A DNA stretch of 64,000 bases from Streptomyces liliiviolaceus (lineage in GTDB: Bacteria; Actinomycetota; Actinomycetes; Streptomycetales; Streptomycetaceae), in the NCBI RefSeq assembly GCF_018070025.1, contig NZ_JAGPYQ010000002.1, positions 186,001 through 250,000 on the forward strand. Direction: 5' to 3'. The translations under genes and the position numbers were made by a program. Under the pieces are notes generated by a model, which was given only the letters and a program-made list of their open reading frames with translations, searched no databases and was not told the DNA's origin. Shown one piece after another: positions 1 to 64,000 of the stretch; the first letter of the stretch is position 1; each line of letters opens with the position of its first letter.

Positions 1-2385
1 GAGGAGTACGGGAACATCCGCGCCCTGCTCGACGAGGAACTGGGCATCCAGCCGGGCGACGCCCTGCGCGAGCTGCACCAGGCCATCCTGCGCAACGAAC
101 CCTCCCTGACCGTCGCCGCCTCGCCCTCGCCGACCGCGGCCCCGGCGGTGACCGGCAGCCGCTCCACCCTGCCCTACGACCTGCGGGACTTCACCGGCCG
201 CGAGGAGGAACTGCACAAGCTGCTCGGCTTCGTGGAGGGAGCGACCGGCTCCGGCCCGCTGATCATCGCCATCGACGGCATGGGAGGCAGCGGCAAGACC
301 TCCCTCGCGGTGCGCGCCGCCCACCGTCTCACCGAGCAGTACCCCGACGCCCAGCTCCATCTCGACCTGCGCGGCTACACCCCGGGCGAGGAACCCCTCG
401 CCCCGCCCGCCGCGGCCGAGGCCCTGCTGCGCATGCTCGGCATCCCCGGCGAACGCATCCCCGACGACCCGCAGGGCCGGATCAACCTGTGGCGCTCCAC
501 CATGACCAAACACCGCATGATCCTGTTGCTTGACAACGTAGTCGACGAGGCTCAGGTGAAGCCGCTCCTCGCCTCGCCGACCGGCACGGTGGTCCTGATC
601 ACCAGCCGTGCCCTGCTCGTCGACCTCGACGCGGCGCACTCGGTCTCCCTGGGCACGATGGCGCCGCCGGACAGCGTCGCCCTGATCGTCGGCATCATCG
701 GGGAGCGCCGTGCGGAGGCCGAACCCACGGCCGTCGCCGACCTCGCCGACCTCGCCGGACACCTCCCGCTCGCCCTGCGCATCGCCGCCGCGCGACTGCG
801 CAAACGACCCCGCTGGACCGTGCGCTACCTCGTGGACCGGCTCCGCGACGACACCCACCGCCTCGCCGAACTCAGCGCCGGCGAACGCAGCGTGGAGGTC
901 ACCCTGCGGCTGTCGTACGAGGGACTGGGCGCCGACTACCGCAAGTCCTTCCGGCTCCTCGGCCAGTACCCGGGCGCCGATCTGGACGTCTACACGGCGG
1001 CGGCCCTGCTCGACCTGGGGGTCAGGGACGCCGAGGACGTCCTGGAGTACCTGCTCGACATGCACCTCGTCCAGCAGCACGAGCCGGGCCGCTACGCGTT
1101 CCACGACCTGGTGCGCAGCTTCGCCCTCATGCTGTCGCACACGCGGAGTTCCGGTGGCACCGGCGAGTTCTCGGAGGAGGCCGCGGGCGCGGTCCGGCGT
1201 CTGCTGGAGTTCTCGCTCACCGCCTCGGACGCCGCCTGCGACCTGCTCTTCCCCGGGCGGGTGCGGATGGTCCGCCCGACGCCCTCGTTCCAGCCCGAAC
1301 TGGCCCCGCTGTCCACGCCGGAGGCCGCCCGCGACTGGTTCGAGCGCGAGCAGGACAGTCTGCTCGCGGCGATCGCCCTGGCCTTCCGCCGGGGCCTGGA
1401 CCGCGAGGTCGCCCTGCTCGCGGCGAACGTCGTCTTCCACCTCGATCTGCGGGGCAGGCTCGACGACTTCCTCGCCCTGTGCCGCACCGCGCTCGCCGCG
1501 GCCCGCCGGCTGAACGAGTCCGACCTCCTGCGGTTGAGCCTGTCCAATCTGGCGGTCGCCTGCTGGAAGCGCGGCAGGTTCGAGGACGGCATAGCGGCGG
1601 CCGTCGAGGCGCATGAACTGGCGGTGGAACTGGGCGACCGGCGCGGCCAGGCCAAGGACACCGGCGTACTGGGCCTGCTGCTCGCCACCACCGGCCGCTT
1701 CGACGAGGCGCTGCCCCGGCTGGAGCAGTCGATCGCCCTCAAGCGCGAACTGGGCGCCGAGCGGGCCGAGTCGGAGTCCCTGTCGAACGTCAGCGGCGTC
1801 TACATGGAACGCGGCTGCTTCGAGGAGGCGGTGAGCGCGGCGACCCGGTCCATCGAACTCGCCCGCAAACTGGGCGCGTCGGAGAAGGAACTCGTGGGAC
1901 TGAGCGATCTCGCGCAGGTCCAGCTGGCCATGGGTGAGGTGGCGACGGCCGCCCGCACGCTGGCGGCGGCCCGCGAGCGTGCCGCCGGTGCGCTGGCTCC
2001 GGCGGACCGGGCGCTGCAGCTCGTCCTGTCCGCGGAGGCGGAGGGCCGGCTCGGGCGGCGGCAGCAGGTGCTGCCCTGGGTGGAGGAGGCGCTCGCCATC
2101 AAGGGTCTGGAGGACGCGCCCGTGCGGGAGGTCACCGTGTGGAACACCGCGGGACGGTTCTTCCACCGGGACGGCGACGACGAGCGGGCGCTGGGTCTGC
2201 ACCGGCAGGCCCACGCGTCCGCGGCCCGGCTGGGCCACCGGGTGGAGGAGGCCTACGCCCTGGACGGCATCGCCCGGGCCCTGGCGGCGCTCGGTGACGC
2301 CGAGGGGGCGGCCGAGCGGGGGGCCGCCGCCGAGGAGGCGTTCCGTGCGATGGGGATCCCGGGCCGTTTCCGCCGGGCGGACTGA
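1..2385 (+). CDS. AfsR/SARP-family transcriptional regulator, 5' end missing
   Basis: The reading frame is open from base 1, so the gene begins upstream of the window. The first ~50 codons resemble the end of a bacterial transcriptional activator domain (EELGIQPGDALRELHQ), then a linker leads to an NB-ARC type ATPase: Walker A GMGGSGKTS at about codons 93-101 and a hydrophobic Walker B MILLLDN near codon 174. The C-terminal half (from about codon 450) is rich in Ala/Leu/Glu helical repeats typical of TPRs. This is the AfsR/large-SARP layout (winged HTH-BTAD-NB-ARC-TPR); the DNA-binding domain must lie outside the window. A GTG at 148 falls inside the frame and is unlikely to be the true start. 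It converges on the DEGPN-repeat gene, with a perfect hairpin between them. It is a candidate activator of the adjacent biosynthetic operons, but that is inference. Confidence 0.9.
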   Translation, partial: EEYGNIRALLDEELGIQPGDALRELHQAILRNEPSLTVAASPSPTAAPAVTGSRSTLPYDLRDFTGREEELHKLLGFVEGATGSGPLIIAIDGMGGSGKTSLAVRAAHRLTEQYPDAQLHLDLRGYTPGEEPLAPPAAAEALLRMLGIPGERIPDDPQGRINLWRSTMTKHRMILLLDNVVDEAQVKPLLASPTGTVVLITSRALLVDLDAAHSVSLGTMAPPDSVALIVGIIGERRAEAEPTAVADLADLAGHLPLALRIAAARLRKRPRWTVRYLVDRLRDDTHRLAELSAGERSVEVTLRLSYEGLGADYRKSFRLLGQYPGADLDVYTAAALLDLGVRDAEDVLEYLLDMHLVQQHEPGRYAFHDLVRSFALMLSHTRSSGGTGEFSEEAAGAVRRLLEFSLTASDAACDLLFPGRVRMVRPTPSFQPELAPLSTPEAARDWFEREQDSLLAAIALAFRRGLDREVALLAANVVFHLDLRGRLDDFLALCRTALAAARRLNESDLLRLSLSNLAVACWKRGRFEDGIAAAVEAHELAVELGDRRGQAKDTGVLGLLLATTGRFDEALPRLEQSIALKRELGAERAESESLSNVSGVYMERGCFEEAVSAATRSIELARKLGASEKELVGLSDLAQVQLAMGEVATAARTLAAARERAAGALAPADRALQLVLSAEAEGRLGRRQQVLPWVEEALAIKGLEDAPVREVTVWNTAGRFFHRDGDDERALGLHRQAHASAARLGHRVEEAYALDGIARALAALGDAEGAAERGAAAEEAFRAMGIPGRFRRAD

Positions 2386-2407
2386 CACGCCGGCCGTGTG
2401 AAGCACG

Positions 2408-2450
2408 ACATGCCGATGCCCGCCGTTCGTCACGGCGGGCATCGGCATGT
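2408..2450. terminator. Bidirectional terminator hairpin
   Basis: Perfect 18-bp inverted repeat (arms 2408-2425 and 2433-2450, right arm CGGCGGGCATCGGCATGT) around a 7-nt loop, placed 22 bp after the AfsR-like stop and ~57 bp beyond the stop of the convergent DEGPN gene. No U-tract, as is usual in Streptomyces. Confidence 0.85.
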
Positions 2451-2507
2451 GGGGCGAGGTTCAGCGGGCGGGGCGGACGCGACGTCCGGGGGCGGGTCCC
2501 AAGCGGT

Positions 2508-3044
2508 TCAGGCGGCGTAGAAGTTGGGGCCCTCGTCACCGTTCACACCGTCGGTGACGACGTTGGGGCCCTCGTCACCCTCGGCGCCGGCCGTGATGAC
2601 GTTCGGACCCTCGTCACCCTCCACACCAGCCGCGACGACGTTCGGACCTTCATCGCCCTCCACACCAGCCGTCACGACGTTCGGACCCTCGTCACCCTCG
2701 ACGCCCGCCGTGACGACGTTGGGGCCCTCATCGCCCTCGGCGCCGACCGTGACGACGTTCGGACCCTCGTCACCCTCCACACCGGCCGTCACGACGTTGG
2801 GACCCTCGTCGCCCTCGGCGCCGGTCCCGATGACGTTCGGGCCCTCGTCGGAGGCGAGTGTGCGGGCCGGGCCGCGGTCCGCGGCGGTGTCCAGGGCGAG
2901 GGAGAAGCCGGGGACGAAGTTCGGGCCCTCGTCCGAGGTGGGGCTCGCGGCGGCCGTCCCGGCGGCGACACCGGCTGCGAGAGCGAGGGTGACCGCCGCG
3001 GAGGCGAAGAGACCGGCCGAGGTTCCGAAGCCCTTGAGAATCAT
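2508..3044 (-). CDS. Secreted acidic repeat protein with ten DEGPN motifs
   Basis: 178 aa. The start ATG (3042-3044) has an AGAAGG ribosome site 8 bases upstream. Residues 1-35 look like a Sec signal peptide: MILK n-region, an Ala/Leu/Val core and an A-A-A-S cleavage-like end. The rest contains ten copies of DEGPN. From residue 66 to 174 they recur with an exact 13-residue period, typical unit DEGPNVVTAGVEG, ending DEGPNFYAA. After about residue 61 there is no Lys or Arg, so the mature protein would be strongly acidic. I recognise no family. It could be a secreted or surface acidic (metal-binding?) protein, or a multi-core precursor peptide: each unit offers Thr next to Asp/Glu, as in graspetides, and an ATP-grasp-like gene sits 240 bp upstream in the same direction. 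The signal-like N-terminus argues against a cytosolic RiPP, and a terminator separates the two genes. Confidence 0.8.
   Translation of the reverse strand: MILKGFGTSAGLFASAAVTLALAAGVAAGTAAASPTSDEGPNFVPGFSLALDTAADRGPARTLASDEGPNVIGTGAEGDEGPNVVTAGVEGDEGPNVVTVGAEGDEGPNVVTAGVEGDEGPNVVTAGVEGDEGPNVVAAGVEGDEGPNVITAGAEGDEGPNVVTDGVNGDEGPNFYAA
2523..2849 (-). repeat. 39-bp coding tandem repeat array (DEGPN units)
   Basis: Eight full 39-bp periods plus a terminal partial unit encode the nine regularly spaced DEGPN motifs (residues 66-174). Units differ mostly at wobble positions and at the Val/Ile and Ala/Val residues after the motif, so protein sequence is more conserved than DNA. Copy number is likely to vary between strains (inference). 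Confidence 0.9.
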
Positions 3045-3200
3045 GTTGTCCGCCTTCTGTCGTCGCGATCTGCGGTGCTGACAGAAAGAAAGGTCGCGCC
3101 GGGCGCTCCCGGCCCGTTCCGGGTCCGTTACCGGCCCGTCGGGTGCGGCGGGGAAGCACCCGGGAACCCCTTCGGCGGGGCCCGCGCACGCCCACGACGA

Positions 3201-3235
3201 CCGCCCGCACGGCCTGCTTCGGGCCGTGCGGGCGG
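3201..3235 (-). terminator. Terminator hairpin downstream of the ATP-grasp gene
   Basis: Perfect 14-bp inverted repeat: arms 3201-3214 (CCGCCCGCACGGCC) and 3222-3235, 7-nt loop. It lies 51 bp after the ATP-grasp stop and ~157 bp before the DEGPN start, so the DEGPN gene probably has its own promoter in 3045-3200. Confidence 0.75.
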
Positions 3236-3285
3236 CGTACGGCCAAGGCGTACGACAGGGGTGTACGACAGCGGCGTACCGGACC

Positions 3286-4524
3286 TCAGAGGTGGTCGGG
3301 GCGCCGGCTCACCTCCGCGCGGAGCAGCCGTCCCGCCTCGGTGACCGTCCGAGCGGCCTCCTGCGTGGACTCCGCGCTCAGCAGCACATAGCCGTCCGCG
3401 CCGCCGCCCTGGCCGGGGATGTCGTCCCCGGACGCGTACGGGAAGTGGACCCGGTGCACACCGGGCAGCTCGGAGACCGATTCGAGGCCCGACACCGACA
3501 GCAGCCGCCCCACGGGCAGCCGGTAGGACGCGACGGCGGCGTACCGGTCGGCCGTCGGCACGTTCACGGGTTTCCCGGCCAGCGCCTGGACGAGTTCCGC
3601 TTCGGCGCAGAAGCCCGCCGCGAGCTCTATCAGCGAGGCGAGCGGCTCGTCCGGGTAGTCCGCCCGGGAACGCACCACGCGTGGGCCGTCGGCGGTGAGG
3701 ACGACCACGGTGTAGGCGTAGCCGAACTCGTACCCGGCGAGGTCGAGCAGCTCGGTCGCGATCGCGCGGGCCTCCGCCTCGTCCCGTTCCCCCAGGGGTG
3801 CCGGGAAGAGGTGGCTGCTCGGATGCCAGGCGCCGTGCAGGGCCACGACGCCGACGACCCGGTGCATACCGTCGACGGTGAGCGTCACGACGCCGTACTC
3901 CGGGCCCTCCAGATACCGCTCCACGAGATAGGAACGCTCACCCGCCGACTCGCTGCCACAGGCCGCGGTCCGCGCGGAGGACGGCAGCGTGCGTACGGTG
4001 ACCGGCGCGCCGATCTCCTCCACCGCGGCGGGCAGTTCCTGGGCCGTACGGGCCTGTGCGGCGGGCACGTACGAATGCCTGCTGCCGTTGAGCAGGGCCC
4101 TCATGGCCGCGGGTTCGCCCAGCAGCCGGGCCGCGTCGACCGGGTTGGGGGTCACCCCGAGCCGGGCCGCGGTCCTCGCGACCGCGGGCAGGGCTGCCGT
4201 GCCGGCGAAGGCGAGCAGCCGTTGCGTCCCGTGGACCCGGACCGAGGTGTCGATCGCCGCGGCCAGCGCGGTCTCGTCCGTGAGGTCGACGAGGTCCACC
4301 GGTGTCCCGGGGGGAATGCCGTCGTCCGGGCGGTCCGCGGTACGGGGGCACTTCGCGGGCTCCGGGGATCCCGGTGGGAGGGAGGCGTCCGCGAGCACCC
4401 GTACGGCGAAACCCGCCGCGACGGCCTCGCGGACGAGGCGGGTCGAAGGACAGAGCAGCAGCAGGCGCTGCGGAGCGCTGTCCGGGGGGTGAGGCTCTCG
4501 GTAGCGGTCGGCCGTCGCGCTCAT
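3286..4524 (-). CDS. ATP-grasp protein of L-amino-acid ligase type, with degenerate active site
   Basis: 412 aa. The ATG at 4522-4524 is preceded by GAGGAG. The fold markers are a Rossmann-like N-terminal pre-ATP-grasp region, the motif VERYLEGPEYGV in the middle, and a C-terminal region (VPTADRYAAVASYRLPVG, then the PGVHRV stretch) resembling the LAL_C2 domain of amino-acid ligases such as BacD. The family joins amino acids through an acyl-phosphate. Here key positions look lost: the DK before the MRALL helix is GE, the usual PVVVKP is PVTVRT, the following Gly-rich loop is shortened, and the ExNxR metal motif reads VRSRAD. It may be inactive, a binding partner, or a diverged ligase. It is divergent from the serine acetyltransferase operon and probably shares its control region. 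Confidence 0.75.
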   Translation of the reverse strand: MSATADRYREPHPPDSAPQRLLLLCPSTRLVREAVAAGFAVRVLADASLPPGSPEPAKCPRTADRPDDGIPPGTPVDLVDLTDETALAAAIDTSVRVHGTQRLLAFAGTAALPAVARTAARLGVTPNPVDAARLLGEPAAMRALLNGSRHSYVPAAQARTAQELPAAVEEIGAPVTVRTLPSSARTAACGSESAGERSYLVERYLEGPEYGVVTLTVDGMHRVVGVVALHGAWHPSSHLFPAPLGERDEAEARAIATELLDLAGYEFGYAYTVVVLTADGPRVVRSRADYPDEPLASLIELAAGFCAEAELVQALAGKPVNVPTADRYAAVASYRLPVGRLLSVSGLESVSELPGVHRVHFPYASGDDIPGQGGGADGYVLLSAESTQEAARTVTEAGRLLRAEVSRRPDHL

Positions 4525-4992
4525 GGCTGGCTCCTCGTCTCCTCGACGGCGGGCGGGATCCGGCGGCTGTCGCGCTCGCCCGTGTCCCGGGTGACCCGGA
4601 CAACTGGCGGCCGGGCAACTGATGGCCGGTCGGCTGAATGTTCGTACATGTGTGGATGCTTCCTTGATGCGTGAGGGCGCCGGACCGACTGTTCCGGTCG
4701 TGCCCACGCGTTTCCGCGCGGAGTGGCGCTCGACGGGAGTGTCCCTCCGGCCGTTCCCGGATCCCTCCCCGTACGTTCCCGGCCGGGCCGCCGAGCGGCT
4801 CCCGCGCACCGGTGGGCGGGGGGGGGAACGGGGCGGGAAGAGAGCGGGAACGGGGTGCGGCACGGTCTTCTCGGGACCTCGACCACCGCCGCGGCCGTCG
4901 GGCTCCCCCCTCCTCACCGGGAGCGGAACGTGCCCCCGCACACCGCCCCGGACCCGTCCACGGCCGCCCCTTCCTCACCGACTGGAGCCCCC
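4525..4992. promoter_or_regulatory. Divergent control region between ATP-grasp gene and cysE-like operon
   Basis: 468 bp without a convincing gene. It must hold the promoters for both directions. An AT-richer stretch around 4630-4665 (AATGTTCGTACATGTG) is the best local promoter/operator candidate. The stretch 4810-4860 is G-rich (run of nine G at 4819-4827). No SARP-type direct repeat could be assigned with confidence. Confidence 0.4.
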
Positions 4993-5712
4993 ATGAGCGC
5001 CACCGACAAGGAGCCAACCGACAAGGAGCCCGCCGCTGTCCTGCCCTTCCGGCGGACCGAGGCGGCCGGTACCGGGGCCGCCGGGCCGACGGCCACGCCG
5101 CCCTCCCTCCCCGGTACCGGTCCGCTGCGTCTGGCGCGGGTGATGCGGGAGGACCTGCGCGTCGTCGTCGAGCGCGACCCCTCCGTCCGCGGCCGTCTCG
5201 AAGCCGCGCTGCACCCCGCGCTGACCGCTCTGTGGACGCACCGGATCGCCCACCGGCTGCACACGGGCGGACACCGGATGACGGCACGTCTGCTGGCCCG
5301 CTGGGCCCGCCGGCTGACCGCGGTCGAGATCCATCCCGGGGCGGTACTGGGCCGCCGGGTGTTCATCGACCACGGAGCCGCGGTGGTCATCGGCGAGACG
5401 TGCACGATCGGCGACGACGTGACGATCTACCACCAGGTGACGCTCGGCGCGGTCGGCTGGTGGAGCGACAACAACAGGCCGCAGGGCGACCGCCGGCATC
5501 CGGTCGTGGGCCGCAACGTCATCCTCGGCACCAACGCGACCGTGCTCGGCCCGGTGACCGTCGGCGACGACGCGATCATCGGCGCGCAGGCCCTGGTCAA
5601 CAAGGACGTGCCGGAGGGGATGCGGATGCTGGCCGCGACCGCTTCCGGGCGCACGCCGGGCCGTCCGGCCGAGGACACCATCGCGAGCATCGCCTCGGCC
5701 GGTTCCTGGTAG
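4993..5712 (+). CDS. Serine O-acetyltransferase (CysE-like)
   Basis: 239 aa; the ATG at 4993 follows GGAG. Left-handed beta-helix hexapeptide repeats run from about residue 110 to 215, with the SAT signatures IHPGAVLGRRVFIDHG and VVIGETCTIGDDVTIYHQ. The family acetylates L-serine to O-acetylserine with acetyl-CoA. It is first in an operon with a cysteine-synthase-like enzyme, so O-acetylserine supply is the likely role. The setting (cupin, exporter, asparagine synthetase, amidohydrolase) suggests a dedicated paralog for secondary metabolism rather than the housekeeping CysE. The N-terminal ~40 residues (TDKEPTDKEP...) are low-complexity and not family-like. Confidence 0.9.
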   Translation: MSATDKEPTDKEPAAVLPFRRTEAAGTGAAGPTATPPSLPGTGPLRLARVMREDLRVVVERDPSVRGRLEAALHPALTALWTHRIAHRLHTGGHRMTARLLARWARRLTAVEIHPGAVLGRRVFIDHGAAVVIGETCTIGDDVTIYHQVTLGAVGWWSDNNRPQGDRRHPVVGRNVILGTNATVLGPVTVGDDAIIGAQALVNKDVPEGMRMLAATASGRTPGRPAEDTIASIASAGSW

Positions 5713-5884
5713 CCGCTCCCCCGCCGCCGGGCCGCTCGGCTCCGGACCTCCCGGCCCCGCGTCTCCCGGCTCCGACTCGTACGCCTTCCGCGCCACCGGT
5801 CCGCCTCCCTCCGGTCTCCCCGCCCGCAGCCCGGTGTTCCCACTCTTTCCGCCCGCAGGCCCAGATCTGACAAGGAATCACACC

Positions 5885-6862
5885 ATGCGCACCCTCGCAC
5901 CGCACACCTCCCAACCCTCCCTGGTCCGGCCCGCCGTCGCCGACGGCATCGACGACCTGGTGGGCGCCACCCCGCTGGTCCGGCTGAGGCTCGAAGGACT
6001 GGCGCCCGGCGCCGAGATACTGGCCAAGCTGGAGGCCGCCAACCCGATGTCCAGCAGCAAGGACCGGGCGGCCCTGTACATGCTCAGGGCGGCCGAGGCG
6101 CGCGGCGATCTGGCGCCGGGCGGCACGATCGTCGAGGCCACCTCGGGCAACACCGGTATCTCGCTCGCCGCCCTGGCCGCGGCCCGCGGTTACCGCTGCG
6201 TCATCGTGCTGCCCGACAACGCGACGACCGAGCGCGTGCGGCTGCTGGCGGCGCTGGGCGCCGAGGTCGTCCAGACCCCCGCCGACCGGGGCTACCCCGG
6301 AGCGATCGAGAAGGCCGAGGAGATCCACGCGTTCACCCCGGGCTCCTGGTTCCCCTGCCAGCACGAGAACACGGACAACGTCGAGGCCCACTACGCCACC
6401 ACCGGCCCCGAGATCACCGCCGCGCTCACGGCGACCGGCCGCCGCGTCGACACGCTCGTCTGCGCGGTGGGCACCGGCGGAACCCTCACCGGGATCGCCC
6501 GTCATCTGCGGGAGTACGACTCCGCGGTACGGATCGTCGCGGTCGAGCCGCAGGGGTCCCCGCTGCTGTCGGGCGGACAGGCCGGACGGCACCGCATCCC
6601 CGGCCTCAACGGCGGTTTCATCGCCCCGACGACCGACGTCTCCCTGATCGACGAGGTGATCGCCGTCAGCGACGCCGACGCGCTGCACACCGCCCGCCGG
6701 CTCGCCGCCGGGCAGGGCCTGTTCGTCGGTGTCTCCTCCGGCGCCGCCGTGCACGCCGCGCAGTCGGTGGCCGCCCGCCCCGAGTACCGGGACAAGACCG
6801 TCGTCACCGTGCTGCCGGACACCGGCGAGCGGTACCTGAGCATGTGGGAGGACCCGTCATGA
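5885..6862 (+). CDS. Cysteine-synthase-like PLP enzyme (O-acetylserine beta-substitution)
   Basis: 325 aa; the ATG at 5885 follows AAGGA. Fold type II PLP enzyme: the Schiff-base lysine lies in SSSKDRAA, the substrate loop is EATSGNTGIS, the phosphate-binding loop is GTGGTLTG and the C-terminal PLP ring contact is PDTGERYLS. CysK/CysM enzymes eliminate acetate from O-acetylserine and add a nucleophile to the aminoacrylate. Because its partner is a pathway SAT and no sulfur-supply gene is nearby, the nucleophile could be something other than sulfide, giving a beta-substituted alanine. It is coupled to the next gene by an ATGA overlap. A 172-bp gap separates it from the SAT gene. Confidence 0.9.
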   Translation: MRTLAPHTSQPSLVRPAVADGIDDLVGATPLVRLRLEGLAPGAEILAKLEAANPMSSSKDRAALYMLRAAEARGDLAPGGTIVEATSGNTGISLAALAAARGYRCVIVLPDNATTERVRLLAALGAEVVQTPADRGYPGAIEKAEEIHAFTPGSWFPCQHENTDNVEAHYATTGPEITAALTATGRRVDTLVCAVGTGGTLTGIARHLREYDSAVRIVAVEPQGSPLLSGGQAGRHRIPGLNGGFIAPTTDVSLIDEVIAVSDADALHTARRLAAGQGLFVGVSSGAAVHAAQSVAARPEYRDKTVVTVLPDTGERYLSMWEDPS

Positions 6863-7326
6863 CGCTGCTGGTCTCGACCCTGAAGAGGTTCGGCGACGCC
6901 GTCAAGGTCCGTATCGGGGAGACCACCACCACCCGGTACATCGCGCTCGCCGAGACCACCGACGGCCGCCTCGGCCTCTTCCACCACCACATGCTGCCGG
7001 GCGCCGCCGGAGCGGCCCCGCACTACCACACCCGGATCTCCGAGTCGTTCTACGTGATCTCGGGAGAGGTCACCGTCCATGACGGCACGGGCTGGCACAA
7101 GGCCCATGCCGGCGACTTCCTCCACGTGCCCGAGCACGCCGTGCACGGCTTCCGCAACGACAGCGACGCACCGGCGGAGATGCTGATCATCTTCACCCCG
7201 GCGGAGAACCGCGAGGCCTACTTCACCGGCCTGGCGGAGCTGTTGGCCGACGGGAACACCCCGTCGCGGGCCGAGATGGTCGCGCTCATGGAGAAGTACG
7301 ACCAGTTCGAGATCGACGAGCCCTGA
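6859..7326 (+). CDS. Single-domain cupin protein
   Basis: 155 aa, overlapping the previous stop by ATGA, with a GGGAGG site. Both cupin motifs are present: PHYHTRISESFYVISGEV (HxH and Glu metal ligands) and GDFLHVPEHAVHGFRN (third His). This is a mononuclear-metal beta-barrel. Its chemistry cannot be read from sequence; cupins in such operons act as isomerases, oxygenases or lyases. Translational coupling to the cysteine-synthase-like gene suggests it acts on the same intermediate. Confidence 0.85.
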   Translation: MTLLVSTLKRFGDAVKVRIGETTTTRYIALAETTDGRLGLFHHHMLPGAAGAAPHYHTRISESFYVISGEVTVHDGTGWHKAHAGDFLHVPEHAVHGFRNDSDAPAEMLIIFTPAENREAYFTGLAELLADGNTPSRAEMVALMEKYDQFEIDEP

Positions 7327-7398
7327 CCGTCACGCGCACTGCCGTCACCCGTACTCACGCGTTCCCCCGTCCGTTCGACAACTCTCAGGAGTCATCAC

Positions 7399-8427
7399 AT
7401 GCATCCCGTCAACTGGGCCCGCTTCGGCCTGCTCGCCGCCCTGTGGGGGTGCAGCTTCGCCTTCATCAAGGTGTCGCTGGACGCCTTCGCCCCGCTCCAA
7501 CTCGCCTTCGGGCGGCTGCTCGTGGGCGCCCTCGTCGTCGGCCTGATCCTCGCCGTGACCAAGGGCTCCTTCCCCGACCGCGCGGTCTGGGGACACATCG
7601 CCGTCGCCTCGGTGTTCGGCAACGTCGTGCCGTTCACCCTCTTCGCCGTCGGCGAGCAGCACACCACCGCGACCATCGCGGGTGTCATCCAGGGCGCCAC
7701 ACCGCTGGTCACGCTCGGTCTCGCCGCCGCGGCCATCCGCACGGAGAAGCCCACGGCCCGCAAGGTGACCGGTCTCGTGATCGGCTTCGTCGGGCTGGTC
7801 GTCGTGGTCGGACCGTGGCGCACCGACGGATTCGGGTCCATCGGCGGCCAACTCGCCTGTGTCGGGGCGGCGGTCAGTTACGCGATCAGCTTCGTCTACC
7901 TCCGCCGGTTCGTCTCCCCGTACAAGATCCCGGCGCTCGCCGTGACCGCCGCGCAGCTCACCTCCGCGATGGTCATCACCGGTCTGATCACCACCTTTAG
8001 CATCGGCTGGGACCTGCCGGGCGAGCTGACGGCCGGCCCGCTGCTGTCCCTCCTGGTCCTCGGCGGCGCCTCCACCGGTATCGCCTTCGTCCTGATGAAC
8101 CGGCTCATCGCGGACGCGGGACCGACCACGGCCTCCGGCGTCAACTACCTGGTCCCGGTGTTCTCCGTGATCGTCGGCGCGGCGGCCCTCGGCGAGTCCG
8201 TCACCTGGAACGTGCCGGTGGGCGGCGCGGTGGTCATCGCGGCGCTGGCTCTCGCGGAGGGGCGGCTGCCGCTGCCCGCTTCACGGCGCACGGCCGAGCC
8301 GCCGGCCGCCGCCGCTCCGGTCCCGCCCGTTCCCGACCCGGCCGAGCCGACCCGGCCGACCGACCAGGTCGACCGGGCCGACCGCACCGACCGGGCCCAG
8401 CCCGCGGTCGCCCAAGAGGCCTGCTGA
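7399..8427 (+). CDS. EamA/DMT-superfamily transporter, likely exporter
   Basis: 342 aa with two EamA repeats (about residues 5-140 and 150-290) and ten predicted hydrophobic helices. It starts LLAALWGCSFAFIKVSLD, typical of the family. The last ~50 residues are a Pro/Ala/Asp/Arg-rich cytosolic tail with TDQVDRADRTDRAQ-like repeats. DMT proteins commonly export amino acids and metabolites. As last gene of the SAT operon (72 bp after the cupin, followed by a strong terminator) it probably exports the product or gives self-resistance. Confidence 0.88.
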   Translation: MHPVNWARFGLLAALWGCSFAFIKVSLDAFAPLQLAFGRLLVGALVVGLILAVTKGSFPDRAVWGHIAVASVFGNVVPFTLFAVGEQHTTATIAGVIQGATPLVTLGLAAAAIRTEKPTARKVTGLVIGFVGLVVVVGPWRTDGFGSIGGQLACVGAAVSYAISFVYLRRFVSPYKIPALAVTAAQLTSAMVITGLITTFSIGWDLPGELTAGPLLSLLVLGGASTGIAFVLMNRLIADAGPTTASGVNYLVPVFSVIVGAAALGESVTWNVPVGGAVVIAALALAEGRLPLPASRRTAEPPAAAAPVPPVPDPAEPTRPTDQVDRADRTDRAQPAVAQEAC

Positions 8428-8490
8428 CCGGACCTGTTCGGGCCCGCCCGGACCCGTTTGCGGCCTCTCCAGGCAACTCCGCACAGCAGC

Positions 8491-8535
8491 ACGCCGCACG
8501 GCGCGCCCCCTGCTCAGGGGCGCGCCGTGCGGCGT
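8491..8535 (+). terminator. Strong terminator after the exporter gene
   Basis: Perfect 19-bp inverted repeat, arms 8491-8509 and 8517-8535 (left arm ACGCCGCACGGCGCGCCCC), 7-nt loop, 64 bp after the exporter stop. It separates the two biosynthetic operons. Confidence 0.9.
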
Positions 8536-8945
8536 TCGCGTGTGGCCGGCTGCTCGATGCCAGCTGCCCGCTGCCCGCTGCCCGCGTGTCCCCACCCCGA
8601 GGGCCGGCGCCCGGGTTCGTGGGGCGAGCCGCGCCGTTCCCCACACCCCTCAAGGCAAACGATCGCGCCGTTCCCCGCGCCCCTTACGGGGCGCACCCCC
8701 CGGTTCCCGCGCCCGCTCCGTGCGCCGGGAGCGACGCGGGACACGACCGGGAACCCGCCGCGCGAACCTGCAGGAGGAAGAGAAAAGGAGCCACAGCAGC
8801 CCCTCCGGACTCTGTGGCCCCACCCACTCACCTCTCCCGTGTCTCTCGTCCCTCTCATCTCTCCCGTCCCACCTCCGATTCCCCCACCGCACCAGCGGGC
8901 CGACGCCACCGCACCGGCCTTCGTACACAGGAAGCAGCCACCGGA
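8536..8945. other. Noncoding gap with dispersed Streptomyces element, promoter of second operon
   Basis: No gene is supported here. Bases 8631-8690 hold two tandem versions of GCGCCGTTCCCC-C-CCCCT, the reverse complement of elements seen at 27,791 and 29,977. The promoter for the bicupin operon should lie in 8700-8930. A purine-rich stretch GGAGGAAGAG at about 8771-8781 is followed by no start codon in the correct frame. Confidence 0.5.
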
Positions 8946-9782
8946 ATGCCCCCATCCACCGCACCCGCACCCACTCCGGCCACCGCCCTCGGTGACGCCC
9001 GCATCATCACCGCGGCCGAGTTCGATTTCCGCCCCGTCGCCGGCGCCGAATCCGGCGCCCGCACCACGGTCGCCACCCCCGTCAGCCCGGCCGCGGGCGC
9101 CACCCATGTCACCCTCCACGTCGTGCGGATAGCCGCCGGCGAGTCGTACTCCCCCGAGCGCAGCACGGCCGAGGAGAACACCGTCGTGGTCTTCTCGGGG
9201 ACGGGCACCGCGGCCGTCGGCGATCTCACCGCACCCGTCGAGCGCGGATCCGCCGCCTACGCCCCCACCGGCCGCGCCCTCACCCTCACCGCGGACGACA
9301 GGGGTCTGACCGCCTACGTGTGGCGGACCCCGCTCGCGGACGCCCCCGTCGGGAGCGAGCCGGTCCTGCACTCCTCCCTGTGGGACGAGACCACCCAGCT
9401 GCGCGGCTTCGGCGGCACCGGACAGGTCGACGCGGCAGAGCGCCGCGCCACCATGAACTTCGTCTTCTGGCCCGGCAACGGCAGCAGCCGGCTGTGTCTG
9501 CACTGCGGCATCCAGCAGCCCGGCGAGACCTTCAACGTCCATCTCCACCCCGACAGCGACGAGGCGTTCATCGCCTTCGAGGGCGTCGGCCAGATGTATC
9601 TGCGCGACCGCTGGATCGACGTGAGCGCGGGTGACGTCCTGTACGCCTCGCCCGGAGTGCTGCACGGCGCCCGCAACCCGCACACAGGTCCCACCGCCCG
9701 CCGCTTCGTGACCTGCGGCGGGCCCAGCCCCTTCGACCCGGCGCTCTACTCCGCCGCCGGCTACTCCTCACAGGTCAGGTGA
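8946..9782 (+). CDS. Bicupin protein
   Basis: 278 aa from the ATG at 8946; AGGAAG lies 11 bases upstream. The frame is open further upstream, but composition and the ribosome site favour this start. Two cupin-like halves are visible. The N-terminal one (residues 30-125) lacks clear metal histidines. The C-terminal one has FNVHLHPDSDEAFIAFEGVGQ (HxH...E) and GDVLYASPGVLHGARN (His), so one metal site is predicted. It opens the second operon, 7 bp before the asparagine synthetase. Bicupins such as BacB act in dipeptide antibiotic pathways, but similarity is at fold level only. Confidence 0.8.
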   Translation: MPPSTAPAPTPATALGDARIITAAEFDFRPVAGAESGARTTVATPVSPAAGATHVTLHVVRIAAGESYSPERSTAEENTVVVFSGTGTAAVGDLTAPVERGSAAYAPTGRALTLTADDRGLTAYVWRTPLADAPVGSEPVLHSSLWDETTQLRGFGGTGQVDAAERRATMNFVFWPGNGSSRLCLHCGIQQPGETFNVHLHPDSDEAFIAFEGVGQMYLRDRWIDVSAGDVLYASPGVLHGARNPHTGPTARRFVTCGGPSPFDPALYSAAGYSSQVR

Positions 9783-9789
9783 ACGCAGC

Positions 9790-11652
9790 GTGTGCCGCAT
9801 ATACGGAACCTTCAACGTCCATTCCGACGAGGCCGAACTGCGCCGCGTCGCCGACCTGATGCACCACGGCGGTCCCGACGCCCAGGGTGTCGCGCACCGG
9901 CCCGACTGGGCCCTGGGCAACAACCGTCTGTCGATCATGGACCCCGAGGGGGGCGCCCAGCCCTACCACCTCGGCCGGGTCACCGTGGTCTTCAACGGTG
10001 AGATCTACAACCACGGCGAGCTGCGTTCGCGTCTGGCCGGCCTCGGCTTCCACTTCGACGACCTGTGCGACGGCTCGATCCTGCCCGCGCTGTACATCAC
10101 CTACGGGGACCGGTTCGCCGAGCACCTGGACGGCATGTACTCGGTGGCGGTCATGGACCTGCGGGAGACCCCCCGCATGGTGCTGGCCACCGACGACTCG
10201 GGCATGAAGCCGCTCTACTACCACTGGGACCGTGCCGCCGGCCGCTTCCACTTCGCCTCCGAACTGCCCGCGCTGCTGGGCTTCGCCGGGGTGAAGGCCG
10301 AGGAGGACGAGGCAGGTCTCGACGCCTACCTCACCTCCAAGACGCCGTTCGGCAACCGCACCATGTTCCGCGGGGTGGAGGTGTTCCCGCCGGCCGCCAC
10401 CGTCCTCCTCAGCCACCGGGACGGACTGCGGATCAAGCAGCGCCCGATGGCCCACGAGCGGGGACTGCGCCCCGACAAGGACCGCACCCTCGCCGAGGCG
10501 GGCGACCAGCTGCGCGACCTGCTGTCCAGGGAGGTGTCGCGGCTCCTGATCGCGGACGCCCCCGTCGCCGCGGTCACCTCCGGCGGGCTCGACTCCAGCC
10601 TCGTCACCGCGCTCGCCGCACAGGCGCTGCGGGACGGCGGCGGCACCGGCAGCCTGCACACCTTCAACATCGCCTACACCGGCACCTGGCCCAGCGACGA
10701 ACGCGCCTACGCCGCCGAGGTCGCCCGCGCCGCGGGCACCACCCACCACCAGGTCGAGGTCGATCCGGCCACCTTCCCGGACCTCATGACCGACGTCGTC
10801 CGCCATCTGGGGCAGCCCAACGCCGACCCCATCACCCTGTCCACCTTCTCCCTCTTCCGTGCGGTCCGCGACGCCGGCTTCAAGGTCGCCCTCACCGGCG
10901 ACGCGGCCGACGAACTGTTCAGCGGCTACTCCCGGATGACCCAGGCGGTCGCCGCACACCACGGTTCGAGCTGGATCGACGGCTACCTCGACCATCTCGC
11001 CGCCGTCCCGCGGGCCCTGCGCGAGAGCCTGTACACCGACGAGTACGCCTTCGCCGTGAACGCGGTCGGTCCCGCCCTGCCGCCCGGCATCCGGCGGATC
11101 CTGCACAGCAGCCCCGGCACCCGGCTGCAGCGCATCGGCGCGGTGGAGCAGCGCTACCGGCTCCCCGCCTACCACCTGCGGCGCGTCGACCATCTGTCGA
11201 TGGCGAGCTCGGTGGAGGTGCGGCTGCCGTTCACCCAGCCGTCGGTCGTGCGCTTCGCCTCCACCCTCACCGACGAGCAGCGGCTCGTACCGGGTCTGGG
11301 GGTGAAGCGGGCCCTGTACCAGGCCGCGCAGGGGCTGATCCCGCGCAGTGTGCTGGAACGGCCCAAGCAGCCCTTCACCCTCCCGGTCACCGCGATGCTC
11401 ACGCCCGGCCAGCGGCTGTGGACCCTCGCCCGTGACGTCCTGTCGCCCCACACCCTGCGCGCCGACGGCCGGATCCGCCCCGAGCGGGTCGACGCCCTCT
11501 TCGACGAGCAGGCCACCCGCCCCAGCGACGCCGTCTCCCTGGCCCTGTGGTCCCTGATGTCGCACCAGCTGTGGCGCCAGGAGTTCTTCGCCACGGCCAA
11601 GGCCCCGGTCACGCTCCACACCCCGGTACGAGTCCTCCAGGAGGCGGCGTGA
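9790..11652 (+). CDS. asnB: Glutamine-hydrolysing asparagine synthetase, class B
   Basis: 620 aa from a GTG at 9790. After removal of Met the nucleophile Cys2 is exposed (MCRIYGTF). Glutaminase motifs: LMHHGGPDAQG, NNRLSIMD, FNGEIYNH. The synthetase domain has the PP-loop SGGLDSS near residue 264 and LTGDAADELFSGY. The enzyme activates a carboxylate with ATP and transfers ammonia from Gln. A stand-alone AsnB inside a biosynthetic operon usually amidates a pathway acid or forms an amide or lactam. The stop overlaps the next gene's GTG (GTGA), so expression is coupled. Confidence 0.93.
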   Translation: MCRIYGTFNVHSDEAELRRVADLMHHGGPDAQGVAHRPDWALGNNRLSIMDPEGGAQPYHLGRVTVVFNGEIYNHGELRSRLAGLGFHFDDLCDGSILPALYITYGDRFAEHLDGMYSVAVMDLRETPRMVLATDDSGMKPLYYHWDRAAGRFHFASELPALLGFAGVKAEEDEAGLDAYLTSKTPFGNRTMFRGVEVFPPAATVLLSHRDGLRIKQRPMAHERGLRPDKDRTLAEAGDQLRDLLSREVSRLLIADAPVAAVTSGGLDSSLVTALAAQALRDGGGTGSLHTFNIAYTGTWPSDERAYAAEVARAAGTTHHQVEVDPATFPDLMTDVVRHLGQPNADPITLSTFSLFRAVRDAGFKVALTGDAADELFSGYSRMTQAVAAHHGSSWIDGYLDHLAAVPRALRESLYTDEYAFAVNAVGPALPPGIRRILHSSPGTRLQRIGAVEQRYRLPAYHLRRVDHLSMASSVEVRLPFTQPSVVRFASTLTDEQRLVPGLGVKRALYQAAQGLIPRSVLERPKQPFTLPVTAMLTPGQRLWTLARDVLSPHTLRADGRIRPERVDALFDEQATRPSDAVSLALWSLMSHQLWRQEFFATAKAPVTLHTPVRVLQEAA

Positions 11653-12683
11653 CTGTCAGCCTCGCCCGTGCGCACGGCACCCCCTGCCCCACCGCCGTGA
11701 TGGACGCGCGCACCCTGCCCGACTCGGAACCCGAACTCCTCGCCCGGCTCTCCGAGTTACGGTCGGCACTGGCCGACCAGGGAGCCTCGGACGTCCTGAA
11801 GAACGCCCTCGTGCAGCCCTCCCGGCATCCCCTGTTCGACCTGGACTACCGCTTCGTCCAGTCGATGCCGGACAGTTTCGACAGCTTCGACCTGCGCGGC
11901 TCCTGCGGCCACTCCATCCTGGCGGCGGTCGAGGCGGCGGCCCGTACCGGCATGATCCAGCCCCTCGTGGCCGGCTGCCGGGTCCGGGTCAACGTCCTCA
12001 ACAACGGCGACAACGTGGTGTGCGAGGCGGAGGAGACCGACGACGGGGGCACCCGTTTCACGGCCCACTTCCTCTGCTCGCCGCCACGGCCGGTGAACGA
12101 CCTCCTGATCACCGGCGAACCCGTCACCGGCATCCCCTTCGAGGGGCGTACGGTTCCGGTCTCGCTGGTCTCCATGGGCAATCCGTATCTCTTCGTGCAC
12201 GCCGCCGAACTCGGCGCCCACACGGTCGAGGACCTCTTCGCCGACGACCTCGTGCTCTTCGACCGGATGACCAGGCTGCGCCTGGCGGTCTGCCGGACGC
12301 TGGGCTGGGACACCACCGGCGCCTTCCCCAAGGTGGCCGCGCTGCTCCCGGACGGTCCGGGCGCCCTCGCGGTGCGCGCCATCTCCGTACCGTCCTGGCA
12401 TCCGACGGTGGCGCTCACCGGGGCCACCTGCCTCGCGGCGGGTGCCGCCGTGGAGGGCACGATCCCCTACCTGCTGTCCGGTGTCTCGGACCAGCCGGAC
12501 AGCGATCTGCTCTCCCTGCGCACACCGGGCGCCACGGTCCGCGCCTCGGCCCGTATCGCGGGCGGCCCCGGCGACCGCCGGCTCGCCTGGATCTCCGTCG
12601 CGGAGAAGCAGGTCGACTACGCCGGCCTCTTCCTGCCCGCCCCCACCTCCGAGGAGTTGTCATGGCTTCCGCTGACAGCCTGA
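11649..12683 (+). CDS. PrpF/4-oxalomesaconate tautomerase-family isomerase, contains TTA codon
   Basis: 344 aa from GTG 11649. It resembles the diaminopimelate-epimerase-fold PrpF family: DLRGSCGHSILAAVEAAA corresponds to the GNCGN..AAVG cysteine motif, and VSLVSMGNPYLFV to the second half-site, although the second catalytic Cys position reads Met-Gly-Asn-Pro. PrpF-type enzymes move double bonds in unsaturated di- or tricarboxylates. Here it may isomerise a conjugated acid made in the pathway. Codon 37 (11757-11759) is TTA, read by the bldA tRNA, which ties expression to development. It overlaps the next gene by 22 bp. Confidence 0.7.
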   Translation: MTVSLARAHGTPCPTAVMDARTLPDSEPELLARLSELRSALADQGASDVLKNALVQPSRHPLFDLDYRFVQSMPDSFDSFDLRGSCGHSILAAVEAAARTGMIQPLVAGCRVRVNVLNNGDNVVCEAEETDDGGTRFTAHFLCSPPRPVNDLLITGEPVTGIPFEGRTVPVSLVSMGNPYLFVHAAELGAHTVEDLFADDLVLFDRMTRLRLAVCRTLGWDTTGAFPKVAALLPDGPGALAVRAISVPSWHPTVALTGATCLAAGAAVEGTIPYLLSGVSDQPDSDLLSLRTPGATVRASARIAGGPGDRRLAWISVAEKQVDYAGLFLPAPTSEELSWLPLTA

Positions 12684-13891
12684 CCGTGCCCGAAGCCCGG
12701 ACACTGACCGGGACCGACGTGCCGCTTCCCGCACCGGCCGACGACCTGCCCGCAGGACCGTCCACCGGTCCGTCCGCCGGACCGTCCACGGGTCTGACCG
12801 AGGCGATGCGTGAGCGTCTCGCGGCCGCCGCCCGCGACGCCGACGCGAGCGGCGAACCCGACCGGCCCGCGCTGGCCCTGCTCCGCGAGACCGGACTGCT
12901 CGGACTGGCACTGCCGTACGAGTACGGCGGCACCGGAGCCGACGCGCACGGCCTCAACTCGGCGGTCGCACAGGTGGCGCAGGTCAACGCCTCCGCCTCG
13001 ATCATGCTGTTCCAGCACTACGCGGTCAGCAGGCGCATCCTCGAACACGGCAGCCCGGCCCTGCGGCGCCGGCTGCTGCCCCAACTCGCCCGCGGCGACT
13101 GGCTCGCCGCCTCCGCCTGGAGCGAGACGGGGGCGGGCGCCAACAAGAAGCAGCTGTCCACCGTCGCCCGCCGCACGCCCGACGGGGGCTGGGTCCTGGA
13201 CGGCGCCAAGTCCTTCACCACCAGCGCGGGGCTCGCCGACATCTACCTGGTGCTGGCGCAGACCGAGGAGCCCGAGCCGGACGCCGCTCCGGACACCGGC
13301 TACGGCTCCGCCGGCCAGACGTTCTTCCTGATACCGGCGGACACACCGGGTCTGGAACCCGACACCTCGATGCGGCTGACCGGCATGCGCGGTTCGGCGA
13401 CCGGTTTCGTCTCCGTGCACGACTGCCACGTGCCCGACACCGCCCGGCTCGGCCCGGTCGGCGCCGCCGCCTCGATCATCGCCGGGGTCCGCGACAGCGG
13501 CGCCACGCTCGGCGCCGTGTCCGTCGGCCTGGCCGAGGCTGCCCTCGAACTCGCCCACCGGCACGCCGAGAAGCGCGGGCTGCTGGCCCAACAGGCCGTC
13601 CGGCACCGGCTGGTGGACATCGCGGGCGAGGTCGAGACCGCCCGTGCGGTCGTCGAACGGGCCGGCCGTCGGACCGCCGACGACCCGGGGATCGCCACGC
13701 TCCACTCCAAGCTCGTCGCCTCCTCGGCGGCCGAGCGCGTCATCAACGCCGTCGAGCGGCTGCTGGGCTCGGCCGGCTATGTCGCCTCGAACGAGATCAA
13801 CCGCTACGGCCGCGACGCCCGTGCCGTCGCCCTGATGGGACCGACCAACGACCTCTGCAAGGAACTGGTGAGTCTGACGTGGAACCGCTGA
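12662..13891 (+). CDS. Acyl-CoA-dehydrogenase-fold flavin monooxygenase candidate
   Basis: 409 aa; the ATG at 12662 follows GAGGAG and lies inside the PrpF-like gene. Fold features are normal for acyl-CoA dehydrogenases: YEYGGTGAD, SAWSETGAGANKK (FAD loop), the C-terminal helical bundle and ERLLGSAGY. The catalytic-base position is changed: the usual YEGT reads MGPT, with Gly393 where Glu is expected. This, with a flavin reductase two genes downstream, fits the two-component N- or C-hydroxylases of this superfamily (isobutylamine N-hydroxylase type) better than a true dehydrogenase. The first ~40 residues are a Pro/Ala/Thr-rich extension. Confidence 0.8.
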   Translation: MASADSLTVPEARTLTGTDVPLPAPADDLPAGPSTGPSAGPSTGLTEAMRERLAAAARDADASGEPDRPALALLRETGLLGLALPYEYGGTGADAHGLNSAVAQVAQVNASASIMLFQHYAVSRRILEHGSPALRRRLLPQLARGDWLAASAWSETGAGANKKQLSTVARRTPDGGWVLDGAKSFTTSAGLADIYLVLAQTEEPEPDAAPDTGYGSAGQTFFLIPADTPGLEPDTSMRLTGMRGSATGFVSVHDCHVPDTARLGPVGAAASIIAGVRDSGATLGAVSVGLAEAALELAHRHAEKRGLLAQQAVRHRLVDIAGEVETARAVVERAGRRTADDPGIATLHSKLVASSAAERVINAVERLLGSAGYVASNEINRYGRDARAVALMGPTNDLCKELVSLTWNR

Positions 13892-15318
13892 AGCCCCGAT
13901 CCGCAGACCTCTCTCCCGGCACCGCTCCTTCCCCTCCCGTCGGCCCGCCCGCCGATCTGATCGTCGAAGGGGGCCGCCTCGTCACCCCGGACGGCGTCCG
14001 CGACGGAACGGTTCTCGTCCGGGACGGCCGGGTCGCGGCCCTGCTCGCGCCGGGCGAGCCGCTGCCGCCGGGACCGCGCCTCGACGCCCATGGCCGTTAC
14101 GTGCTGCCGGGCCTGATCGACTCCCACGTCCACTTCCGCACACCCGGTCTGGAGTACAAGGAGGACTGGGAGCACGGCAGCCGGGCCGCCCTCGTCGGCG
14201 GTGTGACGACCGTGATGGACATGCCCAACACCCGTCCGCCGTCCCTGGACGAGAGCAGCATGCTCGCCAAGGCCGCGGTGATCCAGGGCACTTCATGGAT
14301 CGACTACCGCTTCCACATGGGCGCCGACCCCGACCATCCCGAGCTGCTGGCGGAGCTGGACCCGCGGATAGCGAGTTCGGCGAAGGTGTTCATGGCAGGA
14401 CATCACACGGCCCCCGTCGTGTTCCGCGACGGCGAGCAGCTGCGACGGGCCTTCGCCGCCGCCGCCCGCGGGGGTGTCCGGCTCGTCCTGCACGCCGAGG
14501 ACCAGCACGTCTTCGACCTGCTCGACGCGAGTTCGGGCGCCCCGGACACGTACGGCGGGTACGAGCCGCACCGGCCGCGGTCCGGTGGGATCGTCGCGGT
14601 CGCCCATGTCGTGCGGCTGGTGCGCGAGTACGGCACGAAGACGCACATCCTGCATGTGTCGTCGGCGGAGGAGGCCGATCTGCTGTCGGCGGCGGCCTCC
14701 GAAGGGCTGCCGCTCACCTACGAGGTGACGGGCCATCACCTCTCGTTCACCCACGACGACACCACCCGGCGCGGTCCGCGGACCCGGCTCTCCCCCGCCA
14801 TCCGCGAGTGCCGTGACCAGAAGCGGCTGTGGCAGGCCGTGCTGCGCGGCGAGGTCGCCACCCTGGGCAGCGACCACGCTCCGCACACCGTGGAGGAGAA
14901 GAACCGTCCACCGGCCGACGCGCCGCCCGGCCTGCCCGGCGTCCAGGAGCTGGCCACGGCCGTCTGGACCGGCCTGCGGACCCGGGACATCGCCCCGGAC
15001 GAGGCGGCCTCGCACCTGGCCCGGCTCATGGGAGAGGGACCCGCCCGGCTCTTCGACCTGGTCGGCAAGGGCCGGCTCGAAGCCGGCGCGGACGCGGACC
15101 TGACCCTGCTCAACCCGTCCGACCGCTGGCAGTTCTCCGCGCACGACGTACAGGCGCTGTGCGGCTGGTCCGCGTACGAGGGCTGGACCTTCACCGGACG
15201 CTTCACGACCACGGTGAAGGGCGGCCATGTCGTCTGGGACATCCGGGACGGGTTCTCCGGGCGCCCCGAGGGCCGCTGGCTGCAGGGCTCGGCACGGCCT
15301 CTGGAGGTGGCCCGATGA
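13879..15318 (+). CDS. Dihydroorotase/hydantoinase-type amidohydrolase
   Basis: 479 aa from GTG 13879, overlapping the previous gene by 13 bp. It has the full binuclear-metal set of class I cyclic amidohydrolases: H83 and H85 in SHVHFRTPG, carbamylated-Lys candidate K169 in SSAKVFM, HAED, HVSSAEE and D332 in GSDHAPH. Such enzymes open or close cyclic ureides and imides (dihydroorotate, allantoin, hydantoin). No pyrimidine or purine-degradation genes accompany it, so I infer ring closure or opening of a pathway heterocycle. It ends in an ATGA overlap with the flavin reductase. Confidence 0.9.
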   Translation: MEPLKPRSADLSPGTAPSPPVGPPADLIVEGGRLVTPDGVRDGTVLVRDGRVAALLAPGEPLPPGPRLDAHGRYVLPGLIDSHVHFRTPGLEYKEDWEHGSRAALVGGVTTVMDMPNTRPPSLDESSMLAKAAVIQGTSWIDYRFHMGADPDHPELLAELDPRIASSAKVFMAGHHTAPVVFRDGEQLRRAFAAAARGGVRLVLHAEDQHVFDLLDASSGAPDTYGGYEPHRPRSGGIVAVAHVVRLVREYGTKTHILHVSSAEEADLLSAAASEGLPLTYEVTGHHLSFTHDDTTRRGPRTRLSPAIRECRDQKRLWQAVLRGEVATLGSDHAPHTVEEKNRPPADAPPGLPGVQELATAVWTGLRTRDIAPDEAASHLARLMGEGPARLFDLVGKGRLEAGADADLTLLNPSDRWQFSAHDVQALCGWSAYEGWTFTGRFTTTVKGGHVVWDIRDGFSGRPEGRWLQGSARPLEVAR

Positions 15319-15899
15319 GTTCGACACTGCTCGAATCCCAACTGCCCGCATCCCAGTCCCCGCCCGGCACGTCCTCGTCCGGCACGTCCTCGTCCACGAC
15401 GCCCGCCCAGCCGGTCCAGGACCTCGCCGACGCCTTCCGCGCCGCGATGTCCGCCCTGGCCGCCCCCGTCACCCTCGTCACCTGCTACGACGACCTGGGC
15501 AGGCCGCGCGGTCTGACGGCCAGCGCCGTCAGCTCGCTGTCCCTCACCCCGCCGCTGTTCCTCGTCTGCCTCGACCGCAACTCCCGTACGCACGACACGC
15601 TGACGGGCGCCGAGGAGTTCGCCGTGCACCTCCTGGGACCGGGCGAGGAACATCTCGTCAAACGGTTCATGCGGCCGGCCGAGCACCGCTTCGACGGCGT
15701 GCCCCTGGCCGCGGACTCCCACCGGGCCCCCGTCATCCGGGACGCCTCCCTCACGCTCCACTGTGTCCGCCACGACGTCCTGGAAGGAGGCGACCACACG
15801 ATCCTCGTAGGACGGGTGACCGCTGTGCGCGGTGAGCCCACGCACTCGGGCGGCCTGCTCTGGCACCGACGGGGCTTCGCCCACGCGCGACGCCCATGA
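15315..15899 (+). CDS. Flavin reductase (HpaC/NTAB-like), monooxygenase partner
   Basis: 194 aa; ATG at 15315 in an ATGA overlap. The first ~35 residues are Ser/Thr/Pro-rich. The flavin-reductase-like domain follows: AFRAAMSALAAPVTLVT, GLTASAVSSLSLTPP, the FAVHLL strand and a C-terminal LLWHRRGF. The family reduces FMN or FAD with NAD(P)H for a separate monooxygenase. The only flavin-dependent oxygenase candidate nearby is the acyl-CoA-dehydrogenase-fold protein in this operon. Confidence 0.9.
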   Translation: MSSTLLESQLPASQSPPGTSSSGTSSSTTPAQPVQDLADAFRAAMSALAAPVTLVTCYDDLGRPRGLTASAVSSLSLTPPLFLVCLDRNSRTHDTLTGAEEFAVHLLGPGEEHLVKRFMRPAEHRFDGVPLAADSHRAPVIRDASLTLHCVRHDVLEGGDHTILVGRVTAVRGEPTHSGGLLWHRRGFAHARRP

Positions 15900-15946
15900 C
15901 CCGGACGGGGGCTGCCACCGCGACGCGGCCGGCAGCCCCGTCCGGG
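15900..15946 (+). terminator. Terminator after flavin reductase
   Basis: Starts directly after the stop: left arm 15900-15916 and right arm 15931-15946 (GGCAGCCCCGTCCGGG), pairing over 16 bp with one bulged G. It ends the second biosynthetic operon. Confidence 0.8.
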
Positions 15947-16038
15947 ATCCGGCACGCCGGCACCTAGGCGCGCAGGACGGCACATGAAGAGGGCCCACAA
16001 AAAAAGAGGGAAGACAGATCGTCGTCGCCGTGCCTACC

Positions 16039-16104
16039 ATGCGGGCGATGAACACCTTCTCCTTTTCCGGATTGGGGGAATCATTCGCGCAAGGTGAGTG
16101 CTGA
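16039..16104 (+). CDS. Possible 21-codon leader peptide
   Basis: ATG 16039 (or in-frame ATG 16048) opens MRAMNTFSFSGLGESFAQGEC, whose TGA (16102-16104) overlaps the ATG of the next gene as TGATG. This arrangement suits translational coupling. The only ribosome-site candidate is the purine-rich GAGGGAAGACAG about 20-35 bases upstream. It may be chance. Confidence 0.35.
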   Translation: MRAMNTFSFSGLGESFAQGEC

Positions 16105-17573
16105 TGGCACCTCACTTCGCGAATGAGATTCCTTCCCACCTGCTGATGTGGCGGCGCGTACGTGAGTACGCCGTGCCACCGTCCATGATCGAGAGCGCGG
16201 CCGCACGACGTGCGGCCGGCGACTGGGCGGGGGCCTGCGCCGCCGCCCGTGTCCACGTCGATCTCGATCTGCGCGCCGTGCGCCGTCGCCACGGCACCCA
16301 AGTGGTCACCCGCCTCCGCGAGGACCTGCGCCGGCTGGCGCCGGAGCTGCTCCGCTGGCACATGCCCCGCATCGCCCCGGACGGCCGGCTCCGTCCCGGA
16401 CTCACCCTCTCGCTCGCCCGCTACGGGAATGACGGCGGCACGCCGTCGCACCTGGTGGTACGGACCCCGCCGGCCTGGGCGGACGGCGGGCAGTGGATGT
16501 CCCTGGCGCTGTGGGAGGGACCGGGGAACGACACCCCCGGACACCGCCTCCACGGACACCACCCGCACCCACATCCCGAGCGGCGTTTCCGGCTCGATCT
16601 GCACCGGCATCTGTGGGACGCCGGGCGGAGCGGCGAGCTGACCGCCCGGTGCGCGGCCGGCGAGGCACCGCCCCACGATTCGCCCTGGGCGAAGGGGAGT
16701 TGGGCCGTCGAGGCCGAACTGCTGCTGCGGGCCGACGGGCTCTCCCGCGGGGCCTTCACCGTACGGCTCGGGGCCCGCAGGCGGAACGTACTCGAACTCG
16801 TCGCCCCCGACGACAGCCATGTCCCGACACTCCGGCCCCTGCCCGAAGGCGTGCTGCCGCCGCAGGAGGTCGCGGCGCTCCCGGTGCTGCCGGAAGCGGC
16901 GGCCCGGGTCCTGCCGGATCTGGAACTGCTGCGGACGGGACTCATCCCGCCCGGGCGCCTGCATCCGCTCGTCGCCACGGCGCTGGCGGGATACGGGTCG
17001 CCGCCGGTGGACGGACCGGTTCCCGAGCCCGGCGATCCGCATCGCGTGGAGTGCCGTGGCGAGACCCATCGGATCGCGCTGCGCGACGGAGTGCTGACCG
17101 CGGTCGACCACGACCCCGCCCAACTGCGCCGGGAGGAACTGCTCGTGGCGCTCGGCGGGCCCGCGCTGCCCTGTCTGCGGGCGATCGACTCGGTGCACCG
17201 GGATCCGGAGGCGCTGCCCGCGGTCCGGGAACGGCTCCGCCACGGCGATGTCACCGGGGCACTGGCCGTCGTCGAAGGCCTGCTCGGTCCTGACGCGGTC
17301 CTGCGCGACGGACCGCTCCGCGAGGAGCTGGAGCAGGCCGCGGCCCGCCATCTCGACCACGGGCTCTTCCGCTCGGGACTGGTCGCCGTGCATCCCGCCG
17401 CCGCCGGTGCGGCAGGGGGCGCGGACGGCTCAGACGGCGGGGGCGGTGCGGGTGACGCGGGCGCGGGACGGGTGAAGGCCGGTCACCGCCCCCGGCTCGA
17501 CCGTTTCACGCCGCTTCCGCTGCGCAGCAAACTCGTCGGCCGGTCCCGGCCCCGCACCGGTCTGGCCTCCTGA
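16104..17573 (+). CDS. Conserved hypothetical protein of the MoxR/VWA operon
   Basis: 489 aa from ATG 16104 (AAGG 10 bases upstream); an in-frame GTG at 16098 is an alternative. I recognise no domain. It is soluble, Arg/Leu/Pro-rich, with no signal peptide or membrane segment. The N-terminus (about 1-90) is helical, the middle contains a His-rich stretch (HGHHPHPHPE near residue 150), and the last ~50 residues are a Gly/Ala linker plus a basic tail. It lies 152 bp ahead of a MoxR-type ATPase and a VWA-like metallopeptidase-fold gene on the same strand, so it may be a substrate or accessory of that pair. Confidence 0.75.
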   Translation: MAPHFANEIPSHLLMWRRVREYAVPPSMIESAAARRAAGDWAGACAAARVHVDLDLRAVRRRHGTQVVTRLREDLRRLAPELLRWHMPRIAPDGRLRPGLTLSLARYGNDGGTPSHLVVRTPPAWADGGQWMSLALWEGPGNDTPGHRLHGHHPHPHPERRFRLDLHRHLWDAGRSGELTARCAAGEAPPHDSPWAKGSWAVEAELLLRADGLSRGAFTVRLGARRRNVLELVAPDDSHVPTLRPLPEGVLPPQEVAALPVLPEAAARVLPDLELLRTGLIPPGRLHPLVATALAGYGSPPVDGPVPEPGDPHRVECRGETHRIALRDGVLTAVDHDPAQLRREELLVALGGPALPCLRAIDSVHRDPEALPAVRERLRHGDVTGALAVVEGLLGPDAVLRDGPLREELEQAAARHLDHGLFRSGLVAVHPAAAGAAGGADGSDGGGGAGDAGAGRVKAGHRPRLDRFTPLPLRSKLVGRSRPRTGLAS

Positions 17574-17725
17574 CCGGCGAGCCGCCGCAGCCCCCTCGAC
17601 CATCAGTTCTAGCTCCTTGCTCCTTGCTCCCACCTCTTGTCGCGTTGTCGCGCCTTCCGCGCCGCACAGTCTCCAGCCGTCCGGGACAGACTCTGTCGTC
17701 CCCTCAGCCCCCTCAGGTGATGCCC

Positions 17726-18988
17726 ATGACCAACAGCACCCTCCTGCCCGCCACGGACACCCGTCTCGCCGTCGCCGACGGCCTCCTGAACCTCCTGCGG
17801 ACGACCACCACCGAGCCGCGCCCCGACGAGCAGCTCGAAGCGCTCACCCTGGCCGTGGCGGCCGACCTGCCCGTGCTGCTCTGGGGCGAGCCGGGTATCG
17901 GCAAGACCGCGGCCCTGACCCAGCTCGCCGCCTCGCTCGATCTGCCGCTGACGACCGTGATCGCCAGCGTCCATGAGCCGTCCGACTTCTCGGGGCTGCC
18001 CATCGTGGGCGAGGACCCCGCGACGCAGGGCGTGCCGATGGCACCGCCGCAATGGGCCGTGGAGCTGGTACGGGCCGGTCGCGGCCTCCTCTTCCTGGAC
18101 GAACTCTCCACCGCCACCCCGGCCGTGCAGGCCGCTCTGCTCCGGGTCGTCCTGGAGCGGCGGGTCGGCGCGCTCCGACTGCCGCCGGGCGTAAGGATCG
18201 TGGCCGCCGCCAATCCGCGCGCTTCCGCGGCGGACGGGTGGGAGCTGAGCCCGCCGCTGGCCAACCGGTTCGTGCATCTGTACTGGGTGCACGACCAGGA
18301 GGTGGTGGTGCGCGGACTCGGCGGTGTCTGGCCGAGGGCCGTACTGCCGCGCCTCGACCCGGCGTTGCTGCCGGAGGCGGTGGCCTTCTCGCGGCGCGTG
18401 GTCTGCGGATTCCTGACCGCGCGGCCGACGCTGATCCACCGGCTGCCGAGCACCGAGACACGGCGCGGCGGTGCGTGGCCCTCGCCCCGGAGCTGGGACG
18501 CCGCGCTGACCCTGCTGGCCTTCGGCACGGCGGCCTCGGTCTCCCGCGAGGTGCTGGCCCTGCTCGTACGGGGTGCGGTGGGCGACGGGCCCGGACTCGA
18601 ACTCCTCGCCCATCTGGACCGGATGGACCTGCCGGACCCGGAGACACTGCTCGCCGATCCGGCCGCCGCCGAGCTGCCGGAGCGGGGCGATCTGCGGCAG
18701 GCCGCGCTGGAGGCGGTGGTGGCGGCCGTCGGAGCGCGGCCGGAACGGGAGCGCTGGGAGGCGGGCTGGGCGGTGCTGGTGCGGGCGCTGGAGACCGGCA
18801 CCGCGGATCTGCTGGTCGCCCCGGCGACTGCGCTGGCCGCGGTGCGGCGCGACGACTGGGAGGTGCCGGCGACGATGGACCGGCTGGCCGGGGTGGTGGG
18901 TCTCGCCCGGCAGGCGGACCGGTCGGTGGAGCGGGTCGCGGCAGCTGCCGCGGCGGCCGAGCGCGCGGCGGCGGGAACACGCCGATGA
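17726..18988 (+). CDS. MoxR-family AAA+ ATPase
   Basis: 420 aa from ATG 17726 (AGGTG upstream; an in-frame ATG at 17720 would be only two bases from that site). Walker A GEPGIGKTA near residues 53-61, Walker B GLLFLDELS near 123-131, sensor 1 ANPRASAADG and arginine-finger region PPLANRF. MoxR ATPases act as chaperones that assemble or activate metal-dependent complexes together with VWA proteins. The next gene, overlapping by ATGA, is exactly such a VWA-like partner. Confidence 0.9.
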   Translation: MTNSTLLPATDTRLAVADGLLNLLRTTTTEPRPDEQLEALTLAVAADLPVLLWGEPGIGKTAALTQLAASLDLPLTTVIASVHEPSDFSGLPIVGEDPATQGVPMAPPQWAVELVRAGRGLLFLDELSTATPAVQAALLRVVLERRVGALRLPPGVRIVAAANPRASAADGWELSPPLANRFVHLYWVHDQEVVVRGLGGVWPRAVLPRLDPALLPEAVAFSRRVVCGFLTARPTLIHRLPSTETRRGGAWPSPRSWDAALTLLAFGTAASVSREVLALLVRGAVGDGPGLELLAHLDRMDLPDPETLLADPAAAELPERGDLRQAALEAVVAAVGARPERERWEAGWAVLVRALETGTADLLVAPATALAAVRRDDWEVPATMDRLAGVVGLARQADRSVERVAAAAAAAERAAAGTRR

Positions 18989-20400
18989 CGGGGACCCCGA
19001 GAACCCCGAAGCAGCGGACTCCGAACCCGCGGGCGCCGCAGCCCCGGCCGCGTCCGATGCCCCGGCCCGCGCCACCGCGTCCGGTGCGGGCGACCGTGCC
19101 GAAGCCGCCGGCCGGCTCCGGTGCGGCGGCCCGAGCGACCGGACTCCCCCTGGACATGGAGAAGTTGCTGGCCGCCCGGCTGCACGCGGTGAAGGTGCGC
19201 CCCTATCTCGCCGGTGCGCTCTTCGCCCTGCATGTGGTGGAGGACCGGTCGGTGCCGACGATGGCGGTGGACGCGCACTGGCGCTGCTACGTCTCCCCCG
19301 GGTTCGTGGCCCGCACGCCGATGGAGGAGCTGGCGGGTGTGTGGGTGCACGAGGTCTCCCATCTGCTCCGGGACCACCACGGCAGGGGCGAGCGGTACGC
19401 GCGGCAGCACGAGGAGTTCGGACCGGGCGAGCGAAGCGGGACGGGGGTCCCCCCGGCCGAAGGCTGGGGGAGGCTGCGCCGGAACATCGCCGCGGACTTC
19501 GAGATCAACGACGACATCTACGGCGACGGTCTGCCGCGGCCCGCCGGAGCGGTGCTTCCGTCCCTGTTGCGGCTGCCGGACGGGCTGTTGATGGAGGAGT
19601 ACCTGCGGACGGCGTCGATGTCCGGTCTCGCCGCCGACCTGGCCTGGCTGGACTGCGGCAGCGGCGCCGACGGACAGGACAGGCCGTGGGAGCTGGGTCC
19701 GGACGGGGCGCACGGGCTGAGCAGGCACCAGCAGGACGCGGTCCGCTTCCGGGTCGCGGAGGGGATCAAGGGCCGGCCGGGCGAGGCGCCGGAGGGCTGG
19801 CGCCGATGGGCCGACGAGGCGTTCCAAGCGCCGCAGCCGTGGCGGCAGTTGCTGGGTGCGGCGGTGCGGTCGGCGGCGGGTGCGCCGGGCGCGGGCGAGA
19901 ACCACAGCTACCGGCGCCCGTCCCGGCGCTCGGCGAGTGTGCCCAAAGTGGTGCTGCCGAGCCTGCGCCGTACGCCGCCCGGCGTCTGCGTCGTGATCGA
20001 CACCTCCGGGTCGGTGAGCGACGCCGAACTGGGCAGCGCGCTGCTGGAGGTGGCGGCGATCTCGCGGGCGGTGGGCGGTCGGCGCGACCTGGTATCGGTG
20101 ATCTCGTGCGACGCGGCGGCCGGGGTCGCCGTGCCGCTCTGCCGCGCGGAGAACATCGAGCTGGTCGGTGGCGGGGGCACGGATCTGCGCTCCGGTTTCG
20201 CCCGGGCACTGCGTTCCCGGCCGCGCCCCGACGTGATCGTCGCCCTCACGGACGGCCAGACGCCCTGGCCCTCCGCGCCGCCGCCCTGCCGTACGGTCGT
20301 CGGGCTCTTCCCGCGCCCCGCCCGCGCGGCGGACGAGGAGGACCCCGACTACGTACCGGACACTCCGCCGTCCTGGGCGCGTGTCGTCACGATCGGCTGA
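18985..20400 (+). CDS. VWA-like/DUF2201 putative metallopeptidase-fold protein
   Basis: 471 aa from ATG 18985 (ATGA overlap). After a Pro/Arg-rich N-terminal tail of ~45 residues comes a metallopeptidase-like domain with [11 protein letters not shown] (HExxH-like, the last His replaced by a different spacing), then a C-terminal VWA-like domain with [11 protein letters not shown] (a DxSxS metal-site motif) near residue 335. This is the usual partner of MoxR ATPases (COG3864-type). Its end overlaps the convergent amino-acid dehydrogenase stop by 14 bp. Confidence 0.85.
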
Positions 20401-21511
20401 GGAGCCGGGTCCGGGCAGTCGCCGCCTCTGCCTCTGCATCGGCCTCTACTTCTGCGGCTGCCGCTGCCGGGGAGCCGGCCGCGGTGAGGCGGCGCTCGGC
20501 CAGTTGCCGGGCCGCCCTCATCGGGGTGACGCCACTCGTGCGCGCGAGGCCAAGGAGGTGCCCGACGGTGTCGCCGATGCCCTCGACCCGCTCCAGGGCG
20601 GCCTCGTGGGCGTAGCCCTCCGATTCCCGGCTGAGCGTGTAGGCGACCCCTCCGGCGCCCGCCACATAGTCCGGCACCCAGACGATGCCGCGCTCCGCGA
20701 GGGTGTCGGCGACCGACTCGTCGGCGAGCTGGTTGTTGGCCGGTCCGACGACCAGCGGCGCGGTGAGCCGGGGAACACTCGCCTCGTCGAACACCCCGCC
20801 CACGGCGGCCGGGACGAGGATGTCGGCCGGTGCCGACAGGGCCCGGCCGGGCTCGACCCAGCCGTACCCGCTCGCCAGCGCGGCCTCCTTGCGGGAGGGG
20901 TCCACGTCCGACACCACGACGTGCGCCCCTTCCGCGGCCAGGCCGGCGGCGACCCGGCTGCCGACCGACCCGAACCCGCTGACGACCACCTCCTTGCCGG
21001 TGCAGGAGGCGTCGCCGAAGACATGCCGGGCGCCGGCCCGCAGAGCGGCCAGGACACCGATGGCGGTGGGCCCGCCGGAGTCCCCGGTGCCGCCGTGCTC
21101 CTCGGGCGCGCAGTACGCGTACGGGGAGAAGCGCCGCAGGACCACCATGTCCTCGGGGCCGGTGCCGATGTCGGGGCCGGTGCGGTAGGAGCCGTCGAAG
21201 GAGGCGATCAGCTCACCCAGGTCCTCCAGCGCGGCCTCCCGCAGATCCGGGGTGACGTCGGTGTCCCGGTCCAGGGCGATCACGCTCTTGCCGCCCCCGA
21301 AGTCCAGGCCGGCCACCGCCGACTTGTACGTCATCGCCTCCGACAGGCGCAGCGCGTCGGTCAGTCCATCCTGCCAGGTGTCGTAGCGGCGCATCCGGCA
21401 GCCGCCGGCCGCCGGCCCCAGCACGCGGGAGTGGACGGCGACGATCAGCGGCAGGCCGGAGCGGCGTCCGCGACGGACGACGACCTCTTCATGTGCGAAT
21501 GCTCGACTCAT
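20387..21511 (-). CDS. Glu/Leu/Phe/Val-family amino-acid dehydrogenase
   Basis: 374 aa; the ATG at 21509-21511. Signature [16 protein letters not shown] carries the catalytic lysines; the NAD-binding Rossmann motif is [13 protein letters not shown], and GPANNQLAD is the conserved C-domain segment. The family oxidatively deaminates branched-chain or related amino acids. The C-terminus ends in a long Ala/Glu tail ([16 protein letters not shown]). It is divergent from an Lrp/AsnC gene, the common arrangement for amino-acid-responsive control. It differs clearly from the well-known Streptomyces valine dehydrogenase in the N-terminal region, so substrate is left open. Confidence 0.88.
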
Positions 21512-21551
21512 GACGCCGAAGCTAGGCTGATGCGCGGACCACCGGGGATTG

Positions 21552-21570
21552 CACCGAATCAAATTCGGTG
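21552..21570. promoter_or_regulatory. Palindromic operator, probable Lrp/AsnC site
   Basis: Perfect 8-bp inverted repeat CACCGAAT/ATTCGGTG with a CAA spacer in the 79-bp gap between the divergent dehydrogenase and Lrp/AsnC genes. It lies 21 bp before the Lrp start, placed for autoregulation and control of the dehydrogenase. Confidence 0.75.
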
Positions 21571-21590
21571 TACGGGCAGGGGAGGAAGCC

Positions 21591-22055
21591 GTGGACGAAC
21601 TTGATTCGGCGATCGTGCGCGAACTGCAGGCCGACGGTCGGCAGTCGAACCGCGCCCTCGCGGGAAAGCTCGGCATCGCCCCCTCGACCTGTCTGGAACG
21701 CACGAGGCTCCTGCAACGGCGCGGCATCATCCAGGGCTACCGGGCGGAGGTCTCCTTCAAGGCTCTCAACCGCTCGGTCCAGGCGATGGTGTTCACCCAG
21801 GTACGCCCGCTGCGCCGGGACGTCGTCACCGCGTTCGAGCAGTCGGTGACCCGGCTGCCCGAGGTCGTCTCCGTGTACACGATGGCCGGGAGCGACGACT
21901 TCCTGGTCCATGTCACGGCGCAGGACATCGACCACCTGCACGCCTTTCTCCTGGACCAGTTCACCAACCGCCGCGAGATCGTCGCCTTCCGCACCTCGAT
22001 CATCTACCAGCATCTGACCAACCCGGTCCTCGGCCCGCTGCCGCCCGCGGAGTAG
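21591..22055 (+). CDS. Lrp/AsnC-family transcriptional regulator
   Basis: 154 aa; GTG 21591 follows GGAGG, which fixes the start over an in-frame upstream codon at 21549. The N-terminal HTH (LDSAIVRELQADGRQSNRALAGKLGIAPSTCLER) is split here only by description; the C-terminal AsnC ligand domain contains VVSVYTMAGSDDFLVHV. It probably senses an amino acid and controls the divergent dehydrogenase. Confidence 0.92.
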   Translation: MDELDSAIVRELQADGRQSNRALAGKLGIAPSTCLERTRLLQRRGIIQGYRAEVSFKALNRSVQAMVFTQVRPLRRDVVTAFEQSVTRLPEVVSVYTMAGSDDFLVHVTAQDIDHLHAFLLDQFTNRREIVAFRTSIIYQHLTNPVLGPLPPAE

Positions 22056-22104
22056 GAGCGCACCCGACAGCGCGGCGGGCGGCCCGACCCCTAGGACCCA
22101 CGCC

Positions 22105-23340
22105 ATGTCTTCTTCGCACGCCTTCCCTCTGGAGCCCACCCCGATCCACGTGTCCGCCGAGGTGCTCGACGATCTGCGCGCCCGTCTCGCGTCGACCCGT
22201 CCGCCGCTGGACGAGGGGAACGGCGACTGGTCGTACGGTGTCCCGGCCGGCTACCTCGGTGAGCTGGTCGCGCACTGGCGGGACGGCTACGACTGGCGCA
22301 AAGCCGAGGCCGCCGTCAACGTCCACGAGCACTACCGCGTGGACGTCGCCGGTGTCCCGGTGCACTTCATGCGCGAGCCGGGCCGCGGCCCCCGCCCGGT
22401 CCCGCTGATCCTCACCCACGGCTGGCCCTGGACGTTCTGGCACTGGTCGAAGGTGATCGGCCCGCTCGCCGACCCGGCCGCGTTCGGCGGTGACCCCGCC
22501 GACGCGTTCGACGTCATCGTGCCGTCCCTGCCGGGCTTCGGTTTCCCCGGCCCGCTCACCGGCTTCCCGGACGTCAACTTCTGGAAGGTCTCCGACCTCT
22601 GGCACACCCTGATGACCGAGACCCTGGGGTACGAGAGGTACGCGGCCGGGGGCTGTGACATCGGCGGGATCGTCACCAGCCAGCTCGGCCACAAGTACGC
22701 CGACGAGCTGTACGGCATCCACATCGGCTCCGGGCTGCCGCTGGACTTCTTCAGCGGCCCCCGCGCCTGGGACTTCGCCCGAAACCGTCCCCTCACCGAC
22801 GACCAGCCCGCCGACGTCCGCGCCCGCCTCATCGAACTGGACCACCGCTCGGCGTCCCACCTCGCCGTGCACATGCTCGACGGCGCCACCCTGGCCCACG
22901 GGCTGAGCGACTCGCCCGCCGGACTGCTCGCCTGGCTGCTGGAGCGCTGGAACTCCTGGAGCGACAACGGCGGTGACGTCGAGTCCGTCTTCACCAAGGA
23001 CGACCTGCTCACCCACGCCACGATCTACTGGGTGAACAACTCCATCGGCACGTCGATGCGCTACTACGCCAACGCCAACCGCTATCCGTGGGCGCCCGCC
23101 CACGACCGCACCCCGGTGGTGGAGGCCCCGGTCGGCCTGACCTTCGTCACGTACGAGAACCCGCCCGGCGTCCACACCGCCCAGGAGCGCGTCCGGGCGT
23201 TCGAGACCGGCCCGCAGGCCGCCTGGTTCAACCACGTCAACGTCAACGCCCATGACCACGGCGGTCACTTCATCCCGTGGGAGAACCCCGACGCCTGGGT
23301 GGACGACCTGCGCCGCACCTTCCGGGGCCGCAGGCCCTGA
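22105..23340 (+). CDS. Epoxide hydrolase, EHN-domain alpha/beta-hydrolase
   Basis: 411 aa. The N-terminal EHN domain (residues 10-110: PIHVSAEVLDDLRARL, WSYGVPAGYLGELVAHWRD) and a hydrolase domain with oxyanion motif HGWPWTFWHW and nucleophile motif GGCDIGG (Asp nucleophile) mark the microsomal/juvenile-hormone epoxide hydrolase family. The C-terminus has the HDHGGHFIPWE catalytic His. No partner in the neighbourhood indicates its substrate. It begins 49 bp after the Lrp gene. Confidence 0.88.
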   Translation: MSSSHAFPLEPTPIHVSAEVLDDLRARLASTRPPLDEGNGDWSYGVPAGYLGELVAHWRDGYDWRKAEAAVNVHEHYRVDVAGVPVHFMREPGRGPRPVPLILTHGWPWTFWHWSKVIGPLADPAAFGGDPADAFDVIVPSLPGFGFPGPLTGFPDVNFWKVSDLWHTLMTETLGYERYAAGGCDIGGIVTSQLGHKYADELYGIHIGSGLPLDFFSGPRAWDFARNRPLTDDQPADVRARLIELDHRSASHLAVHMLDGATLAHGLSDSPAGLLAWLLERWNSWSDNGGDVESVFTKDDLLTHATIYWVNNSIGTSMRYYANANRYPWAPAHDRTPVVEAPVGLTFVTYENPPGVHTAQERVRAFETGPQAAWFNHVNVNAHDHGGHFIPWENPDAWVDDLRRTFRGRRP

Positions 23341-23452
23341 GACGTCTCTCCACCCCGCAGTGGGCAACGGCACCGCTCTGACCAGGGCCGGAGGAGTGCC
23401 GGCGGAGTGCGGGAGCACATATCCGGACGGCGGTGTGGGTAACTTCCCCCGC

Positions 23453-24148
23453 ATGGCTGCCGTGTTGTTCGACTTCTCCGGGACCCTCTTCCGTATCGAA
23501 TCCACCGAGAGCTGGCTGCGCGCCGTACTGACCGAGGCCGAGATCACTCTGCCGGAGCAGGAGTTGCTCCGTACCGCGAAGGAACTGGAGGCGGCGGGCG
23601 CGCTGCCCGGCGGGGCACCGCACAGGGGGCCGGTGCCGCCCGAGCTGAGCGCGCTGTGGGGCATCCGCGACGAGAGTGCCGAGGCGCACCGGGCCGCGTA
23701 CACAGGAGCCTGCCGCCAGGTGGCGCTGCCCGCCGAGGAGTTGTACGACGCGCTGTACGACCGGCACATGAACCCGGCGGCCTGGCGTCCCTACGCCGAC
23801 GCGATCGACGTCCTGCACACGCTGCGCGACCGCGGGGTCGCGATCGGGGTGGTCAGCAACATCGGCTGGGATCTGCGGCCCGTGTTCCGCGAGCACGGCC
23901 TCGACGCGTACGTGGGGGCCTACGTGCTGTCGTACGAGCACGGCGTGCAGAAGCCGGACGCGCGGCTCTTCGCGACCGCCTGCGACGCGCTCGGGGCCGA
24001 TCCGCGCGAGACCCTGATGGTCGGGGACGACCGGCTGGCGGACGGCGGAGCGGCGCCCCTGGGGTGCGGGGTGTACTTCGTCGAGCATCTGCCGGTGACC
24101 GACCGGCCGAACGGTCTGCGGCCGGTGCTGGACCTGGTCCGCACCTGA
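23453..24148 (+). CDS. HAD-superfamily hydrolase with altered motif I
   Basis: 231 aa from ATG 23453. Motif I reads DFSGTL (usual DxDGTL), so the second, general-acid Asp is Ser. Motif II VVSNIG, the motif III Lys in QKPDARLF and motif IV VGDD are present. Phosphatase or dehalogenase-like chemistry needs the first Asp, which is kept; loss of the second suggests slow phosphatase activity or another reaction. It converges on DUF2630 with a 28-bp gap. Confidence 0.85.
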   Translation: MAAVLFDFSGTLFRIESTESWLRAVLTEAEITLPEQELLRTAKELEAAGALPGGAPHRGPVPPELSALWGIRDESAEAHRAAYTGACRQVALPAEELYDALYDRHMNPAAWRPYADAIDVLHTLRDRGVAIGVVSNIGWDLRPVFREHGLDAYVGAYVLSYEHGVQKPDARLFATACDALGADPRETLMVGDDRLADGGAAPLGCGVYFVEHLPVTDRPNGLRPVLDLVRT

Positions 24149-24176
24149 TCCGCGCCGGACCGCCGGTCGCCGTCCC

Positions 24177-24422
24177 TCAGCTCTGATAGCCCTCGACCTG
24201 CGACGACGGCCGCACGCGCGCGTCGTCCGGGTTCTCGCCGAACTCGGACTTCGCGCGCCGCTGCCGCAGCAGGTCCCAGCACTGGTCGAGATCGCGTTCC
24301 AGCTGGCCGAGGCGCTCCTGCTCGGTCGCGCTGTCGATCTTCCCGGACGCGAGGGCGTCCCGCAGGACGCGTTCGTCGTCGACCATCGCCGTGATCCTGG
24401 CAAGGATCTGCTCTTGATCCAT
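24177..24422 (-). CDS. DUF2630 family protein
   Basis: 81 aa; the ATG at 24420-24422 follows GAGGAGG. MDQEQILARITAMVDDE and ERLGQLERDLDQCWDLLRQR are characteristic of this small actinobacterial helical family; the C-terminus ENPDDARVRPSSQVEGYQS is also typical. Function is unknown. Confidence 0.88.
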   Translation of the reverse strand: MDQEQILARITAMVDDERVLRDALASGKIDSATEQERLGQLERDLDQCWDLLRQRRAKSEFGENPDDARVRPSSQVEGYQS

Positions 24423-24634
24423 GGGGTACGCCTCCTCGGCACTCCTGCCCACTGTAAGCAGCGGACGAAGGCTCGGCGACAGCGCCGAACGGCAGGTCGG
24501 CCCCCTGACGGCCGCCGCGGGAGGCACGCGCCGGATTCCTTGCCGACCGCCCGGGACGATCCCCCGCGTCGCCCCGGACGGACGGCAGCCCGGAAGTGAT
24601 CCCCGAGGGGACCGGCCCGGACGCGCTGAGTATA

Positions 24635-24655
24635 GTTGGCTGGCAGCCAGTCAAC
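24635..24655. promoter_or_regulatory. TetR-type operator upstream of its own gene
   Basis: Near-perfect 21-bp palindrome: arms GTTGGCTGGC and GCCAGTCAAC around a central A, one mismatch. It sits 15 bp before the TetR start, overlapping the likely promoter (TATAGT just upstream). It includes TTGGCTGGCAGCCAGTCAA, of the form TetR dimers bind. Confidence 0.8.
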
Positions 24656-24670
24656 GCAGGAGTACATAGG

Positions 24671-25396
24671 ATGTCCCCTCGCAGCGCATCGGTCAATGAA
24701 GAGTTGCGGCGACGTTCCCGCGAGAGGCTTCTGCAGGCGGCTCTGGAGCTCGTCGGCGAGCGCGGATACGACGCCACGACGCTGGGCGACATCGCGGACC
24801 GCGCGGGCTCCGCCAGGGGTCTCGTCTCGTACTACTTCCCCGGTAAGCGTCTGCTCGTCCAGTCCGCCGTGCACCGGCTGATGCACCGCACGCTGGACGA
24901 GGCGCTGGAGCGCGAGCCGCGCACCGACGACGGGCAGGAGCGGATGGCGCGGGCCATCGACGCGATCCTGGGCCTCGCCCGGGACCATCCGGTGGTGATG
25001 CGCCAGCACATGGCGGGCATCCTGCAGGGCGAGGGCTTCAAGCAGTGTCCGGAGCAGCGCCGGCTGGCCGAGCTGCTGAGCGATACCATGTCCCGCTACG
25101 GCTCACCGGACACCGCCGCCGACTACCCGATGCTGCGGGCGCTGCTGATGGGCGCGGTGTACGCGGCCCTGGTGCCCGGCGTCCCGATGCCGGTACCGGT
25201 GCTGCGGGCCGAGCTGTTCAGGCGGTACGGGCTGGACTGGGAGCGGGGTGCCCCGCCGGGCGCCGAAGCGCCCGGCGGGACGTACCACGAGGACCTCTCA
25301 CGGTTCTTCGCTCCCGGCAGCCGCGAGCCGGAGGAGGGCCGCGGTGACGGTGGCGTGGCGAACCAGGAGACGGACGCGGCCGGTCAGTCGAAGTAG
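24671..25396 (+). CDS. TetR/AcrR-family regulator
   Basis: 241 aa; ATG 24671 with AGGAG upstream. N-terminal HTH: ALELVGERGYDATTLGDIAD then the recognition-helix region RGLVSYYFPGK. The C-terminal ligand domain is unassigned, and the last ~40 residues are a charged, disordered tail. Its operator lies in its own leader, so autoregulation is likely. The target is unclear: DUF2630 is divergent 248 bp away, the LVIVD gene is convergent and overlaps it by 13 bp. Confidence 0.9.
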   Translation: MSPRSASVNEELRRRSRERLLQAALELVGERGYDATTLGDIADRAGSARGLVSYYFPGKRLLVQSAVHRLMHRTLDEALEREPRTDDGQERMARAIDAILGLARDHPVVMRQHMAGILQGEGFKQCPEQRRLAELLSDTMSRYGSPDTAADYPMLRALLMGAVYAALVPGVPMPVPVLRAELFRRYGLDWERGAPPGAEAPGGTYHEDLSRFFAPGSREPEEGRGDGGVANQETDAAGQSK

Positions 25397-26886
25397 TCCG
25401 GCTGCGTCTGGACGTTCAGCTCGTCCAGCCGGTTCTTCTTCGCCGGGTCCGTACGACGGTCGTTGATCTTCAGGACGTCGAAGCCCTTGGCGATGTCGTT
25501 CGAGTAGATGTAGCCGTTGTAGTAGTACGCGGACCAGGAGCCGCCGGTGACCATGGTCGTGGTGCTCAGCGGACCGCGCTCGAAGAAGGCGATCTCCTTG
25601 GGCTTCGAGGAGTTCGTGAAGTCCCAGACGGAGATACCGCCCTGGTACCAGGCCTGGACCATGATGTCCTTGCCCTTGACCGGGATCAGCGAGCCGTTGT
25701 GGGCGACGCAGTTCTCGGTGTCGGCCTGGTGGCGCGGGATCTTGAAGTAGCTCTTGAAGACGAGCTTGCGCTTGTCGCCCTTGCCGACGATGTCGTAGAT
25801 GCCGTCCGCGCCGCGGTTCGGGCCCACGGTCTCGTTGCAGGTGGCCGCACCGCCGCCGCCGAGCTCGTCCGTGAAGACGACCTTGTTCGCCTTCTGGTTG
25901 AAGCTCGCCGAGTGCCAGAACGCGAAGTTCACGTTGTCCTGGACCTGGTCGATGATCTTCGGGTTCTCCGGGTCCTTGATGGAGAACAGGATGCCGTCAC
26001 CCATGCAGGCGCCCGCGGCGAGGTCCTTCGAGGGCAGCACGGTGATGTCGTGGCAGCCGGTGGTCTTGGAGACACCCGGGTTGGTCGGACCACCGGGGTT
26101 GCCGCCGCCGTCCGGACCCTCACCGGGGAACAGGACGGGGAAGTTGACGACCGCGGCCTTCTCGGGCGCCTTGCGCGGCACCTTGATGATCGAGATGCCG
26201 TCGTGCGGCGGCTGGCAGTCGGGGAACGTGGCGCTCGGCGAGTACGAGGACACGTAGATGTAGACGTTCTTGCGCTCCGGCACCAGCGTGTGGGTGTGGG
26301 AGCCGCAGGCGGTCTCGACGGCGGCGACGTACTTCGGGTTCTTCTTGTCGCTGATGTCGAAGACCTTCATGCCCTCCCAGGAGGACTTCTCGGTCGCGGG
26401 CTGCGTGGTGCTGCTGCAGGAGTTGTCGCTGCGCGAGGAGTCCGTGGACAGGAAGAGCAGGTCGCCGGAGACGGTGATGTCGTTCTGCGAACCCGGGCAG
26501 AGGACCTGGGAGACCGTCTTCGGGGCCTTCGGGTTGCTGATGTCGAAGATGCGGAAGCCGTCGTAGTTGCCGGCGAACGCGTACTTGCCCTGGAAGGCGA
26601 GGTCCGAGTTGGTGCCGGGCAGCGCGTCCTTGGGGATGTTCACGAGGTGCTCGATGTTGTCCGAGTGGACGATCTCGTCCTGCCCGGGTATCTCGCCCGC
26701 CTCTATCGCCGCTCTGGCCTCGGCCGCCGCGCTCTTGGAGACCTTCTCCGAAGTCACCGGAGCGTCCCCGGGGTCGGGGGTCGCGACCGCGGGTCCTGCC
26801 GTGAGCAGGGCCGCCAGCAGGCCGGCCGCGGTGGCGGCAACTCCCAGACGTCTGCGCCGCGTTCGGTGATTGTTCAACAGGGTCAC
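25384..26886 (-). CDS. Secreted LVIVD-repeat beta-propeller protein
   Basis: 500 aa. Sec signal peptide: basic RTRRRRLG start, hydrophobic core to about residue 35 and AVA cleavage-like end. The mature part has repeated LVIVD-type blades (GFRIFDISNPKAPK, MKVFDISDKKNPKY, ISVWDFTNSSKPKE), several Cys pairs and His motifs (GSHTHT, HWHSAS-like FWHSAS). Likely an extracellular or envelope beta-propeller. Divergent, 210 bp away, is a DUF305 lipoprotein; the two commonly sit together in actinobacteria and may work together at the cell surface. Confidence 0.9.
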   Translation of the reverse strand: MTLLNNHRTRRRRLGVAATAAGLLAALLTAGPAVATPDPGDAPVTSEKVSKSAAAEARAAIEAGEIPGQDEIVHSDNIEHLVNIPKDALPGTNSDLAFQGKYAFAGNYDGFRIFDISNPKAPKTVSQVLCPGSQNDITVSGDLLFLSTDSSRSDNSCSSTTQPATEKSSWEGMKVFDISDKKNPKYVAAVETACGSHTHTLVPERKNVYIYVSSYSPSATFPDCQPPHDGISIIKVPRKAPEKAAVVNFPVLFPGEGPDGGGNPGGPTNPGVSKTTGCHDITVLPSKDLAAGACMGDGILFSIKDPENPKIIDQVQDNVNFAFWHSASFNQKANKVVFTDELGGGGAATCNETVGPNRGADGIYDIVGKGDKRKLVFKSYFKIPRHQADTENCVAHNGSLIPVKGKDIMVQAWYQGGISVWDFTNSSKPKEIAFFERGPLSTTTMVTGGSWSAYYYNGYIYSNDIAKGFDVLKINDRRTDPAKKNRLDELNVQTQPDYFD

Positions 26887-27096
26887 TGCGTCCTCCCTAG
26901 TAGCCGTTCGCAGTCGAACGGTTCAGGTACCACCGCAGTATCGTCTTCTGCATGCACAGATCAACAGGTGGCAACGCATTCGTAATGAATGTTTTTGATC
27001 ATTGGCGCGCGGAAGCGTGCTAGGACGGTCATCGACACTCACAAGGTGTCCGCACTCGTCAGGTGTCTGCCGATTCATGTGCCACAGGAGGTCACT

Positions 27097-27768
27097 GTGC
27101 TCGCTCGCCGTACGTCCCACCGTGCGTACCGCCGTCTGATCACGGCGTCCGTGACGGTTGCCGTTCTCGCACTGGGCGGCTGCACGGGCTCCGACGACGA
27201 CGCCAAGTCAGCGCCGGACACGGGCCCTTCGGTGATCGCGCCGGGCAGACCGGGCGAGGCCGCGGAGACGCTCTCCGCCGCGGACGCGGCAAAGCAGCGC
27301 TCCGACGACGACACCCCCAACTCGGCGGACTTCGACTACGCCCGGATGATGATCGAGCATCACACCCAGGCCATCGTGATGACCGAACTCGCCCCGAAGC
27401 AGGCCTCGTCGACGCCGGTGAAACGGCTCGCCGAGCGGATCGCCGCCTCACAGGGGCCGGAGGTCGAGACGATGAAGGCCTGGCTCAAGAACCACGGTGG
27501 CGACAAGAAGAGCGGCAAGGGGTCCGGGGAGCACCACCACGACGTGATGCCGGGCATGGCGACCGACGCTCAGCTCAAGACGCTGCGCGCGGCGAAGGGC
27601 AAGGCGTTCGACGAGCTCTTCCTGAAGCTGATGATCACCCACCACAACGGGGCGATCACCATGGCCACGGACGTCCTCTCCCAGGGCAACAACATCCAGA
27701 TAGGCGAGATGGCCGACGACGTGATCGCCCAGCAGACGAGCGAGATCAGCAGGATGCGCGAGATGTGA
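27097..27768 (+). CDS. DUF305 lipoprotein
   Basis: 223 aa from GTG 27097, chosen because AGGAGG lies 5 bases upstream. A basic n-region, a hydrophobic stretch and the lipobox LALGGC give a lipoprotein. Two DUF305 half-repeats carry metal-like histidines: FDYARMMIEHHTQAI and LKLMITHHNGAITMA, with a His-rich linker GEHHHDVMPGM. The family is ferritin-like helical and linked to metal handling. Divergent from the LVIVD gene. The gap holds CATTC/GAATG at 26977-26991 as a weak palindrome. Confidence 0.9.
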   Translation: MLARRTSHRAYRRLITASVTVAVLALGGCTGSDDDAKSAPDTGPSVIAPGRPGEAAETLSAADAAKQRSDDDTPNSADFDYARMMIEHHTQAIVMTELAPKQASSTPVKRLAERIAASQGPEVETMKAWLKNHGGDKKSGKGSGEHHHDVMPGMATDAQLKTLRAAKGKAFDELFLKLMITHHNGAITMATDVLSQGNNIQIGEMADDVIAQQTSEISRMREM

Positions 27769-27790
27769 CACGCCCGCCACGCGGGAGGGG

Positions 27791-27840
27791 GCAGCCCCGC
27801 AGGGGCGCCCCTTGAGGGGCGCGGGGAACTGCGCGCCCAG
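27791..27840. repeat. Dispersed Streptomyces element with terminator hairpin
   Basis: Contains GCGCCCC-TTGA-GGGGCGC (27805-27822) followed by GGGGAACTGCGCG. The same GGGGCGCGGGGAAC-GCGCG core occurs at 29,977 and, reversed, at 8631-8690. Placed between convergent DUF305 and DUF6214-like genes, it probably terminates both. Confidence 0.7.
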
Positions 27841-27908
27841 CCACGACGCACCCGCACCCGGGCGACGAGCGACCGCCCCTCCTCAGCCGCCGCCGGAACC
27901 GGCCGGCG

Positions 27909-28436
27909 TCACCGCCGAACATGCCGCGGCGCCAAAAGCCCCGCATCCCGCGCCCCCGCGATCAGCCTGAGCGACCGCCGCCGGCTGAACCCCGTCACGG
28001 ACATCACCGCGAGCACCGGATCCCGCCCCGCCCGCTGGGCCGCCAGATACTCCCCGGCGACCAGCCGACGGCTCTCGACACCGCGCGGCAGCGCGGGCCG
28101 TGCGTGCCGCTTGTCGGGGCTCCCGTCACCGCCCGGGGCGCCCGCCACCACGGGCGCGCCCCCGCACGCCTCAAGAAGCGGGCCCTCGATCCAGTCGGCG
28201 AGCACGGCCAGGTCGTCGAGGGAGAGCGCGGGCCGGGCCCGTACGTCCTCGACGGCAACGCCTCCCTCGCACACCGCCGCGAGCAGGTCGACCCCGGCGC
28301 CGTCGGCGAAACTCAGCCGGACGTCGCACCACGTCGTGGCGGTGTCGTTCTCCCGCACTTCCCAGGCGCGCCGCACGGACACCGCCCCGTCCGGCTCATC
28401 ACGATCAGAAAGATTAAGAAAGGATGTTTCCAGCAC
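27909..28436 (-). CDS. DUF6214-like hypothetical protein
   Basis: 175 aa if started at GTG 28436; no clear ribosome site there, and an internal GTG at 28382 is also possible. Features: WEVRENDTATTWCDVRLSF, VEDVRARPALSLDDLAVLADWIE and a C-terminal helix-rich SVTGFSRRRSLRLIAGARDAGLL. I believe this matches the Streptomyces DUF6214 family, function unknown. Divergent from the ferredoxin reductase gene. Confidence 0.65.
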   Translation of the reverse strand: MLETSFLNLSDRDEPDGAVSVRRAWEVRENDTATTWCDVRLSFADGAGVDLLAAVCEGGVAVEDVRARPALSLDDLAVLADWIEGPLLEACGGAPVVAGAPGGDGSPDKRHARPALPRGVESRRLVAGEYLAAQRAGRDPVLAVMSVTGFSRRRSLRLIAGARDAGLLAPRHVRR

Positions 28437-28628
28437 ATACGCAACGTAACCGCATGATCACATTCATTGCGGACAGGCACGCGCGCGGGGTCCGCGCGGC
28501 ACACGGTCGGCGCAGCGCCCCGCCCGGCCGTGTCCCGGGCCCTTCCCGCCCCTCCCCCGGCGCGCGGTGCGATGCGATGCTGGAAGCGCCAGCGAGCTTC
28601 TCGTTCTCCTCGGGGAAGGGGTTGTGCC

Positions 28629-29990
28629 GTGCTGCAGGTCGCCGTCGTCGGTTCGGGGCCGAGCGGGGTGTACGCCGCGCAGGGTCTCGTCCAGCAGGAG
28701 CGGGTGCCCGGGATCCGGGTGGACGTGCTGGACCGGCTGCCGTGCCCGTACGGCCTGGTGCGCTACGGGGTGGCACCCGACCACGAGAAGATCAAGTCGT
28801 TGCAGGGCACGCTGCGTACGGTCCTGGAGCACGAGCGGGTGCGGTTCCTCGGCGGAGTCCGGATCGGCCCGGAAGGCCTGCCCGCCGCCCGGCTCCGGGA
28901 CCTCTACCACGCGGTCGTGTACTGCGTGGGCGCCGCCACCGACCGGCGTCTGGGAGTGCCGGGCGAGGAGCTGCCGGGCAGCTGGTCGGCGACCGACTTC
29001 GTGTCCTGGTACAGCGCGCACCCGGATGTCGTGTCGGACAGGTTCCGGGCCGGCGGTTTCGTGGCCGGGGCGCGGGCGGCCGTCGTCGTCGGCGTGGGGA
29101 ACGTGGCGGTGGACGTGACCCGGATCCTGGCCCGCGGCGCCGCGGAACTGAGCCCGACCGACATGCCCCAGGCGGCGCTCGACGCGCTGTCCGCCAGCCA
29201 GGTGCGGGAGATCCAGATGGTGGGGCGCCGCGGCCCCTCCCAGGCCCGTTTCACCACCAAGGAGCTGCGGGAGCTGGGCGGCCTGCCGGACACCGAGGTC
29301 GTCGTGGATCCGGCGGAGCTGGCGCTCGATCCGGCGTACCTGGACCCGTCCGCCCTGCCCGCCGCGCAGCGACGCAACGTCGAGGTGCTGCGCGGGTGGA
29401 CCGAGCGCCCGCGGGCGGGCGGCTCCCGGCGGATCCGGCTCCGCTTCTTCCTGCGGCCGGTCGCACTGCTCCCGGACGACGGCGGGCGCGTGGGCGCGAT
29501 CCGCTTCGAACGGACCGTCCCGGACGGCCTCGGCGGCGTGAAGGGCACCGGGCGGTACGAGGACATCGGGGCCCAGCTGGTCCTGCGCTCGGTCGGCTAC
29601 CGCGGGGTTCCGCTGGAGGGCCTGCCGTTCGACGCGGACCGCGGCACCGTCCCGCATCTCGCGGGCCGCGTCCTGCGGGCGGGCTCGGTCGCACCCGGCG
29701 AGTACGTGGCCGGCTGGATCAAGCGCGGCCCGACGGGCGTCATCGGCACCAACCGCCCCTGCGCGAAGGAGACGGTGACCTCGCTCCTGGAGGACGCCCC
29801 GGCCCTCGTACAGCGCGCGGTCCCGTCCGACCCGCTCGCCGCGCTGCGGTCCGAGGGCCTGCGCCCGGTCGACTGGTCGGGCTGGCAGTCGATAGAGCGC
29901 GCGGAAGCGGCCCTGGGCGCCTCCCTGGGCAGGGGCGTGGTCAAACTCCCCGACTGGCAGGCACTGATGGATGCGGCCCAGCCCCTTTAG
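28629..29990 (+). CDS. fprA: Ferredoxin/flavodoxin-NADP+ reductase, FprA type
   Basis: 453 aa from GTG 28629 (GAAGGGG upstream), matching the ~455-aa FprA/adrenodoxin-reductase family. FAD motif VVGSGPSGVYAAQGL at the N-terminus, CPYGLVRYGVAPDH, NADP motif VVGVGNVAVDVTRIL, MVGRRGPSQARFTTKELREL and GWIKRGPTGVIGTN near the C-terminus. It passes electrons from NADPH to ferredoxins, for example to P450s. The stop codon lies within a dispersed repeat element. Confidence 0.92.
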   Translation: MLQVAVVGSGPSGVYAAQGLVQQERVPGIRVDVLDRLPCPYGLVRYGVAPDHEKIKSLQGTLRTVLEHERVRFLGGVRIGPEGLPAARLRDLYHAVVYCVGAATDRRLGVPGEELPGSWSATDFVSWYSAHPDVVSDRFRAGGFVAGARAAVVVGVGNVAVDVTRILARGAAELSPTDMPQAALDALSASQVREIQMVGRRGPSQARFTTKELRELGGLPDTEVVVDPAELALDPAYLDPSALPAAQRRNVEVLRGWTERPRAGGSRRIRLRFFLRPVALLPDDGGRVGAIRFERTVPDGLGGVKGTGRYEDIGAQLVLRSVGYRGVPLEGLPFDADRGTVPHLAGRVLRAGSVAPGEYVAGWIKRGPTGVIGTNRPCAKETVTSLLEDAPALVQRAVPSDPLAALRSEGLRPVDWSGWQSIERAEAALGASLGRGVVKLPDWQALMDAAQPL

Positions 29991-30045
29991 GGGCGCGGGG
30001 AACGGCGCGGCCGACCCCCACCGGCCCGCAGGCGACGAACAACCC
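29977..30045. repeat. Dispersed element forming the fprA 3' end
   Basis: CAGCCCCTTTAGGGGCGCGGGGAACGGCGCGG is given here in part: its CCCC-TTTA-GGGG hairpin contains the fprA TAG, so the last residues (AQPL) are encoded by the element. It shares its core with 27,791-27,840. It probably acts as the fprA terminator. Confidence 0.65.
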
Positions 30046-30150
30046 CTCCGGGCAGGACACCAACCGGCAACACCCTTGAAATCAACATTCTGTTCAACCC
30101 CCGTACGGTCACGGACAGCCCCCCTCCCCGCCACTCCTGGAGTCATGCCC

Positions 30151-31617
30151 ATGGCAACCCCCGTTCCAGAGCCCGCACCGCGGGTGCACCCGGTGGACGA
30201 GATCCCGCCCGTCCACAAACTCGCCGCGTTCGGCCTCCAGCACGTCCTCGCGATGTACGCGGGCGCCGTGGCCGTCCCCCTGATCGTCGGCAGCGCGATG
30301 AAGCTGTCGCCCGCGGACATGGCGTACCTGATCACCGCGGACCTGCTGGTGTGCGGCATCGCGACGCTCATCCAGTGCGTCGGCTTCTGGCGGTTCGGGG
30401 TACGGCTGCCGATCATGCAGGGGTGCACCTTCGCGGCCGTGTCGCCGATGGTGCTGATCGGGACGGGCGGCGGCGGACTGCCCGCGATCTACGGTTCGGT
30501 GATCGTCGCCGGTCTCGCGATCATGCTGCTCGCACCGGTCTTCGGGAAGCTGCTGCGGTTCTTCCCGCCGCTCGTCACGGGCACGGTGATCCTGATCATC
30601 GGGCTCTCGCTGCTGCCGGTGGCCGGCAACTGGGCGGCGGGCGGGGCGGGTTCGGCGGACTTCGGCGAGCCGAAGAACCTGGCGCTGGCCGCCTTCGTGC
30701 TCGCGGTGGTGCTCGGCGTGCAGCGGTTCGCGCCGGCGTTCCTGAGCCGGATCGCGGTGCTGATCGGCATCGTCGTGGGTCTCGCGGTCGCGGTCCCGTT
30801 CGGCTTCACGGACTTCGGCGGGGTCGGGGACGCGCACTGGCTCGGCATCAGCACGCCGTTCCACTTCGGCGCTCCCACCTTCGAGGCGTCGGCGATCGCC
30901 TCGATGCTGGTCGTGGCGCTGGTGACGATGACCGAGACGACCGGCGACCTCATCGCGGTCGGCGAGATGACGGACCGGCGGATCGAGCCGCGCACGCTCG
31001 CCGACGGGCTGCGCGCGGACGGCCTGTCCACCGTCCTGGGGGGTGTCTTCAACACCTTCCCGTACACGGCGTACGCGCAGAACGTCGGCCTGGTCGGTAT
31101 GACACGGGTCCGCAGCCGCTGGGTCGTGGCCGCCGCGGGCGGCATCCTCGTCCTGCTCGGACTGCTGCCCAAGCTGGGTGCGGTGGTCGCGGCGATACCG
31201 GCTCCGGTGCTCGGCGGCGCCGGTCTGGTCATGTTCGGCACGGTCGCAGCGAGCGGGCTGCGGACCCTGGCCCAGGTGGACTTCAAGGGCAACGACAACC
31301 TGACGGTCGTGGCCGTCTCGGTGGCCGTGGGCATGCTGCCGGTCGGCGTACCGGCGGTGTACGAGCAGTTCCCCGACTGGTTCCAGACGGTGATGAACAG
31401 CGGTATCAGCGCGGGCTGTCTCACCGCGATCGCACTGAACCTGCTCTTCAACCACCTGGGCCCGAAGAGCCGTTCGGAGGTGGGTGGTTCGGAGGTGGGC
31501 CCTTCAGAGGCACCCGGGATTCCCGCGCAGGGCGGTTCAACGGCCCCCGAGCCGGACGGCCTGACGGGCGGCCGCGGCGAGGACGCTGTCGAGAAGTCCC
31601 GGGAAGAGACCGTCTAG
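30151..31617 (+). CDS. NCS2-family purine (xanthine/urate) permease
   Basis: 488 aa from ATG 30151 (GGAG 8 bases upstream; an in-frame ATG at 30145 is too close). About 14 hydrophobic segments. Family motifs: FGLQHVLAMYAG with the QH pair, MTETTGDLIAVGEM and the purine-subfamily signature QNVGLVGMTRVRSR. It should import xanthine or uric acid with protons. The last ~60 residues are a Gly/Ser/Glu-rich tail whose coding region overlaps the convergent ArsR-type gene by 81 bp. Confidence 0.9.
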   Translation: MATPVPEPAPRVHPVDEIPPVHKLAAFGLQHVLAMYAGAVAVPLIVGSAMKLSPADMAYLITADLLVCGIATLIQCVGFWRFGVRLPIMQGCTFAAVSPMVLIGTGGGGLPAIYGSVIVAGLAIMLLAPVFGKLLRFFPPLVTGTVILIIGLSLLPVAGNWAAGGAGSADFGEPKNLALAAFVLAVVLGVQRFAPAFLSRIAVLIGIVVGLAVAVPFGFTDFGGVGDAHWLGISTPFHFGAPTFEASAIASMLVVALVTMTETTGDLIAVGEMTDRRIEPRTLADGLRADGLSTVLGGVFNTFPYTAYAQNVGLVGMTRVRSRWVVAAAGGILVLLGLLPKLGAVVAAIPAPVLGGAGLVMFGTVAASGLRTLAQVDFKGNDNLTVVAVSVAVGMLPVGVPAVYEQFPDWFQTVMNSGISAGCLTAIALNLLFNHLGPKSRSEVGGSEVGPSEAPGIPAQGGSTAPEPDGLTGGRGEDAVEKSREETV

Positions 31618-31896
31618 GTCGTCCCGGCGCAGCCCGTTCATCTTGGCGGTGCCCCGGTAGATCTGCCGGATCACGCCGGCCTCGCGCAGCACCCGGAAGT
31701 GGTGCGTGGTCGTGGACTTGGTGACGGGCAGGTCGAAGTGCGAACAGGAGAGCTCGCCGCCGTCGGCGGCGAGGTCCCGCACGACCTGCAGCCGCAGCGG
31801 GTCGGAGAGCGCGTGCAGCACGGCCTCCAGCCGGATGTCCGCGCGCTGCGGGTGCGGCAGATCGCGGCTGCTGCCGGTCGGGGCGGCGGTCGTCAC
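31537..31896 (-). CDS. ArsR-type winged-helix regulator
   Basis: 119 aa. Winged HTH: LHALSDPLRLQVVRDLA, the recognition region LPVTKSTTTHHFRVLREAGVI and wing QIYRGTAKMNGLRRDDLD. No CxC metal site, so it probably senses something other than arsenic-type metals. It is divergent from an Old Yellow Enzyme gene, with two palindromic operators between them. It is therefore a likely local repressor of that oxidoreductase and of itself. Its 3' end runs 81 bp into the convergent permease gene. Confidence 0.88.
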   Translation of the reverse strand: MTTAAPTGSSRDLPHPQRADIRLEAVLHALSDPLRLQVVRDLAADGGELSCSHFDLPVTKSTTTHHFRVLREAGVIRQIYRGTAKMNGLRRDDLDGLFPGLLDSVLAAAARQAVRLGGR

Positions 31897-31944
31897 GGCG
31901 GCTCCAGTGCGTCGGGTCCGGAGGTCTCCCCGGAATCCTCATTG

Positions 31945-31994
31945 TACGAGAACTCTCGTAGTTTGACATCCACCGTACTACGATGCCTATCGTA
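31945..31994. promoter_or_regulatory. Double operator in the ArsR-type/OYE divergent promoter
   Basis: Two related palindromes: TACGAGA-AC-TCTCGTA (31945-31960) and TACGAT-GCCT-ATCGTA (31979-31994), sharing TACGA/TCGTA half-sites, 34 bp centre to centre. A TTGACA -35-like box (31963-31968) lies between them, so binding would block transcription of the OYE gene. Confidence 0.8.
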
Positions 31995-32034
31995 CGATTC
32001 GGCAATTCCGCCCCGTCATGATTGGAGTCCCGCC

Positions 32035-33114
32035 GTGAGCGCGCTCTTCGAGCCCTACACCCTGCGCGAGCTGACCGTCCCGAACCGGGTCTGGATGCCG
32101 CCGATGTGCCAGTACTCGGCCGCGCCGGAGGGCCCCGAGGTGGGCGCGCCGAACGACTGGCACCTCCAGCACTACGGGGCGCGCGCCGCCGGCGGGACGG
32201 GTCTGGTCATCGTCGAGGCCACCGCGGTCAGCGCCGAGGGCCGGATCTCGCCGTACGACCTGGGCATCTGGAACGACACCCAGGTCGAGGCGTTCCGGCG
32301 GATCACGCGCTTCCTGGTGTCGCAGGGCACGGTCCCGGCGATCCAGCTCGCGCACGCCGGCCGCAAGGCCTCGACGGATCGCCCCTGGACGGGCGGCGGG
32401 CCGGTCGGACCCGACGCGCACGGCTGGCAGGCGATCGCGCCGAGCCCGGTCGCCTTCGACGAGAACCACCCCGTGCCGACCGAGTTGACGGTGGACGGGA
32501 TCCGCGAGGTGGTCGGCCAGTTCGCCGACGCCGCACGGCGGGCGCTGGACGCCGGCTTCGAGATCGCCGAGGTCCACGGCGCGCACGGCTATCTGATCGG
32601 CGAGTTCCTCTCCCCGCACTCCAACCGGCGTACGGACGCGTACGGCGGCTCGTACGAGAACCGGGTGCGCTTCGCCCTGGAGGTCGTCGACGCCGTGCGC
32701 GCGGTGTGGCCCGACGACAAGCCCCTGTTCTTCCGTATCTCGGCCACCGACTGGCTGGAGGAGAACGGCTGGACCGCCGACGACACGGTCCGTCTCTCCG
32801 CCGAGCTGACCGCCCACGGTGTCGACCTGGTCGACGTGTCCACGGGCGGCAACGCGGCCGGTGTACGCATCCCGCTCGGGCCCGGCTACCAGGTGCCCTT
32901 CGCCGCCCGCATCAAGAACGAGACCTCCATGGCCGTCGCCGCCGTCGGTCTCATCACCGAGGTCGAGCAGGCCGAGAAGATCCTCGCCAACGGTGAGGCG
33001 GACGCCGTGCTGCTCGGCCGGGAACTGCTGCGCAACCCCTCGTGGGCCCGGGACGCGGCCCGCGAGCTCGGGGACTCCGTGCACGTACCGGACCAGTACC
33101 ACCGTTCGGTCTGA
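32035..33114 (+). CDS. Old Yellow Enzyme family NADH:flavin oxidoreductase (YqjM class)
   Basis: 359 aa from GTG 32035. TIM-barrel FMN ene-reductase: MPPMCQYSA (the thermophilic-like/YqjM Cys), QLAHAGRKAS, catalytic pair in VHGAHGYLIGEFLSP, YGGSYENRVRF and LLGRELLRNP. It reduces activated C=C bonds of enones with NAD(P)H. Control by the divergent ArsR-type regulator through the TACGA/TCGTA operators suggests induction by electrophiles or redox stress. Confidence 0.93.
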   Translation: MSALFEPYTLRELTVPNRVWMPPMCQYSAAPEGPEVGAPNDWHLQHYGARAAGGTGLVIVEATAVSAEGRISPYDLGIWNDTQVEAFRRITRFLVSQGTVPAIQLAHAGRKASTDRPWTGGGPVGPDAHGWQAIAPSPVAFDENHPVPTELTVDGIREVVGQFADAARRALDAGFEIAEVHGAHGYLIGEFLSPHSNRRTDAYGGSYENRVRFALEVVDAVRAVWPDDKPLFFRISATDWLEENGWTADDTVRLSAELTAHGVDLVDVSTGGNAAGVRIPLGPGYQVPFAARIKNETSMAVAAVGLITEVEQAEKILANGEADAVLLGRELLRNPSWARDAARELGDSVHVPDQYHRSV

Positions 33115-33125
33115 CGGGGCCTGAC

Positions 33126-33158
33126 ACCCGGGGTCCGCCGGAATCCGCGGCCCCGGGT
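33126..33158. terminator. Terminator between convergent OYE and NmrA-like genes
   Basis: Inverted repeat ACCCGGGG (33126-33133) and CCCCGGGT (33151-33158) in the 61-bp convergent gap, with partial further pairing inside. Confidence 0.6.
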
Positions 33159-33175
33159 CCGTCGCCGGTCGGCGA

Positions 33176-33922
33176 CTACCGCCGGCTGTCGAGCCAGTCC
33201 GCGAAGCGGGTCCCGGCAAGACGTGCTCCGGGGCCGGGCAGCAGCTCGCGCCCCCGGGGGTTCGCCCCGAAGTAGCCCACGGACTCGTCGGTGACGACCT
33301 CGCGCGGGTCCTTCTCGGCCGCCAGGCCCGTCCGGACGAACTCGTCGAGGTGCAGCTCCTCGGGGCCCGCCACCTCGGTGGTGCCGTTCAGCGGAGCCGC
33401 CACGGCGACGCGGGCGACCTCCGCGACCACGTCGTCGGACGCGAGGGGCTGCAGGAGCGAGGAGGGCAGCCGGACCGTGTCGCCCTCGGTGGATCCGGCC
33501 GCGATGCCCTTCACGAACTCGAAGAACTGTGTGGCGCGCACGATGGAGTACGGGATTCCGGACCCCTTGATCAGTTCCTCCTGGGCGACCTTGGCACGCA
33601 GGTAGCCCGAGTCGGGCAGCGCGTCGCTGCCCACGACCGACAGGGCGACATGGTGTCCCACGCCCGCCGCGGCCTCGGCCGCGCCGAGGTTGCCCGTGGA
33701 CGTGCGGAAGAACTCCAGCACCGCGCTGTCCTCGAAGGAGGGCGAGTTGGACACGTCGACGACGACCTGCGCGCCCTTCAGCGCCTCGTCGAGGCCCTCG
33801 CCGGTGATGCTGTCGACGCCGGTGTTCGGGGAGGCGGGGAGGACGTCGTGGCCGTCCGTCCGGAGCCTGTCCACGAGCTTCGACCCGATGAGCCCGGTAC
33901 CGCCGATCACTACGATCTTCAT
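33176..33922 (-). CDS. NAD(P)-binding NmrA/atypical SDR protein
   Basis: 248 aa. N-terminal Rossmann motif IVVIGGTGLIGSKLVDRL, SVVGSDALPDSGYLRAKVAQEE and an IPYSIVRATQFFEF segment typical of NmrA-like proteins that bind NAD(P) without the classical catalytic Tyr-Lys geometry. Such proteins serve as redox sensors or quinone/nitroreductase-like enzymes. Next to the OYE gene it may share stress function, though it is transcribed the opposite way. Confidence 0.87.
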   Translation of the reverse strand: MKIVVIGGTGLIGSKLVDRLRTDGHDVLPASPNTGVDSITGEGLDEALKGAQVVVDVSNSPSFEDSAVLEFFRTSTGNLGAAEAAAGVGHHVALSVVGSDALPDSGYLRAKVAQEELIKGSGIPYSIVRATQFFEFVKGIAAGSTEGDTVRLPSSLLQPLASDDVVAEVARVAVAAPLNGTTEVAGPEELHLDEFVRTGLAAEKDPREVVTDESVGYFGANPRGRELLPGPGARLAGTRFADWLDSRR

Positions 33923-34010
33923 GGTGCGACCTTTCCGGTTTCGTCCGTCGGAACGGGACGTTCACCATGCTGACCGGGCAGGGCCCGGATCTGTGACAGC
34001 GGGCGCCGCC

Positions 34011-34580
34011 TCAGCCGGTTTTCCACCTCCATTGGGGGCCGACCCGCTCCCACTCGGTGTCCCACTGGTCGAGCCGGCGGCGCTGCAGGCGCTCCGAGAG
34101 CAGCCGGCCACCCGCCAGGGGCACGAGCGCCGCGGTCGTGCCCACCAGGACGCCGATCAGTCCCGCCCGCAGGCTCGCCTGGGCCTCCGTGGCGGGCCGG
34201 GTGACCATGCGCCCCTGGAGATCGGTCCACACGGTGACCGGGGTCCCCGCCGCGCTGCCCGGATCGACCCGGGTCTGACCCCGGTGGGCGGGGCCGTCCG
34301 CGGCGGGCCAGCGGACCTCGGCCCACACTTGTTCGGAACCGGAAGCCGTACCCGGCGCACGCTCGGCGAGCACTCCGATCACGGGGCGCCACTCGTCACG
34401 CTCCCGCGCGAGATTGAGCTCGACCGACCGCGTCGCCCACAGCCCCCCAAGCGTTCCGGCGAGCAGGGCCGACAGCGCGACGGCGAGCATGGTCCAGGCC
34501 TCGATCCTGTCGCTGCGCCGCCGTAGCGGATTGGGCCACCATCGCCACAGCAACGCCCTCGGACCACGCAAAGCCGCCAT
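34011..34580 (-). CDS. Rv1733c-like two-helix membrane protein
   Basis: 189 aa from ATG at 34578-34580 (GAGAGGG upstream; a GTG at 34604 is possible). Helix one (AWTMLAVALSALLAGTLGG) is followed by a ~90-aa extracytoplasmic part with AEVRWPAADG and VTVWTDLQGR, then helix two (AGLIGVLVGTTAALVPLAG) and a basic tail. This topology matches the actinobacterial Rv1733c family, function unknown. 88 bp separate it from the NmrA-like gene. Confidence 0.82.
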   Translation of the reverse strand: MAALRGPRALLWRWWPNPLRRRSDRIEAWTMLAVALSALLAGTLGGLWATRSVELNLARERDEWRPVIGVLAERAPGTASGSEQVWAEVRWPAADGPAHRGQTRVDPGSAAGTPVTVWTDLQGRMVTRPATEAQASLRAGLIGVLVGTTAALVPLAGGRLLSERLQRRRLDQWDTEWERVGPQWRWKTG

Positions 34581-34804
34581 CGGGGACCCTCTCCACACGC
34601 GCACACCGGTCCCCCTCCCATACGGGAGCGGCGGCCCGGTTGCTCACCAGACCTGCCCCACATCCCCGATGCGTCGCGGATGCCGCGGTGGTACGTCTTG
34701 GGAATCGCCCTGACCTGCACCGATATGCCGTCCGGGGGTGACTGTCAGTGGTGGGGTGCAGACTGGCCGACATCTGAGACAACGACGTCCGGAGGTGGAT
34801 CGGC

Positions 34805-35890
34805 ATGACCGAGGTTCTGCTCACGGTTGGCACGCGCAAAGGACTGTTCGTCGGGCGGCGGCGCGGCGGCGCCTGGGAGTTCGACGACAGCCCGTACTTC
34901 AACGCCCAGGCGGTCTACTCGGTCGCGATCGACACCCGTCGTGACGTGCCGAGACTTCTCGTGGGAGGCGACAGCGCGCACTGGGGCCCGTCGGTGTTCC
35001 ACTCGGACGACCTGGGACGCACCTGGACCGAACCGGCCAAGGCGGCCGTCAAATTCCCCAAGGACACCGGTGCCTCGCTGGAGCGGGTCTGGCAGCTGCA
35101 CCCGGCGGCGGCCGAGCCGGACGTGGTGTACGCGGGCACGGAGCCCGCCGCGCTGTACCGCTCGACGGACCGCGGCGAGTCCTTCGAGCTGGTCCGCCCG
35201 CTCTGGGAGCATCCCACCCGCTCGCGGTGGGTTCCGGGCGGCGGCGGTGAGGGCCTGCACACGATCCTGACCGACGCCCGAGATCCGCGGGCGGTGACGG
35301 TCGCCGTGTCCACGGCAGGCGTCTTCCGCACGGAGGACGGCGGGGAGAGCTGGGCGCCGTCCAACTCCGGGGTGTCGGCGGTGTTCCTGCCCGACCCGGA
35401 CCCGGAGTTCGGCCAGTGCGTCCACAAGGTCACCCAGGACGCGGCCACGGCCGACCGGCTCTATCTGCAGAACCACTGGGGGGTGTACCGCAGCGACGAC
35501 GCCGGGGCCCACTGGACGGACATCGGCGAGGGTCTGCCGTCCACGTTCGGCTTCGCAGCGGCCGCGCATCCCCACCGCGGCGACACGGCGTACGTGTTCC
35601 CCATCAACGCCGACTCCGACCGGGTCCCGGCGGACCGCCGATGTCGTGTCTTCCGCACGGCGGACGCGGGCCGGAGCTGGGAGCCGCTGACCGCGGGGCT
35701 GCCGCAGGAGGACCACTACGGCACGGTGCTGCGGGACGCCCTGTGCACGGACGGCGCGGACCCGGCGGGCGTGTACTTCGGCAACCGCAACGGCGAGGTC
35801 TTCGCGTCGGCCGACGACGGCGACACCTGGCACCAACTGGCGTCGCATCTGCCGGACGTGCTCTGTGTACGGGCGACGGTGATCGGTTGA
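34805..35890 (+). CDS. BNR/Asp-box repeat beta-propeller protein
   Basis: 361 aa, no signal peptide. Repeated Asp-boxes of the SxDxGxTW kind: HSDDLGRTWTE, RSTDRGESFE, RTEDGGESWAP, RSDDAGAHWTD, RTADAGRSWEP, ASADDGDTWHQ. Sialidase/photosystem-stability-factor-like propeller, but no sialidase arginine triad can be assigned. Probably cytosolic with unknown ligand. It converges on the ABC permease, with a hairpin between. Confidence 0.88.
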   Translation: MTEVLLTVGTRKGLFVGRRRGGAWEFDDSPYFNAQAVYSVAIDTRRDVPRLLVGGDSAHWGPSVFHSDDLGRTWTEPAKAAVKFPKDTGASLERVWQLHPAAAEPDVVYAGTEPAALYRSTDRGESFELVRPLWEHPTRSRWVPGGGGEGLHTILTDARDPRAVTVAVSTAGVFRTEDGGESWAPSNSGVSAVFLPDPDPEFGQCVHKVTQDAATADRLYLQNHWGVYRSDDAGAHWTDIGEGLPSTFGFAAAAHPHRGDTAYVFPINADSDRVPADRRCRVFRTADAGRSWEPLTAGLPQEDHYGTVLRDALCTDGADPAGVYFGNRNGEVFASADDGDTWHQLASHLPDVLCVRATVIG

Positions 35891-35924
35891 GCTGTGCCCC
35901 GCTGGTGGTCCGTGACAGCCGGGC

Positions 35925-35955
35925 CACCGCACGCCCCGGAGCGGAGCGTGCGGTG
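35925..35955. terminator. Terminator between convergent BNR and ABC permease genes
   Basis: Perfect 10-bp stem CACCGCACGC (35925-35934) and GCGTGCGGTG (35946-35955), 11-nt loop, 35 bp after the BNR stop. Confidence 0.7.
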
Positions 35956-36053
35956 TCACCGACCCGCGCTGCTCTCGCAGACGGGGCACGGGCCGGCGTG
36001 TCCGGCAGTGCGGGAGCGGGCCGCGGGAACGGGCCCGCTGCCCCGACCGCCGC

Positions 36054-36845
36054 CTACTTGGGGTCGCGGTTGAACTGCGCCCTCGACCAGCGGTAGCCGA
36101 GCACGGTGAGACCGAGGCACCAGACGACGACGATCCATCCGTTGTGGCCGATCTCGGTGCCGAGCAGCAGCCCGCGCAGGGTCTCGATGGCCGGGGTGAA
36201 GGGCTGGTACTCCGCGATGGGCTGGAACCAGCCGGGCATCGCCTCGATGGGGACGAAGGCGCTGGAGATCAGCGGCAGGAGGATCAGCGGCATGGCGTTG
36301 TTGCTGGCGGCCTCGGCGTTGGGGCTGCCCATGCCCAGGCCGACACCCATCCAGGTGAAGGCCAGGGCGACCAGCACGAGCAGTCCGAATGCCGCGATCC
36401 ACTCAAGGACGGTGGCGTCGATGGAGCGGAAGCCCATGGCGACGCCGACGGCGCCGACCAGGGCGACACTGATGATCGCCTGAAGCACACTGCCGACGAC
36501 ATGGCCGAAGAGCACGGAGCCGCGGTGGATGGCCATGGTGCGGAAGCGGGCGACGATGCCCTCGTTCATATCGGTGGCGACGGACACGGCGGTGCCGACG
36601 ACGTTCGAGCCGATGGTCATGAGCAGGATGCCGGGGACGATGTAGGCGATGTACTCGGAGCGGTCGGCCCCGCCGCCGCCGATGCCCGCGCTCATCGCGT
36701 CGCCGAAGACGTAGACGAAGAGCAGGAGCAGCATGATCGGGGTGAGCAGCAGGTTCAGGGTGAGCGACGGGTAGCGGCGGGCGTGCAGGAGGTTGCGGCG
36801 CAGCATCGTGGACGAGTCGCGCACGGCGAGGGAGAGGGAACTCAT
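36054..36845 (-). CDS. ABC-2 type permease (DrrB-like)
   Basis: 263 aa with six hydrophobic segments. RRNLLHARRYPSLTLNLLLTPIM near the start is typical of DrrB-type export permeases, and ISSAFVPIEAMPGWFQPIAEYQPFTP is the conserved ABC-2 re-entrant region. The ATG overlaps the ATPase stop (ATGA), so the two form one exporter. Substrate unknown; the family moves drugs and lipids. Confidence 0.9.
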   Translation of the reverse strand: MSSLSLAVRDSSTMLRRNLLHARRYPSLTLNLLLTPIMLLLLFVYVFGDAMSAGIGGGGADRSEYIAYIVPGILLMTIGSNVVGTAVSVATDMNEGIVARFRTMAIHRGSVLFGHVVGSVLQAIISVALVGAVGVAMGFRSIDATVLEWIAAFGLLVLVALAFTWMGVGLGMGSPNAEAASNNAMPLILLPLISSAFVPIEAMPGWFQPIAEYQPFTPAIETLRGLLLGTEIGHNGWIVVVWCLGLTVLGYRWSRAQFNRDPK

Positions 36846-37813
36846 CGGGCTGTCTCCTTGGGGAGCGGGGGCTGATCGGCCGGAGCGGCGCTGCCGGTCA
36901 GGGCGAAGAAGACGTCGTCGAGGTCGGGGGTGTGCACGGTCAGTTCGTCGGCCTCGATACCGGTGGAGTCGAGCCAGTCGAGGATGGAGCGCAGTTCGCG
37001 CTGGCTGCCGTCGCTGGGGATCTGCAGCGCCAGCGCCTCGTCGTCCCGGGTCACCTCACGCATCGCGGTGGCGGCGGACTGATAGGCGGTCGGATCGGTG
37101 AAGCGGAGCCGGATGTGTCCGCCGGGGATGAGCCGCTTGAGCTCGGCGGCGGTGCCGTGGGCGGCGATCTTCCCGTCGTTGAGCACGGCGATGCGGTCGG
37201 CGAGCTCGTCGGCCTCTTCGAGGTACTGCGTGGTGAGGAAGACGGTGACACCGCCCGTGACCAGTTCGCGGATGATCTGCCACATGTTGTGGCGGGAGCG
37301 CGGGTCGAGGCCGGTGGTCGGTTCGTCCAGGAAGATGATCCGGGGGCTGCCGACCAGCGTCATGGCGATGTCCAGGCGACGCTTCATGCCGCCGGAGTAG
37401 GTGGAGGCGGGCTTCTTGGCGGCCTCCACCAGGTCGAAGCGCTCCAGCAGTTCGGCGGTGGTCCGGCGGCCTTCCTGCTTGGGCAGGTGGTGCAGGTCGG
37501 CCATGAGGAGCATGTTCTCCTCGCCGGTGATCAGCCCGTCGACGGCGGAGAACTGGCCGGTGACACCGATCGTGGCGCGGACCGACTGCGGGTCGGTGCC
37601 GAGGTCGTGGCCGCCGACGCGGATCACGCCGGAGGCGGGATCGGGTGAGATCAGCGTGGAGAGGATCTTGACGGCGGTGGTCTTGCCGGCGCCGTTCGGG
37701 CCGAGCAGGGAGAAGATCGTTCCCTCGGGGACGACCAGGTCGATGCCGTCGAGCACGGCCTTGTCGCCGTAGGACTTGCGCAGCCCGTTCGCCGCGATGG
37801 CCAGATTGGTCAC
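36842..37813 (-). CDS. ABC transporter ATP-binding protein (DrrA-like)
   Basis: 323 aa from GTG at 37811-37813 with GAGGAG upstream. Walker A GPNGAGKT, Q-loop TGQFSAVD, signature YSGGM, Walker B IIFLDEPTTGLDP and a C-terminal extension with the DrrA-type LTVHTPDLDDVFFALTG. It powers the adjacent permease. DUF4097 proteins are encoded just upstream on the same strand, a gene set seen in streptomycetes. Confidence 0.93.
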   Translation of the reverse strand: MTNLAIAANGLRKSYGDKAVLDGIDLVVPEGTIFSLLGPNGAGKTTAVKILSTLISPDPASGVIRVGGHDLGTDPQSVRATIGVTGQFSAVDGLITGEENMLLMADLHHLPKQEGRRTTAELLERFDLVEAAKKPASTYSGGMKRRLDIAMTLVGSPRIIFLDEPTTGLDPRSRHNMWQIIRELVTGGVTVFLTTQYLEEADELADRIAVLNDGKIAAHGTAAELKRLIPGGHIRLRFTDPTAYQSAATAMREVTRDDEALALQIPSDGSQRELRSILDWLDSTGIEADELTVHTPDLDDVFFALTGSAAPADQPPLPKETAR

Positions 37814-37934
37814 AGGAGTGCTCCTCGGAGGCTTCGGGCGGTGATGCCGCCGTGGGCAGTGGTGGCGTGGATGTTCGTACTCGTCGATGCAACGGCAGGC
37901 CTCGACGCGCCCGCCCGTGACAGCAGTTGGCGTC

Positions 37935-38789
37935 TCATGCCTGGTCCGCCCCGCGCACCACGATGTCGCCGCTGCTGGTGACCGCGTGGACCTCAAGGTC
38001 GGCGTCCTCGCGGACGAACGACTCGGCCGGGCCGAGCGAGTTGTGCACCGTGCCGACCTTGGACTTGGTCTGGAGGTCGAGCCAGGCGGTGGCGCCCTCG
38101 CGGACGCCCACCTCGATCTCACCGGCCGAGGTCTTCAACTCCAGCCGGCCCCCGAGCGCTTCGTTGACACGGATGTGGCCGTTGTTGGACCGGACGGTGA
38201 CGGTGGTGTGGGCGAGGCCGACGATGAAGTCGCCGTTGCCGGCGGTCGCCTTCACCGGTCCGGTGACCTCCTTGACGTGCATCGCGCCGTTGGAGTTCTT
38301 GAGGGTCAACTCCCCGTCGACGCTGCCCAGCCGGATGTCGCCGGAGCCGGCCCGGATGTCGGCGCCACCGGAGACGGAACCGACCTCGATGTCGCCGGAG
38401 CCGCTCTGTAACCGGACCTCGCCGGTGCGGTCCAGCTGGATCTCGCCGAAGTCGGTGGTGAACTCGCAGCCGGCCAGCTCGCCCACGCAGTGGAGGGCGC
38501 CCATGTCGCTCTTCCCGGACAGCCGTGACCCGGCGGGCAGTTCGACGGAGATGTCGACCGAGCCGCTGCCGTCGAGGAAGCTGCGCTTGCGGGGGCCTTC
38601 GATCACCAACTCGGTTCCGGAGCAGTCGACATGGGTCCGCTCGACGGCCTTCCGGTCCCGCTCGCTGTTCTGGTCGGTGGGTTTCACCTCGACCACGGTC
38701 TCCGCCCTCGTACCGGCCGTGATGCGCACGACTCCCCGAGGGAGCCAGAGATTCACGGAGAGGGGTGACGGAGTGGCGAAAGCAGGCAT
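37935..38789 (-). CDS. DUF4097 beta-strand repeat protein, contains TTA codon
   Basis: 284 aa from ATG at 38787-38789. Regular parallel-beta pattern with short repeats (QSGSGDIEVGSVSGGADIRAGSGDIRLGSVDG), no signal peptide: a DUF4097 adhesin-like fold. It is a paralog of the protein at 39,475-40,314 (both start MPAF-TP and share VKPTD/VLPSD, GKxR, SNNG/TANG blocks). Codon 127 (38411-38409) is TTA, so translation depends on the bldA tRNA. It lies 121 bp ahead of the ABC ATPase gene. Confidence 0.87.
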   Translation of the reverse strand: MPAFATPSPLSVNLWLPRGVVRITAGTRAETVVEVKPTDQNSERDRKAVERTHVDCSGTELVIEGPRKRSFLDGSGSVDISVELPAGSRLSGKSDMGALHCVGELAGCEFTTDFGEIQLDRTGEVRLQSGSGDIEVGSVSGGADIRAGSGDIRLGSVDGELTLKNSNGAMHVKEVTGPVKATAGNGDFIVGLAHTTVTVRSNNGHIRVNEALGGRLELKTSAGEIEVGVREGATAWLDLQTKSKVGTVHNSLGPAESFVREDADLEVHAVTSSGDIVVRGADQA

Positions 38790-38907
38790 GGCGGGTCCCG
38801 TCCTGTTCGGTCGTAGTGCGTCCTCACACACCCGGGGGCGCGGCACGGACTGCGGTGAGCGGAGTGCGGAGTGCGGCGGTGTACGAGCGCAGCGCGCCCC
38901 GCCTCCA

Positions 38908-38927
38908 CCATCGTGGCATCACGATGG
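38908..38927. promoter_or_regulatory. Palindromic operator candidate upstream of DUF4097 gene
   Basis: Perfect 8-bp arms CCATCGTG and CACGATGG with a GCAT spacer, 119 bp before the DUF4097 start. Nearby GTGGCACCGCCAC resembles the palindrome ahead of the HicB-like gene (40963-40977). Confidence 0.55.
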
Positions 38928-39180
38928 CGCCACCGCAAGCCGCTTTGGCGTTACGTGGCACCGCCACGCTGTCAGCGTCCGTTTCGGCGCCCTCTCCGGC
39001 AGCCACTTCGGTGGCTCTCGGACGGATCCCGGGCGGCTCTCAGACGTGGTCTTCGGGGGCCGCGTCGAGCGGCAGCGGGCAACTCCGGCCCGGGGAACGT
39101 GAATTCGGCGGACCACTTGGCCGCGATGCGGCCGCGCCGCCCGGGCCGGGCGGCGCGGCCGACTGGCTGGCCGACTGCTC

Positions 39181-39235
39181 GACCGGCTGACTGACTGGCT
39201 GACTGACTGGCTGACTGGCTGACTGGCTGACTGGC
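39181..39235. repeat. Simple tandem repeat CTGACTGG/CTGACTGA
   Basis: About seven imperfect 8-bp (or 4+8-bp) units of CTGACTGG. A slippage-prone tract; a related GACTGGCTGG lies at 39161-39170. Confidence 0.8.
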
Positions 39236-39307
39236 AATGGGACGCGCGCAGCGCCGGAGCCCGGGCGGCCGTCGCCGCACCGGCAGCGACCCGGCACGTC
39301 CGGCCGT

Positions 39308-39371
39308 CGCTGATTCAACGCATCGTTGATTCAATGCATCGCTGATCAAACGCATCGCGGAATCGACGTAT
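39308..39371. repeat. Four tandem 16-bp iteron-like repeats
   Basis: Units 39308-39323, 39324-39339, 39340-39355 and 39356-39371, consensus CGCTGATTCAACGCAT. Units 1-3 differ at two positions each from the consensus; unit 4 is more diverged. They are AT-richer than their surroundings, with no spacers. Likely a multi-site protein-binding region. Confidence 0.75.
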
Positions 39372-39474
39372 CGCCGCGGAACCGGTACCGCCTGCCGAAA
39401 GGCTCTCGGCCCCTGCGGAGCCCGGGCGTTCTCGCGGCTACGGACTCCGCCGCCGGGCTCTCACCAAGGAGGGA

Positions 39475-40314
39475 TCACACGCGCCGGACGGCGATGTCGC
39501 CCCGTGAGGTGCTGGCGTACACCTCCACCCGCGCCTCGGCGGTCCCGGGACCGTCCGTCGCGGTCATGAAGTTGTACACACGCCCCGACTTGGTCCGCAC
39601 GTCGAGGAACGCCGAGGTGCCCGCGCGGACACCGATGTCCAGCTGGCCGCTGGAGGTTCCGAGCACCACCGAACCGTGCACCACTTCGCTGATCCGGATG
39701 TCACCGTTGGCGGTCTTGGCCTCCACCGCCGCGAGCGCCCGGTCGACGGAGATGCCGCCGTTGGCGGCCTTCACCCGCAGGTCACCGGTGACCGACCGCA
39801 CCAAGGTGTCCCCGTTGGAGTTCTTGATCACGGCCTGGCCCTCGATCTCGCCGATCCGTACGGCGCCGGAGCCGGTGGTGACCTCGGCCGCGCCCTCGAC
39901 CCGGTCCGCGGAGATGTCCCCGAGCGAGCTGGCGGCGATGAGCGGACCGGTCTCCTGCACCTGGACATCACCGATGGACGTCTTGAAGCGGCACTCCCCC
40001 AGCCGGCCGGTGCCTCGGAAGGCCGCCGTCTGCGCCACCGCCCGGATCTCGGATCCCGAGGGCAGTTCGACCCTCACATCGATGGATCCGGCCCGGCCGA
40101 AGAGCTGACGCTGCTTGGGCCCCTTCACCAGCAGTTGGCCGCCCGTGTACTCGACCCGGGTGTTCTCGGCGGCCTTGGCGTCGAGTTCGTTGCGCGGGTC
40201 GCTCGGAAGGACCTCGACCACGGTGTCGATGCGGTCTCCAGCATCGAGACGGACGTCGCCGACCGACAGGTCGATGGTCACCGTGATCGGCTGTGGTGTC
40301 TCGAAGGCTGGCAT
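39475..40314 (-). CDS. DUF4097 beta-strand repeat protein, second paralog
   Basis: 279 aa. Same architecture as the 37,935-38,789 protein: MPAFETPQPITVTIDLSVG, then repeats such as SSLGDISADRVEG, GSGAVRIGEIEG and TANGDIRISEVVHG, ending YASTSRGDIAVRRV. No signal peptide or membrane helix. Starts 96 bp after the HicB-like gene on the same strand and probably is in its operon. The pair arose by duplication, now well diverged; the copies are separated by 685 noncoding bases. Confidence 0.87.
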   Translation of the reverse strand: MPAFETPQPITVTIDLSVGDVRLDAGDRIDTVVEVLPSDPRNELDAKAAENTRVEYTGGQLLVKGPKQRQLFGRAGSIDVRVELPSGSEIRAVAQTAAFRGTGRLGECRFKTSIGDVQVQETGPLIAASSLGDISADRVEGAAEVTTGSGAVRIGEIEGQAVIKNSNGDTLVRSVTGDLRVKAANGGISVDRALAAVEAKTANGDIRISEVVHGSVVLGTSSGQLDIGVRAGTSAFLDVRTKSGRVYNFMTATDGPGTAEARVEVYASTSRGDIAVRRV

Positions 40315-40410
40315 TGCCGCCCTTCCCTGTTGACCGGCCGGACGTGCGGCCGACCGGATGCATGGCCCGCGGTACCGGAGAACGCGGTACGTGAGAAACA
40401 GCGTCTGCGG

Positions 40411-40950
40411 TCAGTTCACCCAGCCGCTGAATTGCGAACTTCCGCGAGCCGCACGCCGCTCGGGCACACGAGAGCGGTTCTCCGTCTCCAGCATCTCGGA
40501 CACCGCACGGACCAGCCAGGCGTTGACGGACAGCCGCTCCCGGCTCGCGGCCTCCTCGATTCGGGCCTTGAGATATTCCGGGGGGCGAAAGTTGATGCGC
40601 GAGGTGGCGCCGTCGTCGCCGCTCGCCACCGCGGACAGAGCGGGCCGTCCTGAATTCTCCTCGCGCGAGAAGTCTTCTTCGGGCTTGTCGTCGAATCCAT
40701 GGGCCGTGGGGGGCAGTGTCACCACGAAACTCGGATCGAGCCCGCGCAGCCGGATCTCCACCGAGCCGGGCGCCAGGTCGCGGGTGATCTCGTCCGCGGC
40801 GGCCGACAAGGCTTCGAGGAGGGCGAGCCGGACGACCGACGACAGCGGCGCGACCAGACGTTCGGCCAGTTCACGTGACGCTTCGTCACCCGTCTCGGCT
40901 GCGGCGACGAACTCCTGCCGCAGGCTGTCGACGTACCGCGTGAGGTCCAT
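40411..40950 (-). CDS. HicB/RHH-type DNA-binding protein
   Basis: 179 aa from ATG at 40948-40950 (an upstream in-frame GTG/ATG at 40986 is less likely). The C-terminal segment INFRPPEYLKARIEEAASRERLSVNAWLVRAVSEML is, in pieces, a ribbon-helix-helix/HicB antitoxin-like motif: RINFRPPEYLKARIE then SVNAWLVRAV. The N-terminal ~90 residues are helical. No toxin gene is adjacent, so it is more likely the regulator of the DUF4097/ABC gene set. The palindrome 13 bp upstream of its start is a candidate own operator. Confidence 0.78.
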   Translation of the reverse strand: MDLTRYVDSLRQEFVAAAETGDEASRELAERLVAPLSSVVRLALLEALSAAADEITRDLAPGSVEIRLRGLDPSFVVTLPPTAHGFDDKPEEDFSREENSGRPALSAVASGDDGATSRINFRPPEYLKARIEEAASRERLSVNAWLVRAVSEMLETENRSRVPERRAARGSSQFSGWVN

Positions 40951-40962
40951 AGCGCCAAGATT

Positions 40963-40977
40963 GCACCACAATGGTGC
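40963..40977. promoter_or_regulatory. Operator candidate ahead of the HicB-like gene
   Basis: GCACCA-CAA-TGGTGC, perfect 6-bp arms, 13 bp before the start codon; positioned for autoregulation by the RHH protein. Confidence 0.6.
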
Positions 40978-41241
40978 CACGCGCAACCTGGGATACCTGT
41001 CCCGTCGACGGGACAGGCCCCGGCGCCCCCTTCGGACTCGGGTTCCACCAGGTCCGCCCTAATGCACGGAGACGCATTTATCCGGTGCCGCTGATTTCCG
41101 GTTCACCATTCCCCGGCCGAGGGGTATGTTTGCCGTCGCTGGAATCAGAAAGTGCGAAAGTCTCAAGCGGGTGCGGTAATCCCGCACTACTGGGAAACGG
41201 GAAATGGCGTACTGTCGCGCACCGTCTGACAGTTCACCCCC

Positions 41242-41285
41242 AGGTCCGTACGGCCGCTGCCAAAGAAGCGCGGCCGTACGGACCT
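41242..41285 (+). promoter_or_regulatory. Strong leader hairpin (attenuator candidate) ahead of the PKS operon
   Basis: Perfect 16-bp inverted repeat, arms AGGTCCGTACGGCCGC (41242-41257) and 41270-41285, 12-nt loop. It lies 115 bp before the aminotransferase start. No gene on either strand ends next to it, so it is more likely a leader structure or operator than a normal terminator. A smaller hairpin GTGCGG/CCGCAC is at 41171-41187. The remaining sequence 40978-41241 holds no gene. Confidence 0.55.
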
Positions 41286-41399
41286 TCCGCAGGAATTGAA
41301 GAACCCCAGGAATTGACGTGAATGGCTGAGCCGTTTGCTTTTCGAGAGGTATCCGCGGCGTCGGCCGCATTCAGTGATCCAGCAGCGGGAGGATCGGAA

Positions 41400-42563
41400 A
41401 TGACGCATTACCCGGCCGCGAGGTCCGCCGTCTCCGCGCGGGCGGCCCGGCTGCCGAACAGCGGCCTGGCCGAGGTGTTCATGCTCGGACGAAGCACCGA
41501 CGCCATCGATCTGGCGATCGGCACGCCGGGTTACCCCGAGACCCCGACGGCGATGATCGAGGAGGCGTCCCGTGCCATGCGGGCGGGACACAACCAGTAC
41601 GAGAATCCGGCCGGCGGACAGCTGCTGCGACAGCGCATCGCCGAGATGCTCGGTGCTCCCACCGACGCCGACACCGAGATAACCGTCACCGCCGGAGCGA
41701 CCGAGGCCCTGTACCTGGCACTGCTGGCGACCATCGACCCCGGCGACGAGGTCGTCGTGTTCACGCCGGGCTTCGATCAGTTCGCCGCCGCCATCGAACT
41801 GGTGGGCGGAATCCCTCGGTTCGTCAGGCTGGAGGCGCCGGAATGGCGCTTCGACTCCGCCACGCTGGCAGCGGCCTTCACCGCCAGGACCCGGGCCGTC
41901 GTCCTGAACACCCCCGGCAATCCCACCGGCCGGGTGCTCACCCATGACGAACTGGCCGAACTGGCCGAACTGTGCGAGCGCTGGAACGTGACCGTCATCA
42001 GCGACGAGGTCTACAGCACCTACGTCTTCGACGGCCGGCGTCACCTCTCCGTCGCCGACGTCCCCGGTCTCGCCGAGCGCAGCATCGTGGTCGGTTCGCT
42101 GTCCAAGAGCCATGCGGTGAGCGGCTGGCGCCTGGGCTTCCTGCGTGCCGACCCCTCGCGCACCCAGGTGCTTCAGCGGGTGCATCAGCTGACCACGCTG
42201 GGCACCGCCGCCCCGTTGCAGCACGCCGCCGGCCTGGCCATCCCGTCGGTGGACCGGGAGGCCGTGGCCGCGCAGATGTCGGCGCGGCGCGATCTGGCGC
42301 AGGACATCTTCTCCCGGCTGGGCATGAAGTTCGCTCCGGTGGAGGGCGGTTGCTATCTGTTCGCGGACATCGGCCCGCTCACCGGAGGTCGGCGGAACAG
42401 CCAGGAGTTCATGCGTGACCTCGTCGACCGCTGCCGGGTGCTGGTCGTCCCGGGCGGCGCCTTCTTCGCCGACCCCTCCGACGGGGACCAGTACGTGCGC
42501 ATCGCGTTCAACCGTCCGGCGGAGACCCTGCGCACGGCCGAACGGCAGCTGCTGTCGGTGTGA
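41400..42563 (+). CDS. Class I/II PLP aminotransferase of the PKS cluster
   Basis: 387 aa; ATG 41400 is chosen because GGGAGGA ends 6 bases upstream; an in-frame ATG at 41322 would add 26 residues. Fold type I motifs: TVTAGATEALYLAL, NTPGNPTGRVL, ISDEVYSTYVFDG and PLP lysine in SLSKSHAVSGWRLGF. Similar to aspartate/kynurenine-type aminotransferases. Located 101 bp ahead of PKS1, it may aminate a released polyketide aldehyde/ketone or prepare an amino starter unit. The choice cannot be made from sequence. Confidence 0.88.
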   Translation: MTHYPAARSAVSARAARLPNSGLAEVFMLGRSTDAIDLAIGTPGYPETPTAMIEEASRAMRAGHNQYENPAGGQLLRQRIAEMLGAPTDADTEITVTAGATEALYLALLATIDPGDEVVVFTPGFDQFAAAIELVGGIPRFVRLEAPEWRFDSATLAAAFTARTRAVVLNTPGNPTGRVLTHDELAELAELCERWNVTVISDEVYSTYVFDGRRHLSVADVPGLAERSIVVGSLSKSHAVSGWRLGFLRADPSRTQVLQRVHQLTTLGTAAPLQHAAGLAIPSVDREAVAAQMSARRDLAQDIFSRLGMKFAPVEGGCYLFADIGPLTGGRRNSQEFMRDLVDRCRVLVVPGGAFFADPSDGDQYVRIAFNRPAETLRTAERQLLSV

Positions 42564-42664
42564 CCGCGGGGCCCGCGCCTGACGCACCGGTCGGACAGCA
42601 CGGTCCGGGCGGCGCGGCCCCCTTCAAGCCCCATAGAACGCCGCTGACCTGAAGTGAGGACCGC

Positions 42665-45600
42665 GTGTCTGTTGAGAATCGCCGCAGCGATACCGGGGGC
42701 GTTCGGGAGCCGATCGCCGTCATCGGGCTGTCGGACCGCTTCCCGAGTGCGTCCGGCGACCCCGGCGGGGACACCACCGGGGACATCGCCGCCGCCGACG
42801 GTTTCGACGCCGGTTTCTTCGGTGTCGCGCCGCAGGAGGCCAGGGCGCTGGACGCGCGGCGGCGGACGGTGCTTGAGCTGTGCTGGGAGGCGCTGGAATC
42901 GGCCGGAGTGCTGCCCGCGGGGCTCCGCGGCGGCGGTACCGGGGTGTTTCTCGGGGCGGAACGGGCCGACGCGGAACGGGCCGACGCGGAACGGGCCGAC
43001 GCGGAACGGGACGGCGCGGCCGACACGGTGTCCTCGGTGTTCGGCCTGCGGGGCCCCCGCGAGACGATCACGACGGGCGACGTCCCCGCGCTGGCCGCGG
43101 TGCGACGGGCCTGCGCGCGGCTGCGGGCGGGCGACTGCGAGAGCGCGCTCACCGGTGGCGAGCCGGCGGCCGACGGGGCGGGCACCACGGGTGGCGCCGT
43201 GCTGGTGCTCAAGACACTGACCCGTGCGCTGGCCGACGGCGACCGGGTCCGTGCGGTGCTGCACGGCACCGAGGACGGCGGGGACGCCGCCGACCTGGCC
43301 GCTCTGGTCGAGCGGATCCGCGACTACGACGGGGCACGGCCGGAGCGGGTGCGGACGGACACGCCGGCCGCATTCCGTGGCCGCGTGCTGCCCTGGGTGC
43401 TGTCCGGGCACACCGCCGCGGCGCTGCGCGCCCAGGGGAGCAGGCTGCTCGCCCACCTCACCGAGGCCGCCGAACTCGCGGACGCCACGGAGCTTCCGGA
43501 CGCTGTCGAACTCCGTGACGCTGTCGGGCCTTCGGACGGCGCCGCACTCCGGGACGCCGTCGCGGCCGACGCGCCGATCGTCGCGGGGTACGGCCGCGCG
43601 CTGGCGGTGTCCCGCACCGCCTTCCGGCACCGGGCGATCGTACTGGCCGGGACCCGCGAGGAGTTCACCGGTGAACTGGCCGCGCTGGCAGCCGACCGCC
43701 GCAGCCCGGGCCGGATCGGCGGTGCGGCCGGGCCCCGTGACCGTGTCGTGTTCGTCTTTCCCGGCCAGGGCTCGCAGTGGGCCGGCATGGCCGGCGACCT
43801 GCTGGACAGCTCGGACGTGTTCCGCGCCCGCATCGACGACTGCGCCCGGGCCCTCGCCCCGTACATCGACTGGTCCCTGGAGGACGTACTGCGCGACGTG
43901 CCCGGCGCGCCGCCGCTGACCCGCGACGACGTGGTGCAGCCCGCGCTGTTCGCCGTGCTGGTGGCGCTCGCCGACCTGTGGCGGTCGTTCGGCGTGCGCC
44001 CCTCGGCGGTGGTCGGGCACAGCAACGGGGAGATCGCCGCGGCCGTGGTCGCGGGCGGCCTGTCGCTGGAGGACGGGGCGCGCACGGTCGCGCTGTGGAG
44101 CAAGGCACAGGCCCGGCTCGCCGGCCTCGGCGCGATGATCTCGGTTCCGCTGCCGTCGGCCGAGGTGCGGCCGCTGCTGGAACGTCATCCCGGGCGGCTG
44201 TCCCTCGCGGCGGTCAACGGACCGCGGCTGGTGGTGCTGTCGGGCGATCGCGAGGTCGTCGACGAACTGCTGGCGGAGTTCACCGCCCGAGGCGTCCGGG
44301 CCCGGCGCATCCCGGTCGACGTGGCCGCGCACTCGGCGCACATCGAGCGGCTGCGCGAAGAACTGCTCGCCGACCTGGCACCTGTGGCGCCACGTGCCGG
44401 GTCCGTGCCGTTCCACTCCACGGTCACGGGCGAGGTCCTGGACACGACCGCCCTCGACGCGGGCTACTGGTACCGCAATCTCCGCAGCACCATCGCGTTC
44501 GAGCAGGTGGTCCGGTCGCTGGCGGACCACGACGCCTTCGTCGAGATCAGCCCGCACCCGGTGCTGACCATGGCGCTCGAACAGACGCTGGATGAGGAGG
44601 AGTCGACGGCGACGGTGGTGAGTACGCTGCGCCGCGACCAGGACGGTCCGCGCCGCTTCCTCACTTCACTGGCCGAGTTGTACACGGCCGGCGCCGCGGT
44701 GGACTGGCGCCCGGCGTTCCCCGCCGATGCCGCGCCGGTCGACCTGCCCGGCTATCCGTTCGGCCGCGCCGCGCAGGTGCCGGGCGCCGACGACGGGGCG
44801 GCGGCGCCCGGAGCCGGGCACATTCCGGCGGGGCTGCGGACGTTGGACCAAAGTGAGGAGGAGACCGCCCGCTTCCTGCTGGAGCTGGTGCTCTCCGAGA
44901 CCGCCGCGGTCCTCGGCCGCGAGGACCTCCGCGCCGGCGACCCGTCCGGGGCGTTCCGGGATCTGGGGCTGGAGTCGGCGACCGCCGTGGAGGTGCGCAA
45001 CCGTCTGGTGGCCGCCACCGGGCTGCGGCTGCCGGCGACCCTGCTGTTCGACCATCCCTCTCCGGAGCGGCTGGTGGCGTTCCTCCAGGGTGAGTTGAGC
45101 GGTGCCGGGCCCGCCGACCGTGCGGCGCCGCGTCGTACGGTCGTGGCATCCGACGAGCCCGTGGCGATCGTCTCCATGGCGTGCCGTTTCCCGGGCGGGG
45201 TGGCCACGCCGGAGGAGCTGTGGCAACTGGTGCTCGACGAGCGGGACGTCATCGGTGAGTTCCCCGACAACCGCGGATGGGACCTGGAGAGTCTGCTGGA
45301 CGAGGCCCCGGACCGGTCGGGCACGTCGAGTACCCGGTACGGGGGTTTCCTGTACGACGCCGACCGGTTCGACGCCGAGTTCTTCGGCATCAGTCCGCGC
45401 GAGGCCCTGGGGATGGACCCGCAGCAGCGGCTGGTCATGGAGACCAGCTGGGAGGCCCTCGAACGGGCCGGGGTGGACACGGCGGCTCTGCACGGCAGCC
45501 GCACCGGCGTGTACTTCGGTGCCATCGGCCAGGACTACGGCCCTCGTCTGCACGAGGCGGACGACGGTTCCGGCGGTTATCTGCTCACGGGAAACTTCAC

Positions 45601-48600
45601 GAGTGTGCTCTCGGGCCGGGTGTCCTACACGCTCGGTCTGAGCGGTCCGGCCGTGACGGTGGACACCGCGTGCTCCTCATCCCTGGTGGCGCTGCATCTG
45701 GCGGCGCAGGCGCTGCGGTCCGGCGAGGTGGATCTGGCTCTGGCCGGCGGCGTGACGGTGATGTCGAGTCCGGGCATGTTCGTGGAGTTCAGCCGGCAGG
45801 GCGGGCTGGCTCCGGACGGTCGCTGCAAGGCGTTCTCCGACGACGCCGACGGCACCGCCTGGAGCGAGGGCGCCGGAGTCCTCCTCCTGGAACGTCTCTC
45901 CGACGCCCACCGCAACCACCACACCGTCCTCGCCGTCGTCCGCGGCTCCGCCATCAACCAGGACGGCGCCAGCAACGGCCTCACCGCACCCAACGGCCCC
46001 TCCCAGGAACGCGTCATCCGCGACGCCCTCCACAACGCCCGACTCACCCCCCAGGACATCGACACCGTCGAAGCTCACGGCACCGGCACCCGCCTCGGCG
46101 ACCCCATCGAAGCCCAGGCCCTCCTCGCCACCTACGGCATCGACCGCCCCACCGACCGCCCCCTCCACCTCGGCTCCCTCAAATCCAACATCGGCCACAC
46201 CCAAGCCGCCGCCGGAGCCGGCGGCATCATCAAAATCATCCAGGCCATGCACCACGCCACACTCCCCCGCACCCTCCACATCAACACCCCCACCACACAC
46301 GTCGACTGGACAACCGGACACATCAACCTCCTCACCCACACCCAGCCCTGGCCCGACACCCACCACCCCCGCCGCGCCGCCATCTCCTCCTTCGGCATCA
46401 GCGGCACCAACGCCCACGTCATCCTCGAACAACCACCGGTCGGCACCCACGATCGGCGGGGCGCCGCGGACGGCGGTCCGGCGGTGCCCGGCCCGTGGCT
46501 GCTGTCCGCGCGGAGCGAGGAGGCCCTGCGCTCCCGGGCCGTGCGACTGCGCGAGCACGTCATGGACCATCCCGAGCTGTCCCTGGGAGACATCGGTCTG
46601 ACGCTCGCCACCGGGTCCACACGGTTCAAGCACGCCGCCGCCGTCGTGGCCGAGGACCGTGAGGGATACGTACGGGCTCTGACCGCGCTGGCCGAGGGCG
46701 AGCCGTCGGCGAACGTCGTCCGTGACGTGGTGTCCCGCCCGGGTGGTCGCACCGCGTTCCTGTTCACGGGTCAGGGCAGTCAACGCCCCGGCGCGGGACG
46801 CGAACTCTACGCACACCACCCCGCCTTCAAAACCGCACTCGACACCCTCTGCACCACCCTCGACCCCCTCATCGGCCACAACCTCCGCGACATCCTCTTC
46901 GCCCCCGAAGGAACCCCACAAGCCGCACTCCTCCACCAGACCCACATCACCCAACCCGCCCTCTTCGCCCTCGAAGTCGCCCTCTACCGACTCCTCGAAC
47001 ACCACGGCATCACCCCCGACCACCTCCTGGGCCACTCCATCGGCGAACTCACCGCCGCCCACATCGCCGGAGTCCTCGACCTCCACGACGCCGCCACCCT
47101 CATCACCACCCGCGGCCGCCTCATGCAAACCGCCCCCACCGGCGGCACCATGCACACCATCCAGGCAACCGAACAAGAAATACGCACCACCATCGACCAA
47201 CACCCCCACCACAAACCCCACATCGACATCGCCGCCATCAACAGCCCCAACTCCACCGTCATCACCGGCGACAAAAACGCCACCCACACCATCACCCAAC
47301 ACTTCAAAAACAAAGGCCGACACACCACACAACTCCACGTCAGCCACGCCTTCCACTCCCCCCACATGGACCCCATCCTCGAAGAATTCCGCACCACCGC
47401 CCACCAACTCACCTACCACCCACCCCACACCCCCATCATCAGCAACCTCACCGGCAAACCCGCCACCACCCAACAACTCACCGACCCCGACTACTGGGTC
47501 AACCAACTCCGCCACACCGTCCGCTTCCACGACGCCATCACCCACCTCAACACCACCGGCACCACCACCTACCTCGAACTCGGACCCCACCCCACCCTCA
47601 CCCCCCACACCCAACACACCACCCACCCCGACACACCCCCACCCACCGCCACCCCCCTCCTCCACCACAACCACCCCGAGACACATACGTTCAGCACCGC
47701 GCTCGCACGGCTGGCCCTGGGCGGAGTGCCGCTGGACACCGCGAAGCTCTTCCCCGGTGCCCGGCGGACCGTGCTGCCCACGTACCCGTACCAGCGGCGC
47801 CGCTACTGGCTGGACACACCGGTGCCCACGGGCGACGCCACGGGTCTGGGGCTCGCGCCCGCCGGTCATCCGCATCTCGGCGGCATGACCAGCCTCGCCG
47901 ACGGCGACGGACTGCTCCTCACCGGTCGTCTCACGCCGCACGGCCACCCCTGGCTCGGCCAGCACGTCATCGCCGGTTCGACGCTGCTGCCCGGTGCCGC
48001 GCTCGTGGAGCTGGCGGTCGCCGCGGGCGACCGGGTCGGCACCGGCACGCTGCGCGAACTCGTCCTTGAGGAACCCTTGTCGCTGCCCGAGGACGGAATC
48101 CGCCTCCAGATCACCGTCGGCCCGCCGGCCGAGGACGGCGCCCGCCCGGTCTCGCTGCACTCCGCCCGTACGGAGGACGAGTGGACCCGGCACGCCACCG
48201 GCCTGCTGGCCCCGCGCGGCCGGTCGGTGCCCGCCGGACAGGACGGCTGGCTCCCGCCGGACGCCCGACCGCTCCCCGTCGAGGGGGTGTACGACCGGCT
48301 CGCCGACCGCGGTTACGCCTACGGCCCCGCCTTCCAAGGGCTGACGGCCGCCTGGCGGTCGGGCGGCGACCTGTACGCGGAGGTGGCACTGCCCGAGGCG
48401 CAGCACGCGGAGGCCGCCGAGTACGGCATCCATCCCGCGCTCCTCGACGCCGCGCTGCACACCCTGCTGCTCGCCGATCCCGGCGAGGACGGCACCCTGC
48501 GTCTGCCGTTCGCCTACGACGGGGTGACCCTGCACGCCTCCGGCGCCACCCGGCTCCGGGTGAAGCTCACCCAGGTCGCGGCCGGCCGTCCCGCCCTCAC

Positions 48601-51600
48601 GGCCACCGACCCCGCCGGACAGCCGGTGCTGACGGTCGACTCCATGACCCTGCGGCCGGTGTCCGCCGACCGGATCGCCGCACGGGCGGGCTCCCCGGAC
48701 GGACTGCTGCGTGTGGAGTGGCAGCCCGTGCCGACGCCGGACGGGCCGCCCGGGTCCGAGCGGTGGGCGGCCCTCGGTTCCGCCGTCCCCGGCCTCACCA
48801 CCACCCTGTACACGGACGGGCACGCCCTCGGCGCGGCCCTGGACGCGGGCGAGCCGGTTCCCGACGTGCTGGTGCTGGCGTCCCCGGCGGGCCGGACCGG
48901 CGATCCGGCGGCAGTGCGGTCCGCCGTCCGGGAGTTCCTCGCCACGATCCAGGGCTGCCTCGCCGAGGAGCGGCTGGAGGCCACCCGGTATCTGCTTCTC
49001 ACCCGTCGTGCGGTGAGCGCCGCCCCCGGTGAGGACGTCCACGACCTGCCGATGGCCGCGGTGCGCGGACTGGTGCGCACCGCGTCGAGCGAACACCCGG
49101 GCCGCTTCGCCCTCCTGGACGTCGATCCGGATCCCGGCCCGCAACCCGACCGGGACACCGTCCCGCACGGGTTGCGCGCGGCCGCGGCCACCGCCGTCGC
49201 CGAAGGGCTCGAACTGGCGCTGCGGGACGGCCGGACGGTGACGCCGCGGCTGACGCGCGGGCGGACCACCGCGGACGGGCCGACCGCTCTCGACCCGAAC
49301 GGCACTGTCCTGATCACCGGCGGGACCGGCGGGACCGGCCGGCACATCGCCCGCCATCTGGCCGTCCGGCACGGCTGCCGGCAGCTGCTGCTGATCAGCC
49401 GCCGCGGCCCCGACGCCCCCGGCACCGCCGAACTCGTCGCCGAGCTGGCCGAGTCGGGTGCCGAAGCCACCGTCGTGGCCTGTGACACCGCGGACCGTGA
49501 CCGGCTCGCCCAGGTGCTGGCCGCCGTGCCGAGGGACCGGCCGCTGACCGCGGTGGTGCACACCGCCGGTGTCCTCGCCGACGGCATGCTGGACAACCTC
49601 GGCGCCGAGGACACCGACCGGGTGCTGTCCGCCAAGGCGGACGGCGCCTGGCAGTTGCACGACCTCACCGCCGGAGCGCCGCTCGCCGCGTTCGTGGTGT
49701 TCTCCTCCGTCGCCGGGTTGCTGGGCACCCCCGGTCAAGGTGCCTACGCGGCGGCCAACGCCCACCTCGACGCGCTCGCACAGCACCGCCGTGCCCATGG
49801 TCTGCCCGCCACCTCGCTGGCCTGGGGCATGTGGGACACCACGGCGGGCGGTATGGCCGCCCGGCTGGGCGCGTCGGACATCGCCCGCTGGAGCCGTGCC
49901 GGAATCCGGCCGCTGTCCGTCGAGCGCGGTCTGCGTCTGTTCGACGCGGCGCTGTCCACGGACGAACCCCTGCTCGTGCCCGTCGTGGTGGACCGGGCGG
50001 CACTGCGCGCCGCCGCCACGCCGCCCGCGCTGCTGCACGCCCTGGCGCCCCCGGCCCGTCGTCGCGCCGCGGCCGAGGACGGTGGCGTCTCCTGGGCCCG
50101 GCAGCAGGCTCAGCTGCCCGAGGCCGAACGGCGCCGTGCGGTGACCGACCTGGTCCGCACCACGGTCGCCGCGGTGCTCGCGCTGCCGGGCGCCGGGAGC
50201 GTCGACCTGACGGCCGCGTTCCGCGACGTCGGCGTGGACTCGCTGTCGGGCCTCGAACTGCGCAACCGGCTCGGCGCGCTGACCGGTGTCACCCTGCCCA
50301 CCACCCTGGTCTTCGACCATCCCAGCCCGCAGGCGCTCATCGGTCATCTGATGGAGCGGCTCGCGACGGCGCCCGCCGTCTCCACGGCCGGGACGACGGC
50401 GGGCGTGAGCGCCTCCGGCGGGGAACAGGACGATCCCATCGTGATCGTCGGGATGGCCTGCCGATACCCGGGCGGCGTCCGGACGCCCGACGATCTGTGG
50501 CGGCTGGTCGCCGACGGCGTCGACGCCATCGGCCCGTTCCCGGAGAACCGTGGCTGGCAGGTCGACGACCTGTACGACCCCGACCCTGACCGGCCGGGGA
50601 AGTCGTACACCCGGTACGGGGGTTTCCTGTACGACGCCGACCGGTTCGACGCCGAGTTCTTCGGCATCAGCCCGCGCGAGGCCGCCGGCATGGACCCGCA
50701 GCAGCGGCTGCTGCTGGAAACCAGCTGGGAGACCATCGAGAGCGCGGGCATCGCGCCGACCGCCCTGCACGGCAGCCGCACCGGAGTGTTCTGCGGCGTG
50801 ATGTACAGCGACTACGGCTCACGGCTGCGGACGACCCCGGACGGTGTGGAGGCGTACCAGTTCGTCAACACGGCCCCCAGCGTGGTGTCCGGCCGGGTCT
50901 CCTACGCGCTCGGCTTGAAGGGCCCCGCCATCTCGGTGGACACCGCCTGCTCCTCGTCGCTGGTGGCGCTGCATCTGGCCGCGCAGGCGCTGCGGTCCGG
51001 CGAGGTGGATCTGGCTCTGGCCGGCGGCGTCGCCCTGATGTCCTCACCCAGCACCTTCGTGGAGTTCAGCCGACAGCGTGGGCTGGCTCCGGACGGCCGC
51101 TGCAAGGCGTTCTCCGACGACGCCGACGGCACCGCCTGGAGCGAGGGCGCCGGAGTCCTCCTCCTGGAACGTCTCTCCGACGCCCACCGCAACCACCACA
51201 CCGTCCTCGCCGTCATCCGCGGCTCCGCCATCAACCAGGACGGCGCCAGCAACGGCCTCACCGCACCCAACGGCCCCTCCCAGGAACGCGTCATCCGCGA
51301 CGCCCTCCACAACGCCAACCTCACCCCCCAGGACATCGACACCGTCGAAGCCCACGGCACCGGAACCCGCCTCGGCGACCCCATCGAAGCCCAGGCCCTC
51401 CTCGCCACCTACGGCATCGACCGCCCCACCGACCGCCCCCTCCACCTCGGCTCCCTCAAATCCAACATCGGCCACACCCAAGCCGCCGCCGGAGCCGGCG
51501 GCATCATCAAAATCATCCAGGCCATGCACCACGCCACACTCCCCCGCACCCTCCACATCAACACCCCCACCACACACGTCGACTGGACAACCGGACACAT

Positions 51601-54600
51601 CAACCTCCTCACCCACACCCAACCCTGGCCCGACACCCACCACCCCCGCCGCGCCGCCATCTCCTCCTTCGGCATCAGCGGCACCAACGCCCACGTCATC
51701 CTCGAACAACCACCCGTCACGACGCCCGACACCCGCACGGTCGTCCCGGCCCTTCCACTGCCGTGGGTGGTCTCCGCCCGCGGAACCCGGGCCCTGCGGG
51801 CCCAGGCGGCCCAGCTCGTACCGCTCGCCACCGGGACCGACGGCACCACCGAGTCCGCCGAGACCGCCGAGGCCAACGGGACCGCCAAGTCTGCCGAGTC
51901 CTCCGGTCTCGGGCTCCGGCACCTCGACGTCGGTCACTCCCTGGTCACGTCCCGCGCCGCGCTTCCCGACCGGGCGGTGGTCCTCGCGTCCGACCGTGCC
52001 GAACTCCTCGCCGGTCTAGAGGCGCTGGAGCAGGGCCGGCCGGCCAGGAACGTGGTGACGGGACGTGCCGAGGGTCCTGCGCAGACGGTGTTCCTGTTCA
52101 CGGGTCAGGGCAGTCAACGCCCCGGCGCGGGACGCGAACTCTACGCACACCACCCCGCCTTCAAAACCGCACTCGACACCCTCTGCACCACCCTCGACCC
52201 CCTCATCGGCCACAACCTCCGCGACATCCTCTTCGCCCCCGAAGGAACCCCACAAGCCGCACTCCTCCACCAGACCCACATCACCCAACCCGCCCTCTTC
52301 GCCCTCGAAGTCGCCCTCTACCGACTCCTCGAACACCACGGCATCACCCCCGACCACCTCCTGGGCCACTCCATCGGCGAACTCACCGCCGCCCACATCG
52401 CCGGAGTCCTCGACCTCCACGACGCCGCCACCCTCATCACCACCCGCGGCCGCCTCATGCAAACCGCCCCCACCGGCGGCACCATGCACACCATCCAGGC
52501 AACCGAACAAGAAATACGCACCACCATCGACCAACACCCCCACCACAAACCCCACATCGACATCGCCGCCATCAACAGCCCCAACTCCACCGTCATCACC
52601 GGCGACAAAAACGCCACCCACACCATCACCCAACACTTCAAAAACAAAGGCCGACACACCACACAACTCCACGTCAGCCACGCCTTCCACTCCCCCCACA
52701 TGGACCCCATCCTCGAAGAATTCCGCACCACCGCCCACCAACTCACCTACCACCCACCCCACACCCCCATCATCAGCAACCTCACCGGCAAACCCGCCAC
52801 CACCCAACAACTCACCGACCCCGACTACTGGGTCAACCAACTCCGCCACACCGTCCGCTTCCACGACGCCATCACCCACCTCAACACCACCGGCACCACC
52901 ACCTACCTCGAACTCGGACCCCACCCCACCCTCACCCCCCACACCCAACACACCACCCACCCCGACACACCCCCACCCACCGCCACCCCCCTCCTCCACC
53001 ACAACCACCCCGAGAGCCGGACTCTGGCCATCGCGCTCGCCACGGCCCACGTCCGCGGCGTCCACGTCGACTGGCAGGGCTTCTTCCCCGAGGCCCGTAC
53101 GGTGCCGCTGCCCACGTACCCCTACCAGCGCGAGCGCCACTGGCTGAGCGAGCCGGCCGGCACCGCCGCGGTCCGGACCGGTGGCGGTCACCCGCTGCTC
53201 GACGACGGCGTCGACCTGGCCGGGGGCGCGGGCACGCTGTTCAGCGGGCGGCTCGATCCGCGCGCCTCGCCGTGGCTCGCCGAGCACGTGATCGCCGGAT
53301 CCGCCCGGCTGCCCGGTGCGGCCGTCGCCGATCTCACGCTGCACGCGGCCCTGCGCACCGGCGGCGGCCGGGTGGCCGAACTGACCCTGGAGCAGCCGCT
53401 GCAGCTCACCGAGGCCTGCGCGCTGCAGCTCATGGTCGGCCCTCCGGCCGAGGACGGCAGCCGCGAACTCGCTCTGCACGCACGGCCCGCCGACACGCCG
53501 GGCGCCGAGTGGACCCGGCACGCCACCGGCGTGCTGTCGTCCGCGGCCGACACGGCCGCGGAGCCGGCCGGCCTGACCGCCTGGCCGCCCGCGGACGCCG
53601 TCGCCGTCCCCCTCGACGGTCTCTACGACCGGCTCGCCGACCGCGGTTACGCCTACGGCCCCGCCTTCCAGGGGCTGACGGCGCTATGGCGCCAGGACAC
53701 CGATCTGTACGCGGAGGTCGCGCCACCCACCGACAGCGACGGTTTCGCGCTGCACCCGGCCGCCCTGGACGCGGCGCTGCACACCCTCCTCGGCGCCACC
53801 GGAGAGGAGGACCGACTGCTGGTGCCGTTCGTGTGGAGCGGGCTGGCCCGGTACCGGCCGGCGGGCAGCGGTCCGCTGCGGGTGCGTCTGCGGCGCGGCG
53901 CGGGCGACACCTACGGGCTCCTCGTCGCCGATGCCGGCGGCGTGCCCGTCCTCACCGTGGACGCGCTCGTCCTGCGCGAGCTGACCGGCGGTGCGGTCAC
54001 ACCCTCCGACGGCGCCGCGCTGTTCGCCCTCGACTGGACGGAGCGGGAGCTCGACGCGCCCGTACCGGACGATCTGTGGGCCGTGATCGGACCCGACGCC
54101 GACGCGCTGCGCGTGCCCCTGCGCGCCGCCGGCGCCCGGGTCGACGGCCACTCCGGGCTGGACGACCTGCTGCGTTCGCTGGAGGACGGCGCGCGGCCCC
54201 CCGCGCTCATCGTCGCCCGGATGTCCGGCGCGCTCGCGCCACCCGGCGAACCCGTCCAACCCGGCGAAGCCGGGCGGCCCGGGGGAACGGACGAAGTCGG
54301 GGGAACGGCCGAGGTCGACACCACCGCTCCGCACGCCGCTCTCGACCTGGTCCGGCGCTGGCTCGCCGACGAGCGGCTCGACGCCTCCCGGCTGGCCCTG
54401 GTCACCCGTGAAGCGGTACCTGCCGCCGCCGACGACCGGCCCGACCCGGCCTCCGCCGCGGTCTGGGGACTGATCCGGTCCGCGCAGTCCGAACACCCCG
54501 GACGGCTCGCCCTCGTGGACACCGACGGCCACTCGTCCTCCCATCGGGCCCTCGCCGCGGCCCTGGCCTCGGCCGAGGCGCAGTGCGCGATACGCCGGGG

Positions 54601-55906
54601 CGTGACCCGGGTGCCGCTGCTGCGGCTGCACGGCGGCCCGGCGACCGCCTCCGGCGCGGACCGGACCGGTGCGGTGCCGTTCGACGAGGACAGTCATGTC
54701 ATGATCACCGGGGGCCTGGGCACCCTGGGCCGGTTGCTCGCCACGCATCTCGTGGAGCGTCACGGGGTACGGCGGTTGCTGCTCACCGGCCGGCGGGGCC
54801 CGGCCACTCCGGGCGCCGCGGAGTTCGTGTCCGGTCTCCGGGCTCGCGGAGCCTCGGTGCGGGTGGCGGCCTGCGACGCCGCCGACCGCTCGGCGCTGGC
54901 CGCCGTCCTGGCCGCCGTGCCCGACGACCGTCCGCTGACCGCGGTGCTGCACGCGGCCGGCGTCCTTGAGGACACCGTCGTCGCGGGCCTCACCCCCGGA
55001 CATCTCGACCGGGTCATGGCGCCGAAGGCGGCGGCTGCCCGTCATCTCCATGAGCTGACGCGTCATCAGGACCTGCGTGCGTTCGTACTGTTCTCCTCCC
55101 TCGCGGGCATGCTCGGCACCGCCGGACAGGGCGCCTACGCGGCGGCGAACACCTACCTCGACGCCCTGGCACTGGAGCGGCGCACCGCGGGACTGCCCGC
55201 CGTGTCGCTGGCCTGGGGGCTGTGGGCGGGCGAGGGGGAGATGACCGGCGGGCTCGGGGAGACCGATCTGCTCCGGCTCGCACGGGCCGGCATCGGCACC
55301 CTCACCGCCGAGGAAGGGCTCGACCTGTTCGACGCCGCGGTCGCCGACGGCGCGCCGGTCCTGGCACCGGGCCGTTTCGACCTGCGTGCCGTCGACCCCG
55401 GCACGGCGCCCCCCGTGCTGCGGGCGCTGGCTCCGGCCGCCGCCACACGCGCGCACCCCGCGCGGCAGGCCGCCGACCCGGCTACCGAACTGCGTGACCG
55501 GCTGTCCCAGGCACCTCCCTTGGAGCGGCGGCACATCATCCTCGAAGCCGTGCGCGCCGAGGTCGCCGGCGTCCTCGGACACGTCACCCAGGACCGGGTG
55601 CCGGCCGGCCGCCGCTTCCAGGACATGGGTTTCGACTCGCTGACCGCCCTCGAACTGCGCAACCGGCTCAGTTCGGTGACCGGCGTCAGACTGCCTCCCA
55701 CCCTCGTCTTCGACCACCCGAGCCCCGACGCGCTGGCGGACCGGCTGGTCACCGGGCTCTCCCCGGACACCGCCCCGCCGGACGGCGCGGCCGCTCCGGA
55801 CGGCGCGGACGGCGCGGACGGCGACGGCACGAGCGCCGTGGACTCGATGAGTACGGACGAACTGGTCCGCCTGGCCATGGGCGAGGCCCGCCCCGATCAG
55901 CTCTAG
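42665..55906 (+). CDS. Modular type I polyketide synthase, loading module plus two KS-AT-DH-KR-ACP modules
   Basis: 4413 aa from GTG 42665 (GAGGA upstream). Loading module: truncated KS-like region (~14-190) whose TACSSS site reads TTGDVP, so no Cys; AT (~360-660, GHSNGE, selectivity region VAAHS); ACP (Ser771). Module 1: KS (~832-1257, Cys1003), AT (~1363-1670, GHSIGE Ser1458, HAFH 1561-1564, malonyl type), DH (His1767 in [17 protein letters not shown]), KR (~2213-2395, Tyr in GAYAAAN), ACP (Ser2526). Module 2: KS (~2590-3017, Cys2762), AT (~3141-3450, Ser3236, HAFH), DH (His3541), KR (~4010-4190), ACP (Ser4325). C-terminal docking tail with [13 protein letters not shown]. Both KRs keep the Asp of the LxD motif (LAD, LED), predicting B-type. 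Each module should install a trans-type double bond. Confidence 0.95.
42956..43015 (+). repeat. Four tandem 15-bp units in the PKS1 loading region
   Basis: Unit GCGGAACGGGCCGAC at 42956-42970, 42971-42985, 42986-43000 and a variant at 43001-43015. It encodes (A)ERAD repeats inside the degenerate loading KS, where selection appears relaxed. Confidence 0.85.
45821..46437 (+). repeat. KS 3'-half duplicate, copy in module 1
   Basis: About 617 bp nearly identical (roughly eight or so mismatches by eye) to 51,098-51,714 in module 2; offset 5,277. Covers the second half of each KS up to HVILEQPP. Sharp edges indicate gene conversion. Confidence 0.9.
46756..47681 (+). repeat. AT-domain duplicate, copy in module 1
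   Basis: 926 bp that appear identical to 52,090-53,015 in module 2 (offset 5,334). Unusual C-rich coding strand and Thr/His/Pro/Gln-rich protein compared with the flanks. Confidence 0.92.
51098..51714 (+). repeat. KS 3'-half duplicate, copy in module 2
   Basis: Partner of 45,821-46,437. Identity begins at CGCTGCAAGGCG and ends at the first base after ACCACC in the KS-AT linker. Confidence 0.9.
52090..53015 (+). repeat. AT-domain duplicate, copy in module 2
   Basis: Partner of 46,756-47,681; I found no mismatch in the parts compared base by base, and the encoded proteins are identical. Confidence 0.92.
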
Positions 55907-55928
55907 CAGTTAGTTACGGAGAGACACG

Positions 55929-58900
55929 ATGACGGCTACATCCCACGAGCAAGTCGTCGACGCGCTGCGGGCCGCGTTGAAGGAGAACGAGCGTCTGAGG
56001 ACCGCCGCCCGTGACGCCGGAGGTGCCCACGGGCCCATCGCCATCGTCGGCATGGGCTGCCGGTATCCCGGAGGGGTCGGCAGCCCGCAGGACCTGTGGC
56101 GGCTGGTCGCCGACGAGGTCGACGCCATCGGCGCCTTCCCCGACGACCGCGGCTGGGACCTGGCCGCCCTCTACGACCCGGACCCCGACTCCCCCGGCAC
56201 CTCGTACGTCAAGGAGGGCGGGTTCCTCGGGGAGGCCGCGCGGTTCGACGCCGAGTTCTTCGGCGTATCGCCCCGCGAGGCCCATGCCATGGATCCGCAG
56301 CACCGGCTGCTGCTGGAGACCAGCTGGGAGGCCCTGGAGGACGGCGGTCTCGACCCGGCGTCCCTGCGCGGCAGCCGCACCGGGGTCTTCGTGGGAACCA
56401 TGTACGGCGACTACGGCTCGCGTCTGACGCCCGCCCCCGCCGACTACGAGGGCTACCTCGGGCTCGGCAGCGCGGGCAGTCTCGCCTCGGGGCGCGTCGC
56501 CTACACGCTCGGTCTCCAGGGCCCGGCCATGACCGTGGACACCGCCTGCTCCTCCTCCCTGGTGGCGCTGCACCTCGCGTGCGCCGCGCTGCGCAGGGGC
56601 GAGTGCTCGCTGGCCCTGGCCGGCGGGGCGACCGTCATGGCCACGCCCATGCCGTTCGTGGAGTTCAGCCGGCAGCGCGGGCTGGCGGCCGACGGCCGCT
56701 GCAAGTCGTTCGCCGCGTCGGCGGACGGCACCGGCTGGTCGGAGGGTGCCGGCGTGCTGCTGCTGGAGCGGCTGGAGGACGCCCGCCGCCTGGGCCATCC
56801 GGTGCTCGCCGTCGTCCGCGGCACCGCCGTCAACCACAACAGCGACAGCAACGGGCTGACTGCGCCCAGCCGCCGGGCCCAGGAACGCGTCATCGCCGAC
56901 GCGCTGGCGGACGCCGGTGTGCCCGCCGTCGAGGTCGACGCCGTCGAGGCCCACGGCACCGGCACCTCCCTGGGCGATCCCATGGAGGCGCAGGCCCTGG
57001 AGGCCGCCTACGGCGTCGGCCGTCCCGCGGACCGCCCGCTCCACCTGGGGTCGCTGAAGTCCAACATCGGTCACACACAGGCCGCCGCCGGTGTGGCCGG
57101 CATCATCAAGATGGTCTGCGCGATGCGGCACGGCGTGCTGCCGCGGACCCTGCACGCGGACGAGCCCAACCCGCACGTCGACTGGGCCGACGGCACGCTG
57201 AACCTGCTGACCGAGGCCACGGCGTGGCCCGACCGCGGGCACGCCCGGCGGGCGGCGGTGTCCTCCTTCGGCATCAGCGGCACCAACGCCCACGTGATCC
57301 TGGAACAGGTGTCCGCGGCCGGGACCGAGCCCTCCGGCACGGCTCACGCGGCGCCACTGCCCGTCGTGCCCGTCGTCCTGTCGGCGAGCGGCGGGCCGGC
57401 ACTGCGCGACCAGGCCGCCCGGCTCCTCGACCGGGTGACCGCCGAACCGTCCCGGCCGGTCGACCTCGGCCTCTCGCTGTCCACCACCCGCAGCCACCTC
57501 GGCCATCGTGCCGCCGTCCTCGCGCGGGACGAGGCGGAACTGCGCGCCGGGCTGCGCGCGCTCGCCGACGGCACCGGCCATTCCGCCGTCGTCCGGGGCA
57601 CCGCGGCCGACGGCCGGACCGCGTTCCTCTTCGCCGGACAGGGCGCCCAGCGACTCGGTATGGGCCGCGAGCTGTACGGGACGTTCCCCGCGTACGCGGC
57701 GGCCTTCGACGCCGTGTGCGCCGAGCTCGACGCCCGGCTGGACCGTCCGCTGCGCGAGGTGCTGTACGCGGCCGAGAACCCGGCCGGGGCCGTGCTGCTG
57801 AGCCGCACCGAGTACACCCAGCCCGCGCTGCTCGCCTGCGAGGTCGCCCTGTTCCGGCTGTTCGAGTCGTGGGGCGTCCGGCCGGACGCGGTCCTCGGGC
57901 ACTCCGTGGGCGCGCTCGCCGCCGTCCACGCCGCGGGGGTCCTCTCCCTGTCCGACGCCGCCGAACTGGCCGTGGCCCGCGGCCGGGTCATGCAGCGCCT
58001 GCCGGAGGGCGGCGCCATGGTGGCGCTGCGGGCGGACGAGAAACAGGCGGCCGAACTGCTGGCCGGGCGCACCCACCGTGTCTCCGTCGCCGCCGTCAAC
58101 GGTCCGGCCGCCACCGTGCTCTCCGGGGACCACCGCGATCTGACGGAGGTGGTCGCGCAGTTCGAACGCTCCGGCGGCAAGGCCACCTGGCTGCCGGTCA
58201 GTCACGCCTTCCACTCACCGCTGATGGAGCCGGCCCTGGACGACCTGCGGGCCGTCGTGGCGAAGCTGACGTTCGAGGCGCCGCACCTCACCGTCGTCTC
58301 CGACCTGACCGGCCGGCCGACCCTGCCCGGTCAGCTCGCCGACCCCGAGTACTGGGTCCGCCACGCCCGCGAGACGGTCCGCTTCCAGGACGGCGTACGC
58401 ACCCTGGCGGAGATCGGCTGCACCCGGTTCCTCGACCTGGGGCCCGCCGGGGACCTCACGGCGACGAGCGCCGACTGCCTCGCCGACACGGCCGCGCACG
58501 AACTCGTCCCGGCCCAGCACCGCTCCCGGCCCGAAGCGCCCACCGCGCTCACCGCGCTCGCCCGGCTGCACGCCTGCGGCACCCCGGTCGACTGGGAGGC
58601 GGTGTTCGCCGGCCGGGGCGCCCGCCGCGTCCCGCTGCCGACGTACGCCTTCCAGCGCCGCACCTACTGGATCGGCACCGCCGACGCCCCCGGCGATCTG
58701 CGGTCGGCCGGCCTCGGCCATCTCGACCACCCCGTGCTGACCGCCGTCGCCGATGTGCCGGAACCGGGCGGGACCCTGTACTCCGGACGGCTGTCCGGCG
58801 CCACGCACGGCTGGCTGGCGGACCACCGGGTCGCCGGACAGGTACTGCTCCCCGGCACCGCCCTGCTCGACCTGGTGGCGAGTGCCGCCCGCGCCGAGTC

Positions 58901-61900
58901 CTACGACCTGGTCGAGGACCTCGTCCTGGAGGCGCCCCTGCCCGTGCCCCGGGACGCCGAGATCCAGCTGCGGGTACTGATCGCCGCGCCAGGCGCCGAC
59001 GGCGGGCGCACGGTCACCGTCCACGCCCGCCGGGCCGACGGCACCGGGCCGACGCCGTGGACACGCCACGCCCGGGGCACACTCGCCCAGTCCCCGCCCG
59101 CCGGTGACGGCAACGACGCCGGCCGGTGGCCGCCCGAGGACGCCGAACCCGTCCCGGTGCCACCCGGCGACCTCTACACGGACCTGGCCGCGCGCGGGCT
59201 GGAGTACGGGCCCGCCTTCCGCGGTGTGCGCGCCATGTGGAGGCGCGGCGAGGAGGTCTTCGCCGAGGTGGCGCCCGCGGCGGAGCACGGGACGGGCGGC
59301 GGGTACACCCTGCACCCCGCCCTCCTCGACGCCTGCCTGCACCCCCTGGCGGCCGTCGGCGCGGCGGCGGACGGCCGGAGCCTCGTCCCGTACGCCTGGT
59401 CAGGTGTACGGATCCACCGCGCCGCGGCCGACCAGGTGCGGGTCCGGCTGGCCCCCGCCGGTCCCGACACGGTCACCGTCGAGGTGACCGACACCGACGG
59501 CAGGCCGGTCGCCACGATCGGCTCGCTCTCCCTGCGCCCGGTCCCGGTGACCGCCGCCGCGGCCGACGACCTCCTGCTGCCGCGCTGGACGGCCCTGTCC
59601 GGCCTGCCCGCGGCGCCCGCGACCGACCGCTGGACGCGGGTCGGCCCCGGCGAGGCCCTTCCCGACGTGGCATCCCTGACCTCCGCGCTGGCGGCGGGGG
59701 CGCCCGCCCCCGAGGTCGTGCTGCTGAGCTGCGGCGAGGCCGACGACGACCCGGCCGCGGTACGGGGCGTGCTGCACGAGGTGCTGGTCGCGGCCCGGCT
59801 GCTGCTGGACGACCGGCGGCTGGCCGGCACCCGGCTGGTGGTCCGCACCCGCGAGGCCGTCGACGTGTCCGGCGCACAGTCGCCCGCCCGGCTCGCCCAC
59901 CGCGCGGTGTGGGGCCTGGTGCGGTCCGCCCAGAGCGAGCACCCGGGACGCTTCGCCCTCCTCGACGAGGACGGATCCGCCGCCTCCGGCGCCGCCGTGC
60001 CCTGTGCCGTGACCACCGCGGAGCCGCAGCTCGCGCTGCGCGACGGCACGGCCCACCGGCCCGTCCTCGCCCCGGCGCCCGGCCACGACGGACTGCGGCC
60101 GCCGGCCGGGGCGGGGAACTGGCGGCTGGACTACGTCGCCAAGCAGTCCTTCGCGAACCTGTCGCTGGAGCCCTGGCCGGAGGCGGACCTGCCCCTGGCA
60201 CCCGGTCAGATCCGGGTGGGCATGCGGGCCGCGGGCCTCAACTTCCGCGACGTGCTGCTGTCCCTCGGCGTCATACCGCCGTCCGTGGACCCCGACGCCG
60301 CCGACCGGGGCCAGGGCGGCGAAGGCGCCGGCGTGGTCCTGGAGGTCGGCGAGGGGGTCACCGACCTGCGCGCCGGGGACCGGGTCCTGGGGCTGTTCTC
60401 CGGCATCGGACCGACCTCGGTGACCGACCGGCGGCTGGTGTGCCCGGTCCCCGCCGGCTGGACCTTCCAGCAGGCCGCCGCCGTCCCGGTGGCCTACCTG
60501 ACCGCCTACTACGGGCTGGTGGACCTGGCCGGGCTGCGCGCGGGCGAGTCGGTCCTGGTGCACGCGGGCACCGGCGGCGTCGGCACGGCGGCGCTGCAAC
60601 TCGCCCGGCACCTGGGCGCCGTGCCCCACGCCACCGCCTCCCCCGGCAAGTGGGACACACTGCGGGACACCGGGCTGCCCGACGGGCGCATCGCCTCCTC
60701 GCGCGACCTCGGCTTCGAGGAGCGGTTCCTCGGCACGACCGGCGGTGCGGGCGTCGACGTCGTCCTCAACTCTCTGGCCGGCCCCTACGTCGACGCGTCG
60801 CTGCGGCTGCTGCCGCGGGGCGGCCGCTTCCTGGAGATGGGCAAGACCGACCTGCGGGACCCGGCCGAGGTGGCGGACCGGCATCCCGGCGTCACGTACC
60901 GGGCGTACGACGTGCGCGAGCCGGGGCCCGACCGGATCCAGGAGATGCTGCGCGCCCTGCTCGCCCTGTTCGAGTCCGGGGAGCTGACGCCACCGCCGGT
61001 GACCTCCTGGCGGATCGACCGCGCGGCGGACGCGTTCCGGCAGCTCGCCGAGGCCCGGCACGTGGGCAAGGTGGTCCTGGAACTGCCCGGCCCCGTCTGG
61101 GACACCCGACGCGCCGTGCTGATCACCGGCGGCCTGGGCTGGCTGGGCCGGCTGACCGCCCGTCACCTGGTCACCGGGCACGGGGTGCGCCGACTGGTCC
61201 TGATGGGGCGAGGGGCTCCCGGCGGGAACGCGGCGCGCGACCTCGACGAACTGCGCGCTCTGGGCGCCGAGGTGCGCACCCTGGCGTGCGACGCGGCGGA
61301 CCGCGACGCGCTGGCCGCGGCGCTCGACGGGCTCGGCCGCGCGGGCGTCCGGCTCGGCGGTGTCGTGCACGCCGCGGGCGTCGTCGACGACGGGCTGCTG
61401 TCCGCCCTCACGCCCGAACAGCTCGACCGGACACTGCGGCCGAAGATCGACGCGGCGGTCCATCTGCACGACCTGACGGCCGGGCTCGACCTGTCCGCGT
61501 TCGTCGTCTACTCCTCGCTCGCCGGTACCCTGGGCGCCGCGGGACAGGCGGGCTACGCCGCGGGCAACGCGTTCCTGGACGGTTTGGCGGAGCGGCGCCG
61601 TACGGCCGGCCTGCCCGGCGTGTCCGTCGTCTGGGGCCTGTGGGACGTGGCCGACGGCATGGGCAGCGCGCTGAGCGACGCCGACCTCGCCCGGATGGCC
61701 CGGCTGGGGGTACGGCCGCTGCCGGCGGACCGGGGACTCGCGCTGCTGGACGCCGCGCTGGAGAGCCGCTCGCCGGTCGCCGTGGCCGCCCGCTGGGACC
61801 GGTTCCGGCTGGCCGAACAGCGCCGCGACGGCACCCTGCCGACGCTGCTGACGGAGGTGGCGCCCGCCGCGGCGCCCCCGGCCGCCGGCCCGACGGACCG

Positions 61901-62426
61901 GGCGACGGGGGCGGGCGCCGCCGACCCGGCGCGGCACGACGGCGACGGCGACGGCGACGGCGAGAACGGCGCCGGGGACGACCTCATGGACCTGGTCCTG
62001 CGCGAGGCCGCCACGGTTCTCGGCCACGCCTCGCAGACCGTGCTCACCCCGGACAGCGTCTTCGACCGGATCGGCTTCGACTCACTGACCGCCGTCGAAC
62101 TGCGCAACCGCGTCACGGCCGCCACCGGGATCCGGGTGCCGGCGACCTTCATTTTCGACTGGCCGACACCGCGCGATCTCGTCGGCCACCTGCGGACCGG
62201 ACCGGCCCCCGCGGCCTCGCCGTCCGCCGCCCCGCAGGACGACGCGAACGGCTCCCCGGCCGACACGACCGACACGGCCGACGCACTCGGCGCGCTGGAC
62301 GGCGTCGAGGCGGCCGTCGCCGGACGCGTCCTGGACGACGCCGGCCGCACCCGGCTGCGTGAGCGTCTGCACCATCTGCTGGACCAGCTGTCCACCACGA
62401 CCGAGGACAGGACACCGAGGACATGA
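55929..62426 (+). CDS. Type I polyketide synthase, one KS-AT-DH-ER-KR-ACP module
   Basis: 2165 aa, 22 bp after PKS1. N-terminal docking helix (residues 1-30, [16 protein letters not shown]). KS ~36-462 (Cys207 in TACSSS). AT ~564-860: Ser659 in GHSVGA (usual GHSxGE), HAFH 759-762, malonyl type. DH ~928-1190 with His966 in [10 protein letters not shown] and YGPAFRG. ER ~1397-1715: LNFRDVL and NADPH loop [10 protein letters not shown] ~1727-1905 with VDD motif (B-type) and GYAAGN. ACP Ser2052 in [10 protein letters not shown]-terminal docking region ~2110-2165. This module fully reduces its unit. The KS and AT do not share the duplicated DNA of PKS1. The stop overlaps the next gene (ATGA). Confidence 0.95.
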
Positions 62427-64000
62427 CCGACCGCACCGCCGCGCCCGCGGCCCCCGCCCACCCCGGCAGCACCGTGACCGCCCCGCCACCGGCCGGGGAC
62501 CCCCGCTGGCTGCGGACCTTCCCCACGAGCGGGGAACCGGCCGCCCGTCTGGTGTGCTTCCCGCACGCGGGCGGCACCGCCACCGCGTTCACCGCGCTGG
62601 CCGCCGCGCTGCCCGAGGACATCGGACTGCTCGCGGTGCAGTACCCCGGGCGGCAGGAGCGCCGCGCCGAGGCCTGCGCGGACGACATCGGCACGATCGC
62701 CCGGCACACGGCGGCGGCCCTCGCGCCGTACACCGACCGCCCGCTGTTCCTCCTCGGCCACAGCATGGGCGCCCTGGCCGCGTTCGAGACGGCCCGGCTG
62801 CTGGAGGAACACGGCGCTGTGGCACGGCTGTTCGTCTCGGCCGCCCGGCCGCCCTCCCACGACTGGGAGGAACCCGACCTCGACGCCCTGCACGACGACG
62901 AGCTGGTGGCCGGACTGCGGCTGCTCGGCGGAGTGCCGGACGTGCTGCTGGCGGACCCGGAGCTTCGCGCCGAGGTGCTGCGCCTGCTGCGTGCCGACCA
63001 CCGGCTGCTCCAGCGCTACCGGTGCGCGCCGGACACCGTGCTCACCGCGCCGGTCACGGTGCTGCTCGCGGCCGACGACCCGAAGAACACCCTGGAGCAG
63101 GTCGGGGACTGGTCCCGGCACACCACCGCGGCGCACACCGTGGAGGTGCACCCCGGCGGTCACTTCGCGCTGACCGGACATGCCGCCGGCACCGCCGAAC
63201 TGCTGTGCCGCAGGCTGCGCGAGGACCTGGCCGCCCGGACGGCCGGGCCGGGGCCCGAGCTGGTGCGCGAGATCTACCTCGCCGGACCCGACGGAGGCAC
63301 CGGCCGTCCGTCCACCGATCTCACCACCCTCCAGGAGGCGGCCCGTGAGGTGCTGCCCGCGTCCGCGTACGGGTACGTCGCGGGCGACGCCGGGACGGGG
63401 GGCACGGCACGTGCCAACCGCGCGGCGTTCGACCGGTGGCGGATCCTGCCGCGCATGCTGCGCGGCGTCACCCGGCGCGAGCTGTCGGTCCGTCTGTTCG
63501 GCCGTGACCTGACCGCCCCGGTGCTGCTGGCGCCGATCGCCGCGCAGACCGTCGTCCATCCGGAGGGCGAGCTGGCGGCCGTCCGCGGCGCCGCCGACGC
63601 GGGGGTGCCGTTCGTCCTGTCGTGTTTCGCCTCCCACTCCATGGAGGAGGTCGCGGCGGCGGCCGGTCCGCAGCCGCGGTGGTTCCAGCTGTACTGGCCG
63701 TCCGACCAGGAGATCGCCGCCTCCCTGGTGCGCCGGGCCGAGGCGGCCGGATACTCCGCCCTGGTCCTCACCGTCGACAGCCCGGCCTTCGCGTACCGTC
63801 CGGTGGATCTGGACCACGGCTATCTGCCGTTCCTCCACGGCGCCGGGCTGGCCAACTTCACCACCGATCCCGTCTTCCGGGCGACGCTGCCCCCGGATGC
63901 CGACGACCGGACAGTGGCCGGACACTGGGCGGCCGTCTCCGCCAACCCGTCCCTGACCTGGGACCGCCTCCCGTGGCTGCGCGAGCTGACCGGCCTGCCG
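62423..64000 (+). CDS. Type II thioesterase fused to FMN alpha-hydroxy-acid oxidase, 3' end missing
   Basis: One uninterrupted frame from ATG 62423 to the window end (526 codons). Residues ~25-265 are a type II thioesterase: [25 protein letters not shown] (Ser114), catalytic His247 in HPGGHFAL. From ~275 the sequence is lactate 2-monooxygenase-like: [88 protein letters not shown]. The last ~140 residues of that domain, with the catalytic His/Arg, lie beyond the window. The first domain removes wrong or stalled acyl chains from ACPs; the second oxidises 2-hydroxy acids. Coupled to PKS2 by ATGA. A covalent fusion of the two is unusual. Confidence 0.85.

Follow-up and report, generated by a model that had tools for sequence, protein, structure and literature searches.

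A Putative Streptomyces Gene Cluster for a β-Heterocyclyl-Alanine Amino Acid Built around a Recurrent Four-Gene Core

Introduction

The D-cycloserine (dcs) cluster forms O-acetylserine on site for use by a CysK-fold enzyme; it further includes a DapF/PrpF-fold protein, a protein of the ATP-grasp type, and a DMT-type exporter. PDB entry 3x43 is DcsD, the O-ureido-L-serine synthase of this cluster, and DcsA and DcsB are the hydroxyarginine- and hydroxyurea-forming enzymes. To our knowledge, dcs contains no AsnB, dihydroorotase-like enzyme, or acyl-CoA-dehydrogenase-fold (AcDH) flavoprotein. The karnamicin cluster (knm) encodes an asparagine synthase, an acyl-CoA-dehydrogenase-type protein, and an amidohydrolase, according to the available part of PMC9838390. 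For showdomycin, the available part of PMC8724604 proposes that the ring originates from glutamine via cyclase and NRPS proteins. In the open-licence literature, no paper describing the gene set considered here was found among the matches listed.

Organization of the Locus

The window, a 64,000-nucleotide stretch of Streptomyces liliiviolaceus DNA, carries at positions 3286–15899 eleven genes recognized by Pfam and NCBIfam scans (Table 1), and all the enzyme classes named there by the original prediction are encoded. The genes from cup2 through AsnB, PrpF, AcDH, and the dihydroorotase-like gene (DHO) to the flavin reductase gene (FRed) form one close-packed run with successive gaps of 7, −4, −22, −13, and −4 bases; CysK and cup1 also overlap (gap of −4 bases). 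The ATP-grasp reading frame extends over 3286–4941, with the most likely start at 4524 (ATG, GGAG upstream). An NB-ARC/TPR regulator, seen as a 1071-aa open frame whose start lies upstream of the window, probably belongs to the cluster as well, and a homolog of it is found at the edge of most window-type loci. An Rfam search of 2300–16300 gave no match at E ≤ 0.5.

Table 1. Genes of the locus, with positions in the window and the matches on which the assignments rest
Feature	Position	Strand	Evidence
Part of NB-ARC/TPR regulator	148–2385	+	Pfam
Degenerate-looking ATP-grasp protein, L-amino-acid-ligase type C-terminal domain	3286–4524	−	LAL_C2 1.9e-9; divergent from SAT
Serine O-acetyltransferase SAT	4993–5712	+	EpsC-type NF041874 160.6 bits, cut-off 150
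CysK-like PLP β-replacement enzyme, proposed coupler	5885–6862	+	PALP 2.7e-74; TIGR01136 cysKM 348.1 vs 344.15
Cupin 1 (cup1), single domain	6859–7326	+	Cupin_2 3.2e-18
EamA/DMT transporter, probable exporter	7399–8427	+	EamA 2e-36
Bicupin cup2 (two-domain)	8946–9782	+	Cupin_2 3.8e-18
AsnB-type glutamine-dependent amidotransferase, core	9790–11652	+	TIGR01536 325.6 vs 267.1
PrpF-fold isomerase, core	11649–12683	+	PF04303 5.2e-15
Acyl-CoA-dehydrogenase-fold flavoprotein, core	12662–13891	+	Pfam; predicted model
Dihydroorotase-like cyclic amidohydrolase/cyclase, core	13879–15318	+	Family scans; metal ligands and clamp
Flavin reductase FRed	15315–15899	+	PF01613 1.2e-36

SAT, CysK, and the ATP-Grasp Protein

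SAT and the CysK-fold enzyme form a pair whose signature residues appear intact in the alignments. SAT scores 173.3 bits against the cysE model, under the curated cut-off of 210.65 (the longer frame 4723–5712 was used for the profile scan). In the cysteine synthase complex, SAT follows the rule of a C-terminal Ile tail; this tail is absent from the window SAT, which ends in ASAGSW, and Trp is the last residue in 30 of the 36 SATs from the loci. A genome search with the cluster SAT found no other full-length SAT in the host. The CysK-like enzyme keeps its PLP lysine (45/45 rows) and the cysteine-synthase signature; it passes the cysKM model, just misses the cysK model (344.7 against a cut-off of 350.95), and has cysteine synthases as its nearest PDB relatives, with up to 283 bits versus 211 bits for 3x43. 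In the tree, the cluster CysKs are separated as a clade from the six paralogs of the host that were included.

Such cysteine-synthase features would fit a rather unlikely alternative, in which SAT and CysK provide extra cysteine and a ring of the maleimide or pyridinedione type is joined via sulfur to give an S-linked cysteine conjugate. In the same direction points a TglH/MbnB-type enzyme, a member of a family acting on cysteine in 3-thia-amino-acid pathways, which adjoins AsnB, PrpF, and DHO in some relatives. However, ten more CysK-like matches, unequal in strength (the best at 46%), were obtained in the host, so that its cysteine synthesis is already served, and no CysK was found in the eight core loci bearing a PsuG-type gene (see below).

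The ATP-grasp protein looks degenerate, judging from its residues. Pfam detects LAL_C2 only and gives no match to an ATP-grasp domain, whereas the structure predicted for the protein adopts the L-amino-acid-ligase fold (nearest 3vot, TM 0.68). The loop lysine is missing in the ten window-type and L024 rows listed, and the metal-binding acid is lost in the window and kept in locus L009. With these losses, a working ATP-grasp ligase as a member of the set is not supported, and a working dipeptide or amide ligase was set aside. It is hardly credible that the locus follows a D-cycloserine-like pathway, where SAT, CysK, a DapF/PrpF-fold racemase, an ATP-grasp cyclase, and an exporter would yield an isoxazolidinone-type amino acid. 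The enzyme classes do overlap in part and CysK does match 3x43, but it scores higher against cysteine synthases, the ATP-grasp protein looks degenerate, and we know of no place for AsnB, AcDH, or DHO in cycloserine synthesis.

The Core Enzymes and the Cupins

AsnB has Cys2 in 79 of 80 rows, the remaining row being a gap. In PrpF, K51, C86, H88, and C261 are present in 81/81 rows, the conserved Lys and Cys presumably having the role known in the family, and the profile matches 3-methylitaconate and oxalomesaconate isomerases, that is, enzymes of unsaturated polycarboxylates. The AcDH protein possesses the ACAD fold and lacks the usual catalytic Glu, with MGP in place of the YEG of ordinary enzymes (Gly in 79/79 rows). 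Some acyl-CoA dehydrogenases carry the catalytic base elsewhere, so the loss is still compatible with dehydrogenation; since the predicted model is nearest to ordinary acyl-CoA dehydrogenases, the fold leaves the choice between oxygenase and dehydrogenase undecided.

The DHO-like enzyme resembles dihydroorotase (PyrC) in its metal ligands (HxH, carboxylated Lys, two His, Asp) and in an Arg/Asn/His substrate clamp for a carboxylate, all of which are kept in 79/79 rows. The clamp is also present in the PyrC-like host protein L094, whereas the allantoinase-like L092 has neither the Arg nor the His, and the hydantoinase-like L093 has none of the three residues. The earlier label “dihydroorotase/hydantoinase-type” may therefore be narrowed: the dihydroorotase-like clamp stands, and a hydantoinase- or allantoinase-like one does not. 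L094 is not a perfect reference because it has no Lys at the carboxylated-lysine column. The enzyme differs from PyrC in that it falls under the dihydroorotase model cut-offs among the matches listed (25 of 49 families), shares 31% identity with L094, and has AsnB and PrpF as neighbors in 93 of the 100 loci described below.

The complete clamp would also suit a true pyrimidine ring, with DHO acting on N-carbamoyl-aspartate or a close ureido analog and CysK giving a willardiine-like alanine of the uracil or orotate type. This seems quite improbable, as it leaves AsnB and PrpF without a role, the host already has L094, and no carbamoyltransferase or dihydroorotate dehydrogenase was recognized among the eleven genes.

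Both cupins keep their metal ligands, cup1 as His/His/Glu/His in 24/24 rows and cup2 in its C-terminal domain together with an invariant Cys-x-His-Cys in 41/41 rows. Their matches to the ureidoglycine-aminohydrolase model are weak (23.5 and 26.8 bits, cut-off 200), and the allantoin-type chemistry at which these matches hint was set aside because the DHO clamp is dihydroorotase-like.

Conservation of the Gene Set and Proposed Exchange of the Coupler

The gene set was followed in a sample of 100 loci, every one drawn via PrpF and at least four of them duplicates. The full window set recurs in 18 loci and the four-gene core (AsnB, PrpF, AcDH, and DHO) is complete in 85, so the co-occurrence goes beyond chance proximity. 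An unassigned cluster with its own O-acetylserine supply, amidation, probable oxygenation, and ring closure, as originally predicted, is supported, and such co-conservation answers the objection that the genes are primary-metabolism paralogs that are not conserved together. Four distant loci (L145–L148) have AsnB and PrpF without DHO, and L055 and L144 have PrpF without a recognized AsnB; therefore, these genes also serve something else.

The core is more widespread than the O-acetylserine part, whose place is taken in some related loci by a C-glycosynthase and a phosphatase. SAT and CysK accompany 31 of the 85 core loci, an AlnA/PsuG-type C-glycosynthase with a HAD phosphatase accompanies 8, and PsuG together with any CysK was found in none. 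Because the core stands with one pair or the other but never with both, we infer that the coupling is interchangeable and that the same ring is joined to alanine or to ribose. Neither CysK nor PsuG lies within the fetched flanks of 27 core loci; therefore, there are further kinds of coupler, or the genes are located beyond these flanks. Also mutually exclusive are cup2 (46/85) and the FAD monooxygenase FMO6 (37/85), with both in no locus and neither in two; since one change suffices on the tree, this is not counted as a repeated replacement.

One locus in line with the proposed coupler exchange is L024, which has the core, cup2, the flavin reductase, an EamA-like exporter, and the degenerate-looking ATP-grasp gene together with PsuG and HAD, and where no SAT and CysK were found at the locus. 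In the tree, L024 lies inside the clade of the window (24 rows, support 100) and branches first within it, the other 23 rows being supported at 87. At least three changes between PsuG and CysK are required on the tree. Among solved structures in the PDB, the L024 PsuG matches AlnA best (300 bits, versus 280 for E. coli PsuG). On the other side, the PsuG of L136 has lost a catalytic lysine.

Cyclic amidohydrolases and PsuG homologs are often degradative, and this could suggest that the cluster serves catabolism or detoxification by opening a cyclic imide or a pyrimidine-like compound. It is very improbable, however, given that a set with AsnB, SAT, CysK, and an EamA-type transporter does not look degradative, that a HAD hydrolase follows PsuG in L070, and that the L024 PsuG has the anabolic AlnA as its nearest match.

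Proposed Pathway and Distribution of the PrpF Marker

We give an even chance to the reading that the locus is a dedicated cluster for a polar β-heterocyclyl-alanine amino acid whose ring is made by the four-gene cassette. The substrates, step order, ring, and product given below are proposals set on the observed gene content, conservation, kept and lost residues, and coupler neighbors; the bond type and the identity of the ring are beyond what sequence can name.

The route would lead from aconitate via an amide and a citrazinate-like cyclic imide to a β-heterocyclyl-L-alanine. The PrpF-fold isomerase would set where the double bond lies in an unsaturated polycarboxylate (aconitate is proposed), and AsnB would convert one carboxylate into an amide with nitrogen from glutamine. 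The DHO-like enzyme may then close the amide onto a carboxylate to form a six-membered cyclic imide that retains one carboxylate. The proposed imide is citrazinate, 2,6-dioxo-pyridine-4-carboxylate, in which CH would replace N1 of orotate; the carboxylated imide from aconitate monoamide would be isosteric with dihydroorotate. Oxidation of the imide would fall to the AcDH-fold flavoprotein, with the flavin reductase feeding it, and the cupins may modify the ring further. CysK would form aminoacrylate from the O-acetylserine supplied by SAT and join it to the ring, and EamA would export the product. In the relatives, a C-nucleoside would result from the cassette plus the AlnA/PsuG-type C-glycosynthase and phosphatase. 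Searches of the 100 loci with the two aconitases and four citrate synthases of the host (E ≤ 1e-5, both strands) gave no hit, so aconitate would have to be drawn from primary metabolism. A showdomycin-type maleimide route was set aside, that ring being proposed to arise from glutamine via a cyclase and NRPS (available part of PMC8724604).

More tentatively, and with a probability short of even, the AsnB/PrpF/AcDH/DHO genes may constitute a portable cassette that applies pyrimidine-like logic to an acid of the citric acid cycle to make a carbon-for-nitrogen analog of orotate. Actinobacteria would vary the coupler, CysK giving an amino acid and an AlnA-type enzyme a C-nucleoside, and both products might be antimetabolites of pyrimidine metabolism. 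If true, this would be a new assembly-line-free way to a pyridinedione-type ring and, through a two-gene exchange, a natural test of placing either an amino acid or a sugar on the one ring.

Of 391 genomes sampled from the order of the window, 48 carry the PrpF marker (E ≤ 1e-60), the window's own genome among them, and all 48 belong to the same genus as the window, one of ten genera sampled; a separate named collection contains it in other actinobacterial genera as well. Because of this spread, an entire family of polar metabolites may await assignment.

Comparison with Known Systems

The locus resembles dcs in the O-acetylserine route with a CysK-fold enzyme, the DapF/PrpF-fold protein, the ATP-grasp protein, and the DMT-type exporter; it differs in that its ATP-grasp protein looks degenerate and its CysK matches DcsD less well than it matches cysteine synthases. 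Among the eleven genes, neither a heme-oxygenase-like nor an arginase family was recognized as a counterpart of DcsA or DcsB. Pfam detects no C-glycosynthase and phosphatase among these genes either; it is the eight core loci with the PsuG/AlnA-type pair that are similar to the YeiN/AlnA-type C-nucleoside clusters (showdomycin, minimycin, alnumycin), and the core differs from the showdomycin system in having no NRPS. The knm cluster includes NRPS and PKS-NRPS proteins, unlike the eleven genes, and the available part of PMC9838390 names no SAT, CysK, or PrpF in it, but AsnB, the AcDH-fold protein, and the amidohydrolase of the locus have counterparts there.

Gene Content and Borders of the Cluster

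Genes of the GC-rich host genome (11.1 Mb) were called by third-position GC content with inspected starts, and families were assigned by Pfam/NCBIfam scans. The cluster comprises eleven genes: a divergent ATP-grasp gene, then those for serine O-acetyltransferase (SAT), CysK, the cupin cup1, an EamA transporter, the cupin cup2, AsnB, PrpF, a flavoprotein of acyl-CoA dehydrogenase (AcDH) fold, a dihydroorotase-like (DHO-like) enzyme, and a flavin reductase. From cup2 onward, the genes abut or overlap (gaps of 7, −4, −22, −13, and −4). The left-edge regulator probably belongs to the cluster, since most window-type loci have a homologue at their edge. The cluster probably ends at 15899 because four tested genes beyond this point are present, among loci L001–L082, only in L003 and L004.

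Features of the window (contig C2:186001-250000)
Position	Strand	Feature	Remark
1-2385		NB-ARC/TPR regulator	1071-aa open frame, beginning at 5170 of the upstream stretch L099
2508-3044	-	secreted-looking protein adjoining the cluster	ten DEGPN-type motifs
3286-15899		cluster	eleven genes
42665-62426	+	two large type I modular polyketide synthase genes	seemingly a distinct cluster; scan covers the first gene product up to residue 1000

The DEGPN-motif protein also occurs in L003–L008 (7–13 motifs) and is absent from the remaining loci up to L082 at a criterion of three or more motifs.

The ATP-grasp loop lysine is absent from all ten window-type and L024 rows inspected. The window copy has also lost the metal-binding acid, which L009 retains. 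Six loci (L022, L043, L044, L046, L056, and L058) have two adjoining ATP-grasp genes each, one product being nearer to the intact-looking L041 protein (52–59%) and the other diverged (30–34%).

Co-Conservation of the Gene Set

A 28-protein PrpF alignment was scanned against a collection of named species genomes, where the closest relatives of the window PrpF belong to Streptomyces dioscori and S. tauricus. The best 80 of the 104 loci with a relative were kept, and 20 stretches from other genomes of the same order (the 19 lowest-ranked PrpF-marker matches and one more) brought the total to 100. At least four of the added stretches (L133, L138, L142, and L143) duplicate named loci, and in L005, L015, and L019 the contig stops inside the cluster. 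All loci were drawn by PrpF, and the counts therefore describe company, not frequency.

AsnB accompanies PrpF in 98 of the 100 loci, DHO joins them in 93, and all four core genes (with AcDH) are found in 85. The original prediction, an unassigned locus for a beta-substituted alanine-type metabolite, is thereby borne out as to its gene set, a real and co-conserved cluster: a co-occurrence search of the kind it proposed finds the full set in 18/100 loci, duplicates included. Among the open-licence papers listed, none described a cluster that could be matched to it.

Eight loci have DHO and lack a counted AcDH; six of them (L063, L079, L081, L082, and the duplicates L142 and L143) hold a relocated AcDH relative, unlike L039 and L135, where none was found. 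In L063, L079, L081, and L082, AsnB, PrpF, and DHO stand alongside a TglH/MbnB-type enzyme, a nitroreductase, and this relative.

AsnB and PrpF have another use too, since DHO is absent from four loci with the pair (L145–L148) and PrpF occurs without a recognised AsnB in L055 and L144. In L145–L148, the pair possibly serves another pathway. Judged by eye, MshA-type glycosyltransferase-like and Fur regulator-like genes lie nearby in L145, L146, and L148, a MetRS-like protein in L145 and L148, and an LmbE-type deacetylase in L146 and L148; L147 was assessed from markers only.

Residues of the Core Enzymes

Ten checked DHO positions (His, His, Arg, Asn, Lys, His, His, Asp, His, His) are invariant in 79/79 rows; R, N, and H are assigned to the clamp from dihydroorotase structures. 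Among the host paralogues, named by motif rather than context, the PyrC-like L094 has all three clamp residues and no Lys in the carboxylated-lysine column, in the allantoinase-like L092 R is replaced by N and H by S, and the hydantoinase-like L093 lacks the whole clamp.

PrpF residues K51, C86, H88, and C261 are kept in all 81 rows, and the PDB matches of its profile are 3-methylitaconate isomerase, YbhH, oxalomesaconate isomerase, and methylaconitate isomerases. The nearest folds to the AcDH-fold protein are ordinary acyl-CoA dehydrogenases. It is likely an oxygenase, because Gly replaces the YEG Glu of the ordinary enzymes (79/79 rows) and a flavin reductase of either type accompanies 58 of the 85 core loci. 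The metal ligands and a Cys-x-His-Cys motif of cup2 are present in 41/41 rows.

Proposed Exchange of the Coupling Enzymes

SAT with window-type CysK, the proposed coupler to alanine, occurs in 31 of the 85 core loci (in L041 with CysK at only 29% identity), and another CysK, CysK1, in 26. The proposed coupler to ribose, a PsuG-type C-glycosynthase with a HAD phosphatase, occurs in eight (seven without the duplicate L138), never together with either CysK; none of the three was found in the fetched flanks of 27.

The PsuG-type gene of L070 (Indigoidine_A, 4e-112) is followed by a HAD hydrolase gene, and the closest PDB relative of the L024 PsuG is AlnA. The lysine of the CAGAKS stretch is kept in seven of eight PsuG copies; in L136 it is replaced by Glu, pointing to decay or a sequencing error, and the close relative L137 retains it.

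A quick tree built from concatenated AsnB and PrpF (93 rows) places the window in a clade of 24 rows (support 100). L024 diverges first (support 87 for the other 23), then L022, where no coupler was found, followed by 22 rows of SAT–CysK type or from truncated contigs. At least three changes between PsuG and CysK are required on this tree. Besides the core and cup2, L024 encodes a degenerate ATP-grasp protein, a flavin reductase, and an exporter resembling EamA. Judging from sequence, we read the exchange as putatively one ring with two couplings, and a dedicated pathway with exchangeable couplers appears quite likely.

The window CysK groups with 21 of 43 listed locus copies in a clade separate from six host paralogues; the host genome contains ten additional CysK-like matches (best 46%). 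A search with the cluster SAT found no second full-length SAT there, only partial matches (≤34 bits). The last residue of SAT is Trp in the window and in 30 of the 36 copies from the loci, where the tail mostly reads ASAGSW. A dedicated docking tail is plausible, since the C-terminal Ile of canonical SAT docks in CysK. The link between Trp tail and CysK is not strict, because CysK lies nearby in four of the six exceptions (L032, L035, L040, L041, L053, and L062).

Proposed Ring Chemistry

PrpF-fold enzymes shift or flip the double bonds of polycarboxylates. AsnB would form an amide, and closure of aconitate monoamide would give citrazinate. On chemical grounds, conversion of aconitate to citrazinate is proposed as the smallest scheme identified in which each of the four core proteins would have a part. 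A search of the 100 loci turned up neither an aconitase nor a citrate synthase gene. That the product is a beta-heterocyclyl-alanine seems about evenly balanced, and a citrazinate-type ring is a more tentative assignment. Ring closure by dihydroorotase joins an amide to one carboxylate, with a second carboxylate gripped by the clamp; compared with carbamoyl-aspartate, aconitate monoamide has CH instead of NH, plus a double bond.
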